Source: an uncultured Bacteroidales bacterium
GTDB taxonomy: Bacteria > Bacteroidota > Bacteroidia > Bacteroidales > P3
Reading direction: 5' to 3'
NCBI GenBank assembly: GCA_947175635.1
Contig: CAMWNM010000007.1
Coordinates: forward strand, 1 to 64,000
DNA length: 64,000 nt
Shown piece after piece: positions 1-64,000 of this stretch. Every line of letters starts with the position of its first letter. Position 1 is the stretch's first letter. Under the pieces are notes generated by a model. The model was not told where the DNA came from. It was given only the letters and a program-made list of their open reading frames with translations, and made no database searches. Both the position numbers and the translations under genes were made by a program.

Positions 1-2
1 AC

Positions 3-3000
3 CCCGACTCCCTGCACCTCTCCCTCAGGCATTCAGCCTCCGGAAAAGAACTCGTTATCTCCGCACCCATAACAATCTACTCCGTACCCCAACTATTCTT
101 CGCCGCCGCTACCGGTAATCTCGTACTGGCCGATCTATACCCACGTAAATCAGGCTCTCCGGCGGTGATCCGGATACCCACCGGAGACGATATGTCGGCC
201 AAATGGACCTGTACCGATTATCCGGGGGGGGCGTTGTCAAGCAACGCGTCCGATCCGAACTATTGCTATAGTAACGATATTTTTGGTTGCGGCCGGAACA
301 ACAACGGCACATATAATTATACTTTCGAACACTTATACTTCTCCGGCGGCGGTGAATACACCGCGGTGGCCGGTCCTTCGGGGGTTGTTGCTTTCGGTGA
401 AGTGATTTCGTGTCCCGGCGAAGGACGCTACTTCGCCACCATCAAGACCAGCGACGGCTGTATCGTGCCGACCGACACGGTGATGGTGAAGCCGCCGGTT
501 GTTCCCACCCTCACGATTAACACCGACTGTAACACAGGGCTTGATGTATTGGCTACCGTGGACGGCGACGACGTGCCGACCGAATGGGAATGGATAATCC
601 GTTCCACGCCCCAATCCGAGGATCCTTCGGAGCACAACGGTTACGGTTTCACGCTGAAAGATGGCGAGTCCATAGCGGTATCCCACATATACAGCGAAAT
701 CATGAAAATGATTTTTGTTGACGATGCATTAGGAGTTGGTTTCACTGAAGGCGATTGGGGGGATCTTACACCTACCTATTCGGCCACCAAATCGGGAGCA
801 AGTAGTTCGCTGTCTCTGATTTACAGCAAAGAAGTAATAAATGTCCTAACCTCAATAACTTCAAGTTCAGGCTTGGACTTTACGCAATACCCTTGGTATC
901 CTTTAAGCATGAACGGTCTGCCTTCCACCTTGGATGACGCCACGCGTGTATGGGGGGATGTGGATGCCCTTACCCATGGAGGGGTGTTGGCGGGCAGTTT
1001 TGTTTTTGCCCGTTGCAAAATCAACGGAGAATGGTCGGAATGGGCTGGGCAGCAGTTGGGGATGACGGCCGGATCGGCATTTGATGAGTTTCATTTCGGA
1101 ATTTCCGCTACCCCTTGTATAGGATCGGACAATAAGCTCGCTGATTTTGGTCTTTCTGGTTACTGCGCTCAAACGGATACGGTGGTGAAAGAAGGCTCTC
1201 CCGTACAGTTCAGGATATGGATGGACGGTTTCGTAACGATTGCCAAAATTGAGATTAGCAATGGTATTGAGAATATTAAGACAGAAAAGATAGATGCAAG
1301 TGTGTCAATGAATCTGAGTGCTCACGATATCGTGATTTATTGGCAGTATTATGACAAGACCGCCGGTTTGTGGACTACGTGGGCCTCATCGGATTATTCT
1401 ACTGTTTCGCAAGTGGACGAGAACGGAATAGCTTGGGTAAATTCTCCGATACGTTATATAAATGATGAGACACAGACGGGCCGATACCGTGCCGTTTTTT
1501 CGGTAAACGGTTGTGCGATAGCTTCCACCGATGCCCAGGAAGGCGGATTTAAGGGAGATGAAGGCAAAGATGCGATAATGGGAGAAGAGGATGCCGGGCA
1601 TTACGATGATGAGGTAGAGGTTTCTTTCAAACTCCGTCCCTCGGCTCCGGTTCCGAATCCGACCGAACTTTGTCTTGGCGTTGACCCGCTTACCTTGACA
1701 TGGAACGATATCTTCGTTCCATCTACCATGAAGTTGCAGTATAGACTTGGTACGGGTTCATGGTTGAACATGACCGGTGGGGCCAATGATGATTATATGT
1801 TTGCCGCCGCTGACGGCAAAACCGTGTTTACAGTTTACAAGACCTTTTTCGTGACAGGTTCCTATACTTTCCGCATTGTGGACGAAGGGGTGGAAGGCGA
1901 TGCGAGCAAAGCGGTAACGGTAGAAGACTGTACCTATCCCGCTCCGGAGCCGGATGAAAATTCTTATTGTGAGGATGCTGAAGACGGCGTATTATTGATA
2001 TGGTCGCAAACCTTCAACGCGGCCACCCAGTCGCTCTTATGCTATCCTTCTACCGGTAGCGCTTGGGTGGAGGTTTCAACCATATGTACCTTCACGCCGC
2101 TTACGGTTTCCGGTATGCAGGTCTTTTCCCTTGTGGGGCTGCCGGTTGGTTCCTATACTTTCAAGGTGGTTGACAAAGACGGCTCCTTGGATGGAAAGGT
2201 GAGCACGTCGGTTACCGTCAATGCGGTGCCGACTATTTCGGTAAATGATTTCTCCATCTTATCGGGAACAGACGATGTAACCGATGGCCGGATCTGTCCC
2301 GGTCAGGGTGTTGTATTGGAGGCTGATTATGAAGCGGGGGCTACCTATACATGGTATTATACCGATGGAACGAACGTAGGTGCCGGCGCTTCCCTGGAAT
2401 TTGTCGATGCCATGCCTGCCAATATGGCCGGTACGTTCAATTTCGTTCTGCTGGTGCAGAAAACACAGAACGGCTGTTCTTCGGAATCGGAAGTGGGGCC
2501 GCATAGCCTCATCGTAGATCCGGCGCCGACCCAGCCGGTTATTTCGGTGGCGGCCGCCACCATCTGTGCCGGCACCGACCATACTTTCGAACCTACCGTT
2601 ACGCCGGCAACGGCTACCCCTGACGGTACCTATACTTATACATGGACGGCAGGCGGCTCAACGGTGGGTACAACCAAAAACCTTACCGTAAGCCCCTCGG
2701 CCACCACAACCTATACGTTCAAGGTGGATGTGGCCACCTCCCACGGCTGTACCGATTCCAAATCGGCCAATGTTACCCTTACCGTGAATCCCGCACCTTC
2801 CATCACCGATGCCAAGGTAACGGGCACAACCACGCTCTGCGCCTCCGATGCCCTGTCTCTTACCGCTTCGGCCACCGGTACGGGCCTCAGTTATAAATGG
2901 TATCATGCCGCTTCTTCGGCCATTACCGACGCCACCGCCACGGTAGCCACCACGGCCACTTTCTCCAAGGCCGCCCCGCTTGCCGCCGCTGACGCCGGTA

Positions 3001-6000
3001 CCTATACCGTGCGCATCACCTCCACTTCCGGAAGCGGTGCCACGGCTTGCACCACCACCCACGACGAGGAGGTTACGGTTACCGTGAATCCGTTGCCCGT
3101 CAATCCGGTCATCACACAGCCCTCGGCCGGTCTGACCCTCTGTACGGGCAGCACCGACAAGCTTACCGCCACCGTAAGCGGCAACAACCAGAGCGGTGTA
3201 ACCTATACCTATAAATGGTACACCGGTTCTACGGTGGTGAAAACCTCCACCGACGCCACCAACGGTCTTGTGCTCAATTTCGCTCCGAGCGGCGGGGACG
3301 TATCTACCGGCAGTGCCTTCACGCGCAACTACTACCTTGTTATAGAGTCGGAGGTAACCGCCACCGGCTGTAAAAACACCACGGCCACCGTTACCGGCGT
3401 TGCCGTCAAGGTGGAAGTGTGCGGCGATGATGCCATAGACGGTCCCTATGAAGTATGTCCCACCGAAACCACGCCCAAGGCCTTTACCCTTTCGGTGGCT
3501 TCTCCCGCTCCCAGCTCGGTAACATGGCAGCAAAGCACCGATCAAACCAACTGGACGGCCGCTGTGGGAACCAATTCCTGTAGCGCCACGGTGGGTTCCA
3601 GCTGCACCTTTACGCCCTCCGCCATTCCTGCGGCGGGTAACACCGTGTATTACAGGGCTGTTATCGTACGCAACGGAAGCACTTTCTACAAGGAAACCTC
3701 CTATACCACTTATCCCGAACCGACCAAACCGGTGGTAACGGCCACCGCCGATCCCGCTTCGGTGTGCGCCGGCGGCAGCATCGCCCTCAAGGCTTCCAAT
3801 ACTTCGGCCACGGGGCATACCTATGCCAACTGGAAATGGACGGGCCCCGGCAGCTATTCCTCCACTTCGCAGAATCCCACCCTGAGCAATCTCCAGACTT
3901 CGGCCAGCGGTGAATACAGCGTTACGGTGGAAGCCACTTCGGCCGACGGCTGTAAGGTAACCTCCGATGCGGGCAAGGTAACGGTTACCGTGAATCCGGC
4001 CGCCACCAAGCCCGTCATAACGATTGCGGCCGCCACCGTATGTGCCGGCACCGGTCATACCTTCGAACCTACCGTTACGCCGGCAACGGCTACCCCTGAC
4101 GGTACCTATACTTATACATGGACGGCAGGCGGCTCAACGGTGGGTACAGACAAAGACCTTACCGTCAGCAATCCCACCGCCACTACCACTTATACCTTGA
4201 CGGTGGATGCGGAAACATCCAAGGGCTGTACCGCCTCCGGTTCGGCCAGTGTAACCCTTACCGTGAATCCCGTTCCGGTAATCAACAGCGTTACCCTTAC
4301 CGCGGCCAAGGATAAACTCTGCTCCGACGAAACCCTTACCCTTACCGCCACCGCTTCGGTAAATCCTTCCAATGCCACGCCGTCTTACCGTTGGTACAAG
4401 GGCCGGATAGCCGACACCTCGGCTTCCACCCTTATCTCGGGAGCCACCTCGGCCACCTACACCAAAGCCAGCCCGGCCACCACCGACGGCGGTTACTACA
4501 CCGTGGCGGTTACCTACAAAAACGGTGACTGCTATGCCACGGCCGCCGCCGAGAAGGAAGTTACCGTGTTGCAGAAACCGGCCATCACGGGCGTAACGGT
4601 AAAGGTTGACAACACCCCGATCTGTGCGGGCGGCCAGGCCACCTTTACCGCCACGGTGAATCCGGCCACGGCTTCCGCCGGTACTTATACTTATGAATGG
4701 AAAAAGGGCAGCGCCGTTATTTCCGGCGCCACCGGCACCACCTATGCTGTTACCAATGCGGTTAGTTCGGATGCGGCCACCTATACCTGTACGGTAACGG
4801 CCACCAACGATATCTGTACCGCCTCGGCCAGCGGTTCGGCCGCCTTGGCCGTTACCACGCCGGCCGATCTGAGCAAGATTGCCGTAAGCGGTGCGGTTGC
4901 CGAAAAGTGTATCAGCGATGGCCAGACCACCCTTTCGGTAACCGGCATCACGCAGGGTTCGCCTGCCCAGACCGCCGCCTACCAGTGGTATAAAGACGGT
5001 GCGGCTATCTCGGGGGCCACTTCGGCCACCTATACGGTAGCGGCTGCCCTGGCTTCCAACGGAAAGTACTCCTGCAAGGTAACCGTGGCCGCCACCACCG
5101 CCAACCCCTGCGCGGCGGAAGAAACCACGCCCGAGGTGGAAATGTCTTACAAGATGTGCGGCGACGAACCCCTTACGCCCGGCAACACCCCCGAACAGGA
5201 CAACGATATAGCGCTTGTCTGTCAGAAGGAAAGTTCGAACGCCTGGGTGGAATACACGCCCTTGAGCGAACAAGATGCCGTAACCAAGGTTACTTGGTAT
5301 AAGAGCGCCACCAAACCGGCGCAGGTTTCCACCGCCACAGGCACCCTGATTAAGACGGTAAGCGACCTCGATTGGCCGCTCACGCTGACCAACAAGGAAG
5401 TGTTCGGCAATGAACCGGCCTTTAAGGACTACTATGTATGGGCCAAGGTGGAACGCGGCACCGTGGTGAGCTACACCACCGTTTACCGTTTTGTGAAACT
5501 CGAGAATCCCGTACTGGGGGCCATCTCCATCACCGATGAAGAAAAAGAGGTGTGTGTGAACACTTCCTATACGTTTACCGCTTCAACCACCCTGAGCCCG
5601 GCGCCCACCCATACCGGTATTGCCGCAAGCGCCTCGGGTCCTCAATATTACTGGAGCAAGAACAGCGGTACCGAAACCGCCGGGGTGGCCACCTACCAGG
5701 CTTCCACCCAGACTCCGGTTTCCGGTGATACCTATACGGTGCGTGCCAACGGCCAGTATGTATATACGGTGGGCACCGCCCGTCTTACCTGTGCCGACAC
5801 CACGGCCAAAGCTACGGGTACCATTACCGTAAAGGCCAATCCTACCGTTACCCTGGCCGTTGATCCGGCCGGACCGGTCTGCGCCAACGATATTCCGTCT
5901 TCGGTGAAACTTACCGCTACCGCGGCCAATGGCAACATCACCCAGTGGCAACGCAAGGCCACGGGAGGAAAAACGGTGGCTGAACAAACCATCGCCGCCG

Positions 6001-9000
6001 CCGGTACGGCCACCACCTATACCTTGGCCGCCGCCGACATAGCCGTTCCCGATGCGGGCGGTACGGCGGTAACCAACACCTACACCGTTACGGTAAGCAA
6101 CGGGGTCTGCAATCCTGTATCGGCTTCCCAGAACTTTGTGGTGAACCCGGTTCCCGATTTGGCCGGCGTAACCCTTACCGCCGATGACGAATACTGTAAC
6201 AGTTCGGCCAACACGATTACGGCCGCGGCCAAAACTTCGGCCGGTGCCAACCTTACTTCGGGCGTTACCTACCAGTGGCAGGTAAGCGACAACGGCAGCA
6301 CGGGCTGGACGGATATCGCCGGAGCCACTTCCGCATCCTATCAGTTCCCGGCCAATACCACCGCTTCTTCCAAATACTACCGTTGCGTGGCTACCGCCGG
6401 CACTACCTGTAAGGTAACCAAGGAATCGGATGCCAAGCAGATCACCATTTCGGCCGCTACCGTGGCCGGTACCCTGAGCCGCACGCCTGCGGCGATTTGT
6501 GCCGACGGCACTTCGGTATTCACCTTGAGCGGCAACACGGGCGCGGTGAAGGAATGGACGGTGCGGGTAGGTTCGGGTACGCCTGTTACGATTGCCAATA
6601 CAACCACAACCTATACGCTTGATCCCTCGGATGCCAAGATAGCGGCCTTGCTCAGCACCTCTTCCCGCAAGACCACGCTTACCGTAGGGGTTACGGTGCA
6701 GAGCGGCGGCATTTGTAATGCGGCCAGCGTGAGCAACACCGTAGATGTGTACAAGCCTGTTACGGATCTTAAGCTGGCTACCAACATCGATGCCTGCAAC
6801 CTTTCGGCCAGCAGTGCCAACGTTACTTTCACGCCGGCTCACGAATCGGCGTTCGAGAGCGTGAAATGGGAATACTATGGCGCCACGTCTGCGGTAAACC
6901 TCGACGACGTTACCCCGGCCACCGCTACTTCCACCGCGCTCAACCTGACCCAGTCGACCCACCAGCCCAAGTATCAGGCCGACACCACCTATACCGTCCG
7001 GCTCACAATCACCAACAGTGTTGCCTGCGATGCGGTGGTTTCCGACCCTGTTACCTTCGTGGCCAAGAGGTTGCCTAAGAAACCGGCCGTAACGCCGGCC
7101 ACCACCACTATCTGTGAGGGAAGCGGCTATACCATTACCGCCACCCGTCCGGCTGCCGGCGCGTTGATATGGCAGAAAGCGGTGGGCAACAGCACGCCGG
7201 CCAACATTACGGCCGCCGACGGCACGGTTGCCGTGAACGGCAGAACAGAAACCCTTACCGTTTCCGATGCCGATGCCGGCACCTATTCTTATAAGGTGAT
7301 AGACCGCACCGATTGCGGGGAAGAATCCACCACGGTAACGGTTACCGTGAATGCCGCCTCGCAGGCCGGTACCATCACCGCCGACAACAACGGCGATTTC
7401 TGTTCCGGTACGGCCGTTACGGTGAAGGCGGCGGGCTATTCGCCCTCCACCGCCACGCTTACCTGGCAGGTATGTACCGACAAAGACGACTATGAAGGCA
7501 CGCGCCAGAGCAGCCTTGAAACAACGGGCGCTTCCTATTCCAACAGTGCCTTGGTGGCCGGTACCGTTTATTATATACGTTACCGTGTTCCCGGCACCGC
7601 GCCCTGCGATGATGTGTATTCGGATTGGGTGGAAGTACGTGTGTTCAGCGCGCCTGTCATTTCCGACTTCAAGCCCGATCCCGCCGGCGGCTGTGCGGGC
7701 GATGACGTGGAATTGAGTTTCTCGGCCAAGGAAGGTCTGCGGTATGCCATCTATTCCAATACAAGCAATTCCACTACCGGCGGCACGGAGGTTACTTCCG
7801 GCAGCGTGCCTGCGGCCGGTAAGGTTGCCTATACGGTGAATCCTACCGCCACCACCTATTATTATGTGGTGCTTACCGATCCCGATTTCAGCGGTAGCGG
7901 CAACTGCGGCACTTCCACCTCGCCCGCGGCATCGGTAACCATGGATGCCAAACCTGTGGGCGGTACGCTGACGTTTACCAATACCGACCCTGTGCCTACC
8001 GACAACGGCAAGAAACTTTCGGCCGATGTGGGACAGAATGCCCAGCTGCTTCTCAGCGGTGCCAGCGGCACAGGCAAGACCTTGATGGGCGTAAGTTACA
8101 AAGATGCCGCCGCGCCCGATTACAGTCAGGCGTCGTCGGTGGGGACGATCAACAACACCTATTCGCTCAACCTCAACACCGACCACATGGACAAGACTCT
8201 GCTTTGGGCGGTGGTGACCAACGGAAGCTGTCCGCCGGCTTACAGCGATACGGTGGAAGTAACTGTTACCATGAGTACCACGCCCACTTTGAGTATCGCC
8301 CCGGCAGAGATATGTCAGGGTACCAAAGTGAACATGCAGATTACCATTCCCGACTTTCTGGTATCGGAATTCAACTGGAGTGCCCTCAAATGGGAACGCA
8401 GTGCCGACGACACGACCAACTGGACGGACGTTACATCTTCCGTAACCGTTACCCAGAATACGGGGGTGGCTGTTGATGCAAGCACCCTGACGGCCGGCAA
8501 ATACTTCTACCGCTACCAATACACCATCGGTTCCAGCGATCCGGGCTATTCCAACACGGCACCTGTCACCATCGACGCGCCTAGTGTGGGCGGTACCCTG
8601 GCTGTGGACGCCACGCCGGTCTGCGTGGGCTCCGACCAGCCTGTTGTCAGCCTCAGCGGCCATACCGGCAGCATCTCGGGCTTGAAGTACGGTACCTCGG
8701 CTTCGGCCGTCAATACGGCCCTTACCGCCGGTTCGGATGCCGACAACCTCTATGCCGTGCCCACCAATACCGCCAGTGCGTACTACTATCAGGCTGAAGT
8801 AACCAACGGGGTATGTCCGCCGGCGCTTTCCTCCACCGTTCAAGTGGAAGTGATTGCCAAGCCTGTGGCCGGAAGCCTTGCGGTAAGCGGCAATCCCGTT
8901 TGTATGGATGATGGCACGGCCACCGTTACCTTAAGCGGTCAGTCCGGCTCCATCATTACCTGGAGTTCTTCCGACAGCCAGTCCGGTACCTATACCGATA

Positions 9001-12000
9001 TTTCCAACGACAACAAGACTACCTATGCCGCCGGTCCGCTCCACGACCGAATCTGGATCAAGGCAACGGTAAACACCAATGCCGTATGCGAACCTGTTGA
9101 AACCACACCGGTGGCGGTGAATGTGTACGACTCCCTGAAGGTAACCACCCATCCGTCCAACAAGTCTGTTGTGGGCGAAGGTTCGGTAACCTTTACCGCG
9201 GCGGCTTCCACGGCGGGCATGACCTATACCGACGGCGGCTCTTTCGACCCCGTTTCGGTGGGCAGTTACCAATGGCAGCGCAGCACCGACGACGGGGCTA
9301 CATGGAGCAACCTGAGCAACGGCGGCGACTATTCGGGCGCTACCACGGCCGCCCTTACGGTTGCCAATGCCCAGAATCATGAAGGGGAGTGGTTCCGTTG
9401 CGTGATGACCGACAACCATTGCAACCGTCCGGTACGGAGCAACGGTGCCACGATCCGCGCCATGGCGGCCATGGATCCGGGCACAACCCACAGCAAGACC
9501 GCCGGCATCTGCTACTATAGCGGCGACTCGGCGGTGTACTATGTGAACGATGCCGCCGGCGAGGGTGAGCTTTCCTATCAGGATTGGTATGTAACCCAAG
9601 ACGGCGACAACTGGATTACGCTCGATGAAGCAGGGCTTTCCTCTTCCGACTACCGCATCGTGGCGCCGGGCAACCGCATCGTATTTGCCGATATCAACCT
9701 CCTTACCGAACTGGGTATTGAGCAGATACGTCTTTGCGTAAACGACGACAACACCAAGGGCTGTGATCCGCAAACCTCCATGAGTGTGCCGGTGAACGTA
9801 TGCCAGATGGAGAAACCCGATTACAAGCTCGACGGCAATATCGTGTGCGAGGGCAGCACCGGCACCACGCTTACGTTCAGTCCCGCCGCCGCGGGCCAGA
9901 TAACGGGCCGTACATTCGCTTCCTACTACGCCTTGCCCGATGATCCTGCCGATTTCAAACCTTTCACCACCTCGGTAACGCTTGCCGACGGAAATACGCT
10001 CAATGTAAGCGTGAACGCGGGCACGGGCCTGATCACCATCGCTTCGGCGGTTCCCTATGCGGCCGACGGCATGAAGTTCCGTCTTGAAATCACTTCCGAT
10101 TTCAGCCAGACCGACGCCGACGGCAACACGGTTCCCGATGCCACGGTAGAGGCTACCCTGCGGGTGGATATGCCGGTGAATATCACTTCCCGCGCCATGG
10201 ATACCGTGGTGTGCGAGGGTGCTTCCTTCAAGATGACTACCGGCTATGAAATGGTGAACACCACCATCGATGGCAATAAGGTTACCGCCGAGTGGTATCA
10301 GGCTACCGCCTCCAAGGGTTCGGAAACCTATACCGCCGCTTCGGGCGACGCGGTGCGCGATTTCAATAACGTTACCGCCGCCGAAAACGGCAGATGGTTC
10401 GTGAACCTTTCCACCGAGTATTGCGGTCCGGTATCGGATTCGATAGATGTTTCGGTACGGAAAGTGCCCTCGATTACCGCCGTTACCGACGCCACCGAGT
10501 GCGAAGGGGCCACGGTTACCCTTACCGCTACCGTGGATGCCTCCGCCGCAGGCGATTATTCGTTGCAGTGGCAACGTAAGGTGAACGGGGCATGGGAAGA
10601 TGTTGCCGATGGCAACGGCTATTCCGGTGCCACCACCGGCACCCTCACCATTGCCGGTGTAAAACCTGAACAGGCCGGCCAGTACCGCGTGGTGCTTAGC
10701 TTCAACGTGGCCTCCTGCGAGGGTGGCGGCGATGAGGAAGAAACCACGGTGAAGGTGAACCTCGTGCCTCAGATAACTTTGGACAAGGCACCCTACATCT
10801 CGATGCAGGAAGGCAAGACCCGTCCCGTGGAGGTATTGTACGACGATGCGGCCGCTCTGGGTTACGATCCCGATTATGTAAGCGTGCCGGCCCCCACTTC
10901 CTATGTGTGGATGGTTTCGCCCGCTACGGATCCGGCCGACTTCAAGACCATATCGAACTATGCGGGTCTTGTTCAGGGTAACGACAACGCCAAGACCATC
11001 ACTTTCTATGGGGTCAAGGACTACGACGGCTACTACGCCTACGCGCAGGCCGTGAACAGTTGCGGCACGGCGCGGACCGACTGGGATACCATCCGCATCA
11101 CCGACCAGTTTGAAATAACCAATGTGAAGGTGGATCCCGAAGAGATCTGTCTCGGCGATGATTTCAAGGTAGCGGTAACCACTTCTTTGGAAATGGTGCC
11201 CGAACAGTGCCAGTGGTCTGTTTCCACCGACAAGGGCATCACCTGGACGCCTATCGCTTCCGGCCCTGTTTCCGGTCAGGCGGGTGCGGCCTACAGCATC
11301 ACCTTCCCCAACGAAATGGAAACCGACCTTGTGGTAAGCAACGCCACCCCGGCTATGAACGGCTGGCGCTTCAAGGCCGATCTTACCGACGGAACCGATA
11401 GAGACAATACGCTTACCGGTGCCAACGGACGTCCGGTCATAGAACTTGTCATCAACGATGTTCCGGATGTTTCGGATGCCGAGGTAACGATAACCGACCT
11501 TACCGATCTCACCCTCGACAACGGGCAGGCCAAACCGGGAGACGAAGTGGAGATAACGGTAACCTATCCGGGCAGCGATGCCAATGCCTACGGGTTCTAT
11601 CAGCTGAAGCCCACCGCATGGGAAGACGGGGTTGCCACGGCGTTCGATACCGTGGAACTCAGCCTCGGCGCCGCACCCGCCTACACCCTTACCACGGGTG
11701 CCACGATAGCCGACCACGACTCCACGCTGTACTTTGTACGTGTTTACAACGATTGCGGTTTCAGCGACACGAAGGTGGAACTGTTGCGTATATTCGACAC
11801 GCTGTTGGTGGAATGGATTCCGGACACCCTGTATTTCTATGACGATACCTGGTTGGATCCGCTCAATCCGCCGATAGAAAATCCTGTGCCGGGTCAGATG
11901 GTGGTGGTGCTTTCGCCGGCCGATTCCGCACAGCTGATGGCCCACCTCTTCCTTTGCGAGAATACCTCTATGGGCGTTTTCGATACCACGCGCACGGGCT

Positions 12001-14045
12001 TTATCAACGATGATCTGGGTACGGACGAAGACTATCTGGAATACAGGCAGTCTATCTGGCAGTACCGTACCTCGCCCGACGAGGCATGGGATTTCCTTAC
12101 CCCCGATTTCGTGTACAACTATCTGGGTGGCGGTCAGCTGAACCTGACCGAACACAAGGGTTCCATTTCGATTACGACCGTGTTGTCTGCGATGGACGGC
12201 TGGCAGTTCAGAGCCTTGGGTCTCAACGCCCTGTATGGAGATTCCACGGCGGTGCTTACCCTCCATGTACTGCCCAATCTGGAGAAAGGCGACCTTGTGC
12301 TTACCCCGGATCAATACACTTTCTGCGGTGGCGGTGAGGCGTCTTTTGACCTGAGTTCGAAATCGGGCGCCGATCTTTCCAAACTCAGCATCGAATGGCA
12401 GGGCAAACCCGCCGATGCGGATGATTGGAGCGATATCGACACGATGGATAACCGCACCCTGTTCGATATGGGTCGGGTAGGGGTGGAATACGACGGTTAC
12501 GAGGTGCGTGCCATCGCTTCCGGTGCCTGCGGTGCCGATACGGTTTACGGCATTATCCATGTTACCGTGCCGGTGGCGGCCGATGTTACGGTCAGCGGCG
12601 ATTCGGTTGTTTGCTTCGGAGACGAACAGATCTTTACGGCCACCGGTATCAATGCGGGAGAAAATCCGAGCTACCAGTGGTATGTGGACGGCACGGCCGT
12701 TACGGGTGCCACCGAAGCCACTTTCTCCTTGCAAGGCAGGGAGGCCGGCAGTTATACGGTTTCGGTACGCCTTGAGGCGGATGTTGCCGGGGCCTGCATA
12801 GATCCCGGTGTGGCTACCGCCGATGTTGCCGTTACGATTAATCCGCTACCGTCGGTAACGGCTTCGGTAACGCCCGACACGGTGAAGACCGGTGCCACGG
12901 TAACGCTTACGGCCACCGGCGATGCGGATCTTGCTTACGCCTGGACTCCCGGCGATCTGGTGGTGAATCCTTCTTCCACCACTACGGCCACGGAACCTCT
13001 GGAAGAGGCCGGTCTGCAGTGGTTTGTGATTACGGCCACCAACCAGTTCGGCTGTGTGAGCGCCGATTCGGTTTCGGTGTTTGTGCTTTCCAACTTCCGT
13101 CTGGATTCCATACCGGTAACGATTGTGGCGCCGCCCGTGCTGCCCAATGCCGACGGCACCCTGCCGGGCTTCCCCGAAGATCCGTATGTGGACGGCACGC
13201 CGGTACAGAATCTGGTGTTCTACAACGATACGGCCACCCTTTGGGTATGTCCGGGCAACGAGGCCTATATCACTTTGGCAACCTCCGGCGGTGAACCGAT
13301 GATTTCCTACACTTGGAATATCGCCGATGGCAATGCCAAGCTCTTCGCGCCCGACGGCTGCACGGAAAATGTGGCGTTCCCCACCCATGACTCCATATTC
13401 GGATTCTTCTTCCCCGACCAGTCCACCAGCCGGATCTACTGCCGGATTGTGGATGCCACGGGTGCCGAACTCAATGTGGTGGTGAATGTGTTCTACTTCG
13501 AACCCGAAAACGTGTATATCGAAGTGCGTCCCAAAACCACTTCGGGCCGATACTACGAACAGCAGGCCATCTATTTCCACGCCAAGCCGCAGCGTTATCC
13601 CGAATACCAGTGGGTGAAGGTGGTGGACGGCAGTTCGGAGGTAAGCAGGCCTACCGGCGACCCGATCTTCCCCGCTTCGTTCAAGATGCCTGAGGAAGAG
13701 GCGAACGAAATGTGGCTCACCACGCTCGACAACCACGGCTGCCGCTTGTGGGACAGCACGCACATTCAACTCATAAAGTTGCCCAATGTGATGATAATCA
13801 ACGATCCGAATCATCCTCAGGCAGATGTGATCTTCCCCGACTTCGAGGTGGAAATCACCAATATGTGGGGCTTGAGGGTGAAATCGTTCTCGGATCGGAA
13901 CGGCAACAAGCAGACCAAAGGTTGGGACGGCCGCACGCCCTCGGGTGTGAAAGTTACGGCCGGTACTTACTACTATAGAGTGAAAGTGCCTACCTTAGAC
14001 GGCTTTATGTACGTAAGGGGTGCGGTAACGGTAATCAATAAATAA
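3..14045 (+). CDS. Giant T9SS type B-sorted surface protein with Ig/PKD-like repeats (5' partial)
   Basis: The frame is open from base 3 to the TAA at 14043-14045, giving at least 4680 residues. The GTG at 165 is not the true start: coding sequence continues in frame to the window edge and no signal peptide is visible, so the N-terminus lies upstream. After a mixed N-terminal part of about 700 residues, the protein is a long series of roughly 80-110-residue Thr/Ala/Val/Ser-rich beta modules. Each tends to open with a Cys near a Gly (CAG, CSG) and close with TVTVNP-like strands, as in Ig-like or PKD-like domains. The last 85 residues (WGLRVKSF, KGWDGRTPSG, AGTYYYRV) match the gliding-motility-associated type B sorting domain (TIGR04131/CHU_C), though the opening [10 protein letters not shown] motif is degenerate. 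It is expected to cross the outer membrane through T9SS and act at the cell surface, probably as an adhesin. Its likely partner is the PorP gene 18 bp downstream. The ligand is unknown. Confidence 0.9.
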   Translation, partial: PDSLHLSLRHSASGKELVISAPITIYSVPQLFFAAATGNLVLADLYPRKSGSPAVIRIPTGDDMSAKWTCTDYPGGALSSNASDPNYCYSNDIFGCGRNNNGTYNYTFEHLYFSGGGEYTAVAGPSGVVAFGEVISCPGEGRYFATIKTSDGCIVPTDTVMVKPPVVPTLTINTDCNTGLDVLATVDGDDVPTEWEWIIRSTPQSEDPSEHNGYGFTLKDGESIAVSHIYSEIMKMIFVDDALGVGFTEGDWGDLTPTYSATKSGASSSLSLIYSKEVINVLTSITSSSGLDFTQYPWYPLSMNGLPSTLDDATRVWGDVDALTHGGVLAGSFVFARCKINGEWSEWAGQQLGMTAGSAFDEFHFGISATPCIGSDNKLADFGLSGYCAQTDTVVKEGSPVQFRIWMDGFVTIAKIEISNGIENIKTEKIDASVSMNLSAHDIVIYWQYYDKTAGLWTTWASSDYSTVSQVDENGIAWVNSPIRYINDETQTGRYRAVFSVNGCAIASTDAQEGGFKGDEGKDAIMGEEDAGHYDDEVEVSFKLRPSAPVPNPTELCLGVDPLTLTWNDIFVPSTMKLQYRLGTGSWLNMTGGANDDYMFAAADGKTVFTVYKTFFVTGSYTFRIVDEGVEGDASKAVTVEDCTYPAPEPDENSYCEDAEDGVLLIWSQTFNAATQSLLCYPSTGSAWVEVSTICTFTPLTVSGMQVFSLVGLPVGSYTFKVVDKDGSLDGKVSTSVTVNAVPTISVNDFSILSGTDDVTDGRICPGQGVVLEADYEAGATYTWYYTDGTNVGAGASLEFVDAMPANMAGTFNFVLLVQKTQNGCSSESEVGPHSLIVDPAPTQPVISVAAATICAGTDHTFEPTVTPATATPDGTYTYTWTAGGSTVGTTKNLTVSPSATTTYTFKVDVATSHGCTDSKSANVTLTVNPAPSITDAKVTGTTTLCASDALSLTASATGTGLSYKWYHAASSAITDATATVATTATFSKAAPLAAADAGTYTVRITSTSGSGATACTTTHDEEVTVTVNPLPVNPVITQPSAGLTLCTGSTDKLTATVSGNNQSGVTYTYKWYTGSTVVKTSTDATNGLVLNFAPSGGDVSTGSAFTRNYYLVIESEVTATGCKNTTATVTGVAVKVEVCGDDAIDGPYEVCPTETTPKAFTLSVASPAPSSVTWQQSTDQTNWTAAVGTNSCSATVGSSCTFTPSAIPAAGNTVYYRAVIVRNGSTFYKETSYTTYPEPTKPVVTATADPASVCAGGSIALKASNTSATGHTYANWKWTGPGSYSSTSQNPTLSNLQTSASGEYSVTVEATSADGCKVTSDAGKVTVTVNPAATKPVITIAAATVCAGTGHTFEPTVTPATATPDGTYTYTWTAGGSTVGTDKDLTVSNPTATTTYTLTVDAETSKGCTASGSASVTLTVNPVPVINSVTLTAAKDKLCSDETLTLTATASVNPSNATPSYRWYKGRIADTSASTLISGATSATYTKASPATTDGGYYTVAVTYKNGDCYATAAAEKEVTVLQKPAITGVTVKVDNTPICAGGQATFTATVNPATASAGTYTYEWKKGSAVISGATGTTYAVTNAVSSDAATYTCTVTATNDICTASASGSAALAVTTPADLSKIAVSGAVAEKCISDGQTTLSVTGITQGSPAQTAAYQWYKDGAAISGATSATYTVAAALASNGKYSCKVTVAATTANPCAAEETTPEVEMSYKMCGDEPLTPGNTPEQDNDIALVCQKESSNAWVEYTPLSEQDAVTKVTWYKSATKPAQVSTATGTLIKTVSDLDWPLTLTNKEVFGNEPAFKDYYVWAKVERGTVVSYTTVYRFVKLENPVLGAISITDEEKEVCVNTSYTFTASTTLSPAPTHTGIAASASGPQYYWSKNSGTETAGVATYQASTQTPVSGDTYTVRANGQYVYTVGTARLTCADTTAKATGTITVKANPTVTLAVDPAGPVCANDIPSSVKLTATAANGNITQWQRKATGGKTVAEQTIAAAGTATTYTLAAADIAVPDAGGTAVTNTYTVTVSNGVCNPVSASQNFVVNPVPDLAGVTLTADDEYCNSSANTITAAAKTSAGANLTSGVTYQWQVSDNGSTGWTDIAGATSASYQFPANTTASSKYYRCVATAGTTCKVTKESDAKQITISAATVAGTLSRTPAAICADGTSVFTLSGNTGAVKEWTVRVGSGTPVTIANTTTTYTLDPSDAKIAALLSTSSRKTTLTVGVTVQSGGICNAASVSNTVDVYKPVTDLKLATNIDACNLSASSANVTFTPAHESAFESVKWEYYGATSAVNLDDVTPATATSTALNLTQSTHQPKYQADTTYTVRLTITNSVACDAVVSDPVTFVAKRLPKKPAVTPATTTICEGSGYTITATRPAAGALIWQKAVGNSTPANITAADGTVAVNGRTETLTVSDADAGTYSYKVIDRTDCGEESTTVTVTVNAASQAGTITADNNGDFCSGTAVTVKAAGYSPSTATLTWQVCTDKDDYEGTRQSSLETTGASYSNSALVAGTVYYIRYRVPGTAPCDDVYSDWVEVRVFSAPVISDFKPDPAGGCAGDDVELSFSAKEGLRYAIYSNTSNSTTGGTEVTSGSVPAAGKVAYTVNPTATTYYYVVLTDPDFSGSGNCGTSTSPAASVTMDAKPVGGTLTFTNTDPVPTDNGKKLSADVGQNAQLLLSGASGTGKTLMGVSYKDAAAPDYSQASSVGTINNTYSLNLNTDHMDKTLLWAVVTNGSCPPAYSDTVEVTVTMSTTPTLSIAPAEICQGTKVNMQITIPDFLVSEFNWSALKWERSADDTTNWTDVTSSVTVTQNTGVAVDASTLTAGKYFYRYQYTIGSSDPGYSNTAPVTIDAPSVGGTLAVDATPVCVGSDQPVVSLSGHTGSISGLKYGTSASAVNTALTAGSDADNLYAVPTNTASAYYYQAEVTNGVCPPALSSTVQVEVIAKPVAGSLAVSGNPVCMDDGTATVTLSGQSGSIITWSSSDSQSGTYTDISNDNKTTYAAGPLHDRIWIKATVNTNAVCEPVETTPVAVNVYDSLKVTTHPSNKSVVGEGSVTFTAAASTAGMTYTDGGSFDPVSVGSYQWQRSTDDGATWSNLSNGGDYSGATTAALTVANAQNHEGEWFRCVMTDNHCNRPVRSNGATIRAMAAMDPGTTHSKTAGICYYSGDSAVYYVNDAAGEGELSYQDWYVTQDGDNWITLDEAGLSSSDYRIVAPGNRIVFADINLLTELGIEQIRLCVNDDNTKGCDPQTSMSVPVNVCQMEKPDYKLDGNIVCEGSTGTTLTFSPAAAGQITGRTFASYYALPDDPADFKPFTTSVTLADGNTLNVSVNAGTGLITIASAVPYAADGMKFRLEITSDFSQTDADGNTVPDATVEATLRVDMPVNITSRAMDTVVCEGASFKMTTGYEMVNTTIDGNKVTAEWYQATASKGSETYTAASGDAVRDFNNVTAAENGRWFVNLSTEYCGPVSDSIDVSVRKVPSITAVTDATECEGATVTLTATVDASAAGDYSLQWQRKVNGAWEDVADGNGYSGATTGTLTIAGVKPEQAGQYRVVLSFNVASCEGGGDEEETTVKVNLVPQITLDKAPYISMQEGKTRPVEVLYDDAAALGYDPDYVSVPAPTSYVWMVSPATDPADFKTISNYAGLVQGNDNAKTITFYGVKDYDGYYAYAQAVNSCGTARTDWDTIRITDQFEITNVKVDPEEICLGDDFKVAVTTSLEMVPEQCQWSVSTDKGITWTPIASGPVSGQAGAAYSITFPNEMETDLVVSNATPAMNGWRFKADLTDGTDRDNTLTGANGRPVIELVINDVPDVSDAEVTITDLTDLTLDNGQAKPGDEVEITVTYPGSDANAYGFYQLKPTAWEDGVATAFDTVELSLGAAPAYTLTTGATIADHDSTLYFVRVYNDCGFSDTKVELLRIFDTLLVEWIPDTLYFYDDTWLDPLNPPIENPVPGQMVVVLSPADSAQLMAHLFLCENTSMGVFDTTRTGFINDDLGTDEDYLEYRQSIWQYRTSPDEAWDFLTPDFVYNYLGGGQLNLTEHKGSISITTVLSAMDGWQFRALGLNALYGDSTAVLTLHVLPNLEKGDLVLTPDQYTFCGGGEASFDLSSKSGADLSKLSIEWQGKPADADDWSDIDTMDNRTLFDMGRVGVEYDGYEVRAIASGACGADTVYGIIHVTVPVAADVTVSGDSVVCFGDEQIFTATGINAGENPSYQWYVDGTAVTGATEATFSLQGREAGSYTVSVRLEADVAGACIDPGVATADVAVTINPLPSVTASVTPDTVKTGATVTLTATGDADLAYAWTPGDLVVNPSSTTTATEPLEEAGLQWFVITATNQFGCVSADSVSVFVLSNFRLDSIPVTIVAPPVLPNADGTLPGFPEDPYVDGTPVQNLVFYNDTATLWVCPGNEAYITLATSGGEPMISYTWNIADGNAKLFAPDGCTENVAFPTHDSIFGFFFPDQSTSRIYCRIVDATGAELNVVVNVFYFEPENVYIEVRPKTTSGRYYEQQAIYFHAKPQRYPEYQWVKVVDGSSEVSRPTGDPIFPASFKMPEEEANEMWLTTLDNHGCRLWDSTHIQLIKLPNVMIINDPNHPQADVIFPDFEVEITNMWGLRVKSFSDRNGNKQTKGWDGRTPSGVKVTAGTYYYRVKVPTLDGFMYVRGAVTVINK
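224..231 (+). repeat. G8 homopolymer inside giant adhesin gene
   Basis: Eight consecutive G within the reading frame of the giant surface-protein gene, encoding part of a Pro-Gly-Gly-Ala stretch. A one-base slip would truncate the protein. Phase variation is inference only. Confidence 0.5.
2586..2672 (+). repeat. 87-bp direct repeat, copy 1 (within giant gene)
   Basis: This segment is identical by eye to 4062-4148, and the flanks are also similar. It encodes the Ig-module stretch around PTVTPATATPDGTYTYTWTA. The offset is 1476 bp, exactly 492 codons, so recombination between copies would keep the frame. Confidence 0.9.
4062..4148 (+). repeat. 87-bp direct repeat, copy 2 (within giant gene)
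   Basis: Second copy of the repeat at 2586-2672, in the same reading frame. The identity breaks at the end of the segment (ACCAAAAAC in copy 1, GACAAAGAC in copy 2). This looks like a recent module duplication or gene conversion. Confidence 0.9.
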
Positions 14046-14063
14046 GCAAGGGAGGATTGAGAT

Positions 14064-14975
14064 ATGAAAAAGATATTGAAATACGGTTTTGTCTTGGTTC
14101 TTCTTACGGCTTTGATGCCTTGCACCCGCTTGCGGGCGCAGGTGGACGCGCAGTACAGCCAGTTTTATGCCAACCGATTGTTCTACAATCCGGCCGCCAT
14201 TCACAGCGACGGTTTGTTCCGGGTATCGCTTACCGATCGTGAGCAATACTGGGGCACGCCCAACCATCCTTCCTACCGTCTGCTCAATGCCAGTTACTTT
14301 TTCCAGGAGCAGAAAATGGGGGTAGGGCTTACGGTTCATCAGTGGAATGCCAATATCGAGAACGACATCGATATCAAGGCTTCCTATATGTACCGTCTGC
14401 AGGTGGGCTACGATGCCTATTTCAACTTCGGTCTGGGCATCGGCATGATACACCGCTTTTTGTCGAGGGGTACCTTGCCTGACGGTTCCGGCTATGTGCC
14501 GGGAGAAGAGGATTTCGAGAAATTCAATCCCAACCTCGATATGGGGCTGGGTGTGGAATTTCATACCTCCCATATCCTGGCAGGGGTATCGGTGCAGCAC
14601 TTTCCCATCAAGCTGGGCGATAATCCCGCCCGGGCGGCCTTGCATTCCTATTACTATTTCGGGTATAATTTCGGCCTGGATGAAAACTGGGCCTTGTTTC
14701 CGATGGTGGTGGTGCGAATGGGGGATAGGCGAACGAATGTGGACGTGAACGTGCGGGCGCTGTACCGAGATATAGTGAATTTCGGTGTCTCGTACAGGAT
14801 AGACGCGGTGTCGGTGATGGCGGGCGTGAATATAAACAAGAACTTCTCGCTAAGTTACGCCTTCGACTACAACATAGGTGTTACCAGCCATACTTACAAA
14901 CCCTCCCACGAATTGATTTTGACTTACAGAGCCAATTGGAAAAAAAAAGGGAGACCCTTGCTCCGCTTCGACTAA
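14064..14975 (+). CDS. PorP/SprF family type IX secretion outer-membrane protein (partner of giant 1)
   Basis: The product has 303 residues with a signal peptide at 1-25 (cleavage after LRA, before QVDAQYSQF). The mature start, with YSQFYANRLFYNPAAI, is the typical PorP/SprF opening (QYSQF, NPA). The rest alternates aromatic and polar strands, as in an outer-membrane beta-barrel. A GGAGG Shine-Dalgarno sits 8 bp before the ATG and the gene lies 18 bp after the giant gene, so the two are co-transcribed. Members of this family, such as SprF of Flavobacterium johnsoniae, are needed for secretion or surface attachment of type B CTD proteins encoded next to them. I infer the same one-to-one pairing here. 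The C-terminus carries an A9 run encoding Lys-Lys-Lys. Confidence 0.9.
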   Translation: MKKILKYGFVLVLLTALMPCTRLRAQVDAQYSQFYANRLFYNPAAIHSDGLFRVSLTDREQYWGTPNHPSYRLLNASYFFQEQKMGVGLTVHQWNANIENDIDIKASYMYRLQVGYDAYFNFGLGIGMIHRFLSRGTLPDGSGYVPGEEDFEKFNPNLDMGLGVEFHTSHILAGVSVQHFPIKLGDNPARAALHSYYYFGYNFGLDENWALFPMVVVRMGDRRTNVDVNVRALYRDIVNFGVSYRIDAVSVMAGVNINKNFSLSYAFDYNIGVTSHTYKPSHELILTYRANWKKKGRPLLRFD

Positions 14976-15031
14976 CGGAACCGAGCGATGGCCTTTCCAG
15001 CCCAAACAGAACGCCCACAGGATTCGATGAG

Positions 15032-15064
15032 GAAGAAGGGCCGGATCTATTCCGGCCTTTCTTC
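15032..15064 (+). terminator. Intrinsic terminator after locus 1
   Basis: A 14-bp stem (15032-15045 with 15051-15064, one G-U pair) encloses the loop TCTAT. The 3' arm is T-rich. It separates the first giant-porP pair from the second giant gene. Confidence 0.75.
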
Positions 15065-15119
15065 GCTTGGGCTTGATATGAATGAAATTTCCTTTGGTTA
15101 AGATAAGAAAGGATTGAAA

Positions 15120-18100
15120 ATGGTTAAGAAGATATTGTCGGCTTGCTTGCTTGCCATTATCGCAACAGGCCTTGCACGTTCGGTTGCACAGCAATGTACG
15201 GACAGGCATTATGCCGCGTTGCGGATAGAAAGCGCCGAACTTTGTCCCGGACAGGAGGCGGATCTGGCGGTGTATGTGAACCTTAGGGAACCGTCCGATA
15301 TCTGCCCCCAGCATCTGCACGCGCCTGAGCCGCTCGACAATTTCATGTTTTATCTGGCCATTTCCGATACCACCAAGATAGAAGTGGTTACTTCTTACCG
15401 CGAAGACAGGGGCGGTTACTATACGGGCCGTCCGGTGCTTTCCGACCTGCATCCCGAACTTGCCGGGGGCAGTTTCACCTACAACTATGTTTATGGCTGG
15501 AATGAGCTGGCCAACTACGGGGTGAATCCCGAAGGGGCGCTTTTTACCTGCATTTGGGTAAAGAACGGCACGAAAGCCACTTTCATGCCCGAAAGCGACC
15601 AGCCTCTTTTCCGTATCCGGGTGCGTTGCAAGGCTTCCGGGGAGGCGAGCCTGAAGTTTGTTCCCAGCACTTTGGCTTTCAGCACGGGTCTTACCTACAT
15701 GGGCGGTTATTACTACAACTTCACCAACCGTATCACCGACGGTAAGGTTACCAACGGCAAGGGGCCTGCGGATGTGAGCGCGGGCAAGGATTCGCTTATC
15801 TGTGTGCGCGATAGGGTGGTGTTGAACGCCGAGGGCGGAAAATCCTACAGATGGACGCAGATTAACGGTTCCGACGGATACCTGAGCAATCCCGACACGA
15901 AAAACCCCACTTTCTTTCCCTTGGAGGCGGGTACTTTCAAGTATCAGGTGCAGGTGGCCGACGAATCCGGCTGCGTTTCGTATGCCACGGTTACTTATTT
16001 TGTGTCGCAGAACTACATCAATCAGGTTATTTCGCCTGATGATATCATGGTGGATTCGGGCAGCCGGATTACGTTCGACCTTTCGGCCCACACCCTTGCC
16101 CCTCAGGGCGGTGTGTCGGCCTTGAAGCCCATCCGCCTCACCCTCACGCCCGATTCTATTTTTCCTCCGGGCGGCAATGTGCTGTATTCCGACAGCCACC
16201 AGGTGGAAGGCCAGCTCACTACCTTGCCCATCCGGGAACCTGTTTTGGTAACCGTAACGGCGCAGGATACCGTGTGCGCGGCGCAGAAATCGGCCAATGT
16301 GCATGTGAGGGGCGTGAAGGTAAAGGGGAAGATTGCGCCGTTTCCGGTGTATCGCTGTGGTAATGACCTGGAAGATAAAACATTGCAGCTTAATTTGGTA
16401 ACCACCGGCGGCAGTGGGAAATTCCTCTACAACTGGAATGTTACCGACTTGGAATTCGGCGAGTTGGGCGATCCCTGGCTCAACAACCGTACCGCCCGTG
16501 CGCCCAAGCTCTGGTATATAGGCCGTTGTGCCATCAGTGTGGATATCTATGATATGGAGACGGGCGAGACGGTTACCATTTCCGATACGATGATTTACCG
16601 CGACTGGCTTTATGCCGAGGCCGAGGTGGTGCTTGATACCGTGGCTTCGGGTCTTTCCGGAGTAAGCGAGATCGGGCCTTTCTGCGAATCGGCCGCGCTT
16701 TCCTATAGGGTGAGGAGCCGCAATGCGGGGCAAAACGCCCGTTATGCCTGGGAAGTGAACGGGGTGTGGAAGGAAGAGGGTGAAAACGACACGGTGTTCA
16801 CCACCACCCTGCATCGGGGAGATTCGGTGAGTTGCGTGCTGTATTCTACCGAGGCCTGTGTGGCGGAGGAGGTGGTGCAGTCGAACCGTTTCTCTCCCGA
16901 AATCCGCTATCCTTCCATGGCCGAAGTCAATCTTGGCATGGAGGGTGATTCGGGAGAAAGTTGCGGGAGCGACCTGAACCTGACCGCCACCGTGTTTTCG
17001 GGCGGGCATAACTTCAGGTTGCAATGGATGCGCAACGGGGAAGTGCTGGCCGATGAAAGGCCTTACCGCAGCAATATCGACAGCGCGGTGGTGGTGCGGC
17101 AATTTCCCGCCGGCAGTTATTTCGATGCCTACAGCTGTTTGCTTACCGAGTCGGACATGCCGTGCAAGGCTTTCGATTCGGTGTTTTCTCAAAGCGAGGA
17201 TTCCGCTTACCTGAAACTCTACGAATACGATTTGGGCAACTGCCCGATGGAAGGGGCAATCAAAAAGTATCTTTATCCGCGCCGGGAGCCTTCGCAGGCC
17301 ATGGTGGCGGGCGATGTGGAGATGGTGGGAGAGATGGCGGTGTGTGCCGGCGAGATGTTTACCTTGCGCACCCGTGTGGAAAACCTGCCCCAGAACTTTA
17401 TCCTCAAGTGGTTTCTGAAAAGGGGAGGGGCGTCGGAACTGTTGGGTTACTACAACTATCAGGGGCCCGATTACGATCCGTTCCTGTATCCGCAAGTGCT
17501 GCCTTCTTCCATCTATAGCCTGATAGGTTCGCAGGGCTACGGTTACGGCTCCTGCGAAACGGGTATCATGCAGGCGTTTTCCGATGGTTTCAAAATCATA
17601 CTCAACGATCCGGACGCTTTTGTGGGCGAACGGGGTCCCGGTTATATCCATCCGGGCGATACGGTGTATTATGTGCTTTATTCCACTTCCGAGGTGTGCG
17701 GACGGGCGCCCGATTCGGTGCGTTCTCCTTATTTCGTGCCGCAGCAGACCGCGCAAGGGGAGATGCAGGCGCCGCTTATTTCGTATGTGGAAGGTATTCA
17801 GATCTGTCCCACCGGTACGGCTACCTTGGCCGCTTCCTGTCCTTCCGATAAGTTTGCCTCTTACCAGTGGTTTCTCTACACCACCCCGGTAACCGATACG
17901 CCTACCGGATATTATAAGTATTTCAGCCTTTCGGGAGAGGGCAACGATACGCTTTTCTTGCATCGTGTATGGCCTGATTTCCTGATAAAATGCGTGGCTA
18001 CCGTGGATTACGGCTGCAACAAAGGCAAGAGCATGACAAGTTATTTCAAGTTCGATTCCATTGTGAAGGAAGCCTCTTCGATGTTCGGCCTCAAGCGCAG

Positions 18101-21100
18101 TATGGATACCATTATCTGCGAGGGTGCGGAGATACTCAATGTGGCCGAGGTGGAGGAATACTACTACGATTCTGCGAAGGCGCCCCGCAATGCGCGCACG
18201 TGGCGGCGGGCACAGCAGAAAATAGCCAAAAACTACACCATAAGCTGGAGTATCGATGATTTGGAGGCGCTTGTGAATAACGGGCCGGGTGTGATCGAGG
18301 GCAGTGAAATCCGGGATACGCCCAAGCCGAAGAATTTCAATGCACCCCAGGGTACGGGAGATTGGGACGACACCAAGGGGCTTACGGTGTATTACGTGAA
18401 AGCCGAACAGAAGGCCAGCGGCTGCGAAGTGTATGATTCCATCTGGGTATTGATGGCCCATCCCTATCAGGTGAAGGCCACCATCGACTATATTCTGCCT
18501 TCTCCCTGGTGCGATTCTTCGTTTTTCCTTACCGATCCGGACCGCAAGGTGGAGGGCCTGCCTTATCGTCCGGGCGGACAGTATGCGGTGCTCAACATCG
18601 AGAACGGCGGTGCCGATCCGCAGTGGCTGTGGGGCTTGAACGATGAATGGATGTATAACTACGATGCCGATACGGTGGATATGCTCGGCGCCCCTTCGGG
18701 CGACACGCTCAAGGCATGGGTGAAGACCGGTATGTACACCTGTCTGCCCGACACGACCATGGCCGAACCCCGTCTGATACAATCTACGGTGGGTATCGAC
18801 GAGGTTTTCACTTTGGCGCCCGACTGGGCTTCGGCCGGCGACCGCATCATGTTGCTGGCGGTGGGCGGCCGGTTGGCCGATCCGCGCTACGACAGTTACG
18901 ATGAGGTGGGCAATTACGACTATACATGGAGCGTGCAGCAGCCTGACGGCGGCTGGATGGAGCTCGGACAGGGTTCGAGCGATGGAAGAAGGCTGGTGGA
19001 TACTTTCTATACCGATATGCCGGCGCATGAGGCGGTTTTCAAGGTGGAAGCCGTTGACCGCTACGATGCCTGTCCTTCCCGAAGCCAGTTGCTGAATGTG
19101 GCGCTTTCGGTAAGCACGGAGGTGGATCTGAAAGTGTTCGACCCTGTGTCGGGCAAGGAAATAGCGGGTTTCTGTCCTCAGTCGAATGCCTTGGCCTTGC
19201 AGAACGGGGCAGGGGAGAATCCGTCGGTATCGTGGGTGGATGATATGGGCCGCACGCCGGTGAAAGTGTTGTTGCGCGCCTATCCCGAAAACGCGGGGGG
19301 AGCGGCTTATGTGGGGTATTACAGGAACGGCGATATGGTGGCCGTGGGTCCGGTGGGCACGAAGGCTTTCCTGCCGGAAGATGCCACTCCCGACAACGAT
19401 TGGAATTGCATAGAACTTCTCAGGGGCGACAGCATGACCATGGAGATATTGCCCGGCGATTGGATAGGGGCGTTTTACGTGCACGATACGGTGAGCGCCG
19501 ACGGTTTGCGCACCCACTATTCGCCGCGTCTTACGTTCGATGTGGTGCAGCCTTCCGACGGTCCCTTGCAGGTAACCGCTTCCCGTACGGCCCTCTGCAC
19601 CGGTATGGAAACCGAACTGCAGGCGGGGTTTGAATCGGGCTACGAGGGGGCGGCTCCCGTGTGGAGTCCGGTTTCCTCGCTTTTATCGAACGGCATAGGC
19701 TGGAGCCTTACGGCGGCTCCGCTTGCGCACACTGTCTATACGGCCGTGGCCTACGATAGGATGGGATGCGCATGGAAAGACAGCGTGCGGGTAAACATCG
19801 TGGCCGACGGGGAAAAGTTGCCGTTGGCTATCGTGGCCGATTCCTTGCGGTTCTGCGGCGGCAGTGCGGCGGTGAACCTGGGGATAGACGAACGGGTTAG
19901 CCGCGCGGAGGATTTCAGCCAGTTTTATTGGTATGCGGTTGAGGCCGGAGAAAGCCGTTTGCTGGAGGTTACGCCGCAGGCTTCCCTCCGGATTACGGCC
20001 ACCGACGGGATGCGTGTGATGGTGCAGGCAAGCGCGGTGCTGGCCTGTCAGACCGATCTGTCTGTTTCCGATACCTTGCGTTTCGAGGGTGTTACACCGC
20101 CTTCTGTTCGGCGTTTGCAGCCGCTTTCCGACACGGCGGTGTGTCCCGGTTCAACGGTGAGGGTTGCCTATGAGGTAAGTCCGCAGGATGCGCGGATTTC
20201 GTGGTATTCGCTCTTCGACAATACCGTTGTGCTTATAGAAGGGGAAAACGATACATGGATAGAGGGCGAGGTGCCCGATAACATTGTGTTGCGCATCCGG
20301 GCCGCCATTGCCGATTTGGAAAACTGTGCCGTGCAGGATGAGGTGGCCTTGTATGTATTGGATGCCGACAGCACCTTGCCTCAGGTAAGCGTGGAACCGG
20401 AAACGGAAATGCTTTGCGGGGCCCGGGAGATAAGTTATAAGGCAGTCTGCCAAGGTTGCGACACACTGCTTTGGTTCGCCAACGGCCGGGAAGTGCTGCG
20501 CGATCAGGACATATTGCTTTGGACGCCACGCCAAACGGGTATTTACGGAGATGCCGACACCATCGTGGTGGCGGGCGTGCGCCGTGCCGGCCAGTGTGTG
20601 CCTGAACGCAGGGCCGTGTCTGAACCGGCTTTGGTGTATCGGGTGGATGCGCCTGCCTTGTATCTGTTCTGTGGCGACACTACGGTGCGGGAGGGTTCGC
20701 CGGTGTGGCTGGCGGCCACGGCCACGGCATTTGGCGGCGATTCGGTAAGCATCTATTGGCTCGACGGAGAATACAATACCGTGGCCGAGGCCGCCGAGGT
20801 GATGCTTGAGATAAACGAGAGCGATGTTCTCTATGCCTTGGCCCGTCAGGCTGAACTGAGCGACGATATATTGCCCGAATGCTACAGTCTGGATTCGTTG
20901 CGTATCACGGTGATTGCCGATACCACCGAACCGAATCCGCGCGACACGGTTTTTGTGAACGACGTGTATCTGCCCAATACGATTATTCCGGCTTCTTCCC
21001 GTCAGGCCGACCGCTATCTGCGGGTATATGGCGTGGATGTGACGGAAGTGGCCATGAAGGTGTATGACGGCCGGGGTATTCCGGTTTACGAGATGCAGGG

Positions 21101-21239
21101 TCCCTCCGCTCAAGTGTATTGGGATGCCACCGATTTGAACGGCAATGAGGTGGAAGCGGGCATGTACGCCTATTGGGTGCGTGTGTTGGCCGGCGGCCGT
21201 ATCGTGGAAAAACGCGGCTGGGTAAGCGTGTTGCGCTGA
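15120..21239 (+). CDS. Giant T9SS type B-sorted surface protein 2
   Basis: The product has 2039 residues when started at the ATG at 15120, which follows AAAGGA at a good distance; a TTG two codons upstream is also in frame. The signal peptide is at residues 1-23 (cleavage before QQCTDRHYAAL). Residues about 24-215 form an N-terminal beta domain with a strand pattern somewhat like cohesin-type domains (uncertain). A PKD-like module follows near 220-300 (DVSAGKDSLICVRDRV). Many degenerate, Cys-containing Ig-like modules come next, less regular than those in giant 1. The last 95 residues (VYDGRGIPVYEMQG, YWDATDLNGNEVEAGMYAYW) are a divergent gliding-type C-terminal sorting domain. The protein is expected to be T9SS-exported and surface-anchored. 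It is followed after 234 bp by its own PorP-family gene. Function beyond surface display is unknown. Confidence 0.85.
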   Translation: MVKKILSACLLAIIATGLARSVAQQCTDRHYAALRIESAELCPGQEADLAVYVNLREPSDICPQHLHAPEPLDNFMFYLAISDTTKIEVVTSYREDRGGYYTGRPVLSDLHPELAGGSFTYNYVYGWNELANYGVNPEGALFTCIWVKNGTKATFMPESDQPLFRIRVRCKASGEASLKFVPSTLAFSTGLTYMGGYYYNFTNRITDGKVTNGKGPADVSAGKDSLICVRDRVVLNAEGGKSYRWTQINGSDGYLSNPDTKNPTFFPLEAGTFKYQVQVADESGCVSYATVTYFVSQNYINQVISPDDIMVDSGSRITFDLSAHTLAPQGGVSALKPIRLTLTPDSIFPPGGNVLYSDSHQVEGQLTTLPIREPVLVTVTAQDTVCAAQKSANVHVRGVKVKGKIAPFPVYRCGNDLEDKTLQLNLVTTGGSGKFLYNWNVTDLEFGELGDPWLNNRTARAPKLWYIGRCAISVDIYDMETGETVTISDTMIYRDWLYAEAEVVLDTVASGLSGVSEIGPFCESAALSYRVRSRNAGQNARYAWEVNGVWKEEGENDTVFTTTLHRGDSVSCVLYSTEACVAEEVVQSNRFSPEIRYPSMAEVNLGMEGDSGESCGSDLNLTATVFSGGHNFRLQWMRNGEVLADERPYRSNIDSAVVVRQFPAGSYFDAYSCLLTESDMPCKAFDSVFSQSEDSAYLKLYEYDLGNCPMEGAIKKYLYPRREPSQAMVAGDVEMVGEMAVCAGEMFTLRTRVENLPQNFILKWFLKRGGASELLGYYNYQGPDYDPFLYPQVLPSSIYSLIGSQGYGYGSCETGIMQAFSDGFKIILNDPDAFVGERGPGYIHPGDTVYYVLYSTSEVCGRAPDSVRSPYFVPQQTAQGEMQAPLISYVEGIQICPTGTATLAASCPSDKFASYQWFLYTTPVTDTPTGYYKYFSLSGEGNDTLFLHRVWPDFLIKCVATVDYGCNKGKSMTSYFKFDSIVKEASSMFGLKRSMDTIICEGAEILNVAEVEEYYYDSAKAPRNARTWRRAQQKIAKNYTISWSIDDLEALVNNGPGVIEGSEIRDTPKPKNFNAPQGTGDWDDTKGLTVYYVKAEQKASGCEVYDSIWVLMAHPYQVKATIDYILPSPWCDSSFFLTDPDRKVEGLPYRPGGQYAVLNIENGGADPQWLWGLNDEWMYNYDADTVDMLGAPSGDTLKAWVKTGMYTCLPDTTMAEPRLIQSTVGIDEVFTLAPDWASAGDRIMLLAVGGRLADPRYDSYDEVGNYDYTWSVQQPDGGWMELGQGSSDGRRLVDTFYTDMPAHEAVFKVEAVDRYDACPSRSQLLNVALSVSTEVDLKVFDPVSGKEIAGFCPQSNALALQNGAGENPSVSWVDDMGRTPVKVLLRAYPENAGGAAYVGYYRNGDMVAVGPVGTKAFLPEDATPDNDWNCIELLRGDSMTMEILPGDWIGAFYVHDTVSADGLRTHYSPRLTFDVVQPSDGPLQVTASRTALCTGMETELQAGFESGYEGAAPVWSPVSSLLSNGIGWSLTAAPLAHTVYTAVAYDRMGCAWKDSVRVNIVADGEKLPLAIVADSLRFCGGSAAVNLGIDERVSRAEDFSQFYWYAVEAGESRLLEVTPQASLRITATDGMRVMVQASAVLACQTDLSVSDTLRFEGVTPPSVRRLQPLSDTAVCPGSTVRVAYEVSPQDARISWYSLFDNTVVLIEGENDTWIEGEVPDNIVLRIRAAIADLENCAVQDEVALYVLDADSTLPQVSVEPETEMLCGAREISYKAVCQGCDTLLWFANGREVLRDQDILLWTPRQTGIYGDADTIVVAGVRRAGQCVPERRAVSEPALVYRVDAPALYLFCGDTTVREGSPVWLAATATAFGGDSVSIYWLDGEYNTVAEAAEVMLEINESDVLYALARQAELSDDILPECYSLDSLRITVIADTTEPNPRDTVFVNDVYLPNTIIPASSRQADRYLRVYGVDVTEVAMKVYDGRGIPVYEMQGPSAQVYWDATDLNGNEVEAGMYAYWVRVLAGGRIVEKRGWVSVLR

Positions 21240-21279
21240 GAAGCATCGTTTTAAAACCGGAGGCGCTGTCCGGGTTTAT

Positions 21280-21299
21280 CGATTTTGAAAATCGTTTTT
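21280..21299 (+). terminator. Probable intrinsic terminator of giant gene 2
   Basis: A short perfect hairpin (CGATTT-TGA-AAATCG, 21280-21294) is followed directly by TTTTTG, 40 bp after the stop codon. The PorP gene downstream may therefore have its own promoter or depend on read-through. Confidence 0.5.
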
Positions 21300-21375
21300 G
21301 AATTTTTCTTGCAGGTAAAGAGAGAAATGGTTTTCTTTGCACTCTCTTGCACAAGCAAGATATAAAGATTGTTAT

Positions 21376-21463
21376 ACCAACAAAACGTTTGAATTAAGCC
21401 GGGAGCAGAAGCCAAGTCCGCTTGGTTTACGCCTCCGGCGGGAAACATCGTTTGAAAACCAAC
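21376..21463 (+). repeat. Intergenic hairpin repeat, copy a
   Basis: Member of the dispersed hairpin family. The core is CCAAG-TCCG-CTTGG, flanked by an outer GCCGG (21398 on) pairing with CCGGC (ending 21439), and more distally by AACGTTT and AAACATCGTT. It begins and ends with ACCAAC, as other copies do. It lies between giant gene 2 and its PorP gene, 11 bp before the PorP start. A partial match to its right end (CATCGTTTTAAAACC) lies at 21245-21259. Confidence 0.7.
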
Positions 21464-21473
21464 GAACCCCGCT

Positions 21474-22535
21474 ATGAAAGGCAGGATTCACAAAATGCAA
21501 CGTCTTTCCATGCTTCTGTTTTGCTTGCTCGCACCTTGTATGTTGCGTGCGCAGACGGATGCGCCGGCAAGCCTGTATTTTGATCTTCCCTTGTTGGTGA
21601 ATCCGGCCCGATGCGGTCTCTGGCAGGAGGATATGGAACCTTTTGCCTCTCCGCAAGACGAAGAGACACCGGTGCGCAAAACCTTGCAGTCGGTGCAGCT
21701 CAACTATAAGAACCAATGCGCCGGCGCTTTCAACAGCGAGAGTCTCCGTATCCTGAGCGCGGCTTATCAGGCGCGGTTTTTCAACAACCGCATGGCCTTG
21801 GGCGCACATTTCTACTCCAATACCCTCAACGCTTCTTCCATGCGCGATATCTCGGCCGCGCTTACATACGCCTATCATTGGGATATCGCCGCCGATGAAA
21901 ACGGCAATTTCCTGCACCGCGTCAGTTTCGGTTTGCAGGCGGCTTACCGCTACTGGGGCTACAATACGGCCAATATGCAGACCGGTTCCATGTACGACCC
22001 TTCGTATCTGGGCGGCTACAATCCGAGTCTGCATCCATCCCAAGACGAGTTTCCCGAAAAACACATGTTCGACGCCCACTTCGGGGTGCATTATTCGGGC
22101 AATTTGGGCGATCGCTGGCGTGTGAACGCCGGGGGCGCCATTTTCCATATGTTCCGTCCGCATTCGGGCCTGATGGACGACAGCCGTCGGGTGCCGTTGC
22201 GTTGGGCGGCCTATGCGGATGCCTCGTTCATGCTTTCGCCCAACCTCCGTACCACAGGGCAGGGTTCGGAACTCGGCTTTACGGCATTTTACGGTTATCA
22301 GGCATCCGAATACGCCGCCCAACGATCCTATACGATACAGGCAGGGCTTTCCTACCGCTATCATTTCAGCGCCGACCTCTTTCTTGGAGCGTCTTTCCTT
22401 TTCCGTACCGAACAGACTTTTGTGCCGCAGATAACGTTCGATATACAGCGTTTCACGCTGTGCTTTCAAATGGAGTTCAACGCGAACTATACCTACAACA
22501 ACCTGTTTGCCATCGGGCTTTCCTATCGGTTCTGA
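21474..22535 (+). CDS. PorP/SprF family type IX secretion outer-membrane protein (partner of giant 2)
   Basis: The product has 353 residues. The signal peptide ends near residue 26 (CMLRA, before QTDAPASLYF), and the NPARCG segment matches the NPA position conserved in PorP/SprF proteins. The remainder is barrel-like, ending in GLSYRF with a C-terminal aromatic residue, as is usual for outer-membrane barrels. ATG 21474 is used; ATG 21495 (MQRLSML) would give a more compact signal peptide. By position it is the presumed partner of the preceding giant protein, although a terminator-like hairpin and a repeat copy intervene. It is more divergent from the classical YSQFYANP opening than the first PorP in this window. 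Confidence 0.8.
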   Translation: MKGRIHKMQRLSMLLFCLLAPCMLRAQTDAPASLYFDLPLLVNPARCGLWQEDMEPFASPQDEETPVRKTLQSVQLNYKNQCAGAFNSESLRILSAAYQARFFNNRMALGAHFYSNTLNASSMRDISAALTYAYHWDIAADENGNFLHRVSFGLQAAYRYWGYNTANMQTGSMYDPSYLGGYNPSLHPSQDEFPEKHMFDAHFGVHYSGNLGDRWRVNAGGAIFHMFRPHSGLMDDSRRVPLRWAAYADASFMLSPNLRTTGQGSELGFTAFYGYQASEYAAQRSYTIQAGLSYRYHFSADLFLGASFLFRTEQTFVPQITFDIQRFTLCFQMEFNANYTYNNLFAIGLSYRF

Positions 22536-22636
22536 AATCGATTCCATCCATTCCTGAAATCCACGTTTCCATTCCGTCCATGATAGGCCTGCCTTTTTCC
22601 TCCAGATTGCTTGCCTTTTTGAGAAGAATTTGTTCT

Positions 22637-22665
22637 GTAACGGCGGTTACGGTAACAATGGTTAC
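22637..22665. promoter_or_regulatory. Palindrome cluster 1: two GTAAC-N4-GTTAC sites
   Basis: GTAAC-ggcg-GTTAC and GTAAC-aatg-GTTAC are separated by one base. The perfect inverted half-sites suggest dimer binding. No regulator is identified. Confidence 0.6.
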
Positions 22666-22739
22666 AGGTTCTTGACAATTCCTTTTTCTTTCTGGTTGAT
22701 AGCTTTTTATATGCGTTTAACACGCATATTTGTTATTTT

Positions 22740-22768
22740 GTAACGGCGGTTACGGTAACGGCGGTTAC
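22740..22768. promoter_or_regulatory. Palindrome cluster 2: two GTAAC-N4-GTTAC sites
   Basis: Two GTAAC-ggcg-GTTAC sites one base apart, preceded by TTATTTTG, which is one mismatch from the -7 box. A TATGCGT/ACGCATA mini-hairpin lies just upstream (about 22708-22727). Confidence 0.6.
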
Positions 22769-22842
22769 AGATTCTTTGTAATCTCTTTTGTATACTGGTT
22801 TATAGTTTTTTATATACGCTTAACGCTCATACGGATTATTTT

Positions 22843-22871
22843 GTAATGGCGGTTACGGTAACAATGGTTAC
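22843..22871. promoter_or_regulatory. Palindrome cluster 3: two sites, first half-site degenerate
   Basis: GTAAT-ggcg-GTTAC then GTAAC-aatg-GTTAC, one base apart, again preceded by TTATTTTG. Confidence 0.6.
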
Positions 22872-22982
22872 GTAATGTTAATTCGCTTGTTTCTTGTTGA
22901 ATATATAATTTTTTAGTAAGGTTTTAATGGCTGGAAACCATCAAATACAGCGTCAGGAGAGTGGAGGTACGTATATTTTTCG

Positions 22983-22990
22983 TAACTTTG
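22983..22990 (+). promoter_or_regulatory. -7 promoter box TAACTTTG for the ATPase gene
   Basis: An exact TAnnTTTG box whose last G is the first base of palindrome cluster 4. The transcription start would fall inside the cluster, a classical repressor position. No clear -33 TTTG is seen. Confidence 0.6.
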
Positions 22991-23033
22991 TAACGGCGGT
23001 TACAGTAATGGCGGTTACGGTAACTCCCGTTAC
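22990..23033. promoter_or_regulatory. Palindrome cluster 4: three sites at the start of transcription
   Basis: Three sites with spacers ggcg, ggcg and tccc (the middle one begins GTAAT), each one base apart. They lie 30 bp before the ATG at 23063. Confidence 0.65.
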
Positions 23034-23062
23034 GATTTTATTGGAAGAATAAAATACAGGAA

Positions 23063-24391
23063 ATGAAATTCTACAACCGGGAAAAAGAATTGGCTGAAAT
23101 GCGGCGCATTCAGCAGTTGGCCTTTACGGATCATTCACATATGACGGTGGTGGTGGGGCGCCGCCGTATCGGAAAGACAAGTCTTATCATGAAATCGACA
23201 GAGGGTACGCCCACGCTCTACTTTTTCGTGAGCCGGCGAAGCGAACAGGATTTGTGTTCGGCTTATGTTGAACAGATTGCGGAGGTGTTGGATATTCATC
23301 TGGGAACGGTGTCCACTTTTTCGGAACTCTTCCTGCTTTTGCTCAAGACATCCGCAACCCGCAACTTCAATCTGGTGATAGACGAATTTCAAGAGTTTTT
23401 CAATATCAATGCTTCCGTATATAGCGACATGCAGAACTATTGGGATCAGTACAAGCAGAAGACCCACATGAACTTGATTCTGAGCGGTTCTATCTATTCA
23501 TTGATATACAAGATATTTCAAAGTTACGAGGAGCCTCTTTTCGGGCGGGTTGACCACTATATGAGACTTTATCCTTTCACCACGGATGTGCTTAAGACAA
23601 TTATGAGCGATTACAATCCGGACTACACCAACGACGACCTTTTGGCCCTCTATACCTTTACCGGCGGTGTTCCCAAGTACATCGAGGCTTTTTGTGACAA
23701 CCATGTGAAACTGTCGGCCAACGACATGATTGAATTCATGGTTCGCGAGAACTCTTCTTTTCTGGAAGAGGGGAAGACGATACTGATTGAGGAATTCGGT
23801 AAGAATTACGGCGTCTATTTCTCCATTCTCAGCGCCATATCGGGCGGGATCAACACCCAGCCGGGAATGGAAGCGGCACTGGGCGAGAAAAGTCTGGGCG
23901 GATATTTGAAACGGCTTATAGAGGATTATGACGTATTGAAACGTTGCCGGCCCATTCTGTCAAAGGAGGGAACGCAAACGGTGCGTTACGAGATCACCGA
24001 CAATTTCCTGTGCTTTTGGTTCAACTATTTCGACCGCTACCGCAGTTTGATGGAATTGCGGAACTACGCCACCTTGCAACAGATAGTGAAAGACAACTAC
24101 ACTACATTTTCGGGGCGTATACTCGAGCGGTATTTCAAACAAAAGATGATGGAAAGCGGCGCATATCGGGATATGGGTTCGTATTGGGAGGCCAAGAAAG
24201 GCAAGGGACAGTGCGAAATCGATATCGTGGCGCTGGGTGTGGAAAAGAATAAGGCGGTGGCGGTAGAGGTGAAGCGCCAGCGGAAGGAGTTCAAGGCTTC
24301 TTTGTTTGCCGACAAGGTGCGGCATCTTAACCAGAAGTTATTGCCGGGCTACGAAATAGAGCAGAAATGTTTGTCGCTGGAAGATATGTAA
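23063..24391 (+). CDS. AAA ATPase (ATPase_2) with DUF234-like PD-(D/E)XK C-terminal domain
   Basis: The product has 442 residues. The Walker A motif GRRRIGKTS is at 32-40, with the NREKEL opening typical of the archaeal-type ATPase family (Pfam ATPase_2). Walker B (LVIDEF) is near 103-108. A winged-helix-like middle region runs to about 330. The C-terminal EIDIVA plus AVEVKRQ (about 385-403) has the E-x-D and E-x-K spacing of PD-(D/E)XK nucleases, as in DUF234. It is cytoplasmic. The biological role of this widespread Bacteroidota and archaeal family is not settled; I cannot assign a substrate. It stands alone behind an unusual operator-rich leader and is followed by a terminator, so it forms its own transcription unit. 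It may be an acquired module, judging by the AT-rich upstream DNA. Confidence 0.85.
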   Translation: MKFYNREKELAEMRRIQQLAFTDHSHMTVVVGRRRIGKTSLIMKSTEGTPTLYFFVSRRSEQDLCSAYVEQIAEVLDIHLGTVSTFSELFLLLLKTSATRNFNLVIDEFQEFFNINASVYSDMQNYWDQYKQKTHMNLILSGSIYSLIYKIFQSYEEPLFGRVDHYMRLYPFTTDVLKTIMSDYNPDYTNDDLLALYTFTGGVPKYIEAFCDNHVKLSANDMIEFMVRENSSFLEEGKTILIEEFGKNYGVYFSILSAISGGINTQPGMEAALGEKSLGGYLKRLIEDYDVLKRCRPILSKEGTQTVRYEITDNFLCFWFNYFDRYRSLMELRNYATLQQIVKDNYTTFSGRILERYFKQKMMESGAYRDMGSYWEAKKGKGQCEIDIVALGVEKNKAVAVEVKRQRKEFKASLFADKVRHLNQKLLPGYEIEQKCLSLEDM

Positions 24392-24423
24392 CCGAAATCT
24401 TGCTATTTTTGTTTTCGGTTTTA
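24390..24423 (+). terminator. Terminator of the ATPase gene, overlapping upp promoter
   Basis: AACCGAAA (24390-24397) pairs with TTTCGGTT (24413-24420), followed by TTAT. The left arm overlaps the ATPase stop codon, and the loop contains the upp -7 box. Confidence 0.5.
24404..24411 (+). promoter_or_regulatory. -7 promoter box TATTTTTG for upp
   Basis: Exact TAnnTTTG, 18 bp before the upp ATG. No -33 TTTG at the usual spacing. Confidence 0.4.
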
Positions 24424-24428
24424 TCGAT

Positions 24429-25088
24429 ATGGAAATAAAAATCTTAGACAGCCGTCCTTCTTGGTTCAACCGCTTTATGTCGGAACTCCGCGACAAGGAC
24501 ATTCAGAAAGATTCCATGCGGTTCAGGGAAAACCTGCGCCGTATCGGACAGATTTTTGCTTACGAAATCAGCAAACAGCTTGCCTATGGGCCGAAGATGG
24601 TAACCACGCCCTTAGGAGAAAAGAACATGCAGGTGCCGGTGGAAGATCCTGTGATTGCCAGTATCCTGCGGGCGGGTCTGCCGCTTCACGAAGGTGTGCT
24701 TTCCTTTTTTGACCGTGCCGAAAACGCCTTTATTTCGGCCTACCGCAAGCACGATGAAACGGGGGCTTTCCGTATCAAGATGGATTATGTTTCCTGTCCT
24801 GATTTGCAAGATAAAACATTGATTCTTTGTGATCCGATGTTGGCTACGGGTTCTTCGATGGATGTTTGCTACCACGGTCTGCTCGATTACGGAACGCCGG
24901 CCCACACCCATCTTGTTTCGGTGATTGCGGCCCAAGAGGGGCTTGACTATCTGCAAAAGCACCTGCCTTACGAAAATTGTACGCTTTGGGTGGGTTCGGT
25001 TGACGAGGAACTTACGGCCCAGTCGTATATCGTGCCGGGTTTGGGCGATGCGGGCGATTTGGCTTTCGGATGCAAGTTGCAGAACTAA
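24429..25088 (+). CDS. upp: Uracil phosphoribosyltransferase
   Basis: The product has 219 residues and makes UMP from uracil and PRPP in the cytoplasmic pyrimidine salvage pathway. The PRPP-binding loop CDPMLATGSS is near 134-143. The C-terminal uracil-site signature YIVPGLGDAGD is intact. VIASILRAGLPLHEG near 75-90 is also typical. Length is normal for the family. It starts at the only ATG near the conserved N-terminus. The CNNM/CBS gene follows after 15 bp and is probably co-transcribed. Confidence 0.95.
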   Translation: MEIKILDSRPSWFNRFMSELRDKDIQKDSMRFRENLRRIGQIFAYEISKQLAYGPKMVTTPLGEKNMQVPVEDPVIASILRAGLPLHEGVLSFFDRAENAFISAYRKHDETGAFRIKMDYVSCPDLQDKTLILCDPMLATGSSMDVCYHGLLDYGTPAHTHLVSVIAAQEGLDYLQKHLPYENCTLWVGSVDEELTAQSYIVPGLGDAGDLAFGCKLQN

Positions 25089-25103
25089 ACCTGTGGAAGA
25101 TTT

Positions 25104-26270
25104 ATGTTGTTGCTGATTTCATTTTTCCTGTTGGCTCTTTGCGTGTCGTTTGTCTGCTCGGTGTTGGAGTCGGTGTTGCTCTCCACGCCGCTTTCCTATA
25201 TAGAGGTAATCAAGGGGACGGTAAAGATGGAAGTGGCCAAAGAGGGTCTTACCCACGCCTTGCATCGGAAATTGCGCGCGGCTTTGATTTTTGAAAAAAC
25301 CAAGGCCAATATGGGGCGTTCCATTTCATCCATCCTTTCGCTCAATACGGTTGCCAATACAATCGGGGCGGCGGGTGTGGGCGCGCAAAGCGCCAAGGTG
25401 TTCGGCAACGCTTATGTGGGGATTGCCTCGGTGGTGCTTACTTTCGCCATTCTGGTGTTTTCTGAAATTCTGCCCAAGAACCTCGGAACGCGTTATTGGC
25501 GCAGGCTCTGTTTGTTGTCTGGGCGCGTGATTCGCGTGTTGGTATGGGTTTGCTATCCGTTGGTAGTCTTATCCGAAGGGGTTTCCTGGCTGGTTACACG
25601 GGGCGAGAAGGATCCGGGGGTGAGCCGGGAGGAGGTGTCGGCGTTGGTGAACATGGGGTCCAAGGAAGGGATTTTCTCTCAGGAGGAGTTGCGGGGTTTG
25701 CGCAGTATTCTCGATTTGCGCAATCTTCGGGTGCGGGATATCATGACCCCGCGTATGGTAACCGTTACGGCTTCGGAAGAAATGACTTTGGGAGAGTTTT
25801 ATCGGGAAAAGAATTATCTTAAATATTCGCGTATTCCGGTGTTTGAAGCCGAAAATCCCGAAAAAATAACGGGTTTTGTGTTGCTCAAGCATGTGTTTGA
25901 GCAATTGGCGGCCGACCGTTTCGATCTCAAGCTGAAATCGATAAAACGTCCTATCTTCATTACCGTGGAAAGTCAGAAACTGCTTTCTCTCTGGAAGCGT
26001 ATGCAACAGCCGCTTCCGGGTGGAGATACGGGAGAAGACAGGGAGAAAGAGGCCGGATCGCCCGAAAAAAACGGTCGGCGCAAGCGCGAGCAGATAGCTA
26101 TGGTGGTTGACGAGTACGGCAGTTTCGTGGGAATCGTTACGGTGGAAGACATGGTGGAGACCATGCTCGGCCTTGAAATCGTGGACGAGAAAGACACCAT
26201 TACCGACATGCAGCAATACGCCCGCGAACGTTGGACTTCCTCCAAGACTTACCGCCGCATCGATTTGTAG
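25104..26270 (+). CDS. CNNM transmembrane and CBS-pair protein (hemolysin/GldE-like family), no CorC domain
   Basis: The product has 388 residues. Residues 1-180 form a CNNM (DUF21) membrane domain with an N-terminal hydrophobic segment, the TANTIGAAGVG-like region and further helices (VVLTFAILVFSEILPKNLG). Residues about 205-265 (VRDIMTPRMVTV) are the first CBS motif. The second (IAMVVDEYGSFVGIVTVEDMVE) is at about 335-360. A charged linker (GEDREKEAGSPEKNGRRKRE) separates the CBS halves. Relatives with a C-terminal CorC/HlyC domain are 420-450 residues; this one stops soon after CBS2, so that domain is absent. CNNM/CorC proteins are linked to divalent-cation (Mg) transport, so an inner-membrane ion-transport role is likely but not proven. 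Confidence 0.85.
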   Translation: MLLLISFFLLALCVSFVCSVLESVLLSTPLSYIEVIKGTVKMEVAKEGLTHALHRKLRAALIFEKTKANMGRSISSILSLNTVANTIGAAGVGAQSAKVFGNAYVGIASVVLTFAILVFSEILPKNLGTRYWRRLCLLSGRVIRVLVWVCYPLVVLSEGVSWLVTRGEKDPGVSREEVSALVNMGSKEGIFSQEELRGLRSILDLRNLRVRDIMTPRMVTVTASEEMTLGEFYREKNYLKYSRIPVFEAENPEKITGFVLLKHVFEQLAADRFDLKLKSIKRPIFITVESQKLLSLWKRMQQPLPGGDTGEDREKEAGSPEKNGRRKREQIAMVVDEYGSFVGIVTVEDMVETMLGLEIVDEKDTITDMQQYARERWTSSKTYRRIDL

Positions 26271-26335
26271 GAGGTTGGTCTTCGCCCGACGTTTTCTCGC
26301 CATGGCAAAATCCAAGCAAGCTTGGCTTCTTCAGC
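26271..26335 (-). repeat. Intergenic hairpin repeat, copy d
   Basis: Read on the minus strand it shows AGAAGCCAAGC-TT-GCTTGG, then GCCATGGCGAGAAAACG and the GACCAAC end. It fills the whole gap between the convergent CNNM and pcrA genes, and its left part overlaps the pcrA stop codon. It could serve as a bidirectional terminator. Confidence 0.75.
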
Positions 26336-28868
26336 ATTTTTCTAATTTGGCAAATTGGGTCAGAAGCGTTTTTTCGCCTACGCCCGGTGTATCGAAACGG
26401 ATTTTGAGCTTGCCGTTCGCGCCTGCTCCTTCCGCGCAGAGAATCACTCCTTCTCCGAATTTGGCGTGCCGCACTCTTGTGCCGGGTGCGAACGAAGCAC
26501 CGTTGGGCGTTTCTTGCGCTGCGGCGGTCGGGTGGGGCATGGCGGTAAGGTCGGACAATTTCTTGAATTTGCCCGAATTGAGGTCCGGTTTGTTTTTGGG
26601 GGCGTAGAAATCGGTTTTCAATCCTTTGTCGGCAGCCGGTCTGGAAGCCACCGGAGAACCGGATCCGAAGAAGCTTTTTCGGTATTGCGGCATCGGCGCC
26701 CAGGATTCGAAGCTGTCGTTGAAGTCGGGGTCTCCCGAAATTTTTTGCTGTAAAAGTTCCGGATTTTCGAGGTGTTCGTTGTCGAGTTCTTCCAAAAAGC
26801 GGCTCGGCTGGCAGAAATCAATCTCGCCCCAACGCATGCGGCGTTTGGCGAACGACAGCCATAAGTCTTTTTCCGAACGGGTCACGGCCACGTAAAACAA
26901 ACGGCGCTCTTCTTCCACTTCCTGACGTGTATCCAGACTTTGAGCGGCCGGAAAAAGATTTTCTTCGCATCCCACCACAAACACATACGGAAATTCCAAT
27001 CCTTTGGCGGCATGTACGGTCATGAGCGTAACCTTGTCGGCTTCGGCGTCGTCTTTCTTTTCATCCTGGTCGGTAAGCAAGGCTACGTTCTGCAAAAACA
27101 AGTCGAGTGTAACGATGCCTTCCACAGCCACCATTTCGCCCGTTTCCTCATCCACCATAAGCGGTTCTTCCTCGCAAAAGGACTTTACGGCGTTGAGCAG
27201 TTCTTCCACGTTGTTTAGCCGGCTTTCGCTTTCTGGGGTTTCCTCTTGCTTGTATTCCCGGCTCAATCCGCTGGCTTTCCAGATGGCATTGGCCATTTCG
27301 AAGGCATCGGTTTGGGAAAAGCGGGCGTTGAGGCTCAGAATCAGGTCCATTACCTCGAACAGCTTGGCGCGGGTGCCGGAATTGACGGCGGCGGCCACCG
27401 TTTCCATAAAGGCTTGTAATTCCTCTCCGGAGCGGAATATGGAATCAGGCGCCCCCATGTTCTTGAGCAGGGCGATGCTGTTGTTGTCGAAAATTGCCGG
27501 CTGGTTGCCGGTCTTCCCGTTGCGGAGAAACATCATTCCATCCCAGATCCCGCCGCCTGAAAGGGCTCCCAAAAGCCGCAACCGGTTAATCGTGGTTTCT
27601 CCTATGCCTCTGGCCGGATTGTTGATGCAACGCAGCAGGGCTTCTTCGTCGCGGGGATTGCCCACCCAGCGGAAATAAGAAATGATGTCTTTTATTTCCT
27701 TGCGCCGGTAAAAGCTCAAGCCGCCGTAAATCCGGTAAGGAATGTTGATTCGGCGCAACGCGTCTTCGATGGCCTTGCTTTGGCTGTTGATGCGGTACAG
27801 CACTGCAAAATCCTTATAGGGAACCTGCCGGTTGGCGCGGGTTCTGAATATTTCATGCGCCACGGCGCCGCCTTCCTCGGTATCGGAGGCGGAGGAGATG
27901 AGCCGAATTTTGCGGCCATCTTCGTTTTCGGTCCAGATTTCTTTGGGTATGCGGTCTTTGTTGTGTTCGATAATCGAATTGGAAAGCTGTACAATATGCT
28001 TGGTGGAACGGTAGTTCTGCTCCAGTTTGAACTTGGTCATCTGCGGATAGTCGCGCTCGAAGTTGAGGATATTCTGGATGTTGGCGCCCCGGAAACTGTA
28101 GATGCTTTGGGAATCGTCGCCCACTACGCAGATGTTTTGGTGCAGGGCGGCCAGTTTTTTGACAATCAGGTATTGGGCGTAGTTGGTGTCTTGATACTCA
28201 TCTACCATGATATATTGAAAGCGTTTCTGGTATTTGAGCAAGGTTTCGGGAAAATCACGGAAGAGCAGATTGGTGTTGAACAGCAAATCGTCGAAATCCA
28301 TGGTGGAGGATTGCTTCATGCGGCGGTCGTATTCTACAAAAATCCGGCCCGTCTCAGGCATCCGCATGCGGGTGTCTTCTTCCAGAAAAGCGTTGGTTTC
28401 GGCATAGTATTGGGCCGAAATCAGGCTGTTTTTGGCCATCGAGATCCGATAGAGCACTTTGGAATCCTTGTATTGTTTGGGGTCGAGGTTGAAATCTTTT
28501 ACGATACGTTTTATCAAGGATTTGCTTTCGTCTGTATCGTAGATGCCGAAATCTTTCCGATAGCCTATCGAAGGGGCTTCGGCCCGCAGAATCTTGCAGA
28601 AGATGGAGTGGAAGGTGCCCATCCACAGCGACCGGGCATCGGGCCCCACCAATTGCGTGATTCTGTCCTGCATTTCTTTGGCGGCTTTGTTGGTGAAGGT
28701 AAGCGCCAGCACACGGAACGGATCCACGCCCGTTTCCAAAAGATGGGCGATGCGGTAGGTGAGGGTGCGGGTTTTGCCGGAACCGGCGCCGGCAATAATC
28801 ATCACAGGGCCGTCTTTATGTTCCGCCGCTGCCCGCTGTTCGGGATTCAGGCCGTCTAATAAGCTCAT
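26331..28868 (-). CDS. pcrA: UvrD/PcrA-type superfamily 1 DNA helicase
   Basis: The product has 845 residues. Walker A AGAGSGKT is at 26-33, the NPEQRAAA Q-motif is at 8-15, and motif II (VDEYQDTN) and motif III (GDDSQSIYSFRGA) are intact. VTLMTVHAAKGLEFPYVFVVG and FYVAVTRSEKDLWLS are the C-terminal helicase motifs. The last about 60 residues (GTRVRHAKFGEGVILCAEG) are the PcrA-type Tudor-like tail that contacts RNA polymerase in relatives. It is an ATP-dependent 3'-5' helicase of DNA repair and conflict resolution. The ATG is on the minus strand at 28868. The divergent glyA starts 203 bp away. Confidence 0.93.
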   Translation of the reverse strand: MSLLDGLNPEQRAAAEHKDGPVMIIAGAGSGKTRTLTYRIAHLLETGVDPFRVLALTFTNKAAKEMQDRITQLVGPDARSLWMGTFHSIFCKILRAEAPSIGYRKDFGIYDTDESKSLIKRIVKDFNLDPKQYKDSKVLYRISMAKNSLISAQYYAETNAFLEEDTRMRMPETGRIFVEYDRRMKQSSTMDFDDLLFNTNLLFRDFPETLLKYQKRFQYIMVDEYQDTNYAQYLIVKKLAALHQNICVVGDDSQSIYSFRGANIQNILNFERDYPQMTKFKLEQNYRSTKHIVQLSNSIIEHNKDRIPKEIWTENEDGRKIRLISSASDTEEGGAVAHEIFRTRANRQVPYKDFAVLYRINSQSKAIEDALRRINIPYRIYGGLSFYRRKEIKDIISYFRWVGNPRDEEALLRCINNPARGIGETTINRLRLLGALSGGGIWDGMMFLRNGKTGNQPAIFDNNSIALLKNMGAPDSIFRSGEELQAFMETVAAAVNSGTRAKLFEVMDLILSLNARFSQTDAFEMANAIWKASGLSREYKQEETPESESRLNNVEELLNAVKSFCEEEPLMVDEETGEMVAVEGIVTLDLFLQNVALLTDQDEKKDDAEADKVTLMTVHAAKGLEFPYVFVVGCEENLFPAAQSLDTRQEVEEERRLFYVAVTRSEKDLWLSFAKRRMRWGEIDFCQPSRFLEELDNEHLENPELLQQKISGDPDFNDSFESWAPMPQYRKSFFGSGSPVASRPAADKGLKTDFYAPKNKPDLNSGKFKKLSDLTAMPHPTAAAQETPNGASFAPGTRVRHAKFGEGVILCAEGAGANGKLKIRFDTPGVGEKTLLTQFAKLEKC

Positions 28869-29005
28869 TGTTTAAAAATTAAATGGGTTTCTTTGGCTTC
28901 TTCTGCGCTACAAACCGCTGTAAAGATAGTGGTTTGAAAAAACATACCGCCGGGTTTACCCCTTGCCTCGGCGGCCGAATACGTTCCCAATTGCGCAAAA
29001 TACCC

Positions 29006-29013
29006 TATCTTTG
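29006..29013 (+). promoter_or_regulatory. -7 promoter box TATCTTTG for glyA
   Basis: Exact TAnnTTTG in the pcrA-glyA divergent gap, 58 bp before the glyA ATG. The -33 region is weak. Confidence 0.5.
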
Positions 29014-29071
29014 CTTCTTGCTGTGCGAATTGGAAAACGCCCGGAGAATAATATCAAAAAAACATACTATC

Positions 29072-30352
29072 ATGCAAAGAGACACGCAGATTTTCGACCT
29101 GATCCAACAGGAGAGAAAACGTCAGACCTCGGGTCTGGAACTGATTGCTTCCGAGAACTTCGTTTCCGACCAGGTGATGGAAGCCATGGGGTCGGTGATG
29201 ACCAACAAATATGCCGAAGGTTATCCCGGCCACCGCTATTATGGCGGTTGCCAGATTGTGGATCAAAGCGAGCAACTGGCTATTGACCGTATCAAGAAAG
29301 TGTTCGGTGCCGAATATGCCAACGTGCAGCCGCATTCCGGCGCTCAGGCCAATATGGCCGTTTTCGTGGCTTGCCTGAAACCCGGCGATACGTTCATGGG
29401 CTTGGATCTGGCGCACGGCGGTCATCTTTCGCATGGTTCGCCCGTTAATTTCTCGGGTTTGGTATATCATCAGGTGGCTTATCGTGTGAGCGAGGAAACC
29501 GGTACCATCGACTACGACCAGATGGAAAAGACCGCGCTGGAAGAAAAACCCAAATTGATTGTGGGGGGAGCTTCGGCCTACTCCCGCGATTGGGATTGGA
29601 AGCGCATGCGCGAGATCGCCGACAAGATCGGTGCCCTCCTGATGGCCGATATCGCCCACCCGGCCGGTCTTATCGCCTGCGGTTTGCTCAACAATCCTCT
29701 GCAATACTGCCATATCGTAACCAGCACCACGCATAAGACCCTTCGCGGCCCCCGCGGCGGTATCATCCTGATGGGTAAGGATTTTGAAAATCCCTGGGGT
29801 TTGAAAACACCTAAGGGTGTGGTGAAGATGATGTCGCAGATTTTGGATTCGGCTGTATTCCCCGGTATCCAGGGCGGTCCGCTCGAACATGTGATTGCCG
29901 CCAAGGCTGTGGCTTTCGGCGAATGCCTCACCGACGACTACAAACGTTACATCCAGCAGGTTAAGGCCAATGCGGCGGCTATGAGCAAGGCTTTCACCGA
30001 CAAAGGCTACAAGGTGATCAGCGGTGGAACCGACAACCACCTTATGTTGATCGACCTCCGCACCAAGTTCCCCGACCTGACGGGTAAAGTGGCTGAAAAC
30101 ACCTTGGTCCGCGCCGATATCACCATCAACAAGAACATGGTGCCTTTCGACAGCCGCACACCGTTTACCACCAGCGGTATCCGCGTTGGTACGCCGGCTA
30201 CCACCACCCGTGGTCTGAAAGAAGCCGATATGCCGGTGGTTGTGGATTTGATAGATCAGGTGTTGTGCGATGTGGAAAACGAAGCCGTAATCGAAAAAGT
30301 GAGGAAGACGGTGAACGATATGATGAGCAGCCGTCCTTTGTTCGCTTGGTAA
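29072..30352 (+). CDS. glyA: Serine hydroxymethyltransferase
   Basis: The product has 426 residues and interconverts serine and glycine with tetrahydrofolate, supplying one-carbon units. It is a cytoplasmic PLP enzyme. The PLP lysine is K222 in [12 protein letters not shown], and LELIASENF at the N-terminus and [11 protein letters not shown] are family signatures. ATG 29072 (MQRDTQIFD) is chosen because the frame upstream to 28883 is not conserved in character and contains the promoter. It has its own terminator. The glycine-cleavage gene gcvT is in the same window but in a different operon. Confidence 0.95.
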
Positions 30353-30405
30353 GCGGCATCTTGTGTCTTTTTCCGCGATGCGTCTGCACAGGCACATGTG
30401 TCAAG

Positions 30406-30439
30406 AACAGCCAATCTGCAAAAAGGTTGGCTGTTTTTA
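30406..30439 (+). terminator. Intrinsic terminator of glyA
   Basis: AACAGCCAA (30406-30414) pairs with TTGGCTGTT (30427-30435), followed by a T run to 30438. Confidence 0.85.
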
Positions 30440-30476
30440 TTTGCGTATCGGGTTGTTCCTCTAAAAACAAAAAACA

Positions 30477-30920
30477 ATGATGGGAAGTAAGTTTCTACAG
30501 GAGTTTAAAGCCTTTGCCTTGAAAGGCAATGTGATGGATTTGGCCGTGGGGGTGATTATCGGCGGTGCTTTCGGCAAGATAGTTTCTTCTTTGGTGGCCG
30601 ATGTGATTATGCCGTTGTTGGGATTGCTTGTGGGCGGTATCAATTTTACCGATCTGCACATTACCCTGAAGTCTGCCCGGGAAGTGGAGGGGGTGATGCA
30701 ACCGGCGGTGTTGCTCAACTACGGCAACTTTTTGCAGACGGCTTTCGATTTCTTTGTCATCGCCTTTTCCATTTTTACCTTTATCCGGCTGTTGTCGAAA
30801 TTTCAACATAAAAAGGCTGCCGAACCGGTGGCGCCGCCTGCTCCTACGCAAGAAGAGCGGTTGCTTACCGAAATACGCGACCTGTTGAAGGAATCGGCTG
30901 AAAAAAAGGATACGAAATAA
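30477..30920 (+). CDS. mscL: Large-conductance mechanosensitive channel
   Basis: The product has 147 residues. The N-terminal helix ([31 protein letters not shown]) leads into TM1. [12 protein letters not shown] and the second TM ([22 protein letters not shown]) follow, then a charged C-terminal helix ([14 protein letters not shown]). It is an inner-membrane homopentameric pore that opens under membrane tension and releases solutes in osmotic downshock. Two ATGs in tandem (30477, 30480) are possible starts. It is a single gene after the glyA terminator. Confidence 0.95.
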
Positions 30921-30927
30921 GCGATGG

Positions 30928-30944
30928 GTCGGATTCCATCCGAC
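30928..30944 (+). terminator. Hairpin downstream of mscL
   Basis: GTCGGAT-TCC-ATCCGAC, 8 bp after the mscL stop. Only a short A/T stretch follows, so terminator activity is uncertain. Confidence 0.35.
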
Positions 30945-31006
30945 AATTTAACATGGAATTTGTTCCGGTAAGCTTTTATGATTTCGCTTCCGTTCAATTC
31001 TTGCCT

Positions 31007-31038
31007 CGGAAGAAGCCAAACTTGCCCGGTTTCTTCCG
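31007..31038. repeat. Hairpin between convergent genes, possible degenerate repeat copy
   Basis: CGGAAGAAGCC pairs with GGTTTCTTCCG (one G-U). It retains AGAAGCCAA and CTTGC like the dispersed hairpin family, but the core is eroded. It lies between mscL and the minus-strand C_GCAxxG gene. Confidence 0.4.
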
Positions 31039-31064
31039 GGGCCTATCGAAAACGCCGGGAGAGA

Positions 31065-31523
31065 TCAGGCTCTCAGACGGTCTAAGGCCTTGCACCAGAG
31101 TTCGGCGGCGATGCGCACTTTTTCGGTGCAGGAGTTGAGGTAATAGTTGCCTTTTTCGTCAGGATTGGGGGTTTGGGGGGCCGGTGCTTTGGGCAGGTTC
31201 AATAAATCGGCGCAACGCAATGCGCCATTGCGCTTTTTGAATGCTTCGGCCAATTCCTGTACCAGTCCGAAGGTGCGTTTCTTGCCTTCGCCGTCGCGGG
31301 GTGTTGTGGAGCCGGTTTCCAATCCGGCCAGAAGAAAGATGCCCATGGCCGCGCCACAAATATCCTTCATGCCGCCAATGCCACCGCCGAAAGCGGCCGA
31401 CATCTTGAGCGACTGCTCTTTGCTGAAACCGTACAGGTCGCCGAAAGCGGCCACCACGGCCTGACAACAGTTGTAACCTTCCTGATGCAGTTCGGCCGCG
31501 CGGGAAATTCTTTCTTCGTACAT
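31065..31523 (-). CDS. C_GCAxxG_C_C family redox-type protein
   Basis: The product has 152 residues. The cysteine pattern is C19-C20 (YNCCQAV), C56 in the C-G-A-A-M-G motif (CGAAMG), C104 and C132, with the Gly-rich AFGGGIGGM between. This is the C_GCAxxG_C_C family, thought to bind metal or act in redox chemistry; the biochemical role is unknown. Its ATG overlaps the stop of the upstream lipoprotein gene (TAATG), so translation is probably coupled. It is the last gene of a two-gene minus-strand unit. Confidence 0.85.
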   Translation of the reverse strand: MYEERISRAAELHQEGYNCCQAVVAAFGDLYGFSKEQSLKMSAAFGGGIGGMKDICGAAMGIFLLAGLETGSTTPRDGEGKKRTFGLVQELAEAFKKRNGALRCADLLNLPKAPAPQTPNPDEKGNYYLNSCTEKVRIAAELWCKALDRLRA

Positions 31524-32014
31524 TATCGAATCAGTTTGAAATAGAGGGTTGTGCTATCGGAAGTAAGCCGCTTGGAAATCTGAATGAGGAGGTACTGCTG
31601 GTGGGCGAACACACTGCGGATTTCGGCGTCGGGAGCGGCTAAGATCAGTGAATCGGTGGAAGAATAGTCCGATGGGGTGTAGGTCTGGGCATCCACCCCT
31701 TGAAAGATCAGGATGGTGTCGGTGCCTTGGTTGTTGGTAAGGGTGGTGCCTTGATAAAACTGCATGCGGAAAAGGGGATTGCCGTTGCTGTTTTGCAAAA
31801 GGTAGTTGTTGGGTTTGCCGGCCACCGGTTCGGTTATCACCGCATAGGAGCCGTTGCTGTATTCCTGCAGGTTGTCTTTTTTGCAACGGCTGTCGGACCC
31901 TACATACGAAAGGCGGTATTCGCCGCTGAGATCGGTTACCGTATAGGCGTTCTTTTCGTTTTTGCCGCACGCAAGCAACAAAACGGAACTTAAAATAGCC
32001 AGAATCTTTTTCAT
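31523..32014 (-). CDS. Small lipoprotein of unknown function
   Basis: The product has 163 residues with a type II signal peptide: MKKILAILSSVLLLAC, lipidated Cys at 16. The mature part looks like a single small beta-domain (SGEYRLSYVG, YAVITEP, LYFKLIR). I do not recognise a family. It is probably anchored to the outer membrane or in the periplasm. It overlaps the C_GCAxxG gene by one base, suggesting a shared function or stoichiometric expression. Confidence 0.75.
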   Translation of the reverse strand: MKKILAILSSVLLLACGKNEKNAYTVTDLSGEYRLSYVGSDSRCKKDNLQEYSNGSYAVITEPVAGKPNNYLLQNSNGNPLFRMQFYQGTTLTNNQGTDTILIFQGVDAQTYTPSDYSSTDSLILAAPDAEIRSVFAHQQYLLIQISKRLTSDSTTLYFKLIR

Positions 32015-32018
32015 GGGG

Positions 32019-32026
32019 CAAATGTA
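32019..32026 (-). promoter_or_regulatory. -7-like box TACATTTG (minus strand) before the lipoprotein gene
   Basis: Exact TAnnTTTG match reading toward the lipoprotein gene, only 4 bp from its ATG. If used, the transcript would be leaderless or nearly so. This may be chance. Confidence 0.3.
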
Positions 32027-32116
32027 ATAAAAAGGGGAGGAATTGTGCGGCGGTTTATTGCCGAAGGCAGGTTTTCAACCGATTTCGCCCTCTTTTTCGT
32101 AATTTTGCAAGAGCAA

Positions 32117-32262
32117 CCTTTTCGATAAGCCATGCGCAGAAGCCAAGCTTGCTTGGATTATGCCATGGCGAGAAAAGGTCGGATGAAAACCAACCTTTTC
32201 GATAAGCCATGCGCAGAAGCCAAGCTTGCTTGGACTCTGCCGAGGCGAGAATCGAGCGAAGC
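32117..32262 (+). repeat. Intergenic hairpin repeat, dimer b1-b2 (77-bp period)
   Basis: Two head-to-tail copies, with cores at 32143 and 32220. b1 has CCTTTTCG (32117-32124) facing GAAAAGG (ending 32178), then GCCATG facing CATGGC, then CCAAGC-TT-GCTTGG. b2 repeats the left arm exactly but its right arm has drifted. It lies in the 354-bp gap between the minus-strand lipoprotein and the cytochrome bd operon. Confidence 0.8.
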
Positions 32263-32283
32263 GAGATCATAAACACCGATGAA

Positions 32284-32318
32284 ATAAATGCTGTGTTTAT
32301 AAATGCTGTGTTTATAAA
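32284..32318 (+). repeat. 15-bp tandem repeat upstream of the cytochrome bd operon
   Basis: ATAAATGCTGTGTTT occurs twice exactly, followed by a third partial ATAAA. It lies 50-85 bp before the DUF4492 start, in the likely promoter region. It could be a regulator site. Confidence 0.6.
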
Positions 32319-32368
32319 ACAAGCATTGGTTGCAAACCAACCTTCCTGAAAGGCAAAGTGATACGAAG

Positions 32369-32638
32369 ATGTCCATTGAACCGACCGCCCTTATCGAAAC
32401 CGAAAGCGCCGTTTGTGGCCGAAACATCGGCCCTCTGCGCCGGGTATGGCGGTTTTACCGCGATGGTTTCCGTTCCATGACTTTCGGGCGGACGCTGTGG
32501 GCCATTATCCTCATCAAGCTTTTCATCATGTTCGCGATACTCAAGGTTTTCTTCTTTCCCGATTTCCTGCGTCATAAAACCGAGCGGGAAAAACAAGACT
32601 TTGTGGGGACGGAACTGATAAACCGGGGTGTAAGGTAG
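32369..32638 (+). CDS. DUF4492 small membrane protein linked to cytochrome bd
   Basis: The product has 89 residues from ATG 32369; a TTG at 32330 is in frame but less likely. WRFYRDGFRSMTFGRTLWAIILIKLFIMFAILKVFFFPDF, read as motif pieces GFRSMTFGRTLW and ILIKLFIMFAILK, is typical of DUF4492. There is one transmembrane helix. This family sits directly before cydA in Bacteroidota and may be an accessory subunit or assembly factor of the oxidase. cydA starts 69 bp downstream. Confidence 0.8.
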   Translation: MSIEPTALIETESAVCGRNIGPLRRVWRFYRDGFRSMTFGRTLWAIILIKLFIMFAILKVFFFPDFLRHKTEREKQDFVGTELINRGVR

Positions 32639-32707
32639 ACTTGCCCGTGTATTTAACAACAAACAGGCCGAAAAGGAATTTAGACCGAAAATCATTCATA
32701 AACCGCT

Positions 32708-34219
32708 ATGGAACAAATCACTCCCGCCTTGATAGACTGGTCGCGCGCCCAGTTTGCCATGACCGCCATGTATCATTGGCTTTTTGTGCCGCTCACGCTC
32801 GGGCTTTCGATGATCATGGGCATCATGGAAACCCTCTATGTCAGAACCGGTGATGCCTTCTGGAAAAAAACGGCCAAATTCTGGATGAAAGTTTTCGGCA
32901 TCAATTTTGCCGTGGGGGTGGCCACCGGCTTGATTCTCGAATTTCAGTTCGGTACCAATTGGAGCAACTACTCTTGGTTTGTGGGGGATATTTTCGGTGC
33001 GCCTTTGGCCATAGAGGGTATCTTGGCTTTCTTTATGGAAGCTACTTTTATCGCTGTGATGTTTTGGGGTTGGAACAAGGTAAGCAAAGGTTTTCATCTT
33101 GCCTCGACCTGGCTTACCGGTATCGGAGCCACTGTTTCGGCTTGGTGGATTCTGGTGGCCAATACATGGATGCAGCATCCGGTGGGCATGACCTTCAATC
33201 CCGAAACGGTGCGCAACGAAATGACCGATTTCTTTGCCGTGGCTTTCCAGCCGATGGCCGTAACCAAGTTCTTCCACTCGGTATTGAGCGGATGGGTGTT
33301 TGCCGCCGTATTCGTAATCGGGGTGAGTTGCTGGTATCTCTTGAGAAAACGCCATGTGAAATTTGCGCTTTCGAGTATCAGGATAGCGGCTGTGTTCGGT
33401 CTTGTGGCCTCGTTGGTGGTGGCTTTTACGGGCGATAAGTCGGGCTACGAAGTGGCGCGGCATCAGCCCATGAAGTTGGCCGCACTCGAGAATCTGCAGG
33501 AAGGCGGAAACGCGCAGGGGCTTGAGATCGCTTTCGGCATCAAGATTCCCTATATGCTTTCGTTGCTTTCCACCCGTACCCCCGATGGCTATGTGCCGGG
33601 CATCAACAATATTCTGGAAGGCGGCTATGTACAGCCCGACGGCCGTGTGGCTTTGTCTGTGCAGGAGAAGATGCGTCGCGGAAAAATCGCCGTGCAGGCT
33701 TTGTCTGATTTCAGGGAAGGGCAGGCCTTGGCCGATGAAACCAAAACCGAAACCGCCCGCGATACGCTCAATGCCTATGCCGAATATTTCGGTTACGGTT
33801 ATGTGGAAAATCCGCAGGATTTGGTGCCTGCAACGGGTTTGCTTTTCTGGTCTTTCCGTGTGATGGTCGGATTGGGCATGCTTTTCATATTGTTCTTCCT
33901 GGTGGCGCTCTTTTTGGGTTACAGGGACAAAATTGCCCAAAGCCGTTGCAGATGGTTTTACTATGTGGCCATCGTATGCGTGCCTTTGGCCATGATTGCC
34001 GGTCAGGCCGGATGGATTGTGGCCGAGGTGGGACGTCAGCCTTGGGCCATTCAGGATCTTTTGCCGGTAAACGCCGCCGTTTCAAGTTTGGCGCCGGGGG
34101 CGGTCAAGACTACATTTTTTGTTTTTCTGGTGTTGTTTTTCATCTTGTTGGTGGCTGAAATAGGCATTATGCTCAAGGCTGTCGCCAAGGGTCCCGAAGA
34201 AATTGAAAACGCACAATAG
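32708..34219 (+). CDS. cydA: Cytochrome bd ubiquinol oxidase subunit I
   Basis: The product has 503 residues. It carries the haems and the quinol site of the bd terminal oxidase, which reduces oxygen to water with high affinity. H23 (MYHWLF) is the conserved N-terminal haem ligand region. GDKSGYEVARHQPMKLAALE contains the conserved Q-loop start, and GRQPW (442-446) is the hallmark of the family. About nine hydrophobic helices are visible. It has the short Q-loop form. It sits in an operon with DUF4492 upstream and cydB 18 bp downstream. In anaerobes this oxidase allows nanaerobic respiration or oxygen scavenging. Confidence 0.95.
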   Translation: MEQITPALIDWSRAQFAMTAMYHWLFVPLTLGLSMIMGIMETLYVRTGDAFWKKTAKFWMKVFGINFAVGVATGLILEFQFGTNWSNYSWFVGDIFGAPLAIEGILAFFMEATFIAVMFWGWNKVSKGFHLASTWLTGIGATVSAWWILVANTWMQHPVGMTFNPETVRNEMTDFFAVAFQPMAVTKFFHSVLSGWVFAAVFVIGVSCWYLLRKRHVKFALSSIRIAAVFGLVASLVVAFTGDKSGYEVARHQPMKLAALENLQEGGNAQGLEIAFGIKIPYMLSLLSTRTPDGYVPGINNILEGGYVQPDGRVALSVQEKMRRGKIAVQALSDFREGQALADETKTETARDTLNAYAEYFGYGYVENPQDLVPATGLLFWSFRVMVGLGMLFILFFLVALFLGYRDKIAQSRCRWFYYVAIVCVPLAMIAGQAGWIVAEVGRQPWAIQDLLPVNAAVSSLAPGAVKTTFFVFLVLFFILLVAEIGIMLKAVAKGPEEIENAQ

Positions 34220-34237
34220 ACATAGGAGGAAAGAACG

Positions 34238-35383
34238 ATGTTTACATACGAATTTTTGCAAAATTACTGGTGGTTCGTGGTTAGTCTGTTGGGGGCCATC
34301 TTGGTGTTCCTGCTGTTTGTGCAGGGCGGCAATTCGCTTATCTTCACTTTGGGCAGGAACGAACAGGAACGCAGCCTTCTGATTAATTCCACAGGGCGTA
34401 AGTGGGAATTTACCTTTACCACGCTGGCTACTTTCGGCGGGGCGTTTTTCGCTTCTTTTCCGCTTTTCTACAGCACCAGTTTCGGCGGCGCTTACTGGAT
34501 CTGGCTTTTGATTCTGCTCAGTTTCGTGTTGCAGGCCGTATCGTACGAATTTCAGGGTAAGCTGGGCAACCTCCTGGGCAAAAGAACCTATCAGGTGTTT
34601 CTTGTGCTGAACGGCTTCCTCGGCCCCTTCCTGCTGGGTGCGGCCGTGGCCACTTTTTTCAACGGAAGCAATTTTGTGGTGAACAAAACCAATATGTCTT
34701 CGGTCATGATGCCCGTTATCAGCCGCTGGGGCAACGCATGGCACGGTTTGGACGCCTGTCTGGATCCCTGGAACCTGATTCTGGGTTTTGCCGTATTTTT
34801 TCTGGCCCGTCTGCTGGGCAACCTTTACTTCATCAACAACATCGATGATGCGCAGCTGCAACCCCGTCTGCGCCGCCGTCTGCTTGTCGATACGGTTCCT
34901 TTCCTGCTGTTTTTCCTGGCTTTTGTGATCCGTACCTTGCTCAAAAGCGGTTTTGCCGTTGATCCGCAAACGGGCCGGATCTTTATGGAACCCTACAAAT
35001 ACCTGCACAACTTCTTGCAGATGCCGGTGGTATCGGTGCTGTTTCTGACAGGGGTGGCGGGGGTGCTGTTCGGCCTTGGAAAATCGATATTCTGCAACCG
35101 TTACAACAAAGGAATCTGGTTTGCCGGCATCGGCACGGTGCTTACCGTTCTGGCGCTCTTCCTCTGCGTGGGCTACAACCATACGGCTTATTATCCTTCC
35201 AATCTCGATTTGCAGAGCTCGCTTACATTGGCCAACAGCTGTTCAAGCCCGTTCACGCTTAGAACCATGGCCATCGTATCGGTTTTAGTACCTTTCGTAT
35301 TGGCCTATATCGTGTATGCCTGGCGGTCTATCGACAAAAAGAAGCTTACACGCACAGAATTGGAAGAAGAACACGGCTATTAG
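34238..35383 (+). CDS. cydB: Cytochrome bd ubiquinol oxidase subunit II
   Basis: The product has 381 residues, with about eight to nine transmembrane helices (WWFVVSLLGAILVFLLFVQGGNSL first). LINSTGRKWEFTFTTLATFGGAFFASFPLFYSTSFGGAYW carries the typical CydB sequence near 45-85. GGAGG lies upstream of the ATG. It is the partner of cydA in the inner-membrane oxidase. The downstream cca gene begins 25 bp later and may be in the same transcript. Confidence 0.95.
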   Translation: MFTYEFLQNYWWFVVSLLGAILVFLLFVQGGNSLIFTLGRNEQERSLLINSTGRKWEFTFTTLATFGGAFFASFPLFYSTSFGGAYWIWLLILLSFVLQAVSYEFQGKLGNLLGKRTYQVFLVLNGFLGPFLLGAAVATFFNGSNFVVNKTNMSSVMMPVISRWGNAWHGLDACLDPWNLILGFAVFFLARLLGNLYFINNIDDAQLQPRLRRRLLVDTVPFLLFFLAFVIRTLLKSGFAVDPQTGRIFMEPYKYLHNFLQMPVVSVLFLTGVAGVLFGLGKSIFCNRYNKGIWFAGIGTVLTVLALFLCVGYNHTAYYPSNLDLQSSLTLANSCSSPFTLRTMAIVSVLVPFVLAYIVYAWRSIDKKKLTRTELEEEHGY

Positions 35384-35408
35384 GCCGTTTGTAGTACAGA
35401 GGAGGGAA

Positions 35409-36794
35409 ATGGACAGCGATAAAGGAGAGAAGAAAGAACTTCCGCACATCGGAGGAAGTGTACCGGAAGCGGTGAAACGTATCTTGGACGTTTTACACCA
35501 AGCCGGTTATCCGGCCTATCTGGTGGGTGGTTGCGTGCGGGACTGCCTTTTGGAAAAGACGCCCCACGACTGGGATATCTGCACGGACGCCCCCATCGGA
35601 CAGATACGGCCGTTGTTTAAGGAGAAAGGTTATTCGGTAGCGCCCACGGGGCTGAAACATGGCACGCTTACCGTGATAGACGGAAAACGTCCCTACGAAA
35701 TCACGGTGTTCAGAAAGTCGAAAAACACACCTTCTCCGCAAGAAGATCCGCTTCTGGAAGATCTGGGTTTGCGTGATTTTACACTTAATTCCATCGCTTG
35801 GTCGGAAAACGGCGGCTTGATCGATCCCTATCACGGGTCGGAAGATCTGGCCAAGGGGATTTTGCGTTGTGCCGGCTCGGCTCAGGAAAGAATGGCCGAA
35901 GATCCTTTGCGGATATTGCGGGCCTTGCGCTTTTCGGCGCATTTCGGTTTTGAAATCGATGCCGGCCTTCAGGCGGTGATCCATCGGGATTTTCCGCTTC
36001 TGGAGAACGTGGCCGTGGAACGCATCACTTCCGAACTTTATCGCTTTATGCATGCTCCGGCCAACCGTATCGCGGCCTTGCTGAGAGCGTATTCCGACGT
36101 GTTTTGCTTCATCATGCCCGAACTGAAGCCTATGCTGGGCTTTGACCAGCATAATCCGCATCATGTCTATGATGTGTGGGAGCACACGCTGCGGGCCATG
36201 GAAGCCTGCAAAGTGGATGATGTGGTGCTGAGGTTTACCGTTCTATTCCACGATACGGGCAAGCCGCACGTCTTTACGATGGACAATCAGGGAATAGGAC
36301 ATTTTTACGGACACGGGGAGGAAAGCTGCCGTATCTGCGCCAGGGTGATGAAGCGGCTGCGGTTCGACAGCAAAACGGCTTCGGAGGTCTATACGTTGGT
36401 GGAGGTGCACGACGCACGGGTGGAGGTCCAGCCCCGGAGCATACGCCGTTGGCTCAACCGCATCGGTTTGGAACAGTTTGAACGTTTGTTGAAGATGAAG
36501 CGTTGCGATGCAGCCGGGCAGAACCCTGCCTATTGGCCGGAACGCAAGGCTTATGTGGATTCGTTGGAAGCCGGCTTGAAGGAAGTGTTGGCGCAGGATG
36601 CCTGCTTCTGCATGAAAGATTTGGCTGTAAAAGGCAGCGACCTGATTGCCTTGGGCTATGAAAAAGGGGCTGTTTTGGGAAAATGCCTGCAACGCCTTTT
36701 GGATGAGGTGATTGATGAAAAACTGCCCAACGACCGCGATGTTCTTTTGTCCCGCGCCCTTTCATGGCTTTCCTTGGATTCCCGTTTGGATTGA
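35409..36794 (+). CDS. cca: CCA tRNA nucleotidyltransferase with HD domain
   Basis: The product has 461 residues from ATG 35409, which follows GAGGAGGG. The class II nucleotidyltransferase head (AYLVGGCVRDCLLEKTPHDWDICTD, with the GG and D-x-D motifs) is at about 35-60. RMAEDPLRILRALRFSAHFGFEI is the conserved RNA-binding neighbour. An HD-type phosphohydrolase domain (YDVWEHTLRAM, LFHDTGKP) is at about 255-290. It adds CCA to tRNA 3' ends; the HD domain has phosphatase activity in relatives. It follows cydB closely, but a functional link is not evident. Confidence 0.92.
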   Translation: MDSDKGEKKELPHIGGSVPEAVKRILDVLHQAGYPAYLVGGCVRDCLLEKTPHDWDICTDAPIGQIRPLFKEKGYSVAPTGLKHGTLTVIDGKRPYEITVFRKSKNTPSPQEDPLLEDLGLRDFTLNSIAWSENGGLIDPYHGSEDLAKGILRCAGSAQERMAEDPLRILRALRFSAHFGFEIDAGLQAVIHRDFPLLENVAVERITSELYRFMHAPANRIAALLRAYSDVFCFIMPELKPMLGFDQHNPHHVYDVWEHTLRAMEACKVDDVVLRFTVLFHDTGKPHVFTMDNQGIGHFYGHGEESCRICARVMKRLRFDSKTASEVYTLVEVHDARVEVQPRSIRRWLNRIGLEQFERLLKMKRCDAAGQNPAYWPERKAYVDSLEAGLKEVLAQDACFCMKDLAVKGSDLIALGYEKGAVLGKCLQRLLDEVIDEKLPNDRDVLLSRALSWLSLDSRLD

Positions 36795-36823
36795 ATCGAG
36801 TTGAACCGACAAAAAATAGAAAC

Positions 36824-37615
36824 TTGGAAACGAAAAAGACAGTGTGGATCACAGGGGCCAGTTCCGGTATAGGGGAGGCTTTGGCCAAAGCCTTTTCGGC
36901 GGAAGGGAACCAAGTGATACTTTCTTCCCGTAACGGGCAGGAATTGGAGCGGGTGCGTCAATCATGCGCATTTCCCGAAAAATGTTTTGTCGTAACCCTT
37001 GATCTGGCCGATCCGGACAGTCTGGATGCCGCGGCCAAAACCGTGTTGGAAAAATTCGGCTATGTGGACATGCTGATAAACAACGGCGGTATCAGCCAAC
37101 GCTCTTTGGTTGCTGAAACACCGCTCGACATCGACCGCAAGATCATGCAGGTGGATTACTTCAGCGGCGTACAGCTGGCCAAAGCCGTGTTGCCTTCGAT
37201 GCTGGAACGCAAAACCGGGCATTTTGTGGCCATAAGCAGTATTGTCGGCGTATTCGGTTTTCCGCAGCGTTCGGCCTATTCGGCCGCCAAACATGCCATG
37301 CACGGCTTTTACGAGACCCTCAGGGCAGAGAACGAGGCCGACGGCATACGGGTTACTGTGGTGTGTCCGGGCAGGATCCTCACCAACGTTTCGCTTCATG
37401 CCCTGCGTGCCGACGGCCATGAATACGGCATTATGGACCACGCCCAGGCCAACGGCATCAGTGCCGAAGAATGTGCCGCGCGTATCCTGAAGGCCATCAG
37501 GAAAAATAAAAAGGAAATATACGTTTGCCGTAAAGATGTTCTTATGGTGTATTTCCGCCGCTATATACCGGCTTTGTACTACAAACTGGTAAGCAAAGTG
37601 CAACCCAACCTTTAA
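36824..37615 (+). CDS. Short-chain dehydrogenase/reductase
   Basis: The product has 263 residues from TTG 36824; ATG 36764, overlapping cca by 31 bp, would add 20 residues of no family character. The Rossmann motif TGASSGIG is near residue 10, NNGG near 88, and the catalytic Ser (ISSIVG) with Y-x-x-x-K (YSAAKHA) near 145-160. It resembles the DHRS7-like classical SDR group. It is NAD(P)-dependent; the substrate is not predictable. The C-terminal KDVLMVYFRRYIPALYYKLV looks membrane-associating. The stop codon TAA lies inside the left arm of the hairpin repeat that follows. Confidence 0.88.
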   Translation: METKKTVWITGASSGIGEALAKAFSAEGNQVILSSRNGQELERVRQSCAFPEKCFVVTLDLADPDSLDAAAKTVLEKFGYVDMLINNGGISQRSLVAETPLDIDRKIMQVDYFSGVQLAKAVLPSMLERKTGHFVAISSIVGVFGFPQRSAYSAAKHAMHGFYETLRAENEADGIRVTVVCPGRILTNVSLHALRADGHEYGIMDHAQANGISAEECAARILKAIRKNKKEIYVCRKDVLMVYFRRYIPALYYKLVSKVQPNL

Positions 37616-37746
37616 CTAAGCCGAGCGCAGAAGCCAAGCAAGCTTGGATTATGCCGAGGCGGTTAAAGGTCGGTCGCAGACCAACGTTTAAACTAAGCCG
37701 AGCGCAGAAGCCAAGCATGCTTGGATTATGCCGAGGCGGGAATCAA
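37609..37746 (+). repeat. Intergenic hairpin repeat, dimer c1-c2 (77-bp period)
   Basis: Two head-to-tail copies, with cores CCAAGC-AA-GCTTGG at 37634 and CCAAGC-AT-GCTTGG at 37711. c1 has perfect outer arms CCTTTAAC (37609-37616) and GTTAAAGG (37662-37669). Each copy is flanked by ACCAAC or CCCAAC. The SDR stop codon is inside the first arm. The period equals that of the dimer at 32117-32262. Confidence 0.85.
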
Positions 37747-37773
37747 GCGAAACTAAACTTTAAAAATCATACG

Positions 37774-38871
37774 ATGGAAGCAATCCAACAACCCGTTATT
37801 TCCGGCATTCAGCAGATGGGAATCGGTGTTCGCGATGTGGCGAAGGCCTGGCGATGGTATAACGAGTTTTTCGGTACCGACGCGATTATTTTTGACGAAC
37901 GCGCTCCGGCCGAATATATGTTGCCTTATACAGGCGGCAAACCCCGCAACCGGCGGGCGGTTCTGGCTATGAACCTGCAAGGGGGGGGCGGTTTCGAGAT
38001 TTGGCAACACCGCGATTTCGAGTCCCGCGCGGCTGCATTCAAGGTGCTTCCGGGCGATTACGGCGTGTTTGCCTGCAAGATAAAATGCAAAGATGCGCAG
38101 GCCACGCACACGCGCTATCAAGCCAAAGGCGCCGAAACCAGTCCGTTGTACCGGGACTGCCTGAACCGCCCCTATTTTTATGTCCGGGATCCCGACGGCA
38201 ATGTTTTCCAGATAGTGGAAGTAAAAGAGGATTCGGCTTGGTTTGCCCGTCAGAACAAGCTTACCGGCGGCGTTTATGGCGCGGTGGTGGGGTGCGCCGA
38301 TATGGAGGCGGCCATGACCTTTTACGCCAAGATGTTGGGGTACGACAAGGTTTGTTCCGACACTTCCGCCACTTTCGACGACTTCAACCGCATGGGAACG
38401 CCCTGCCGCTTCCGCCGGGTGTTGCTGAAGCATTCCCGTCCTCGTACGGGCGGTTTTTCCCGGCTTCTGGGGCCTTCCGAAATAGAGCTGATACAGGCTT
38501 TGGACAGATCCGAACCCTTGCATAAGATTTACGAAAACCGCTTTTGGGGTGAATTGGGTTTTATCCAGATTTGCTATGATATCCGGCATATGGATGCCGT
38601 ACGCGCTTTGGCCGAGGAGGCGGGCAGTCCCTTTACGGTAGACAGTATCAAGCAGAACCCGGATTTCGATATGGGCGATGCCGCCGGACACTTCGCCTAC
38701 AACGAAGATCCGTCGGGAACCTTAATCGAATACGTGGAGACCTGCCGTGTGCCTGTTGCCAAGAAGTGGGGGCTGTTTTTGAATCTGCAACGGTTCGATG
38801 CCACCAAACCGCTTCCCGACTGGATGGTGAAAGGACTCCGCTTCACGCGTAAAAAAGATATCCCCGACTGA
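37774..38871 (+). CDS. Two-domain VOC (glyoxalase/dioxygenase-fold) protein
   Basis: The product has 365 residues from ATG 37774; the upstream open frame runs through the repeat and is not coding. Two vicinal-oxygen-chelate halves are visible, at 10-150 (MGIGVRDVAKAWRWYNEFFG, ending FYVRDPDGNVFQIVEV) and 170-325 (GVYGAVVGCADMEAAMTFYAKMLG, ending EDPSGTLIEYVE). It resembles glyoxalase and ring-cleavage dioxygenase relatives, but metal ligands cannot be assigned with confidence and the substrate is unknown. It contains a G8 run at 37981-37988. It follows the SDR gene with 158 bp holding two repeat units between. Confidence 0.8.
   Translation: MEAIQQPVISGIQQMGIGVRDVAKAWRWYNEFFGTDAIIFDERAPAEYMLPYTGGKPRNRRAVLAMNLQGGGGFEIWQHRDFESRAAAFKVLPGDYGVFACKIKCKDAQATHTRYQAKGAETSPLYRDCLNRPYFYVRDPDGNVFQIVEVKEDSAWFARQNKLTGGVYGAVVGCADMEAAMTFYAKMLGYDKVCSDTSATFDDFNRMGTPCRFRRVLLKHSRPRTGGFSRLLGPSEIELIQALDRSEPLHKIYENRFWGELGFIQICYDIRHMDAVRALAEEAGSPFTVDSIKQNPDFDMGDAAGHFAYNEDPSGTLIEYVETCRVPVAKKWGLFLNLQRFDATKPLPDWMVKGLRFTRKKDIPD
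37981..37988 (+). repeat. G8 homopolymer in the VOC gene
   Basis: Eight G encoding Gly-Gly-Gly at about residues 70-72. It is a possible slippage site. Confidence 0.5.
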
Positions 38872-38963
38872 AAGGCCGGATTTCATCCTGTGTTTGTGGT
38901 TCCGCATCCGCTCCATGCGTACTGTGGCGGAAACCAAGCGGCATATGGCTGTCAGGCTTAATT

Positions 38964-39000
38964 CAAACCTCGGATAAGATGTGAGGTTTGGCCGTTTTTT
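38964..39000. terminator. Terminator between the convergent VOC and parE genes
   Basis: CAAACCTC (38964-38971) pairs with GAGGTTTG (38983-38990), followed by GCCG and six T. A second, weaker hairpin (TGGTTCCGC against GCGGAAACCA) lies at about 38898-38935. Confidence 0.75.
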
Positions 39001-39014
39001 CCTGAAAAAGGGCG

Positions 39015-40910
39015 TTAATCCACATCGATATCCGTGCGCAGGTTTTCCATGATGAATCCCTGCCGCTCGGGTGTGTTCTTGCCCATGTAAAATTCCAGCG
39101 TTTCGCGTATGCCCTGATCTTTTTTCATCAATACCGGATCCAGACGCATATTGGCGCCGATAAACACCTTGAATTCATCGGGCGAGATTTCCCCCAAACC
39201 TTTGAATCGGGTTATTTCGGGCTTGCCGCCTATTTTCTTGATGGCATCCACGCGCTCTTCCTCGGTGTAGCAATAATGGGTTTCCTTTTTGTTCCTTACC
39301 CTGAACAAGGGGGTTTGGAGGATATAGAGATGCCCGGCTTTCACGATTTCGGGGAAAAATTGCAGGAAAAAAGTGAGCAACAGCATACGGATGTGCATTC
39401 CGTCCACATCGGCATCGGTGGCTATCACGATATTGTTGTAGCGCAGGTTCTCCAGATTCGCATCGGCGTTGAGGGCGGCTTGCAGAAGATTGAATTCCTC
39501 GTTTTCGTACACGATTTTCTGACTCAGGCCGTAACTGTTGAGCGGTTTTCCGCGCAGACTGAACACCGCTTGCGTATTGGCATCGCGGCTTTTGGTGATG
39601 CTGCCCGTGGCCGAATCCCCTTCGGTGATGAAGAGGGTGGTTTGCAGTTTGAGTTCGTGGTTCGAGTCGTAATGCACCCGGCAGTCGCGCAGCTTGCGGT
39701 TGTGCAGGTTCACTTTCTTGGCGCTTTCGCGGCGTATCTTCTTGATGTCTTCCACGCTTTTGCGCTCTTTCTCGTTGTCGATGATCTTGCGCTGCATGGC
39801 CTCTGCCACATCGGCATTGATGTGCAGGTAGTTGTCGATATTTTTCTTGATGGAGGCGGCGATGTAGTTGCGCACCGTTTCCCGGTTGTCGTTGCCGGTG
39901 CGTTTGGTTTCCTCGCTGTTGTCCATGTATACCGAACCGAGTTTGGTTTTGGTCTGGCTTTCGAAAACGGGTTCGATGATCTTGATGCTTACCGCGGCAA
40001 TCAGGCCTGTGCGGATATCGCCCGTATCATAGTCTTTTTTATAAAACTCCTTTACCGTTTTGGCGAAGGATTCCCGGAATGCGCCCTGATGTGTTCCCCC
40101 TTGCGTGGTGTGCTGTCCGTTTACAAAACTGTAGTATTCTTCGCCATATTGCTTGTCCACATGGGTAAAGGCATATTCGAGGTCTTCGTCCACAATATGC
40201 ACGATAGGGTAGAGCGGATTGCCGTCCATATTGTTTTCAAGCAGGTCTTTCAGTCCGTTCTCGCTCTTGATGCGGGTCTTGTTGTAGTGGATGCTGAGGC
40301 CGTGGTTGAGGTAGGCGTAGTTCCACAGCATCGATTCGATATATTCTTCGATGAAATGGTAGTTGCCGAACATTTCCGGATCGGGAACAAAGGTGATTTT
40401 GGTGCCGTTGCGGTCGTTGCAGGCAACAAGTTCTTCCTTTATCAGCACGCCTTTGGCAAATTCGGCGTATTTCTTCTTTCCCTCCCGTACCGATTCTACC
40501 GTAAAAGAACTCGAAAGGGCGTTCACCGCCTTGGTACCTACCCCGTTCAACCCCACCGATTTCTTGAAGGTCTTGGAGTCGTATTTGGCACCCGTGTTCA
40601 TCTCCGACACGCATTCCACCACTTTGCCGAGCGGAATGCCGCGTCCGTAGTCGCGCACCGTTACCGTATTTTCCTTGAGCGTTACCTCGATGCTTTTTCC
40701 GTTGCCCATCACAAACTCGTCTATCGAGTTGTCGATAACTTCTTTAAGCAGTACATAGATACCGTCGTCCTGACTGGCTCCATCGCCCAGTTTACCGATA
40801 TACATACCCGGACGGAGCCGGATATGCTCGTTCCATCTGAGGGTGCGTATGGTGTTTTCGTCGTAATCGGCTACGTTGAAATTGAGTGTGCCGGGATTTT
40901 CTTCTGCCAT
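39015..40910 (-). CDS. parE: DNA topoisomerase IV subunit B
   Basis: The product has 631 residues. The GHKL ATPase part has [18 protein letters not shown] and [13 protein letters not shown]. The transducer carries QTKTKLG, and the TOPRIM domain has EGDSATG and DADVDGMHI. The length and QTKTKLGS context fit the Bacteroidota ParE/GyrB-type topoisomerase IV B subunit rather than the longer GyrB. It decatenates chromosomes with ParC, which is not in the window. It starts one base after the panC stop, so it is in the folE-radA-panC-parE run. A GyrB assignment is less likely but not excluded. Confidence 0.88.
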
Positions 40911-40911
40911 G

Positions 40912-41748
40912 TTAGTAACGTATGTTGTCGATAAGCCTTACCTTTCCCATCCACACCACGATAAAGCCCACGTTTCCGGCGGCCGGAAGCGTGTCGTCGA
41001 GGGGTTGCAGGCTGTCGGGATCGGCAATCTCGAAATATTCCAGTTCCATTTCGGGAAAAACGGCGATTTGGCTTTTTACCCAATCCTTTACTTCTCCGCA
41101 GGTGCGGTGGGCCATGGCCAGGCTTTTCTTGAGCGTGGCGTAGATGGCGGGAGCCTTGGCGCGGTTTTCGGGGGTAAGAAGGGCGTTGCGGCTGCTGAGG
41201 GCCAAACCGTCATCTCCTCGTTTGATGGGGCAGGATACGATTTCTACCCCGCTGTCCATCTGCCGTGCCAGTTCCTTGATCACGGCCACCTGCTGGAAGT
41301 CTTTTTCTCCGAAGTAGGCGCGGTCGGGTGCAATCAATTGAAACAATAGACCTACCACCGCGCCCACGCCTGCAAAATGTCCGGGACGGCGCGCGCCCTC
41401 CATCACGTTCTCCAGTGGACCGAAGGCGTAGGTTCTTACCGGTTCGCCCGCCGGATACATCTCTTCGGTTTCGGGGGCGAACATGATATCGCAGCCGTTT
41501 TGCTCTAGCAGATTCCGGTCTGCCTCAAACTGACGGGGATAGTTCTTGAGGTCGTCGGGGTTGTTGAACTGAATGGGATTCACGAACACACTGGCCACAA
41601 ACACGTCGTTTTCGGCGCGTGCGCGTGCAAAGAGTGAGGCATGGCCGTCGTGCAGGGCACCCATGGTGGGAACCAGCCCCACGCTTTTACCTTGCCGGCA
41701 CCGGGTTAAGGCCTCCTGCAGTTCTTTCCGGGTTTTGCAAACGATCAT
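40912..41748 (-). CDS. panC: Pantothenate synthetase
   Basis: The product has 278 residues from ATG 41748 ([10 protein letters not shown]). [10 protein letters not shown] (27-36) carries the HIGH-like nucleotidyl-transfer motif, and [18 protein letters not shown] and [10 protein letters not shown] are family signatures. It condenses pantoate and beta-alanine with ATP to make pantothenate for coenzyme A. The length is normal. It lies 4 bp after radA and 1 bp before parE. Confidence 0.95.
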
Positions 41749-41752
41749 GGTG

Positions 41753-43150
41753 TTAGGATTGTTGCGGGTTTGAAATTTTTTGAAACAGCTCGAAAAGCGT
41801 GGAGACCGGCACAACCTTTTGAGACAGGTGGCGGTCTTCAAGCCCCTTGAGGCCGTATTTGGAAACGAAGATACGTTCAAATCCCAATTTCTCGGCCTCG
41901 GCCAAACGTTGGTCAAGACGGCTCACCGGTCTGATTTCTCCGGTAAGGCCTACCTCGGCGGCAAAGCAGTATCTGGGACTGAGCGGAATGTCCTGCCCCG
42001 AGCTCAGCACGGCCGCGATCACGGCCAAGTCGATGGCCGGGTCATCTACTTTAAGGCCACCGGCAATGTTCAGAAACACATCTTTCTGGCTCAAACGGGC
42101 ACCGCACCGTTTTTCAAGCACGGCCAGCAACATGTTGAGCCGCCTCAGATCGAAACCGGTGGCCGAGCGTTGCGGCACCGAATAGGCGGTGGGACTCACC
42201 AACGCCTGCACTTCCACCATAATGGGGCGCAGCCCCTCCAAAGTGGCCGCGATAGCCGTTCCGCTGAGCTGTTCTTCCCGTTGGGAAAGCAGTATTTCGG
42301 ATGGATTCTCCACTTGGCGCAATCCATCGGTCTGCATTTCGTAAATGCCTATTTCATTGGTGCTGCCGAAGCGGTTCTTTACCGAGCGCAAGATACGGTA
42401 GCCATAGTTGCGGTCTCCCTCGAAGTGCAGCACGGTATCTACGATATGTTCCAGTATTTTGGGGCCCGCCAGATTGCCTTCTTTGGTGATGTGGCCGATC
42501 ACGAACACGCTTACCCCCGTTTCTTTGGCGTAACGTTGCAGCCGGGCGGCACATTCCTTGATTTGCGAAATGCTGCCGGCCGAAGAGTCGATGGCCGTGG
42601 TGTAGAGCGTTTGAATGGAGTCGGCCACCAGAATATCGGGTTTCAGGCTTTCGGCCTGGGTGAAGATATCGTCGAGGCAGGTTTCGGTAAGGATGTAGCA
42701 ATTGCTTTGGGCAAGTCCCAGGCGCTCGCCCCGCATCTTAAGCTGTTGGTTGCTTTCTTCTCCGCTTACATACAGGATGTTTTGCCCGTCGGGCATCTGC
42801 AAGGCCACCTGCAGCATCAAGGTGGATTTTCCGATGCCCGGTTCACCGCCTATAAGCACGAAAGAACCCGGCACGAGCCCGCCGCCCAGCACGCGGTTCA
42901 GTTCGGCGTTTCCCGTATCGATACGGGGGGTGGGGCGGCTTTCGATGTCTTTTATCAGAGCCGGCCGGCTTTTGGGCGTGTGGACTCTCTCCTCGCTTTT
43001 CCAAAGGCTTTCCCTTGAATCGCGTTCCAATACCTCTTCGGTATAGGTGTTCCATTGGCCGCAGGCGGGGCACCGTCCCACCCATTTGGGGGATTGTGCG
43101 CCGCAATTGGAGCAAAAGAAAGCGGTTTTTGTCTTAGAGGTCTTTCCCAT
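41753..43150 (-). CDS. radA: DNA repair protein RadA
   Basis: The product has 465 residues. The N-terminal zinc finger uses C13, C16, C27 and C30. Walker A GGEPGIGKST is at 101-110, the RadA-specific KNRFGST is near 255, and a C-terminal Lon-protease-like domain follows (GGLKVDDPAIDLAVIAA). It is a hexameric helicase-like factor in recombination-branch migration. It follows folE with a 42-bp gap and precedes panC by 4 bp. Confidence 0.95.
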   Translation of the reverse strand: MGKTSKTKTAFFCSNCGAQSPKWVGRCPACGQWNTYTEEVLERDSRESLWKSEERVHTPKSRPALIKDIESRPTPRIDTGNAELNRVLGGGLVPGSFVLIGGEPGIGKSTLMLQVALQMPDGQNILYVSGEESNQQLKMRGERLGLAQSNCYILTETCLDDIFTQAESLKPDILVADSIQTLYTTAIDSSAGSISQIKECAARLQRYAKETGVSVFVIGHITKEGNLAGPKILEHIVDTVLHFEGDRNYGYRILRSVKNRFGSTNEIGIYEMQTDGLRQVENPSEILLSQREEQLSGTAIAATLEGLRPIMVEVQALVSPTAYSVPQRSATGFDLRRLNMLLAVLEKRCGARLSQKDVFLNIAGGLKVDDPAIDLAVIAAVLSSGQDIPLSPRYCFAAEVGLTGEIRPVSRLDQRLAEAEKLGFERIFVSKYGLKGLEDRHLSQKVVPVSTLFELFQKISNPQQS

Positions 43151-43192
43151 GGTGAACTAACGGATAATGCCGGCCGGGGCAGGAGAAATTTT

Positions 43193-43798
43193 TTACTTGA
43201 GGTCGCTGCCGATAAGCCGTAAGAATTCCATGCGGGTCTTGGGGTTGTTGAGAAATCCGCCGGTAAAGTCGGAGGTGGTGGTAACCGAATTCTGCTTCTG
43301 TACCCCGCGCATCGACATACACAGGTGCTGGGCTTCGATAACCACGGCCACGCCGAGCGGGTGGAGCGAGTTTTGAATACACTCCTTTATCTGCGTGGTG
43401 AGCCTTTCCTGCACCTGCAGGCGGCGGGCAAACACATCCACGATGCGCGGAATCTTGCTCAGCCCCACGATATAACCGTTGGGTATATAGGCCACATGCG
43501 CCTTACCGAAAAAGGGCAGCATATGATGTTCGCAGAGTGAATAAATCTCAATGTCTTTGACGATCACCATCTGCCTGTAGTCTTCCTTGAACATGGCGCT
43601 TTTGAGAATCTCTTCCGGATCCTGCCCGTAGCCTTGCGTAAGGAACTGCATGGCCTTGGCCACCCGGGAGGGGGTAGCCAAAAGTCCCTCTCTTTCAGGG
43701 TCTTCACCTAAAAGTTCGAGGACGGATTTGTAATGACCGGCCAACTTTTGGGTAAGTTCGCTCGGATAATGGTCTTCTTTCCTGTAACCTTTGTTCAT
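43193..43798 (-). CDS. folE: GTP cyclohydrolase I
   Basis: The product has 201 residues from ATG 43798 ([10 protein letters not shown]); the open frame further upstream is promoter DNA. Zinc ligands C89, H92 and C160 keep the spacing of the family (CEHHMLPF, then QHLCMSMRG). [23 protein letters not shown] is the conserved core. It converts GTP to 7,8-dihydroneopterin triphosphate, the first step of folate synthesis. It is the first gene of the minus-strand run. Confidence 0.95.
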
Positions 43799-43831
43799 TC
43801 TTGATATCAACCTATCCTTGTAGGTAAACTG

Positions 43832-43839
43832 CAAAAATA
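43832..43839 (-). promoter_or_regulatory. -7 promoter box TATTTTTG for the folE operon
   Basis: Exact TAnnTTTG on the minus strand, 33 bp before the folE ATG. The -33 element is not clear. Confidence 0.5.
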
Positions 43840-43924
43840 GACATTTTGCCGTATTCGGAACGGGGCCGGAAACGGGGCTTTTCCCGTTCTGTATTTTTTG
43901 TATGCGAATGTATGCGGAATTTAT

Positions 43925-43932
43925 TAACTTTG
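43925..43932 (+). promoter_or_regulatory. -7 promoter box TAACTTTG for the giant-3 operon
   Basis: Exact TAnnTTTG, with TTTTTTG at 43894-43900 as a -33-like element (24-bp gap, slightly long). It implies a leader of about 100 nt. Confidence 0.5.
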
Positions 43933-44038
43933 CACGGGTGCTTTTTGTTGATAAAATGTTAATAACCCACACACAGAAAGATTCGGCCTTGCTTGAACTA
44001 CTTTTAGACAGAGGAATTCGAGCGAGGGTTTTGCCCGA

Positions 44039-47000
44039 ATGGAATTAAAATTTGGCAAGATGTTGAATACGGTTTTGCGGTGCATCATTGACCGTGCCGG
44101 GAAATACGGTGGCGGGAGCCTTTGGAAAACGGTTCGGGCCGTTTTGCTGCCGGGCTTGGGCTGTCTGTTGCTCTGTGGCGGACTTTCGGCGCAGGAGCCG
44201 CCCCGTCTGTTCTACAGAATTTCTTCTCCGGCGGCGGGCGGTAAGGCCGGCGGCGGTATCGGCAGCAATTCCTTTGCGAACGGGCAGGTGTTCTGTAAGT
44301 ACGAACACGGGTACACGGTGGATGTGTGGTTGGAGGCAGCGGCGGAGGATTGCCGCTGGACGGTGGGACCGACCGGAAAGGTGTCGGTGACGAATCCCAG
44401 AGGCCCGTACAACGATACGGTTACCATCGATATTTCAAACACTTCGAATACAGAGATAACGAACGTAACGATTTCGGTAATTGAAGGAAGCAACGCACCT
44501 GTGCTGATGTCGGTGGTCATTCCCCGGATCGCCGCCGCACCGGGGGCCATCATCATAGACCCGCTCGAACTGCTGGACGGGGAATCGTATTGCGCGAATC
44601 TCTCTTATACGGTGGATGTACCGGAAGATCCCAACTATACAAAGGAAAAGAACAACTATGATCCGAACGGTACCTATCCCTCGGCTACGCTGAAGTATAA
44701 TTTCAGCCTAGGTACGACCGAAAGCGCTGTGCCGCCTCTCAGTTCAAGAGGCTACAGCGACGATCCGGCAAGCATGTACCATTGGGAGCAGATTGTCGGG
44801 CCGGCCGCCAAATACTGGGTGGTGCGCGCCAAAACCTGCGAAGCCGGTAACTCGGAAGCGGTAAAGCCCGCTTCGTTGGCCATAGACAACGTGATTCCGG
44901 AAAACCTCACCGATGAAAGTCTTTCCGTGATCCCCATCCGCTATGCGGGCGAGGAATGGGAGGAGTCGGATGAAAACGCCTGCACTTGGTATTCATCCGC
45001 CTTCAACAAAAGCGAAACCGGTGCCGGAAACGCAGTGGGCGGACTCAACGACGGCGAGACAGAAAACGGCTATGTGTACTTGCAGGCGATGCCCTATCAA
45101 CCGGATGATATCAGTTTCCGGCATTACCGGTACATTTGGAACTACGATGAGGATGCCTTGGAACCGGCTACCGACAAAATGAACACCGCAACTTACAAAG
45201 AGGCGGGTTTCGGTGCTGACAGCGCGCGCATCTGTTTCAAGGTGAAAAGCCGTCCCGAGGGAACGGATCCCGTAATCCGGGTATCCTACCACATGGTTTG
45301 CGACAAATGCAACGAGCGTGCCCAGAAACAAGGACGTTCCATTGTATTCGAATCGGCGGAAAGCGCGGTTTTGAAACTGAACCGTGTGGATTCTTTGGAA
45401 GATGCCGTGGTAAAGGGTTCCTATACGCCTTCCATCCTCGATAAGGGCGAACGGGTGGAATCGATAGATGGCTCTCCCTTGTTGCTTTGCGGTAATACCG
45501 AATACGATCTTTGCGGTGAAGTGGATGGGGAAAGCCCCATTACGGGCTTTATGTGGAAAGCACTGAACGGCGCGGACTGGGAACAGAGCGTTGGCGGCGG
45601 CGATATGGGCGGTGGAATGTGGCCGGCCGCACCGCGTGCCAGACAAAGCCTTTGCGATACCTACGTAACTCCTGAAATCGCGCAAACCGACACCCATATG
45701 GGCGATACGGTAAACCTTCTGGTATATCCCCGCAACCAATGCTTCAGCAACGGCCGTACCACCGACCGCAACGCACAGGAGGTGAAAGTATATGTACGGA
45801 GTACCCCGCAGGCCCCCATCGTTATCGATCCTGTTTCCGGTCAGTCTTACAAAGGCAACAATCTGGAGGCTATGGGCGGCGGCTCCCCCACCATACCGAT
45901 GGGCGGACTTTCTTTTCCGCTTCTGCTGTGCAACAACAGCGGTCTGGGTTCCTCTTCCGCCGGTGCCAGTCAGAGTTTGCTGCTATACACGCCCAACAAT
46001 ACGTTGCGTGCCTCGGACGAAAGTTTTGAAATCAAGTTTTACGAAGATATTTCCAACCCATCCGTCATCCAGGCCCTTAGGGCTTCCTATAGTTTTGAAC
46101 GCAACAATCCCGACAAGGAGCTTGGCGACACCACACGTTGGACATTCCGCTTCAAGATTCAGGATCATGAGGTTTTGGCCGACCAGAAACAGATAGTGGT
46201 GGGGATCGCCGCCAAGAACACTTGCGGTCCCGGTACGATGGCTTTCTGGGCTATCAATATCATCGATACGCTTTCGGTGGAGGGTGATGTGATAGATAAC
46301 GGGTTGATTACAAGTGGTGATACGGTTGTTCATTCTCTTTGTGAGGGAGAAGAGCGGATTTACAGCAACATAAGCAGCGCCGAGCCCTTGTTCGTTACGG
46401 ATGCGGCCGATCCCGACCGCAATACGGACGTGGTGCAATACAGTTGGAAGATTCCCGGGACATGGCGTTTTGACAATCCCCGGTTGGATTCCGTTTCCGT
46501 ACCCGATACCAGGGTCTGGCTGGGTGAGGAGAAAGGTGCGGTGCGGCTTGCCTTGAAAAACCGCTGTGGCGTGGGGACGTACCGCCGCGGAGACTCCCTC
46601 GATGTGAATGCCTATACGCGGGTGGACATCAAGGTGGTGGACGGGCTTTTGGCCACCAGTGCCGCGCTGAATCCGAAAGTGACGGCAGACAAGGCGGAAA
46701 TAGACAGGAATGGGTTTTTGCTTCTGCCCTGTCAGGGTTCGCAAATGATGTACGCCATTGACACTTTTGAACGTACAGATGCTTATCGTTGGGAATTTCC
46801 TTCTGACTGGCAGGTGGTTACCGATGTGCCCAATCAATACAACGGCGAGGCGACGGCCGATCCGGACTATCCCAACCGGGCGATCACCGATCACCGGAAA
46901 CTGGGTTTCAGGAACGATATGCGCGTGCGGGTGAAAGTGGGGGCCGATACAGGACAGATCTATGTGGTGGGTGCCAAGGCGGCTTGTGCGTGGACCTTTG

Positions 47001-50000
47001 ACAATTTCCAGCCGAATCTGACGGTAGTTCCGCCGCATTTCGGCCACCGCCGCGACAGCCTCAAGGCAGTGGTGCGTCCCTTTACGGGCAAGCCTGCGCA
47101 GGCAGAGCCGTGGCCGGATTCGATATGCGTGCGTAAGGTGGCGGTTCTTTCGGTGATGCCCGATCCGGAACAGGATTCGCTGACGCGCGCCCAAACGTAT
47201 TTCACATGGACTTTCCCCTCCGATTACCTGCCGGTGCATTATGCGGATGAGAATCATACGGAACTTACGTTTACCGTACCCGACCGTGCGGGTGATTACG
47301 ATACGGTAAAGGTGTATTCCCACCGGCACGATTGCGACAGCTACAACCAGGCCGATTCTATGGTTGTTGTGATTAAGCTTACCGATACGATACCTTTTGT
47401 CCGGACCCGTTACCTGAACGATGCCCGCAGACCGAACTCCAACCTCAATACCACGCCTTGCGAAGGCGACACGGTGATTTATCGGGTTTTGCCTGATCCC
47501 AAAACATATCTGGAGGGGGTCTGGTTCACTTGGAACGGCGGCAACGCGCTTATGGATACGGCGACAGGCCTTGTTGACGCCACGGGCTGGCGTATCCTGA
47601 ATCCGGTAGGTCAGTATGCCGACACCCTCAAGATGATTGTGGGGCGCAGTACCTTGGAGTTGGGTGCGCAGGCGGTTTCTCCTTGCGGCATGTCGTCTGT
47701 TTTCACCACCGTTTTCAACCCTGTCGGTTTGGTTCACGACAAGGTGCGTCTGGTACAGGGCAGCGATTTGCTCTGTATGAACGAAAGGGTGGTCTTCGAA
47801 TGGGATTCGGTGGAATACGCCACCCATTATGAATGGTTCTATCCTTGGGGACAGGCGCACGATACCCTCGGTCTCGACGAAAAGATGTTCTATCGGGCGT
47901 TCAGCAGCAAGACGGCTTTTGAAAAGGGGCTGATTTGCGTACGTCCTTACAATGTCTGCGGACTGGGGCCGTATTCCGACACGGTGAAGGTTTCGGATGT
48001 GATTCAACATCTGGGCCTGCCTTCGCTCAAAGCCCTCGATCCCGAAACGGTTTACGTTCCGGTAAACGATACGGTGCGCGATACGGTCTGTCTGCGCACA
48101 GGTCTGCACTATCAGGCTTCCTTTAACGACGATACCTATGCGGACAATTCTCAATGGAAGTTTCATTGGATTCCTTTCCAAATTGATGAAAATGATACGC
48201 TGAAAGCGGTATCGCCGGATGTTTTTGCCGACAGCAGCCGCTTTTATTTTGCCAATTACGGCATGGAAAACGCTTCCAAATACTTTGGTGTGGCGGTTCG
48301 TCATGCCCGATGCCTTACGCCGGGCGATACGTTGGTGATGTGGGTGCGGAATGCCGATACGGTGGCGATAAGCGATGATGTTTTGGCCGACCGCCTTACC
48401 GATGAGGAACGGGAAGATAAAACCGTCATGACCCGGCCTTGCGGGGGGAGTACGGCAACGGCCGAATGGCATTTCAACAGTGATTTCGGCACGGAAAAAA
48501 TCCAGTACCGTTTTGTGTGGTGGGATTCTCTGTCGCAAACCCGTTCCCGCTATCATGATGCGGATGGCTCCATGGTGGGGGGAGCGGCAAAAAAAGAAGA
48601 CAACTTCATCTGGCTCAACCCCAAGGAAGAGAGCGATCCCGACAAGGCGTGGTACAGTGGAGACGAGGACTATTTGCGCGTAAGCATCCCCAACAACCAG
48701 TTGCTTTATCTTTCTGTGGACTTGAAAAACCGTTGCGGTATATCCAGATTGCCTTCGTTGGCTATTCGTACGGTGGTAAGCATCGGCGACTCTTCGTATA
48801 AACTGCAGCAACTTTCGGATTTGGTATGTGACGGGGATTCGTTGGTGTTCCGTGTGGATTCTTCGGCCAACATAGGGGGGTATATCTGGCATTATCCTTG
48901 GCAGAAAACGCTTGATACCGTGAAGGTGGGTACGCAGGTGGTGCGTGTTTTCAACACGAAGGAGTACAAAGAGGGAGAGGTTTATGTGGTGCCCTATAAC
49001 GGTTGCGGAAACGCGAAAGAAAGCAACCGTATAGAAATTAAAGACATTCTGCCGATTCCCGCGCGCGCCGTTCCGGTAGACTTCGACCCGGCTTACGATG
49101 CGGAGAAAGACCCTGTTGCCAAAGACACGCTCTGCATGCGTACGCCTTTGGTGCTGCATGTGTCTTCCGACAGCTGGAAAGAGGATGGGGATTATGAAAT
49201 GCAGTGGCGTTTGGTAAAAGGCAGCGCATTGGGTTTTGAAAGGGATGGAAATTCCTGTACGTTGCGTCAGAATGATGTGAATGCCGAGCCTTTCGAACTG
49301 GAGTTCGCTTCGCGCACGAAAGGGTGCCGGCGTTATTCGGATACATTGCAAATCCGTATCCTTTCAATGGATACGCTGACTTTTGCCATCGTGGAAGACG
49401 AAGAAGCGGGGCTGGGCAGGCTGGAGGTGCTTTTGCCGCAAGTCGTGCGGAATTATTCGGACAACACGCCGATAGACCGTCGTCCTTGCGGAGGAACCGG
49501 GCAGAAATACACCATAGCCGGCAATATTCACTGGAGTATAATATCGGATGCCGAATCTTATTTTTCGTGGAACGCCAGGGGCGAAGCCCCGCAAACAAGC
49601 CCGGGAGCGGACAGTTCGTTGGGCGGTACGGATTGGAAATATGAAGGTGCTTCTCTGAACGGACCCTACCGTGATTTGCCTTTGCGGGTGGGGGCCAAAG
49701 AGGAATTGCAGTTGCACGTGAATGTGAGGAATATTTGCGGAATCTCGCAGTCGCCGGCTTTGAGTATAGTTCCCAAGCCTGCCGTAACGCAGGCACCTGC
49801 CATTACGCCTAAACCGGTTTGTCTGGATGCCAAACTGGAGCTTGACTGCCAGAAGGTGGATAACGCCGAAATATATCATTGGCAGTTTCCTTGGGGAAGC
49901 AAGCATGTTGAAAGTGAAATTCCCCACGTTGAGATAGATCGGATAACCGACATCGACGGCTTGGTTACCGTATATGCTTCCAACGATTGCGGCCCTGGTC

Positions 50001-53000
50001 CTGTGGCGGAATTCAACGCTATGGTGATACATACGCCCAGAGCGCCGCAGCCGGCTTGGAAAGAAAACGGCGCCGCATATGTATGGGATGCCGATACGGT
50101 AACGGAAACCATCTGTCTGCACGGAGAATCGGAACTGCGTGTTACCCGGAACCCTTCCGACGCGCCCGGTCTCAGCTACCGTTGGGGTTTGGGAGGAACC
50201 GGCAGACTGGAAATCATTTCCGCTTCGAATCCCGACAGCGTTTGCCGTGTCCGCGCCGCTTCTTCTGCCGCGGAGGGTGATGAAGAAATCCTCAAGGCGG
50301 TAGGTTATTATAAGGCATGCGGCGGCGCGGGAGATACGCTCTTTATCCGCCTTAGGTTCATCGATACCATACCTGTGGCTTCTTTGGGAGGAATAAAGGT
50401 GTTGCCGGCCGAATACCAAACCGAGAACAATCCTTGTCCGGAAGAAGAACTCACCTTGCGTGTGGAAAACGATATGGCTTCCGCCTATCGCTGGAGGCTT
50501 CCCGCCACATGGCGTTTCAAAGCGGGCGGCGATACCGTCGGCGCCGAAGTTACCGTGGTGGTAGGCAATACGCGCGGTGCGGTAAGCGTGGCTCCTTGGG
50601 GCGATCCTTCGGAAATGGGGTGCGACATCGCCTATCCGAATCCGCTCCGCACCATCGAATACATTCCGCGCTCTGTACCGCAAACTCCCGCATTTGCCGT
50701 TTCTTTCAACGGGCATCCTTGCGTGGGCAGCGTGGTAACCTATCAGTTGGAAAGTTCCGATGCGCTGGTAGTGCTCAATACGCCCGCCCGGTGGGAATTT
50801 CCCGCCGATTGGAAGGTGCAGGCCGCGTCTTCGGAACTCACCGAAGGGGCGAACATCTGGCCGGTAGGTAATTTCAGCTGCAGTGTCCTGGTGGGAAAAG
50901 ACAGCGGCGAAGTGCGCGCCTATCAGTTGGACAGCTGCGGGAACCGTTTGGTTCGCGGCACCTTGCGTCAGAAGACGGTGGAACCCATCGATACGGCCAG
51001 AATCCAGGTGCGGGGCGATGAAAATGCCTGTCTTGACAGTACTGTTTTCCTTACCGTGGAAGCGCTCAACGATTACGCCCGTGCCGACGGATACAATCTG
51101 GAAGTGGTATATATGGGCGAAGACAAAACGCCGCTTCAGATCACTTTCCCCGGCAGGGACAGTTCCTATCTGGAAATCGTTTGCCGCAACCGTGATTCGG
51201 TGCGTCTGGTGTTTACGCCCAAAAACGGATATTGTGCACAGAACGCGCTACCGTTTGTGCATTACCTCATTACCGATACGGTGCCGAATATTCCCGGTAT
51301 CATCACGGGCCCGGAAAGGATATGCGCCGACAACCGATACGAATTTGTTTTCCATATGGATCCGGACAAAGTGGGTATGTTCGATTCGGTAAGCTATACA
51401 TGGAAAGTGCCGCATGATGGATGGCGCATCCTGTCGGGTCTGCACGATACCGCGGTAACGCTCTATTTCGACTCCTTGCCGTCGGCTCTGCCTGGGCAAC
51501 GGACCGCCGATACGATAGCCTGTTATCCGCGGGCAGGTTGCGGTACGGCATTCCCCACGCTTTTTGTCGTTACCTTGCAGCCTCAGGATATCTTTGACGA
51601 TTCGATTGTAGTCAGCAAGGAAAACCCTTGTCTGGGTACGGACATCGAAGTATGGTTGAAAAACAAAGACCGTTACGATACCGATACTATCCGTTTTGTG
51701 TGGAACACCCCGGCCGGTTGGCAGCGGCTCGACAACAACACCCTGCCGCAAACCGCTTATTCGGTACAGTACGACACGGCTTCCTATATTCAGGTCCGCT
51801 ACCTGCGCAACAACGGTTGCGGATTGAGCCAGACGGTGCAGCGTCGGGTAAATGTAAAGGACAGCGCTTCCAAAGCGGTGTTTGACGGCATTCCTTATCC
51901 GTGTTACACCCGCAATGTGTATGAGGTGGCCATTGCGCCCGATCCGAATATCGACAGCATCGCCTGGATGCTGGCTCCTTCTGTGGTGGCTTCTGTCCAT
52001 ACCCGTCAGGGTTCGCGTATCGACAACGATTCGCTGTCCATCGACAACGCCGGCCATAGCACCGCCGCCATCGCTTTTGGGGTGCGTTCGTTCAATGAAT
52101 GCGGTTCCCGGGATACGGTATTGACCGTTACCCCTGTTACCAGCACCACACCTTTCGACGATAATCTGCATGCGCCTCTTTTCTGCTTGTCCGATACGGG
52201 TTACGTGTACATCAATCTTTCGGCACAGCAACAGAAGGAGGGATTCTACTTCAGATGGAATTTCCCCGATTCCGCCTATCGTGTGGTGAATGCGACGGTG
52301 CCTGGTGATACGGTGGCCGTGATGGCCTATCTTTCCGATACTTCTTTGGCCGGTGCCACGCTGGTGTTGCAGTCGGGTAACGATTGCCGGGCGTTGGAAG
52401 ACCAACAGATCGACCTGACCCCGTTCACCTATGCCATTTCCGCCGTTTCCGAATACGCCCGGGTGCATTACGGCCGCGATGCGGTGCGGATAGAGGTAAA
52501 GGAAACCACGGCAGGCGAGCTGGATGCTTTCACCTATCGCTGGATACCGGAAAACCGCCTCAATCCCAACGGTGTTCCCGATACTTCGTGGCGGCTTACG
52601 GGCAAGTTGGTGCAGGAGGAAGAGCTTTTCTTGGTGGAATCCCGTCAGAGAATGCGGACCGGAGAAGAGAACATGGCTTTCTATCTCCGTCAGGGACGAT
52701 GCCGGGCGGTGGACTCTATCCGGATTGCCGTGGACAGTCTCTTTTCGCTTGTGGCGGCCCGCGACAATGCGGCCTGTATGGATATGGAGCAGGAACTGGC
52801 GGTGGAACCCCGTGGTGGAAATACGCAAGCGTATCATGTGCGTTGGTGGCGTTTCAACGGGGAGGATTGGGAAGAGATACCCGGTACGGCCGACAGTCTC
52901 CGGATCACCATAAGCGAGAGCGGGGAGGGTGATTATATGTATCGTGTTACGGGTTGGGACAGCACTTTTGTATATGCCGACACGCTGTATTTTTCCGATA

Positions 53001-53596
53001 CCGATTTCGAGTTTGATACCGTTCCGGTATTGGTAACCTCTCATGCCGATACGGTCTTGCTGTATGTAAGCACGTATGCGCTGGATGTCCGGTTCGGCAA
53101 TGTGGCCTCCGACCGCATCGAGATACCGGTGGGCAGCAGGGTGGAGATAGAAACGAGGGTGTATGACGGTACGGGCGCGTACCGCTATGCCTGGACGCCC
53201 GAAGATCTTATCATGCGGGTGGACAGCAGCAGCGGCAATATGAAGACTTTTGCCATTTTCCATGCCGACGAGTTGCGTCTTGTCGTAACGGATACGGCAA
53301 GCGGATGTGTGGCCGAACGTGTGATACGCGTTGAAATGGCGAAGGGAAGCGATATTCCGAATGTGATTACGCCCAACGGCGACGGTAAAAACGATATTTT
53401 CCTGAAAGGTGTTTCGGAACTGATTATCTATACCCGGTGGGGAGAGGAGATTTTCCACGACCTGACCGGCAGCGGTTGGGACGGCACCTATAAAGGAAAA
53501 ACCGTGCGTCCGGGCGAGTATATGTATGTGGCCGGAGTAACGGATGAAAACGGTACAAAGCATGTTTTCAAAGGCGTTGTTACGGTAAAATATTAA
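44039..53596 (+). CDS. Giant T9SS type B-sorted surface protein 3
   Basis: The product has 3185 residues. The signal peptide is unusually long, with the hydrophobic core at about 32-48 and cleavage near 51 (GGLSA, before QEPP); ATG 44060 is an alternative start. The body is made of about 200-300-residue blocks repeating a pattern: W-x-F/W-x-F-P (for example [21 protein letters not shown]), then VxPYNxCG-like ends ([24 protein letters not shown]). These resemble degenerate PKD/Ig modules. The last 80 residues are a canonical gliding-motility C-terminal domain, beginning [15 protein letters not shown] near residue 3106, then [20 protein letters not shown] and GEYMYVAGV. It is T9SS-exported and surface-anchored; probably an adhesin or motility-related filament. 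It heads an operon with a PorE-like protein, PorP, bactofilin and gcvT. Confidence 0.9.
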
Positions 53597-53624
53597 ACGG
53601 CGAGTTAAAAGTTTGATGATTGCG

Positions 53625-56600
53625 ATGAAAAAGCATAAGAGCGGATATGTTTGGTTGACATGTGCTTTCTTGTTTTGTCTGTCTGTGGCCCTGTGGGCGC
53701 AGCAACCTCCGATGTCGGAATCGCAGAAGGAGATGCATCAGCAGATCCGGCAAGACAAGGCGATGAAAAAAGCCAGGGAGGAGATACGTTCGGCCGGCTA
53801 CAAGGCTTCGGTACGCAAGCGTATGGAACTGGGCCGGGCGGCTTATGATCAGGAACAGTACGCCATTGCATTCGACCGTTATCTGCGGGCATACGAAAAA
53901 GAAAAGGATTCGGCCCGCCGGATACAGATCGAGTATGCGTTGGGGCAGTGTCAGCAAAGGCTCAACCACCCCAAGGCGGCGGCCATGTATTATTCCCGCA
54001 TCTGGCGTTCGGGCTTGAGAGAGGCCGACTTTTTGCAGGCCTATACGGATGTGTTGTTTTCTCTTGGCGAATACAGTCAGGCCGAGCAGGTGTTGGCGCA
54101 ACTTAAACAAACCGGTCGCAGCGGTTCGGTGGTGGATACCCGGGAAGAAAGTCTGTTGAACTATTACCAGCAGGCAACCCAGATGCAGGAAGCCTTCGGG
54201 CTTTTGCCCAAAGACCTGCATTATGACTCGGCCATCAATACCGCGTTTAGCGAATATGCGCCTTCCTTGACAGGCAACCACATGATCTTTTCTTCTTCCC
54301 GTCCCCAAGAAGGGCAGACGGTGGGCGATCCACGTACGGCGCAAGGCTATTCGCGCCTGTATTGGGCCGACTTCGATCCGGTGCGGAAAACTTGGACCAA
54401 CTCCCGTCCTTTAACGGGCGATGTGGCGAATCTGGATGGGAACGTGGGGATCTTCAGTTACGATTCGGTGCGCAATATCGGTTATTTTACATGGAATCAG
54501 ACCAGCAGCAGCGGTATTTACACCGTGCAGCAACAAGCCGATGGTTCTTGGGGCGGTTTGTCTCAGTTCAAGTTCAATTACAAGGAAGGGGAAAGCGATT
54601 TTTTGGGCGAAGTGGCCCATCCTTCCATCAGTCCCGACGGAAACCGCCTTTTGTTTATCTATAGGGATGAAGCCCGCAAGTCGGGTACCGATATCTGGTA
54701 TGTGGAAAGGGTTGCGCCGTCGGCCGCTCCGGTATCGGGAAAGAGAAGACGGGTCGCCCCGCCTTCGGCACAGAAAAGTCAGGCTTCTTCTCGGCGTAAA
54801 CAGGCACAATCAACGTTAGGACAGCCGGTTATTGTAAACTCCGAGTGGGGTGTTCCGGTCCGCTACGACCAACAAGTGAATACACCCGGAAGAGAGGCTT
54901 TTCCGCAATGGATCAACGACAGTATGTTTGTTTTTGCCTCCGATGGCCATGCGGGTCTGGGCGGTACGGATCTTTATCTGGCCGTGCTCGATTCTGCGGA
55001 CAAGTCGAAAGTGAAGCGAGTGCATACTTTCCCCATGCCTATCAACTCTTCTTACGACGACAATACCCTTTTGCCCGATCTCAGGCACGGCAACCTGATT
55101 CTTTCCTCCAACCGCCATATCGGGTGGGGAAGAACCGACAATATCTTTTTGGTGCGGAAATGGGGAGTGAAATACAAGGTGGAAGGCCGCGTGGGGTGGT
55201 ATAAACCCCGTATGGACAGCATCGCTCCGGCTTCGGCCCCCGCACTTGCACCGGTGCTTTCCGATTCAACCCTCGTCCTGTCCGACAGTCTTTCCGCCGT
55301 GGATTCGCTTACCGCCGTTTCATCCGACAGTCTTTCGGTTGTGCCGGAGCCCCGTGTGCCGGAGCCTGCATACGAATTTTTTCCGCTCAGGAACTATTAC
55401 CTGATGGTGAAAAACAAGGAGAGCGGTTTCTATAAATCCGTATTGCCCGACAGTACGGGAAAATATTCCATTCCTTATCTGGAACCGGGTACTTACGAGT
55501 TTTCGATTTATTCCGAAGGCTTTGCCGATACCACCCGGCAGATTGTGCTGGAAAAAGACGGACATGTGTTGCCTATTCTGATTACCCGCGAGGTGGATTT
55601 TGTGATGCGTAGTAAAACGACACCCAAGAAGCCTGCGCCCAAACCTCTGCCTAAGAAAAAAGACACGATAAAGAAAGCCCCGGTGCGCAAACCGGCCGTG
55701 AAGAAAGATACGATTTCTTCTCCCAAATCCTTGATTTCGAACATCGACAAGAAGCGCAAGGAAATGAAGATGGGGCCCGACAAACGCACCGTTGACGATT
55801 ATAAGCGCAGGATGAGCGATCCTTTGCGCCGTGCCAAACTTACGGTGCTTCCGCCCGATGCCAAATGTGAGGTGTGCGGAGAGAAACCCGAATGGAGGAG
55901 GAATGTGGGGGAAGATTTCTATGTAAAGGCGGGCGATGACAAGGCATTGATTACCCTGACCGACCAACAGGGGCATGTGTCGTATGTAGACTTGGCGCCC
56001 AATACGGCATACGGTATTCAGATACAGGTTACTTCCAACAGCAATCTGCCTTCGTTGCCCAACGGTATCTCCGAAAACGACATCCGCAAAAAAGTGGTTA
56101 CCCGCGATTACATTCTTTTTGAATGCGTGCCGAAATTGTCGGAATTGAACGATGAGGTATATATCAACAACCTGTATTTCGACTTCGATAAGGAAGATTT
56201 GATAAAAGACGGTTCGCGGGAATTGGACCGTATGATCATCATCGCCATCAAGAATCCGCAGATGTATTTCCAGATAGAGGCCAATGCCGATGAACGGGGT
56301 TCGGACGAATACAATAAGAAACTTACCGACCGCCGTCTTAACACGATTACTTCCTATGTGGAGAAAAAGGGTATGGATATGCGTCGGATAAAGGGCATCT
56401 CTTACGGGGAATCCAATCCTTTGATACGGCATGCCAAAACAGAGGAGGAACATCGCCTGAACCGCCGTACCACTTTCCGTCTGATTAATCCCAAGGCGGT
56501 GAATGTGAAACGCGGCGATGCCACCTATCCGGTAGCCGAATTGGCCGCTCCTGTATCGGACAGGCCGGTATATATGGTGCAGGTGGGGGCTTTCCGCGTG

Positions 56601-56852
56601 CCTTTGGAGAATCCGTTAGACTACTATCAGGATATTGTCCGGAATAATCCCGATTTGAAAATGACTTACTATATGGATGCCGACGGATTGTATAAATACA
56701 ATGTGGGCGGACATTTCAAGACCGTGGAACAGGCTAGGGCGGTTGTGAAACGATTGCTGGATCAAAACAGGGAATGTTATATATCTGTATTCTTCAAAGG
56801 GCAACGTATCACGGTTGCGGAAGCAACGGCGATTCTGAAACATGAGAAATAA
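53625..56852 (+). CDS. PorE-like OmpA-family protein: TPR, beta-propeller, OmpA and SPOR domains
   Basis: The product has 1075 residues from ATG 53625 (MKKHKSGYVW), with the signal peptide cleaved near 25 (ALWA, before QQ). Residues about 50-180 hold TPR-like helices (YDQEQYAIAFDRYLRAYE). About 210-530 is a PD40/WD40-type beta-propeller (SISPDGNRLLFIYR, NGDxFVFASDG-like repeats). About 585-660 is a carboxypeptidase-regulatory-like domain (GKYSIPYLEPGTYEFSI). A Pro/Lys linker lies at about 660-690. About 844-955 is an OmpA peptidoglycan-binding domain (YFDFDKEDLI, DERGSDEYNKKLTDRR). About 980-1069 is a SPOR domain (YMVQVGAFRV). The order TPR-propeller-CRD-OmpA matches PorE of the T9SS; the SPOR tail is extra. 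It probably anchors the surface apparatus to peptidoglycan from the periplasm. PorP overlaps its stop codon. Confidence 0.85.
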   Translation: MKKHKSGYVWLTCAFLFCLSVALWAQQPPMSESQKEMHQQIRQDKAMKKAREEIRSAGYKASVRKRMELGRAAYDQEQYAIAFDRYLRAYEKEKDSARRIQIEYALGQCQQRLNHPKAAAMYYSRIWRSGLREADFLQAYTDVLFSLGEYSQAEQVLAQLKQTGRSGSVVDTREESLLNYYQQATQMQEAFGLLPKDLHYDSAINTAFSEYAPSLTGNHMIFSSSRPQEGQTVGDPRTAQGYSRLYWADFDPVRKTWTNSRPLTGDVANLDGNVGIFSYDSVRNIGYFTWNQTSSSGIYTVQQQADGSWGGLSQFKFNYKEGESDFLGEVAHPSISPDGNRLLFIYRDEARKSGTDIWYVERVAPSAAPVSGKRRRVAPPSAQKSQASSRRKQAQSTLGQPVIVNSEWGVPVRYDQQVNTPGREAFPQWINDSMFVFASDGHAGLGGTDLYLAVLDSADKSKVKRVHTFPMPINSSYDDNTLLPDLRHGNLILSSNRHIGWGRTDNIFLVRKWGVKYKVEGRVGWYKPRMDSIAPASAPALAPVLSDSTLVLSDSLSAVDSLTAVSSDSLSVVPEPRVPEPAYEFFPLRNYYLMVKNKESGFYKSVLPDSTGKYSIPYLEPGTYEFSIYSEGFADTTRQIVLEKDGHVLPILITREVDFVMRSKTTPKKPAPKPLPKKKDTIKKAPVRKPAVKKDTISSPKSLISNIDKKRKEMKMGPDKRTVDDYKRRMSDPLRRAKLTVLPPDAKCEVCGEKPEWRRNVGEDFYVKAGDDKALITLTDQQGHVSYVDLAPNTAYGIQIQVTSNSNLPSLPNGISENDIRKKVVTRDYILFECVPKLSELNDEVYINNLYFDFDKEDLIKDGSRELDRMIIIAIKNPQMYFQIEANADERGSDEYNKKLTDRRLNTITSYVEKKGMDMRRIKGISYGESNPLIRHAKTEEEHRLNRRTTFRLINPKAVNVKRGDATYPVAELAAPVSDRPVYMVQVGAFRVPLENPLDYYQDIVRNNPDLKMTYYMDADGLYKYNVGGHFKTVEQARAVVKRLLDQNRECYISVFFKGQRITVAEATAILKHEK

Positions 56853-57841
56853 TGCAAAAGGGTAGAAACGGTCAGACGGCAAGGTGTAAGGAAGGGCCGG
56901 GAAAAAGCGGCTTGCAGGGAACAAGAATTTTGTTTTTGTCTGCCTGTCTGGTATTGTGTTGTTTGCCGTTGCGGGCGCAAAACAATTCCCCGATCTTTAC
57001 CCAGCAGCTGTTCAGCCCTGTCAACTTCAATCCGGCGGCGGTGATGCAGAATCCCGTGGTGGAGGCCTCTCTCTACGGGCGTATGCAGTGGGTCGGCTTT
57101 AAGGGTGCGCCCAAAGACATCATGCTCAATGTTTCGGGGTATCTTCCCGAAATAAAGTCGGGCATCTCGGGTTCGGTGGTCGGCGAATCTTTCGGCCCGG
57201 CCTTGATGCTCAACGCCAAAGTGGGGTATTCCTACCACCTTCACATGGGGCGTAAAAACTACCTTACATTCGGTTTGAACGTAGGCTTCATCTTCAAGAG
57301 TTTCTCGGGCGACAGGCTGGTGTCGGAAGACGGCAGCGACCCCTATCTGGAATACGAAGACCTCAATGACGTGAAGCCGGATGTGGATTTCGGCCTGGTG
57401 TTCACGTTCAACAAGTTTCAATTCGGACTAAGCGCCAATCATCTTACCGCATGGGCCTACAATCGCCAAAAGGATTATTTTGCCCCGCAGGAAGCCTATT
57501 ATGCCTTTGTGCGTTTCCAAGGCGATGTAAACGCCAAATTTGCGCTGGATCCTTATATCTGCGCGTATTATGCCAACGGATTCCTGAAGGCGGAGGCCGT
57601 TCTCAACTTCCGGTTTCTGGATCTTTTCTGGATTGGCGGCGGATACCGGTACAACGACGCGGTGGTGATGATGGCCGGGGTGAAGATAGGAAAAGTGTTC
57701 AGTTTGGGATACTCGTACGACCTCAGTATGGGATCATTGAGAAAATGGAATTCCGGTTCCCACGAAGTATTCTTATCTTTGAGGTTTGAAACGACCCGTA
57801 AGATAGGGGAGGTAACCGATACGCCGCTTATGTTCGAGTAG
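56852..57841 (+). CDS. PorP/SprF family type IX secretion outer-membrane protein (partner of giant 3)
   Basis: The product has 329 residues. The start overlaps the previous stop (TAATG). The signal peptide ends near 42 (LPLRA, before QNNSPIFTQQ); a TTG at 56912 would give a more usual signal length. FTQQLFSPVNFNPAAV is the PorP/SprF opening, followed by barrel strands (YLTFGLNVGFIF, DFGLVFTFNKFQFGLSANHL, SLGYSYDLSMG). It is the canonical family form. By analogy with SprF it should serve the giant protein three genes upstream. Confidence 0.92.
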   Translation: MQKGRNGQTARCKEGPGKSGLQGTRILFLSACLVLCCLPLRAQNNSPIFTQQLFSPVNFNPAAVMQNPVVEASLYGRMQWVGFKGAPKDIMLNVSGYLPEIKSGISGSVVGESFGPALMLNAKVGYSYHLHMGRKNYLTFGLNVGFIFKSFSGDRLVSEDGSDPYLEYEDLNDVKPDVDFGLVFTFNKFQFGLSANHLTAWAYNRQKDYFAPQEAYYAFVRFQGDVNAKFALDPYICAYYANGFLKAEAVLNFRFLDLFWIGGGYRYNDAVVMMAGVKIGKVFSLGYSYDLSMGSLRKWNSGSHEVFLSLRFETTRKIGEVTDTPLMFE

Positions 57842-57871
57842 GTGGAACGGATATAAAAAAGGAGAAGAAAT

Positions 57872-58228
57872 ATGACAAAACAGGCAGAAAACGAGGCCTT
57901 GCAATCGTATAACATGCTGGGTTCGGGTACATCGGTAAGCGGAAAGCTCAACAGCAACGGCAATTTGCGCATCGATGGTTCTTTTGAGGGCGAGTTGTCC
58001 ATAGAAGGCAAGTTGGTGATAGGAAGCACGGGCAGTGTTACCGGCAGCGTGCGTTGTGCGGCGGCCGAAATAGAAGGCAAGGTGAAAACCGATTCCATGA
58101 CCGTGGCCGGTCTGCTTTCGCTCAAGAGCACGGCCGAGGTAGAGGGTGAGATTATGATAGAGAAGCTCTATATCGAGCAAGGGGCTGTGTTCAACGGCAC
58201 CTGCAACATGACCCGTGAACGTGTGTGA
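57872..58228 (+). CDS. Bactofilin (polymer-forming cytoskeletal protein)
   Basis: The product has 118 residues. It is made of a beta-helix with regular short strands: GSGTSVSGKLNSNGNLRIDG, then FEGELSIEGKLVIGSTGSV, then CAAAEIEGKVKTDSMTVAG. Bactofilins self-assemble into non-polar filaments at the cytoplasmic or membrane face and act as scaffolds. A GGAG Shine-Dalgarno is present, and the gene is 30 bp after PorP. Its place in a surface-adhesin operon suggests it localises the apparatus. Confidence 0.9.
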   Translation: MTKQAENEALQSYNMLGSGTSVSGKLNSNGNLRIDGSFEGELSIEGKLVIGSTGSVTGSVRCAAAEIEGKVKTDSMTVAGLLSLKSTAEVEGEIMIEKLYIEQGAVFNGTCNMTRERV

Positions 58229-58275
58229 GCGTGGTTTGAACAGGAAGATTCAAGAAGATTACAAATTAAACGGAT

Positions 58276-59379
58276 ATGAAAACAACAGTTTTTACCGACA
58301 CTCATATCAAATTGGGTGCCAAGATGGAACCCTTTGCCGGTTACAATATGCCGGTGCAATATCAGGGCATTATCATCGAACACAACAATGTTCGTCAGAA
58401 AGTGGGCGTTTTCGACGTTTCGCATATGGGCGAGTTTTGGATTAAAGGCCCCAAGGCTTTCGCGCTTCTGCAGAAACTTACCACCAACGATGTGGCCGCC
58501 CTTTCCGACGGCAAGGTGCAATATACCACCGTGCCCAACGGCAGAGGCGGTATCGTGGACGATATGTTGGTGTACCGCGTGGATGAACAAACCTACATGG
58601 TGGTTCCCAATGCGGCCAATATCGACAAGGATTGGGCTTGGTTCGCCCAACATGCCGAGCAGATGGGCATGGAAGTGGGCAAGGAGCTCTACAACGCGTC
58701 GGATGAAATCTCCCAGTTGGCCGTTCAGGGTCCGTTGGCGCTGAAGGTAATGCAGAAACTTACCGACACACCGATTGAAGACATGGTTTACTATACGTTC
58801 AAGAAAGTGAACCTGGCCGGTGTAAAAGACGTTATCCTCAGTACCACCGGTTATACCGGAGCGGGCGGTTGCGAGATTTATTTCGCCAATGCCGACGGTA
58901 AGAAGATTTGGGACGCTGTTTTCGAGGCGGGTAAGGAATTCGGCATCATGCCTTGCGGTCTGGGATGCCGCGACACGCTTCGTCTTGAGATGGGTTTCTG
59001 TCTCTACGGACATGAAATCAACGATGAAACTTCGCCTATCGAAGCTGGTTTGGGCTGGATAACCAAGATGGTGCCGGGCAACGACTTTATAGACCGCGAC
59101 AAAATGGAGAAACTCAAGGCCGAAGGCCTCAAACGCAAATTGGTGGGTTTCGAAATGGTGGATCGCGGTATCGCCCGTGCCGAATATCCTATCTGCGATG
59201 CAGAAGGAAATGTTATCGGTCATGTCTGCTCCGGTTCCCAGTCGCCTTCTTTGGGTAAAGCCATCGGAACGGGCTATGTGAAAACCGAATTCAGCAAAGC
59301 CGGTTCGGAAATCTACATCGATGTGCGCGGCCGGAAGCTTAAGGCTCAGGTAGTGAAGATTCCTTTCTACAAAGGCTGA
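58276..59379 (+). CDS. gcvT: Glycine cleavage system aminomethyltransferase (T protein)
   Basis: The product has 367 residues, a normal length. The N-terminal [15 protein letters not shown] and FDVSHMGEF, the folate-site [12 protein letters not shown], and [15 protein letters not shown] are T-protein signatures. It transfers the aminomethyl carbon of glycine from H protein to tetrahydrofolate, releasing ammonia. It is the last gene of the giant-3 run, 47 bp after the bactofilin gene. No glycine riboswitch was seen in the short gap. The other gcv genes are not in the window. Confidence 0.95.
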
Positions 59380-59404
59380 GGCAGCTGATAGGTAGAATAA
59401 AAAG

Positions 59405-59436
59405 GAGCGGGAGGCCGGAAGGCCTTCCGCTCTTTT
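59405..59436 (+). terminator. Intrinsic terminator after gcvT
   Basis: GAGCGG...AGGCC pairs with GGCCT...CCGCTC around a GGAA loop (59405-59432), followed by TTTT. It lies between convergent gcvT and mltF. Confidence 0.85.
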
Positions 59437-59465
59437 CGTTTAGGGGCAGGGCGTCCGGACCTTGT

Positions 59466-60989
59466 TTATTGGGCAAGATTCCGGTAGTGCATGTACCGTT
59501 CGTCGATTTTCCTTACAAAATCCACTGCCTGAAGGCCGTTGGCGTAGCCGTTGCGGGAAGCCGTGTCGCGATGGTATTCCGGCCGGGACTTAAGCTTCAG
59601 GTAAGTCTCCACGTTATCGTACCATCGGTTGGGATCGGCGCCGTATTTGGCGGCCAGACGGCGGGCATCCAGAATATGCCCCAGTCCTATGTTGTAGGCG
59701 GCCAATACGAAATAAACCTGTTCTTCTGCGGCAATTTCTTCGGGCAGGGAACGGTAAATGGCGCGGATGTACTTTACGCCCGCTTCAATCTGATCTTCGG
59801 CCGAAGAACGCACCGTGATGCCGTAACGGCGGGCGGTGGCCGGTATCATCTGCATCAGGCCGATGGCTCCTTTCTTGGAAACAAGATGGCTTTCGAACTG
59901 TGATTCCTGATATACCAAAGCGGCCAGCAACCGCCAGTCCCAAGGTATTTGCCTGCTGTGTTTCTTAAACAGTCTGTCGTAAGGTGAAATACTTCTGCCG
60001 TCCACCATCACCGGATTCATCCGGGTGGATTTCCGCTTGATGTCGAAGATAAACGCGCTGTCACTTTCATCCAGCAATCCCTCTTCGATCAACATTTCCC
60101 TTTGCGCCATCCTGCGCCGAAAGCTTACCGAATCCATTTTCGTGAAACCCGACTTTACACTGCGGACGGTTTTTTCCGGTGCGATCTCATAGTATTTGTG
60201 ATAAAGATAGTCGACGGTGCCGGTGGCGGAGAGCGAGTCGATCCATCGGTTCACCAATTCTTGCAACGTATCGGCCTTGAGGTGCATGGCCCAGGCGATG
60301 GGTTGGACATGGTCGGATTGCAGGTGAAAGTCGATTTGCGGCCGGGTAAAGGCCCAATGGGCGGCTTTGTTGCAAGATACCAGACTATAGGAGAGTTTGC
60401 CTTGTGAAACGGCCTGTATCAATTCGTCTTCGGTTCTGGAACTGCGATGGATGCGGATGCGGCGGTTTTTGGGCAAGGGGAGGTTGTAGGCCAACAGGCT
60501 TTCTTCGAATACACTGTTTTTCCGAACCGAAACCTCTCTTTGCGAAAGCGCTTCCCAGCTATCCACATACACGGCCGAATCGCTCAGATAGGCCGGGGCA
60601 AGTTGCACCAAAGCCTGTTTTGAGTGATAGATGGGATGGGAGAAAGCGACTGAAAGCTGACGGCTCCGGGTAATGTTGAGATTGGAGGCGATGATATCCG
60701 TTTTACCCTCTTCCAGCATTTTCAATTGGGATGCGATGCTTTCTCCGGGCAGGATCACGAAGCGGCAACCTGTAAAGGCCGCAAAACTTTCAATCAGTTC
60801 CAGTTCGAATCCCATGGGTTGGCCGCGGTACAGAAAATAGTCGGCGGATCCGCTTTCGAGCGTTACATAAAGGCATTTTTCGTGTAGGAACCGGCAGAAA
60901 CCGGTATTTTCCTGCGGTGCCTGTTCCTTGCAGGCACAGAACCAGGACAGCGTCACTGCCAGGATAAGGTATAAAAAACGCGGTTTCAT
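59466..60989 (-). CDS. mltF: Membrane-bound lytic transglycosylase MltF-like lipoprotein
   Basis: The product has 507 residues from ATG 60989; a TTG upstream is in frame. The N-terminal lipoprotein signal has Cys at 20 (WFCACKEQ). Residues about 38-270 form a solute-binding (SBP_bac_3) domain (GQPMGFELELIESFA, DIIASNLNITRSR). Residues about 340-460 form an SLT lysozyme-like domain with catalytic Glu 362 in YQESQFES, and GAIGLMQMIPATARRYG is the typical motif. It cleaves peptidoglycan in the periplasm. The start overlaps the HAD stop (ATGA), so the two are co-translated. Confidence 0.9.
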   Translation of the reverse strand: MKPRFLYLILAVTLSWFCACKEQAPQENTGFCRFLHEKCLYVTLESGSADYFLYRGQPMGFELELIESFAAFTGCRFVILPGESIASQLKMLEEGKTDIIASNLNITRSRQLSVAFSHPIYHSKQALVQLAPAYLSDSAVYVDSWEALSQREVSVRKNSVFEESLLAYNLPLPKNRRIRIHRSSRTEDELIQAVSQGKLSYSLVSCNKAAHWAFTRPQIDFHLQSDHVQPIAWAMHLKADTLQELVNRWIDSLSATGTVDYLYHKYYEIAPEKTVRSVKSGFTKMDSVSFRRRMAQREMLIEEGLLDESDSAFIFDIKRKSTRMNPVMVDGRSISPYDRLFKKHSRQIPWDWRLLAALVYQESQFESHLVSKKGAIGLMQMIPATARRYGITVRSSAEDQIEAGVKYIRAIYRSLPEEIAAEEQVYFVLAAYNIGLGHILDARRLAAKYGADPNRWYDNVETYLKLKSRPEYHRDTASRNGYANGLQAVDFVRKIDERYMHYRNLAQ

Positions 60990-61666
60990 GAAAGACAATC
61001 CAATGCGGCCGCATTCAGCCGTCCCTCCTGGGTAAAAAGGTCTTCAAGCCTGAAATCGGTTAAGTGATAGGTACGGATGCCTTCTTTCCGGGCGGCTTCC
61101 AGGTTTTCGGGACGGTCGTCGATAAAGAGGCATTCTTTTGCCGGTATACCGAGGGTTTGAAGCAGATGGCGGTAGATGGCGGGTTCGGGCTTGCTCATGT
61201 GCAGTTCGTGGGAAAGGAAGATATGGTGGAAGAGCGAAGAGAAAGGTTTCGGATAAGCCGGTTGCAGATGTTCCACATAACGGATGTGTAAATCGTTGGT
61301 GTTGCTCAGCAGGCTGCAGTTGTACCGTGTGCGTACTTTTTCGAGTAAAAGCAGATGAGCCAGGGGCAGTTCGGTAATCATCGAGTTCCAGATTTCCTTC
61401 AGTTCGAAAAAAGAAGGTTCGGATGGCGGCAACACAGGATTCTGCCTGCGTACGGCCTCTTGCAGAAAACCGAGGAAAGAATCGCTGTCTATCTGCCCTT
61501 TCTCGTATTGGAGGATGCGTGGAAGCAATGCTTCCCGGGTTTTCCTGTCGATAGGTTTTCCATCGGTGAATTTCCCCATACCGACCAGAGGTTTTTCAAA
61601 ATCAATGCGGGCAATCACTCCGCCCAGGTCGAAGATAAGCGCGGAAATCGAATCTTGTCTGTTCAT
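60986..61666 (-). CDS. HAD-family hydrolase
   Basis: The product has 226 residues from ATG 61666. Motif I is FDLGGVI with nucleophile D13. Its second acidic position is replaced by Gly, as in the YihX-like HAD group. Motif II is LLSNTND, motif III is in SKPEPAIYRHLL, and motif IV is ECLFIDDRPENLEAA. It is a cytoplasmic phosphatase, with a sugar or nucleotide phosphate as likely substrate (not known). It overlaps mltF by 4 bp. Confidence 0.88.
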   Translation of the reverse strand: MNRQDSISALIFDLGGVIARIDFEKPLVGMGKFTDGKPIDRKTREALLPRILQYEKGQIDSDSFLGFLQEAVRRQNPVLPPSEPSFFELKEIWNSMITELPLAHLLLLEKVRTRYNCSLLSNTNDLHIRYVEHLQPAYPKPFSSLFHHIFLSHELHMSKPEPAIYRHLLQTLGIPAKECLFIDDRPENLEAARKEGIRTYHLTDFRLEDLFTQEGRLNAAALDCLS

Positions 61667-61701
61667 GGCCAACCGGGTTTCGATCCGGCTAAGATACGAA
61701 C

Positions 61702-61732
61702 TTGTATAATCAAAGGCAATGTTTTACCTTTG
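61702..61732 (+). promoter_or_regulatory. Promoter for the tRNA gene
   Basis: -7 box TACCTTTG at 61725-61732 (exact TAnnTTTG) with TTG at 61702-61704, gap 20 bp, the expected Bacteroidota spacing. It lies 34 bp before the tRNA. Confidence 0.65.
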
Positions 61733-61766
61733 CAACCGTTCTTCGGGTTTCGGCCCATGGAGAACC

Positions 61767-61840
61767 GGCCCCATAGCTCAGTCGGTTAGAGTAGGTGACT
61801 CATAATCATTTGGTCCTTGGTTCGAGCCCAAGTGGGGCCA
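61767..61840 (+). tRNA. tRNA with anticodon CAU (elongator Met, possibly Ile2)
   Basis: The acceptor stem GGCCCCA pairs with TGGGGCC, discriminator A. The D stem is GCTC with GAGT, the anticodon stem GGTGA with TCATT, and the loop CTCATAA has CAT. The T arm is CTTGG-TTCGAGC-CCAAG. It is 74 nt, with CCA not encoded. The D-stem and anticodon-stem G-U pairs leave it normal in fold. Initiator features are absent, so it is elongator Met or lysidine-type Ile. Confidence 0.92.
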
Positions 61841-61885
61841 CAAACAAAAAGGCGATCGTTTTTCAACGACCGCCTTTTTTGTTTG
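61841..61885. terminator. Bidirectional terminator between the tRNA and etfA
   Basis: CAAACAAAAAGGCG pairs with CGCCTTTTTTGTTTG (one bulge). U-rich tails are present in both directions. Confidence 0.8.
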
Positions 61886-61919
61886 CAAGCCGTTTCCGGT
61901 TTTATCGGAAACGGCTTGC
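61885..61919. terminator. Perfect 14-bp hairpin downstream of etfA
   Basis: GCAAGCCGTTTCCG pairs with CGGAAACGGCTTGC around a 7-nt loop, adjacent to the previous hairpin. It may be the etfA transcript end or a stabiliser. There is no strong T run. Confidence 0.5.
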
Positions 61920-61946
61920 TCTCCGAAGGTGTTAACACGTCTGGAA

Positions 61947-62957
61947 TTACTTCGTCTTCACTTCCTTTTTCAGTTTTTCAACCAAAGCGGGAACCACCTT
62001 GTTGAGGTCGCCTACAATGCCCATGTCAGCCACTTCGAAGATAGGCGCGTATTTATCCTTGTTTACGGCGATGATAAGGTCGGAACCTTCCATACCGGCC
62101 AAGTGCTGGATGGCACCCGAGATACCGAGCGCGAAATATACGTCGGGACGCACCGTCTTGCCGGTCTGACCTACCTGACGGTTGTGTTCCATCACGCCGG
62201 CATCCACCATGGCGCGCGAAGAGGAAACTTCTCCGCCTAAGCAACCTGCCAGTTTCTGCAATTCGGCGAAGCCCTCCTTGCAACCTACGCCGCGACCGCC
62301 GGAAACCAGCACGCGGGCTTTGGTGATATCCACCAGGTTCTTCTGTTCTTTCACCACTTCCTTTACGCGAACGCGGAACTTGTCGCGCTTGAAGTCTACC
62401 TTGATATCTTCGATTTCGCCCTTGCGGTTGCTGTCGGCCGGGCGGGCCATCATCACGCCCGGACGTACCGTACTCATCTGAGGACGATGTTCGGTACACA
62501 TGATGGTAGCCATCAGGTTGCCACCGAAAGCGGGACGGGTCATAAGCAGGTGCTTGCTTTCTTCATCGATGCCCAATTCGGTGCAGTCGGCGGTAAGACC
62601 GGTGTTCAGACGGGCCGAAACGCGGGGACCGAGGTCGCGGCCGATGGTGGTGGCGCCCAAAAGGATGATGCCGGGCTTCTTTTGTTCTACAATCGAAACG
62701 ATAGCCTGGGCGTAGGGTTCGGTGGTATATATTTCCAGATCCTTGTCTTCAACCACCAACACGCGGTCGGCACCGTGTTCGATCAGCGATTTGGCTTCGC
62801 CCTTGATGCCGCTGCCCAACAGAATGGCGCATACTTCCTGACCCAGCGTGTCGGCCAAGTCACGCGCTTTTCCCAGCAATTCATAGGCTACAGTCTGAAC
62901 TTTGCCTTCTCTTTGTTCGGCAAAGACATACACATTTTTATAAGCTGAAATATCCAT
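61947..62957 (-). CDS. etfA: Electron transfer flavoprotein subunit alpha
   Basis: The product has 336 residues. N-terminal YVFAEQREGKVQTVAYELLG and the C-terminal FAD-binding QVGQTGKTVRPDVYFALGISGAIQHLAG are typical. Also present is GGRGVGCKEGFAELQKLA. It carries electrons between acyl-CoA dehydrogenase and a quinone or NAD-linked partner. It follows etfB by 49 bp. Confidence 0.95.
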   Translation of the reverse strand: MDISAYKNVYVFAEQREGKVQTVAYELLGKARDLADTLGQEVCAILLGSGIKGEAKSLIEHGADRVLVVEDKDLEIYTTEPYAQAIVSIVEQKKPGIILLGATTIGRDLGPRVSARLNTGLTADCTELGIDEESKHLLMTRPAFGGNLMATIMCTEHRPQMSTVRPGVMMARPADSNRKGEIEDIKVDFKRDKFRVRVKEVVKEQKNLVDITKARVLVSGGRGVGCKEGFAELQKLAGCLGGEVSSSRAMVDAGVMEHNRQVGQTGKTVRPDVYFALGISGAIQHLAGMEGSDLIIAVNKDKYAPIFEVADMGIVGDLNKVVPALVEKLKKEVKTK

Positions 62958-63006
62958 TTTTACTGTTTTTTAAGGTTTACCCTTTAGCCTTAAAGACCGG
63001 GGCGCA

Positions 63007-63789
63007 TTAAATGATGTACTTTTCTTTGAGTTTGTTGATGATGAGCTCGGCCGCTTCGGAAGCATCCACTTCGAATACTTTTCCGGCCGTTTTGGCACCC
63101 TTTGTAAAGGATTTCTTTACCCGGGTGGGCGATCCGTTCAAACCCAACGTGGCAGGATCGGCTTTCACCGTGTCGGCGCTCCAGATTTCCACTTCCTTGT
63201 CGAAAGCGGTAACGATGCCCGATACCGACATATAGCGGGCCTTGTTGGCCGATGCCAAAACGGTGAGCAGACAAGGGGTCTCCACCTGCCAGATCTGATA
63301 ACCTTCTTCGGTTTGTTTGCGGATATCGAGGGTCTTCTTACCGTCGTATTTCAATCCTTCCACGTAGCTTACCTGCGGCAAATCCAGCAATTCGGCTATT
63401 TCGGGACCCACCTGGGCGGTGTCCCCGTCGATGGCCTGACGGCCGGCGATGATAAGGTCGTAGTCCAATTGTCTGAGGGCGGCCGAAAGGGCGTGGCTGG
63501 TAGCCAAGGTATCGGCGCCGGCAAATTTACGGTCGGTAAGCAGAATGGCGCGGTCGGCGCCCATGGCGAAAGCTTCGCGCAGAATGGCGTCGGCCTGAGG
63601 AGGTCCCATGGTGATAACCGTAACGTGGGCGCCGTACTGATCTTTAAGTTGGAGAGCCAGTTCGAGACCGCCTTTGTCATCGGGGTTCATAATGCTGGGA
63701 ACGCCGTCTCTGATAAGGGTTCCTTTTACCGGATCAAGCTTGATTTCGGTTGTGTCCGGCACTTGTTTGATACAAACTACTATATTCAT
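63007..63789 (-). CDS. etfB: Electron transfer flavoprotein subunit beta
   Basis: The product has 260 residues from ATG 63789 (MNIVVCIKQVPDT). It contains the signature AGRQAIDGDTAQVGPEIAELL and the GAHVTVITMGPP loop. From memory it resembles the anaerobe Bcd-Etf type, which can be electron-bifurcating, but this is not proven here. It is partner of etfA and lies downstream of an acyl-CoA dehydrogenase gene on the same strand. Confidence 0.95.
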   Translation of the reverse strand: MNIVVCIKQVPDTTEIKLDPVKGTLIRDGVPSIMNPDDKGGLELALQLKDQYGAHVTVITMGPPQADAILREAFAMGADRAILLTDRKFAGADTLATSHALSAALRQLDYDLIIAGRQAIDGDTAQVGPEIAELLDLPQVSYVEGLKYDGKKTLDIRKQTEEGYQIWQVETPCLLTVLASANKARYMSVSGIVTAFDKEVEIWSADTVKADPATLGLNGSPTRVKKSFTKGAKTAGKVFEVDASEAAELIINKLKEKYII

Positions 63790-63816
63790 CTTTTTTTTGT
63801 TTCTCAAAAAAAATCT

Positions 63817-63882
63817 GATTTTTTCTTCGTTCGGCATAGTCAAAGCAAGCTTTGCCTCTGCTCTCACTTATCGAAAAAATTC
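63817..63882 (-). repeat. Intergenic hairpin repeat, copy e
   Basis: On the minus strand it shows GCAGAGGCAAAGC-TT-GCTTTG then ATGCCG, flanked by TTTTTTCG and CGAAGAAAAAA arms. The core has CAAAGC in place of CCAAGC, with the compensating GCTTTG, so pairing is kept. It lies inside the acd-etfB gap. Confidence 0.6.
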
Positions 63883-63909
63883 GTTTCTTTTCTCTGGTTA
63901 ATAATCGAT

Positions 63910-64000
63910 TTACTTAAACAGTTTGCCGGCGATCACCATGCGTTGAACCTCCGAAGTGCCTTCGTAGATTTCAGTAATCTTGGCATCGCGCATCATGCGT
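63910..64000 (-). CDS. Acyl-CoA dehydrogenase, C-terminal end (partial)
   Basis: The minus-strand frame reads to the stop at 63910-63912. The last residues include RMMRDAKITEIYEGTSEVQ and MVIAGKLFK, the characteristic C-terminus of acyl-CoA dehydrogenases (YEGTSEVQR). The start is outside the window. With etfB and etfA it forms a dehydrogenase-electron-transfer unit, possibly butyryl-CoA dehydrogenase. Confidence 0.85.
   Translation of the reverse strand, partial: RMMRDAKITEIYEGTSEVQRMVIAGKLFK

Follow-up and report, generated by a model that had tools for sequence, protein, structure and literature searches.

Proposed operator and promoter organization upstream of the ATPase-nuclease gene

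The question raised by this locus is which protein, if any, reads the tandem palindromes found ahead of a single ATPase-nuclease gene of an uncultured Bacteroidales bacterium, and with what effect on that gene. The window (i.e., the whole 64,000-nucleotide stretch analysed) comes from contig C7, one of the 71 contigs of a genome of 2.01 Mb. Nine palindromes of the form GTAAY-N4-GTTAC, each 14 bp long, were present on the forward strand at 22637-23033, upstream of the ATPase_2-DUF234 gene, in clusters of 2, 2, 2 and 3 (starts at 22637 and 22652, at 22740 and 22755, at 22843 and 22858, and at 22990, 23005 and 23020). Seven of the nine were exact GTAAC-N4-GTTAC while those at 22843 and 23005 began with GTAAT. 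Within each cluster the gap between palindromes was one base, which resulted in a period of 15 bp, and clusters 1 to 3 were spaced exactly 103 bp apart. Cluster 1 (22637-22665) was GTAACGGCGGTTAC g GTAACAATGGTTAC, cluster 2 (22740-22768) was GTAACGGCGGTTAC g GTAACGGCGGTTAC and cluster 3 (22843-22871) was GTAATGGCGGTTAC g GTAACAATGGTTAC, the region from 22637 to 22871 consisting of two tandem 103-bp units (i.e., array plus a spacer of approximately 74 bp) and then the third array. The promoter-proximal cluster 4 (22990-23033), which is the presumed operator over the transcription start, contained three palindromes (GTAACGGCGGTTAC a GTAATGGCGGTTAC g GTAACTCCCGTTAC). Its first base was also the final base of a Bacteroidota-type -7 box, TAACTTTG (TAnnTTTG; 22983-22990, forward strand), and its start was 73 bp upstream of the ATG of the ATPase gene at 23063. 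Just before clusters 2 and 3, TTATTTTG was noted at 22733-22740 and 22836-22843. Every detail of the layout stated in an earlier sequence-only reading of the window was found to be as described.

Matches to the palindrome with no more than one mismatch numbered 11 in the 64 kb compared with 1.34 +/- 1.09 in shuffled sequences, none of 100 shuffles reaching 11. Genome-wide, the paired palindrome occurred at this locus only and a reversed control pattern gave 0 matches, while single GTAAY-N4-RTTAC sites outside the window array numbered 11. A regulon based on such sites elsewhere in the genome was considered and rejected, the inspected sites being within long open frames (C1 and C27), within an open frame (C14) or in the array of a second ATPase gene (C38). 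The clusters of the window lie on a decayed tandem duplication (79% identity between copies, 139 bp), and the number of sites is an outlier that was made by local duplication, the usual array consisting of two palindromes. The window also holds very long open frames at 165-14045 (4626 aa) and 44039-53596 (3185 aa), which probably encode surface proteins.

Predicted features of the ATPase-nuclease

The gene at 23063-24391 (forward strand) encodes a protein of 442 aa with an ATPase_2 domain (PF01637, E=4e-17) and a DUF234 domain (PF03008, E=1.1e-9), and residues 2-414 were matched by the PADLOC model of PDC-S27 (E=1.9e-45). In an alignment of homologues, nearly every position of the Walker A motif GRRRIGKT (residues 32-39; 23156-23179) was invariant and a Walker B-type DEF was conserved alongside it, as required of an ATPase_2 protein with both Walker motifs. 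The AlphaFold model of the protein was confident (pLDDT 91.9) and placed, in order, the ATPase domain, a helix-turn-helix (helices 266-273 and 279-288; 23858-23926), wing strands (292-295 and 308-311), helices 314-324 and 327-331 and, from residue 368, a nuclease-like domain with an alpha/beta fold (368-437). A DNA-binding domain, formed by the helix-turn-helix and wing strands of the model, is therefore present in the gene product. Within the C-terminal domain, a PD-(D/E)XK-like core (residues 368-405; 24164-24277) contained E385, I386, D387 and K404 as invariant residues, in keeping with what is expected of a DUF234 or PD-(D/E)XK-like domain.

The protein has the composition of PDC-S27, which is described as a single-gene candidate recognized by genomic embedding and as the fusion of an ATPase with a PD-(D/E)XK member; thousands of these were counted across bacteria and archaea, and most PDC candidates still await validation (PMC12988326). 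The window gene is thus a candidate anti-phage gene only, its activity being without experimental support. Homologues were sporadically distributed (21 of 91 genomes of the family and 58 of 393 genomes of the order), and no second close copy was found in the genome of the window. The only match in a plasmid search was to one Bacteroides plasmid (68.6% over 16% of the query). A search of IMG/VR gave one close homologue, which had an array, the remaining matches being distant. The array of this homologue (56% identity) is at L195:70-98, on a contig of which the viral nature is unverified.

Occurrence of arrays upstream of homologous genes

A degenerate form of the paired pattern was detected in 11 of 150 related genomes and the reversed control in none. 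The pairs found by pattern were mostly directly ahead of a gene starting M(K/R)F(Y/F)(N/D)RE, i.e., a gene of the same ATPase family. In a survey based on the protein, which comprised 28 places from the same taxonomic family and 80 loci found by scanning genome contigs, nearly all loci had a tandem palindrome array (5-N4-5-N1-5-N4-5) close upstream of the start codon, with half-sites that differed between loci.

The frequency of arrays was determined with a score that is indifferent to the actual sequence (at least 12 of 15 complementary positions within 105 bp upstream of the start codon). Arrays were scored for 64 of 92 homologues in a first sample, the loci of which were chosen by protein similarity only (70%), as opposed to 16 of 3167 flank windows (0.5%) and 26 of 1840 dinucleotide shuffles, and for 40 of 60 homologues in a second sample, drawn from the 393 genomes of the order (67%), as opposed to 7 of 586 flank windows (1.2%); 8 of 1806 windows inside genes of the second sample reached the array score. 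A grid of spacings picked 4 and 1, the maxima at 2/3 and 3/2 being register aliases. In the merged non-redundant set, which includes approximately ten loci fetched by pattern and not by protein, 127 of 154 proteins had an array by consensus score, with two palindromes in 98 cases, three in 25 and four in 4. Approximately a fifth of members were without a clear array by score, and many of these showed imperfect or differently spaced dyads (e.g., TAAAY with a 16-bp period). Arrays were also noted ahead of members in records of Thiothrix, Thiomargarita, Arcobacter, Sulfurovum, Aminicenantes and Omnitrophota.

Dyad sites at the gene's own promoter were thus conserved across homologues, as an operator requires. 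As to whether arrays always precede DUF234 ATPase genes, a check proposed in the sequence-only reading, most but not all members had a clear array, and a few arrays stand without an ATPase gene (see below). These few exceptions notwithstanding, the finding named beforehand as fatal to the idea, i.e., arrays missing from homologous loci and present in unrelated places, was not obtained. Five distant ATPase relatives (L197, L199, L201, L043 and L044; 27-30% identity), inspected by eye only, seemingly had inverted repeats of another type at their promoters.

Position of arrays relative to the promoter

The box TANNTTTG was found in 93 of the 127 homologous upstream regions. Arrays began on the last base of this box in 29 regions and 5-9 bp past it in 38, and the median distance from array end to ATG was 15 bp. 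The array therefore overlies the promoter or start site, and a protein bound to it there would stand in the way of initiation. The proposal that the window contains an amplified promoter-operator unit is supported by these results, since arrays of the same architecture precede most homologues and do so at the -7 box.

Half-site diversity and covariation with the winged helix

While spacing was constant, half-sites varied among homologues and included GTAAC, GAAAC, TTAAT, GTTAC, TTTAC, GTATT, TTACA and others. Such differences were also evident between paralogues within one genome (GTTAC and GAAAC in G767, TTTAC and TTAAT in G085, GTATT and TTAAY in G044, GTAAT and GAAAC in G862, GTAAT and TTAAT in G751). 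Exact GTAAC is thus one of many cognate variants, a point absent from the sequence-only account, as is the usual number of two palindromes per array.

Among the 127 non-redundant members, half-site bases varied with residues 266, 276, 277, 280, 281 and 283 of the helix-turn-helix. Tyr at residue 281 was associated with A3 in 87 of 87 members and Phe in 12 of 12 (99 of 99 together), Gln at this residue with T3 in 16 of 17, and His with either base; in a close relative with His281 (L017), GTAAC and GTTAC were present half-and-half. At residue 283, Thr was associated with A2 (24 of 26) and Lys with T2 (30 of 30), while Arg266 was associated with G1 in 74 of 77 members. Contacts of Arg with G, and of Gln with the A opposite T3, are classical ones. 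For the whole protein, the best 13-residue window of mutual information was 271-284, which overlaps helices 266-273 and 279-288.

The covariation is due in part to shared ancestry, and phylogeny was only partly controlled. In a comparison of 63 disjoint nearest pairs, 12 of which had a half-site change, the strongest association was that of column S277 (P=1.7e-5), and the range 261-290 accounted for 6 of the 15 highest-ranking columns (P=1.7e-4). On a tree built without residues 245-335, co-changes above random branch placement were noted for R266/G1 (2 of 2 residue changes), T283/A2 (3) and Q281/T3 (2), i.e., only two or three independent co-changes per residue; those for A/R280 were not above chance in this tree test, and one control column gave none. 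When pairs were compared with control for distance, the highest-ranking window was 318-333, directly past the wing, and not the recognition helix. Thus, specificity varied with the DNA-binding domain, as a protein that reads its own sites would require, while controls for ancestry, which leave few independent events, place the signal in the winged-helix region and the helices that follow it and do not allow its assignment to the recognition helix alone.

Probable identity of the protein that binds the array

The observed arrays, with their fixed architecture, position, family-wide presence and covariation, are best explained as cognate operators of the genes they precede. Thus, we infer, with a probability of roughly three in four, that the ATPase-nuclease (PDC-S27) binds the array and represses its own promoter, although no binding or expression data are available. 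Half-site changes track the protein's own DNA-reading region, which makes it most likely that the gene is shut off by its own product.

Dedicated regulators are the usual readers of operators, and those known from defence loci, such as the WYL proteins BrxR and CapW (PMC9122601, PMC9122589) and RptR (PMC12255303), are proteins in their own right. Control of the ATPase gene by some other host regulator, whether local or global, bound to the array was nevertheless judged to be unlikely. No conserved neighbour or partner regulator was found among the 154 loci, since no neighbour was common to more than 6 of them and those common to up to 6 encoded mainly further ATPases or ABC proteins; a dedicated regulator next to the gene is therefore unlikely. 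One global regulator is unlikely as well, because paralogues of one genome have different half-sites and such a protein cannot read GTAAC, GAAAC and TTAAT arrays within one genome. A separate regulator is further disfavoured by the variation of half-site bases with the ATPase's own winged helix and by the retention of arrays in members of other phyla (L093, L099, L106, L112 and L115). The sequence-only reading had left the choice between a dimeric regulator and the ATPase-nuclease itself undecided; occurrence ahead of most homologues, position, lack of a conserved neighbour, paralogue differences and winged-helix covariation together favour the latter, with binding still an inference.

Under self-repression, half-sites would be bound by the winged helix-turn-helix that lies between the ATPase domain and the DUF234 (PD-(D/E)XK-like) nuclease domain, and adjacent dimers would occupy the palindromes, with their period of 15 bp, across the -7 box and start site and so block transcription. 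The constancy of this period is in keeping with side-by-side packing of dimers, although this too is inference. Such a block may keep a potentially harmful ATPase-nuclease at a low level until repression is relieved by some signal, inferred and perhaps phage infection. In the genome of the window, the promoter-operator unit would have been duplicated to give the four clusters and nine sites. Since half-sites and DNA-reading region drift together, paralogues in one cell would have separate operators.

A bolder version, which we regard as a long shot, is that the ATPase-nuclease is parked on the array as an inactive oligomer and that stripping of the protein from these sites (e.g., by phage takeover or competing DNA) both induces the gene and licenses the nuclease, the promoter acting as sensor of a one-gene immune system. 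If this were true, the paralogue-specific code would keep several one-gene systems per cell mutually independent.

Unlikely readings of arrays as RNA hairpins or ends of a mobile element

Hairpins in the 5' leader of the mRNA, with a role in attenuation or mRNA stability or as nuclease substrate, might be envisaged, since arrays coincide with the presumed start site or follow it, and a stem of 5 bp closed by a loop of 4 nt could arise from each palindrome. Several results make this very improbable. Mismatched stem pairs read on the sense strand were G-U in 78 cases and C-A in 66 (P=0.36), and neither strand was favoured, whereas RNA pairing would be expected to show a strand bias towards G-U. 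The dyads are symmetric in both strands, as would be expected of protein sites in DNA. In addition, the first half-site is probably not transcribed in the 29 of 93 promoters in which the array begins on the last base of the -7 box (start inferred from established Bacteroidota promoters), and hairpins have no need of the fixed 1-bp spacing between palindromes.

Paired palindromes without an ATPase gene were noted at L009:1501-1529 (G075) and at L013:1501-1529 and L014:1501-1529 (G038 and G047), the latter two at the same place in two species. L009 and L008, which has the ATPase gene, have in common a promoter-array segment of approximately 124 bp (91% identity), after which L009 enters a repeated element. 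No ATPase remnants of note were detected beside the solo arrays by tblastn. An array of the same class was also present 3' of the gene, 44-86 bp past the stop codon, in 6 of 149 genes (L210:4397, L211:1859 and L081:3874, plus L031, L071 and L083), which gives an array at both ends, and in L031 a promoter-like sequence was also repeated. In another case (L090:461-489), an array precedes an ABC-type ATPase gene (631-1977) that is itself directly ahead of a family member with its own array; this extra array points either to a small regulon or to a scar. One genome has a family member in two copies (L215:2498-3847 and 7288-8637), which are apparently near-identical and lie approximately 4.8 kb from each other, with short repeats around them. 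Solo, 3' and extra arrays may be remnants left by the loss or duplication of a gene, may form a small regulon or may point to mobility, and remain undecided.

Solo and 3' arrays, taken as scars or second ends, together with the sporadic distribution of the gene and the stacked promoter-array units of the window, could suggest that the ATPase-nuclease is the mobility protein of a mobile element of one gene, for which arrays serve as ends or as target sites. Little credence is given to this explanation because the 3' array is missing from 143 of 149 genes, contrary to what is expected of an element with arrays at both ends, because the array is always at the promoter and because a domain search of the window protein revealed no recombinase or transposase domain. 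Nor was a clean empty site around the window gene found in 12 congeners, although synteny was poor and the UPRT neighbourhood was rearranged in all of them. Neutral tandem repetition or chance palindromes, for which only the local duplication visible in the window can be cited, are already contradicted by the enrichment in two samples (approximately 70% versus 0.5-1.4%), the compensatory change of both half-sites and the fixed spacing.

Arrays of a second ATPase_2 family

A second ATPase_2 gene of the same genome (C38:14376-15497; L249 477-1601), which is without a DUF234 or nuclease domain, has three 14-bp tandem copies of GTAATTTGCGTTAC just before its start codon (C38:14310-14351). Among relatives of this ATPase with full flanks (n=24), 5-N3-5-N1 arrays with a 14-bp period were present in 50% as opposed to 1% of flank windows, and these arrays were over or upstream of the -7 box. 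Thus, the principle is probably wider than DUF234 proteins.

Relation to known systems and significance

The closest solved structures by both sequence and fold were the archaeal Walker-type ATPases 2fna (SSO1545) and 2qen (PABY2304), the chains of which (approximately 350 aa) end before the nuclease domain. We know of no DNA site for either protein. Foldseek also matched archaeal Orc1/Cdc6 initiators (1fnn, 1w5t, 2qby and 2v1u), in which an AAA+ ATPase is likewise fused to a winged helix, but this similarity is weak (TM approximately 0.36-0.45) and the type of site is different. Other distant fold matches included STAND proteins.

Controller (C) proteins of restriction-modification systems bind tandem palindromic operators at their own promoters and tune expression of the nuclease. 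These are small dedicated regulators, however, whereas in the window protein DNA reader and nuclease are one. AbiEi, the winged-helix antitoxin of a phage-defence locus, represses its own promoter through binding to inverted repeats there (PMC3985639). The likeness to the window gene, which is only a candidate for defence and for which binding is inferred, is that of a winged-helix protein of a phage-defence locus on inverted repeats of its own promoter; the difference is that AbiEi is the antitoxin of a two-gene system and has two 11-bp repeats of one inverted pair, as opposed to a single gene with tandem 14-bp palindromes of 15-bp period. For PDC-S27 itself, no operator array is described in the accessible portion of the report (PMC12988326). 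A search of openly licensed papers only, from which DUF234 is poorly retrievable by name, gave no description of a tandem operator array with diversifying half-sites that is cognate to a single-gene ATPase-nuclease. The sequence-only reading knew of no described system of this kind; self-repression by a winged-helix protein at inverted repeats is known in phage-defence loci from AbiEi. Thus, the kind of control is known while a code-like array on an ATPase-nuclease appears to be undescribed.

No function has been established for the ATPase_2-DUF234 proteins, a group that is widespread among bacteria and archaea alike. The present results provide a handle on this family, namely a cognate DNA site that can be predicted for almost all members, a testable residue-to-base code and a route to control. 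Specificity that can be read off a sequence would permit prediction of orthogonal units with self-regulation in uncultured Bacteroidota, and the same design, with a 14-bp period, in a second ATPase_2 family means that the principle may extend to a wider class. If these proteins are defence effectors, the operator would explain how several nuclease-bearing systems exist in one cell without cross-talk and would show where induction should be sought.
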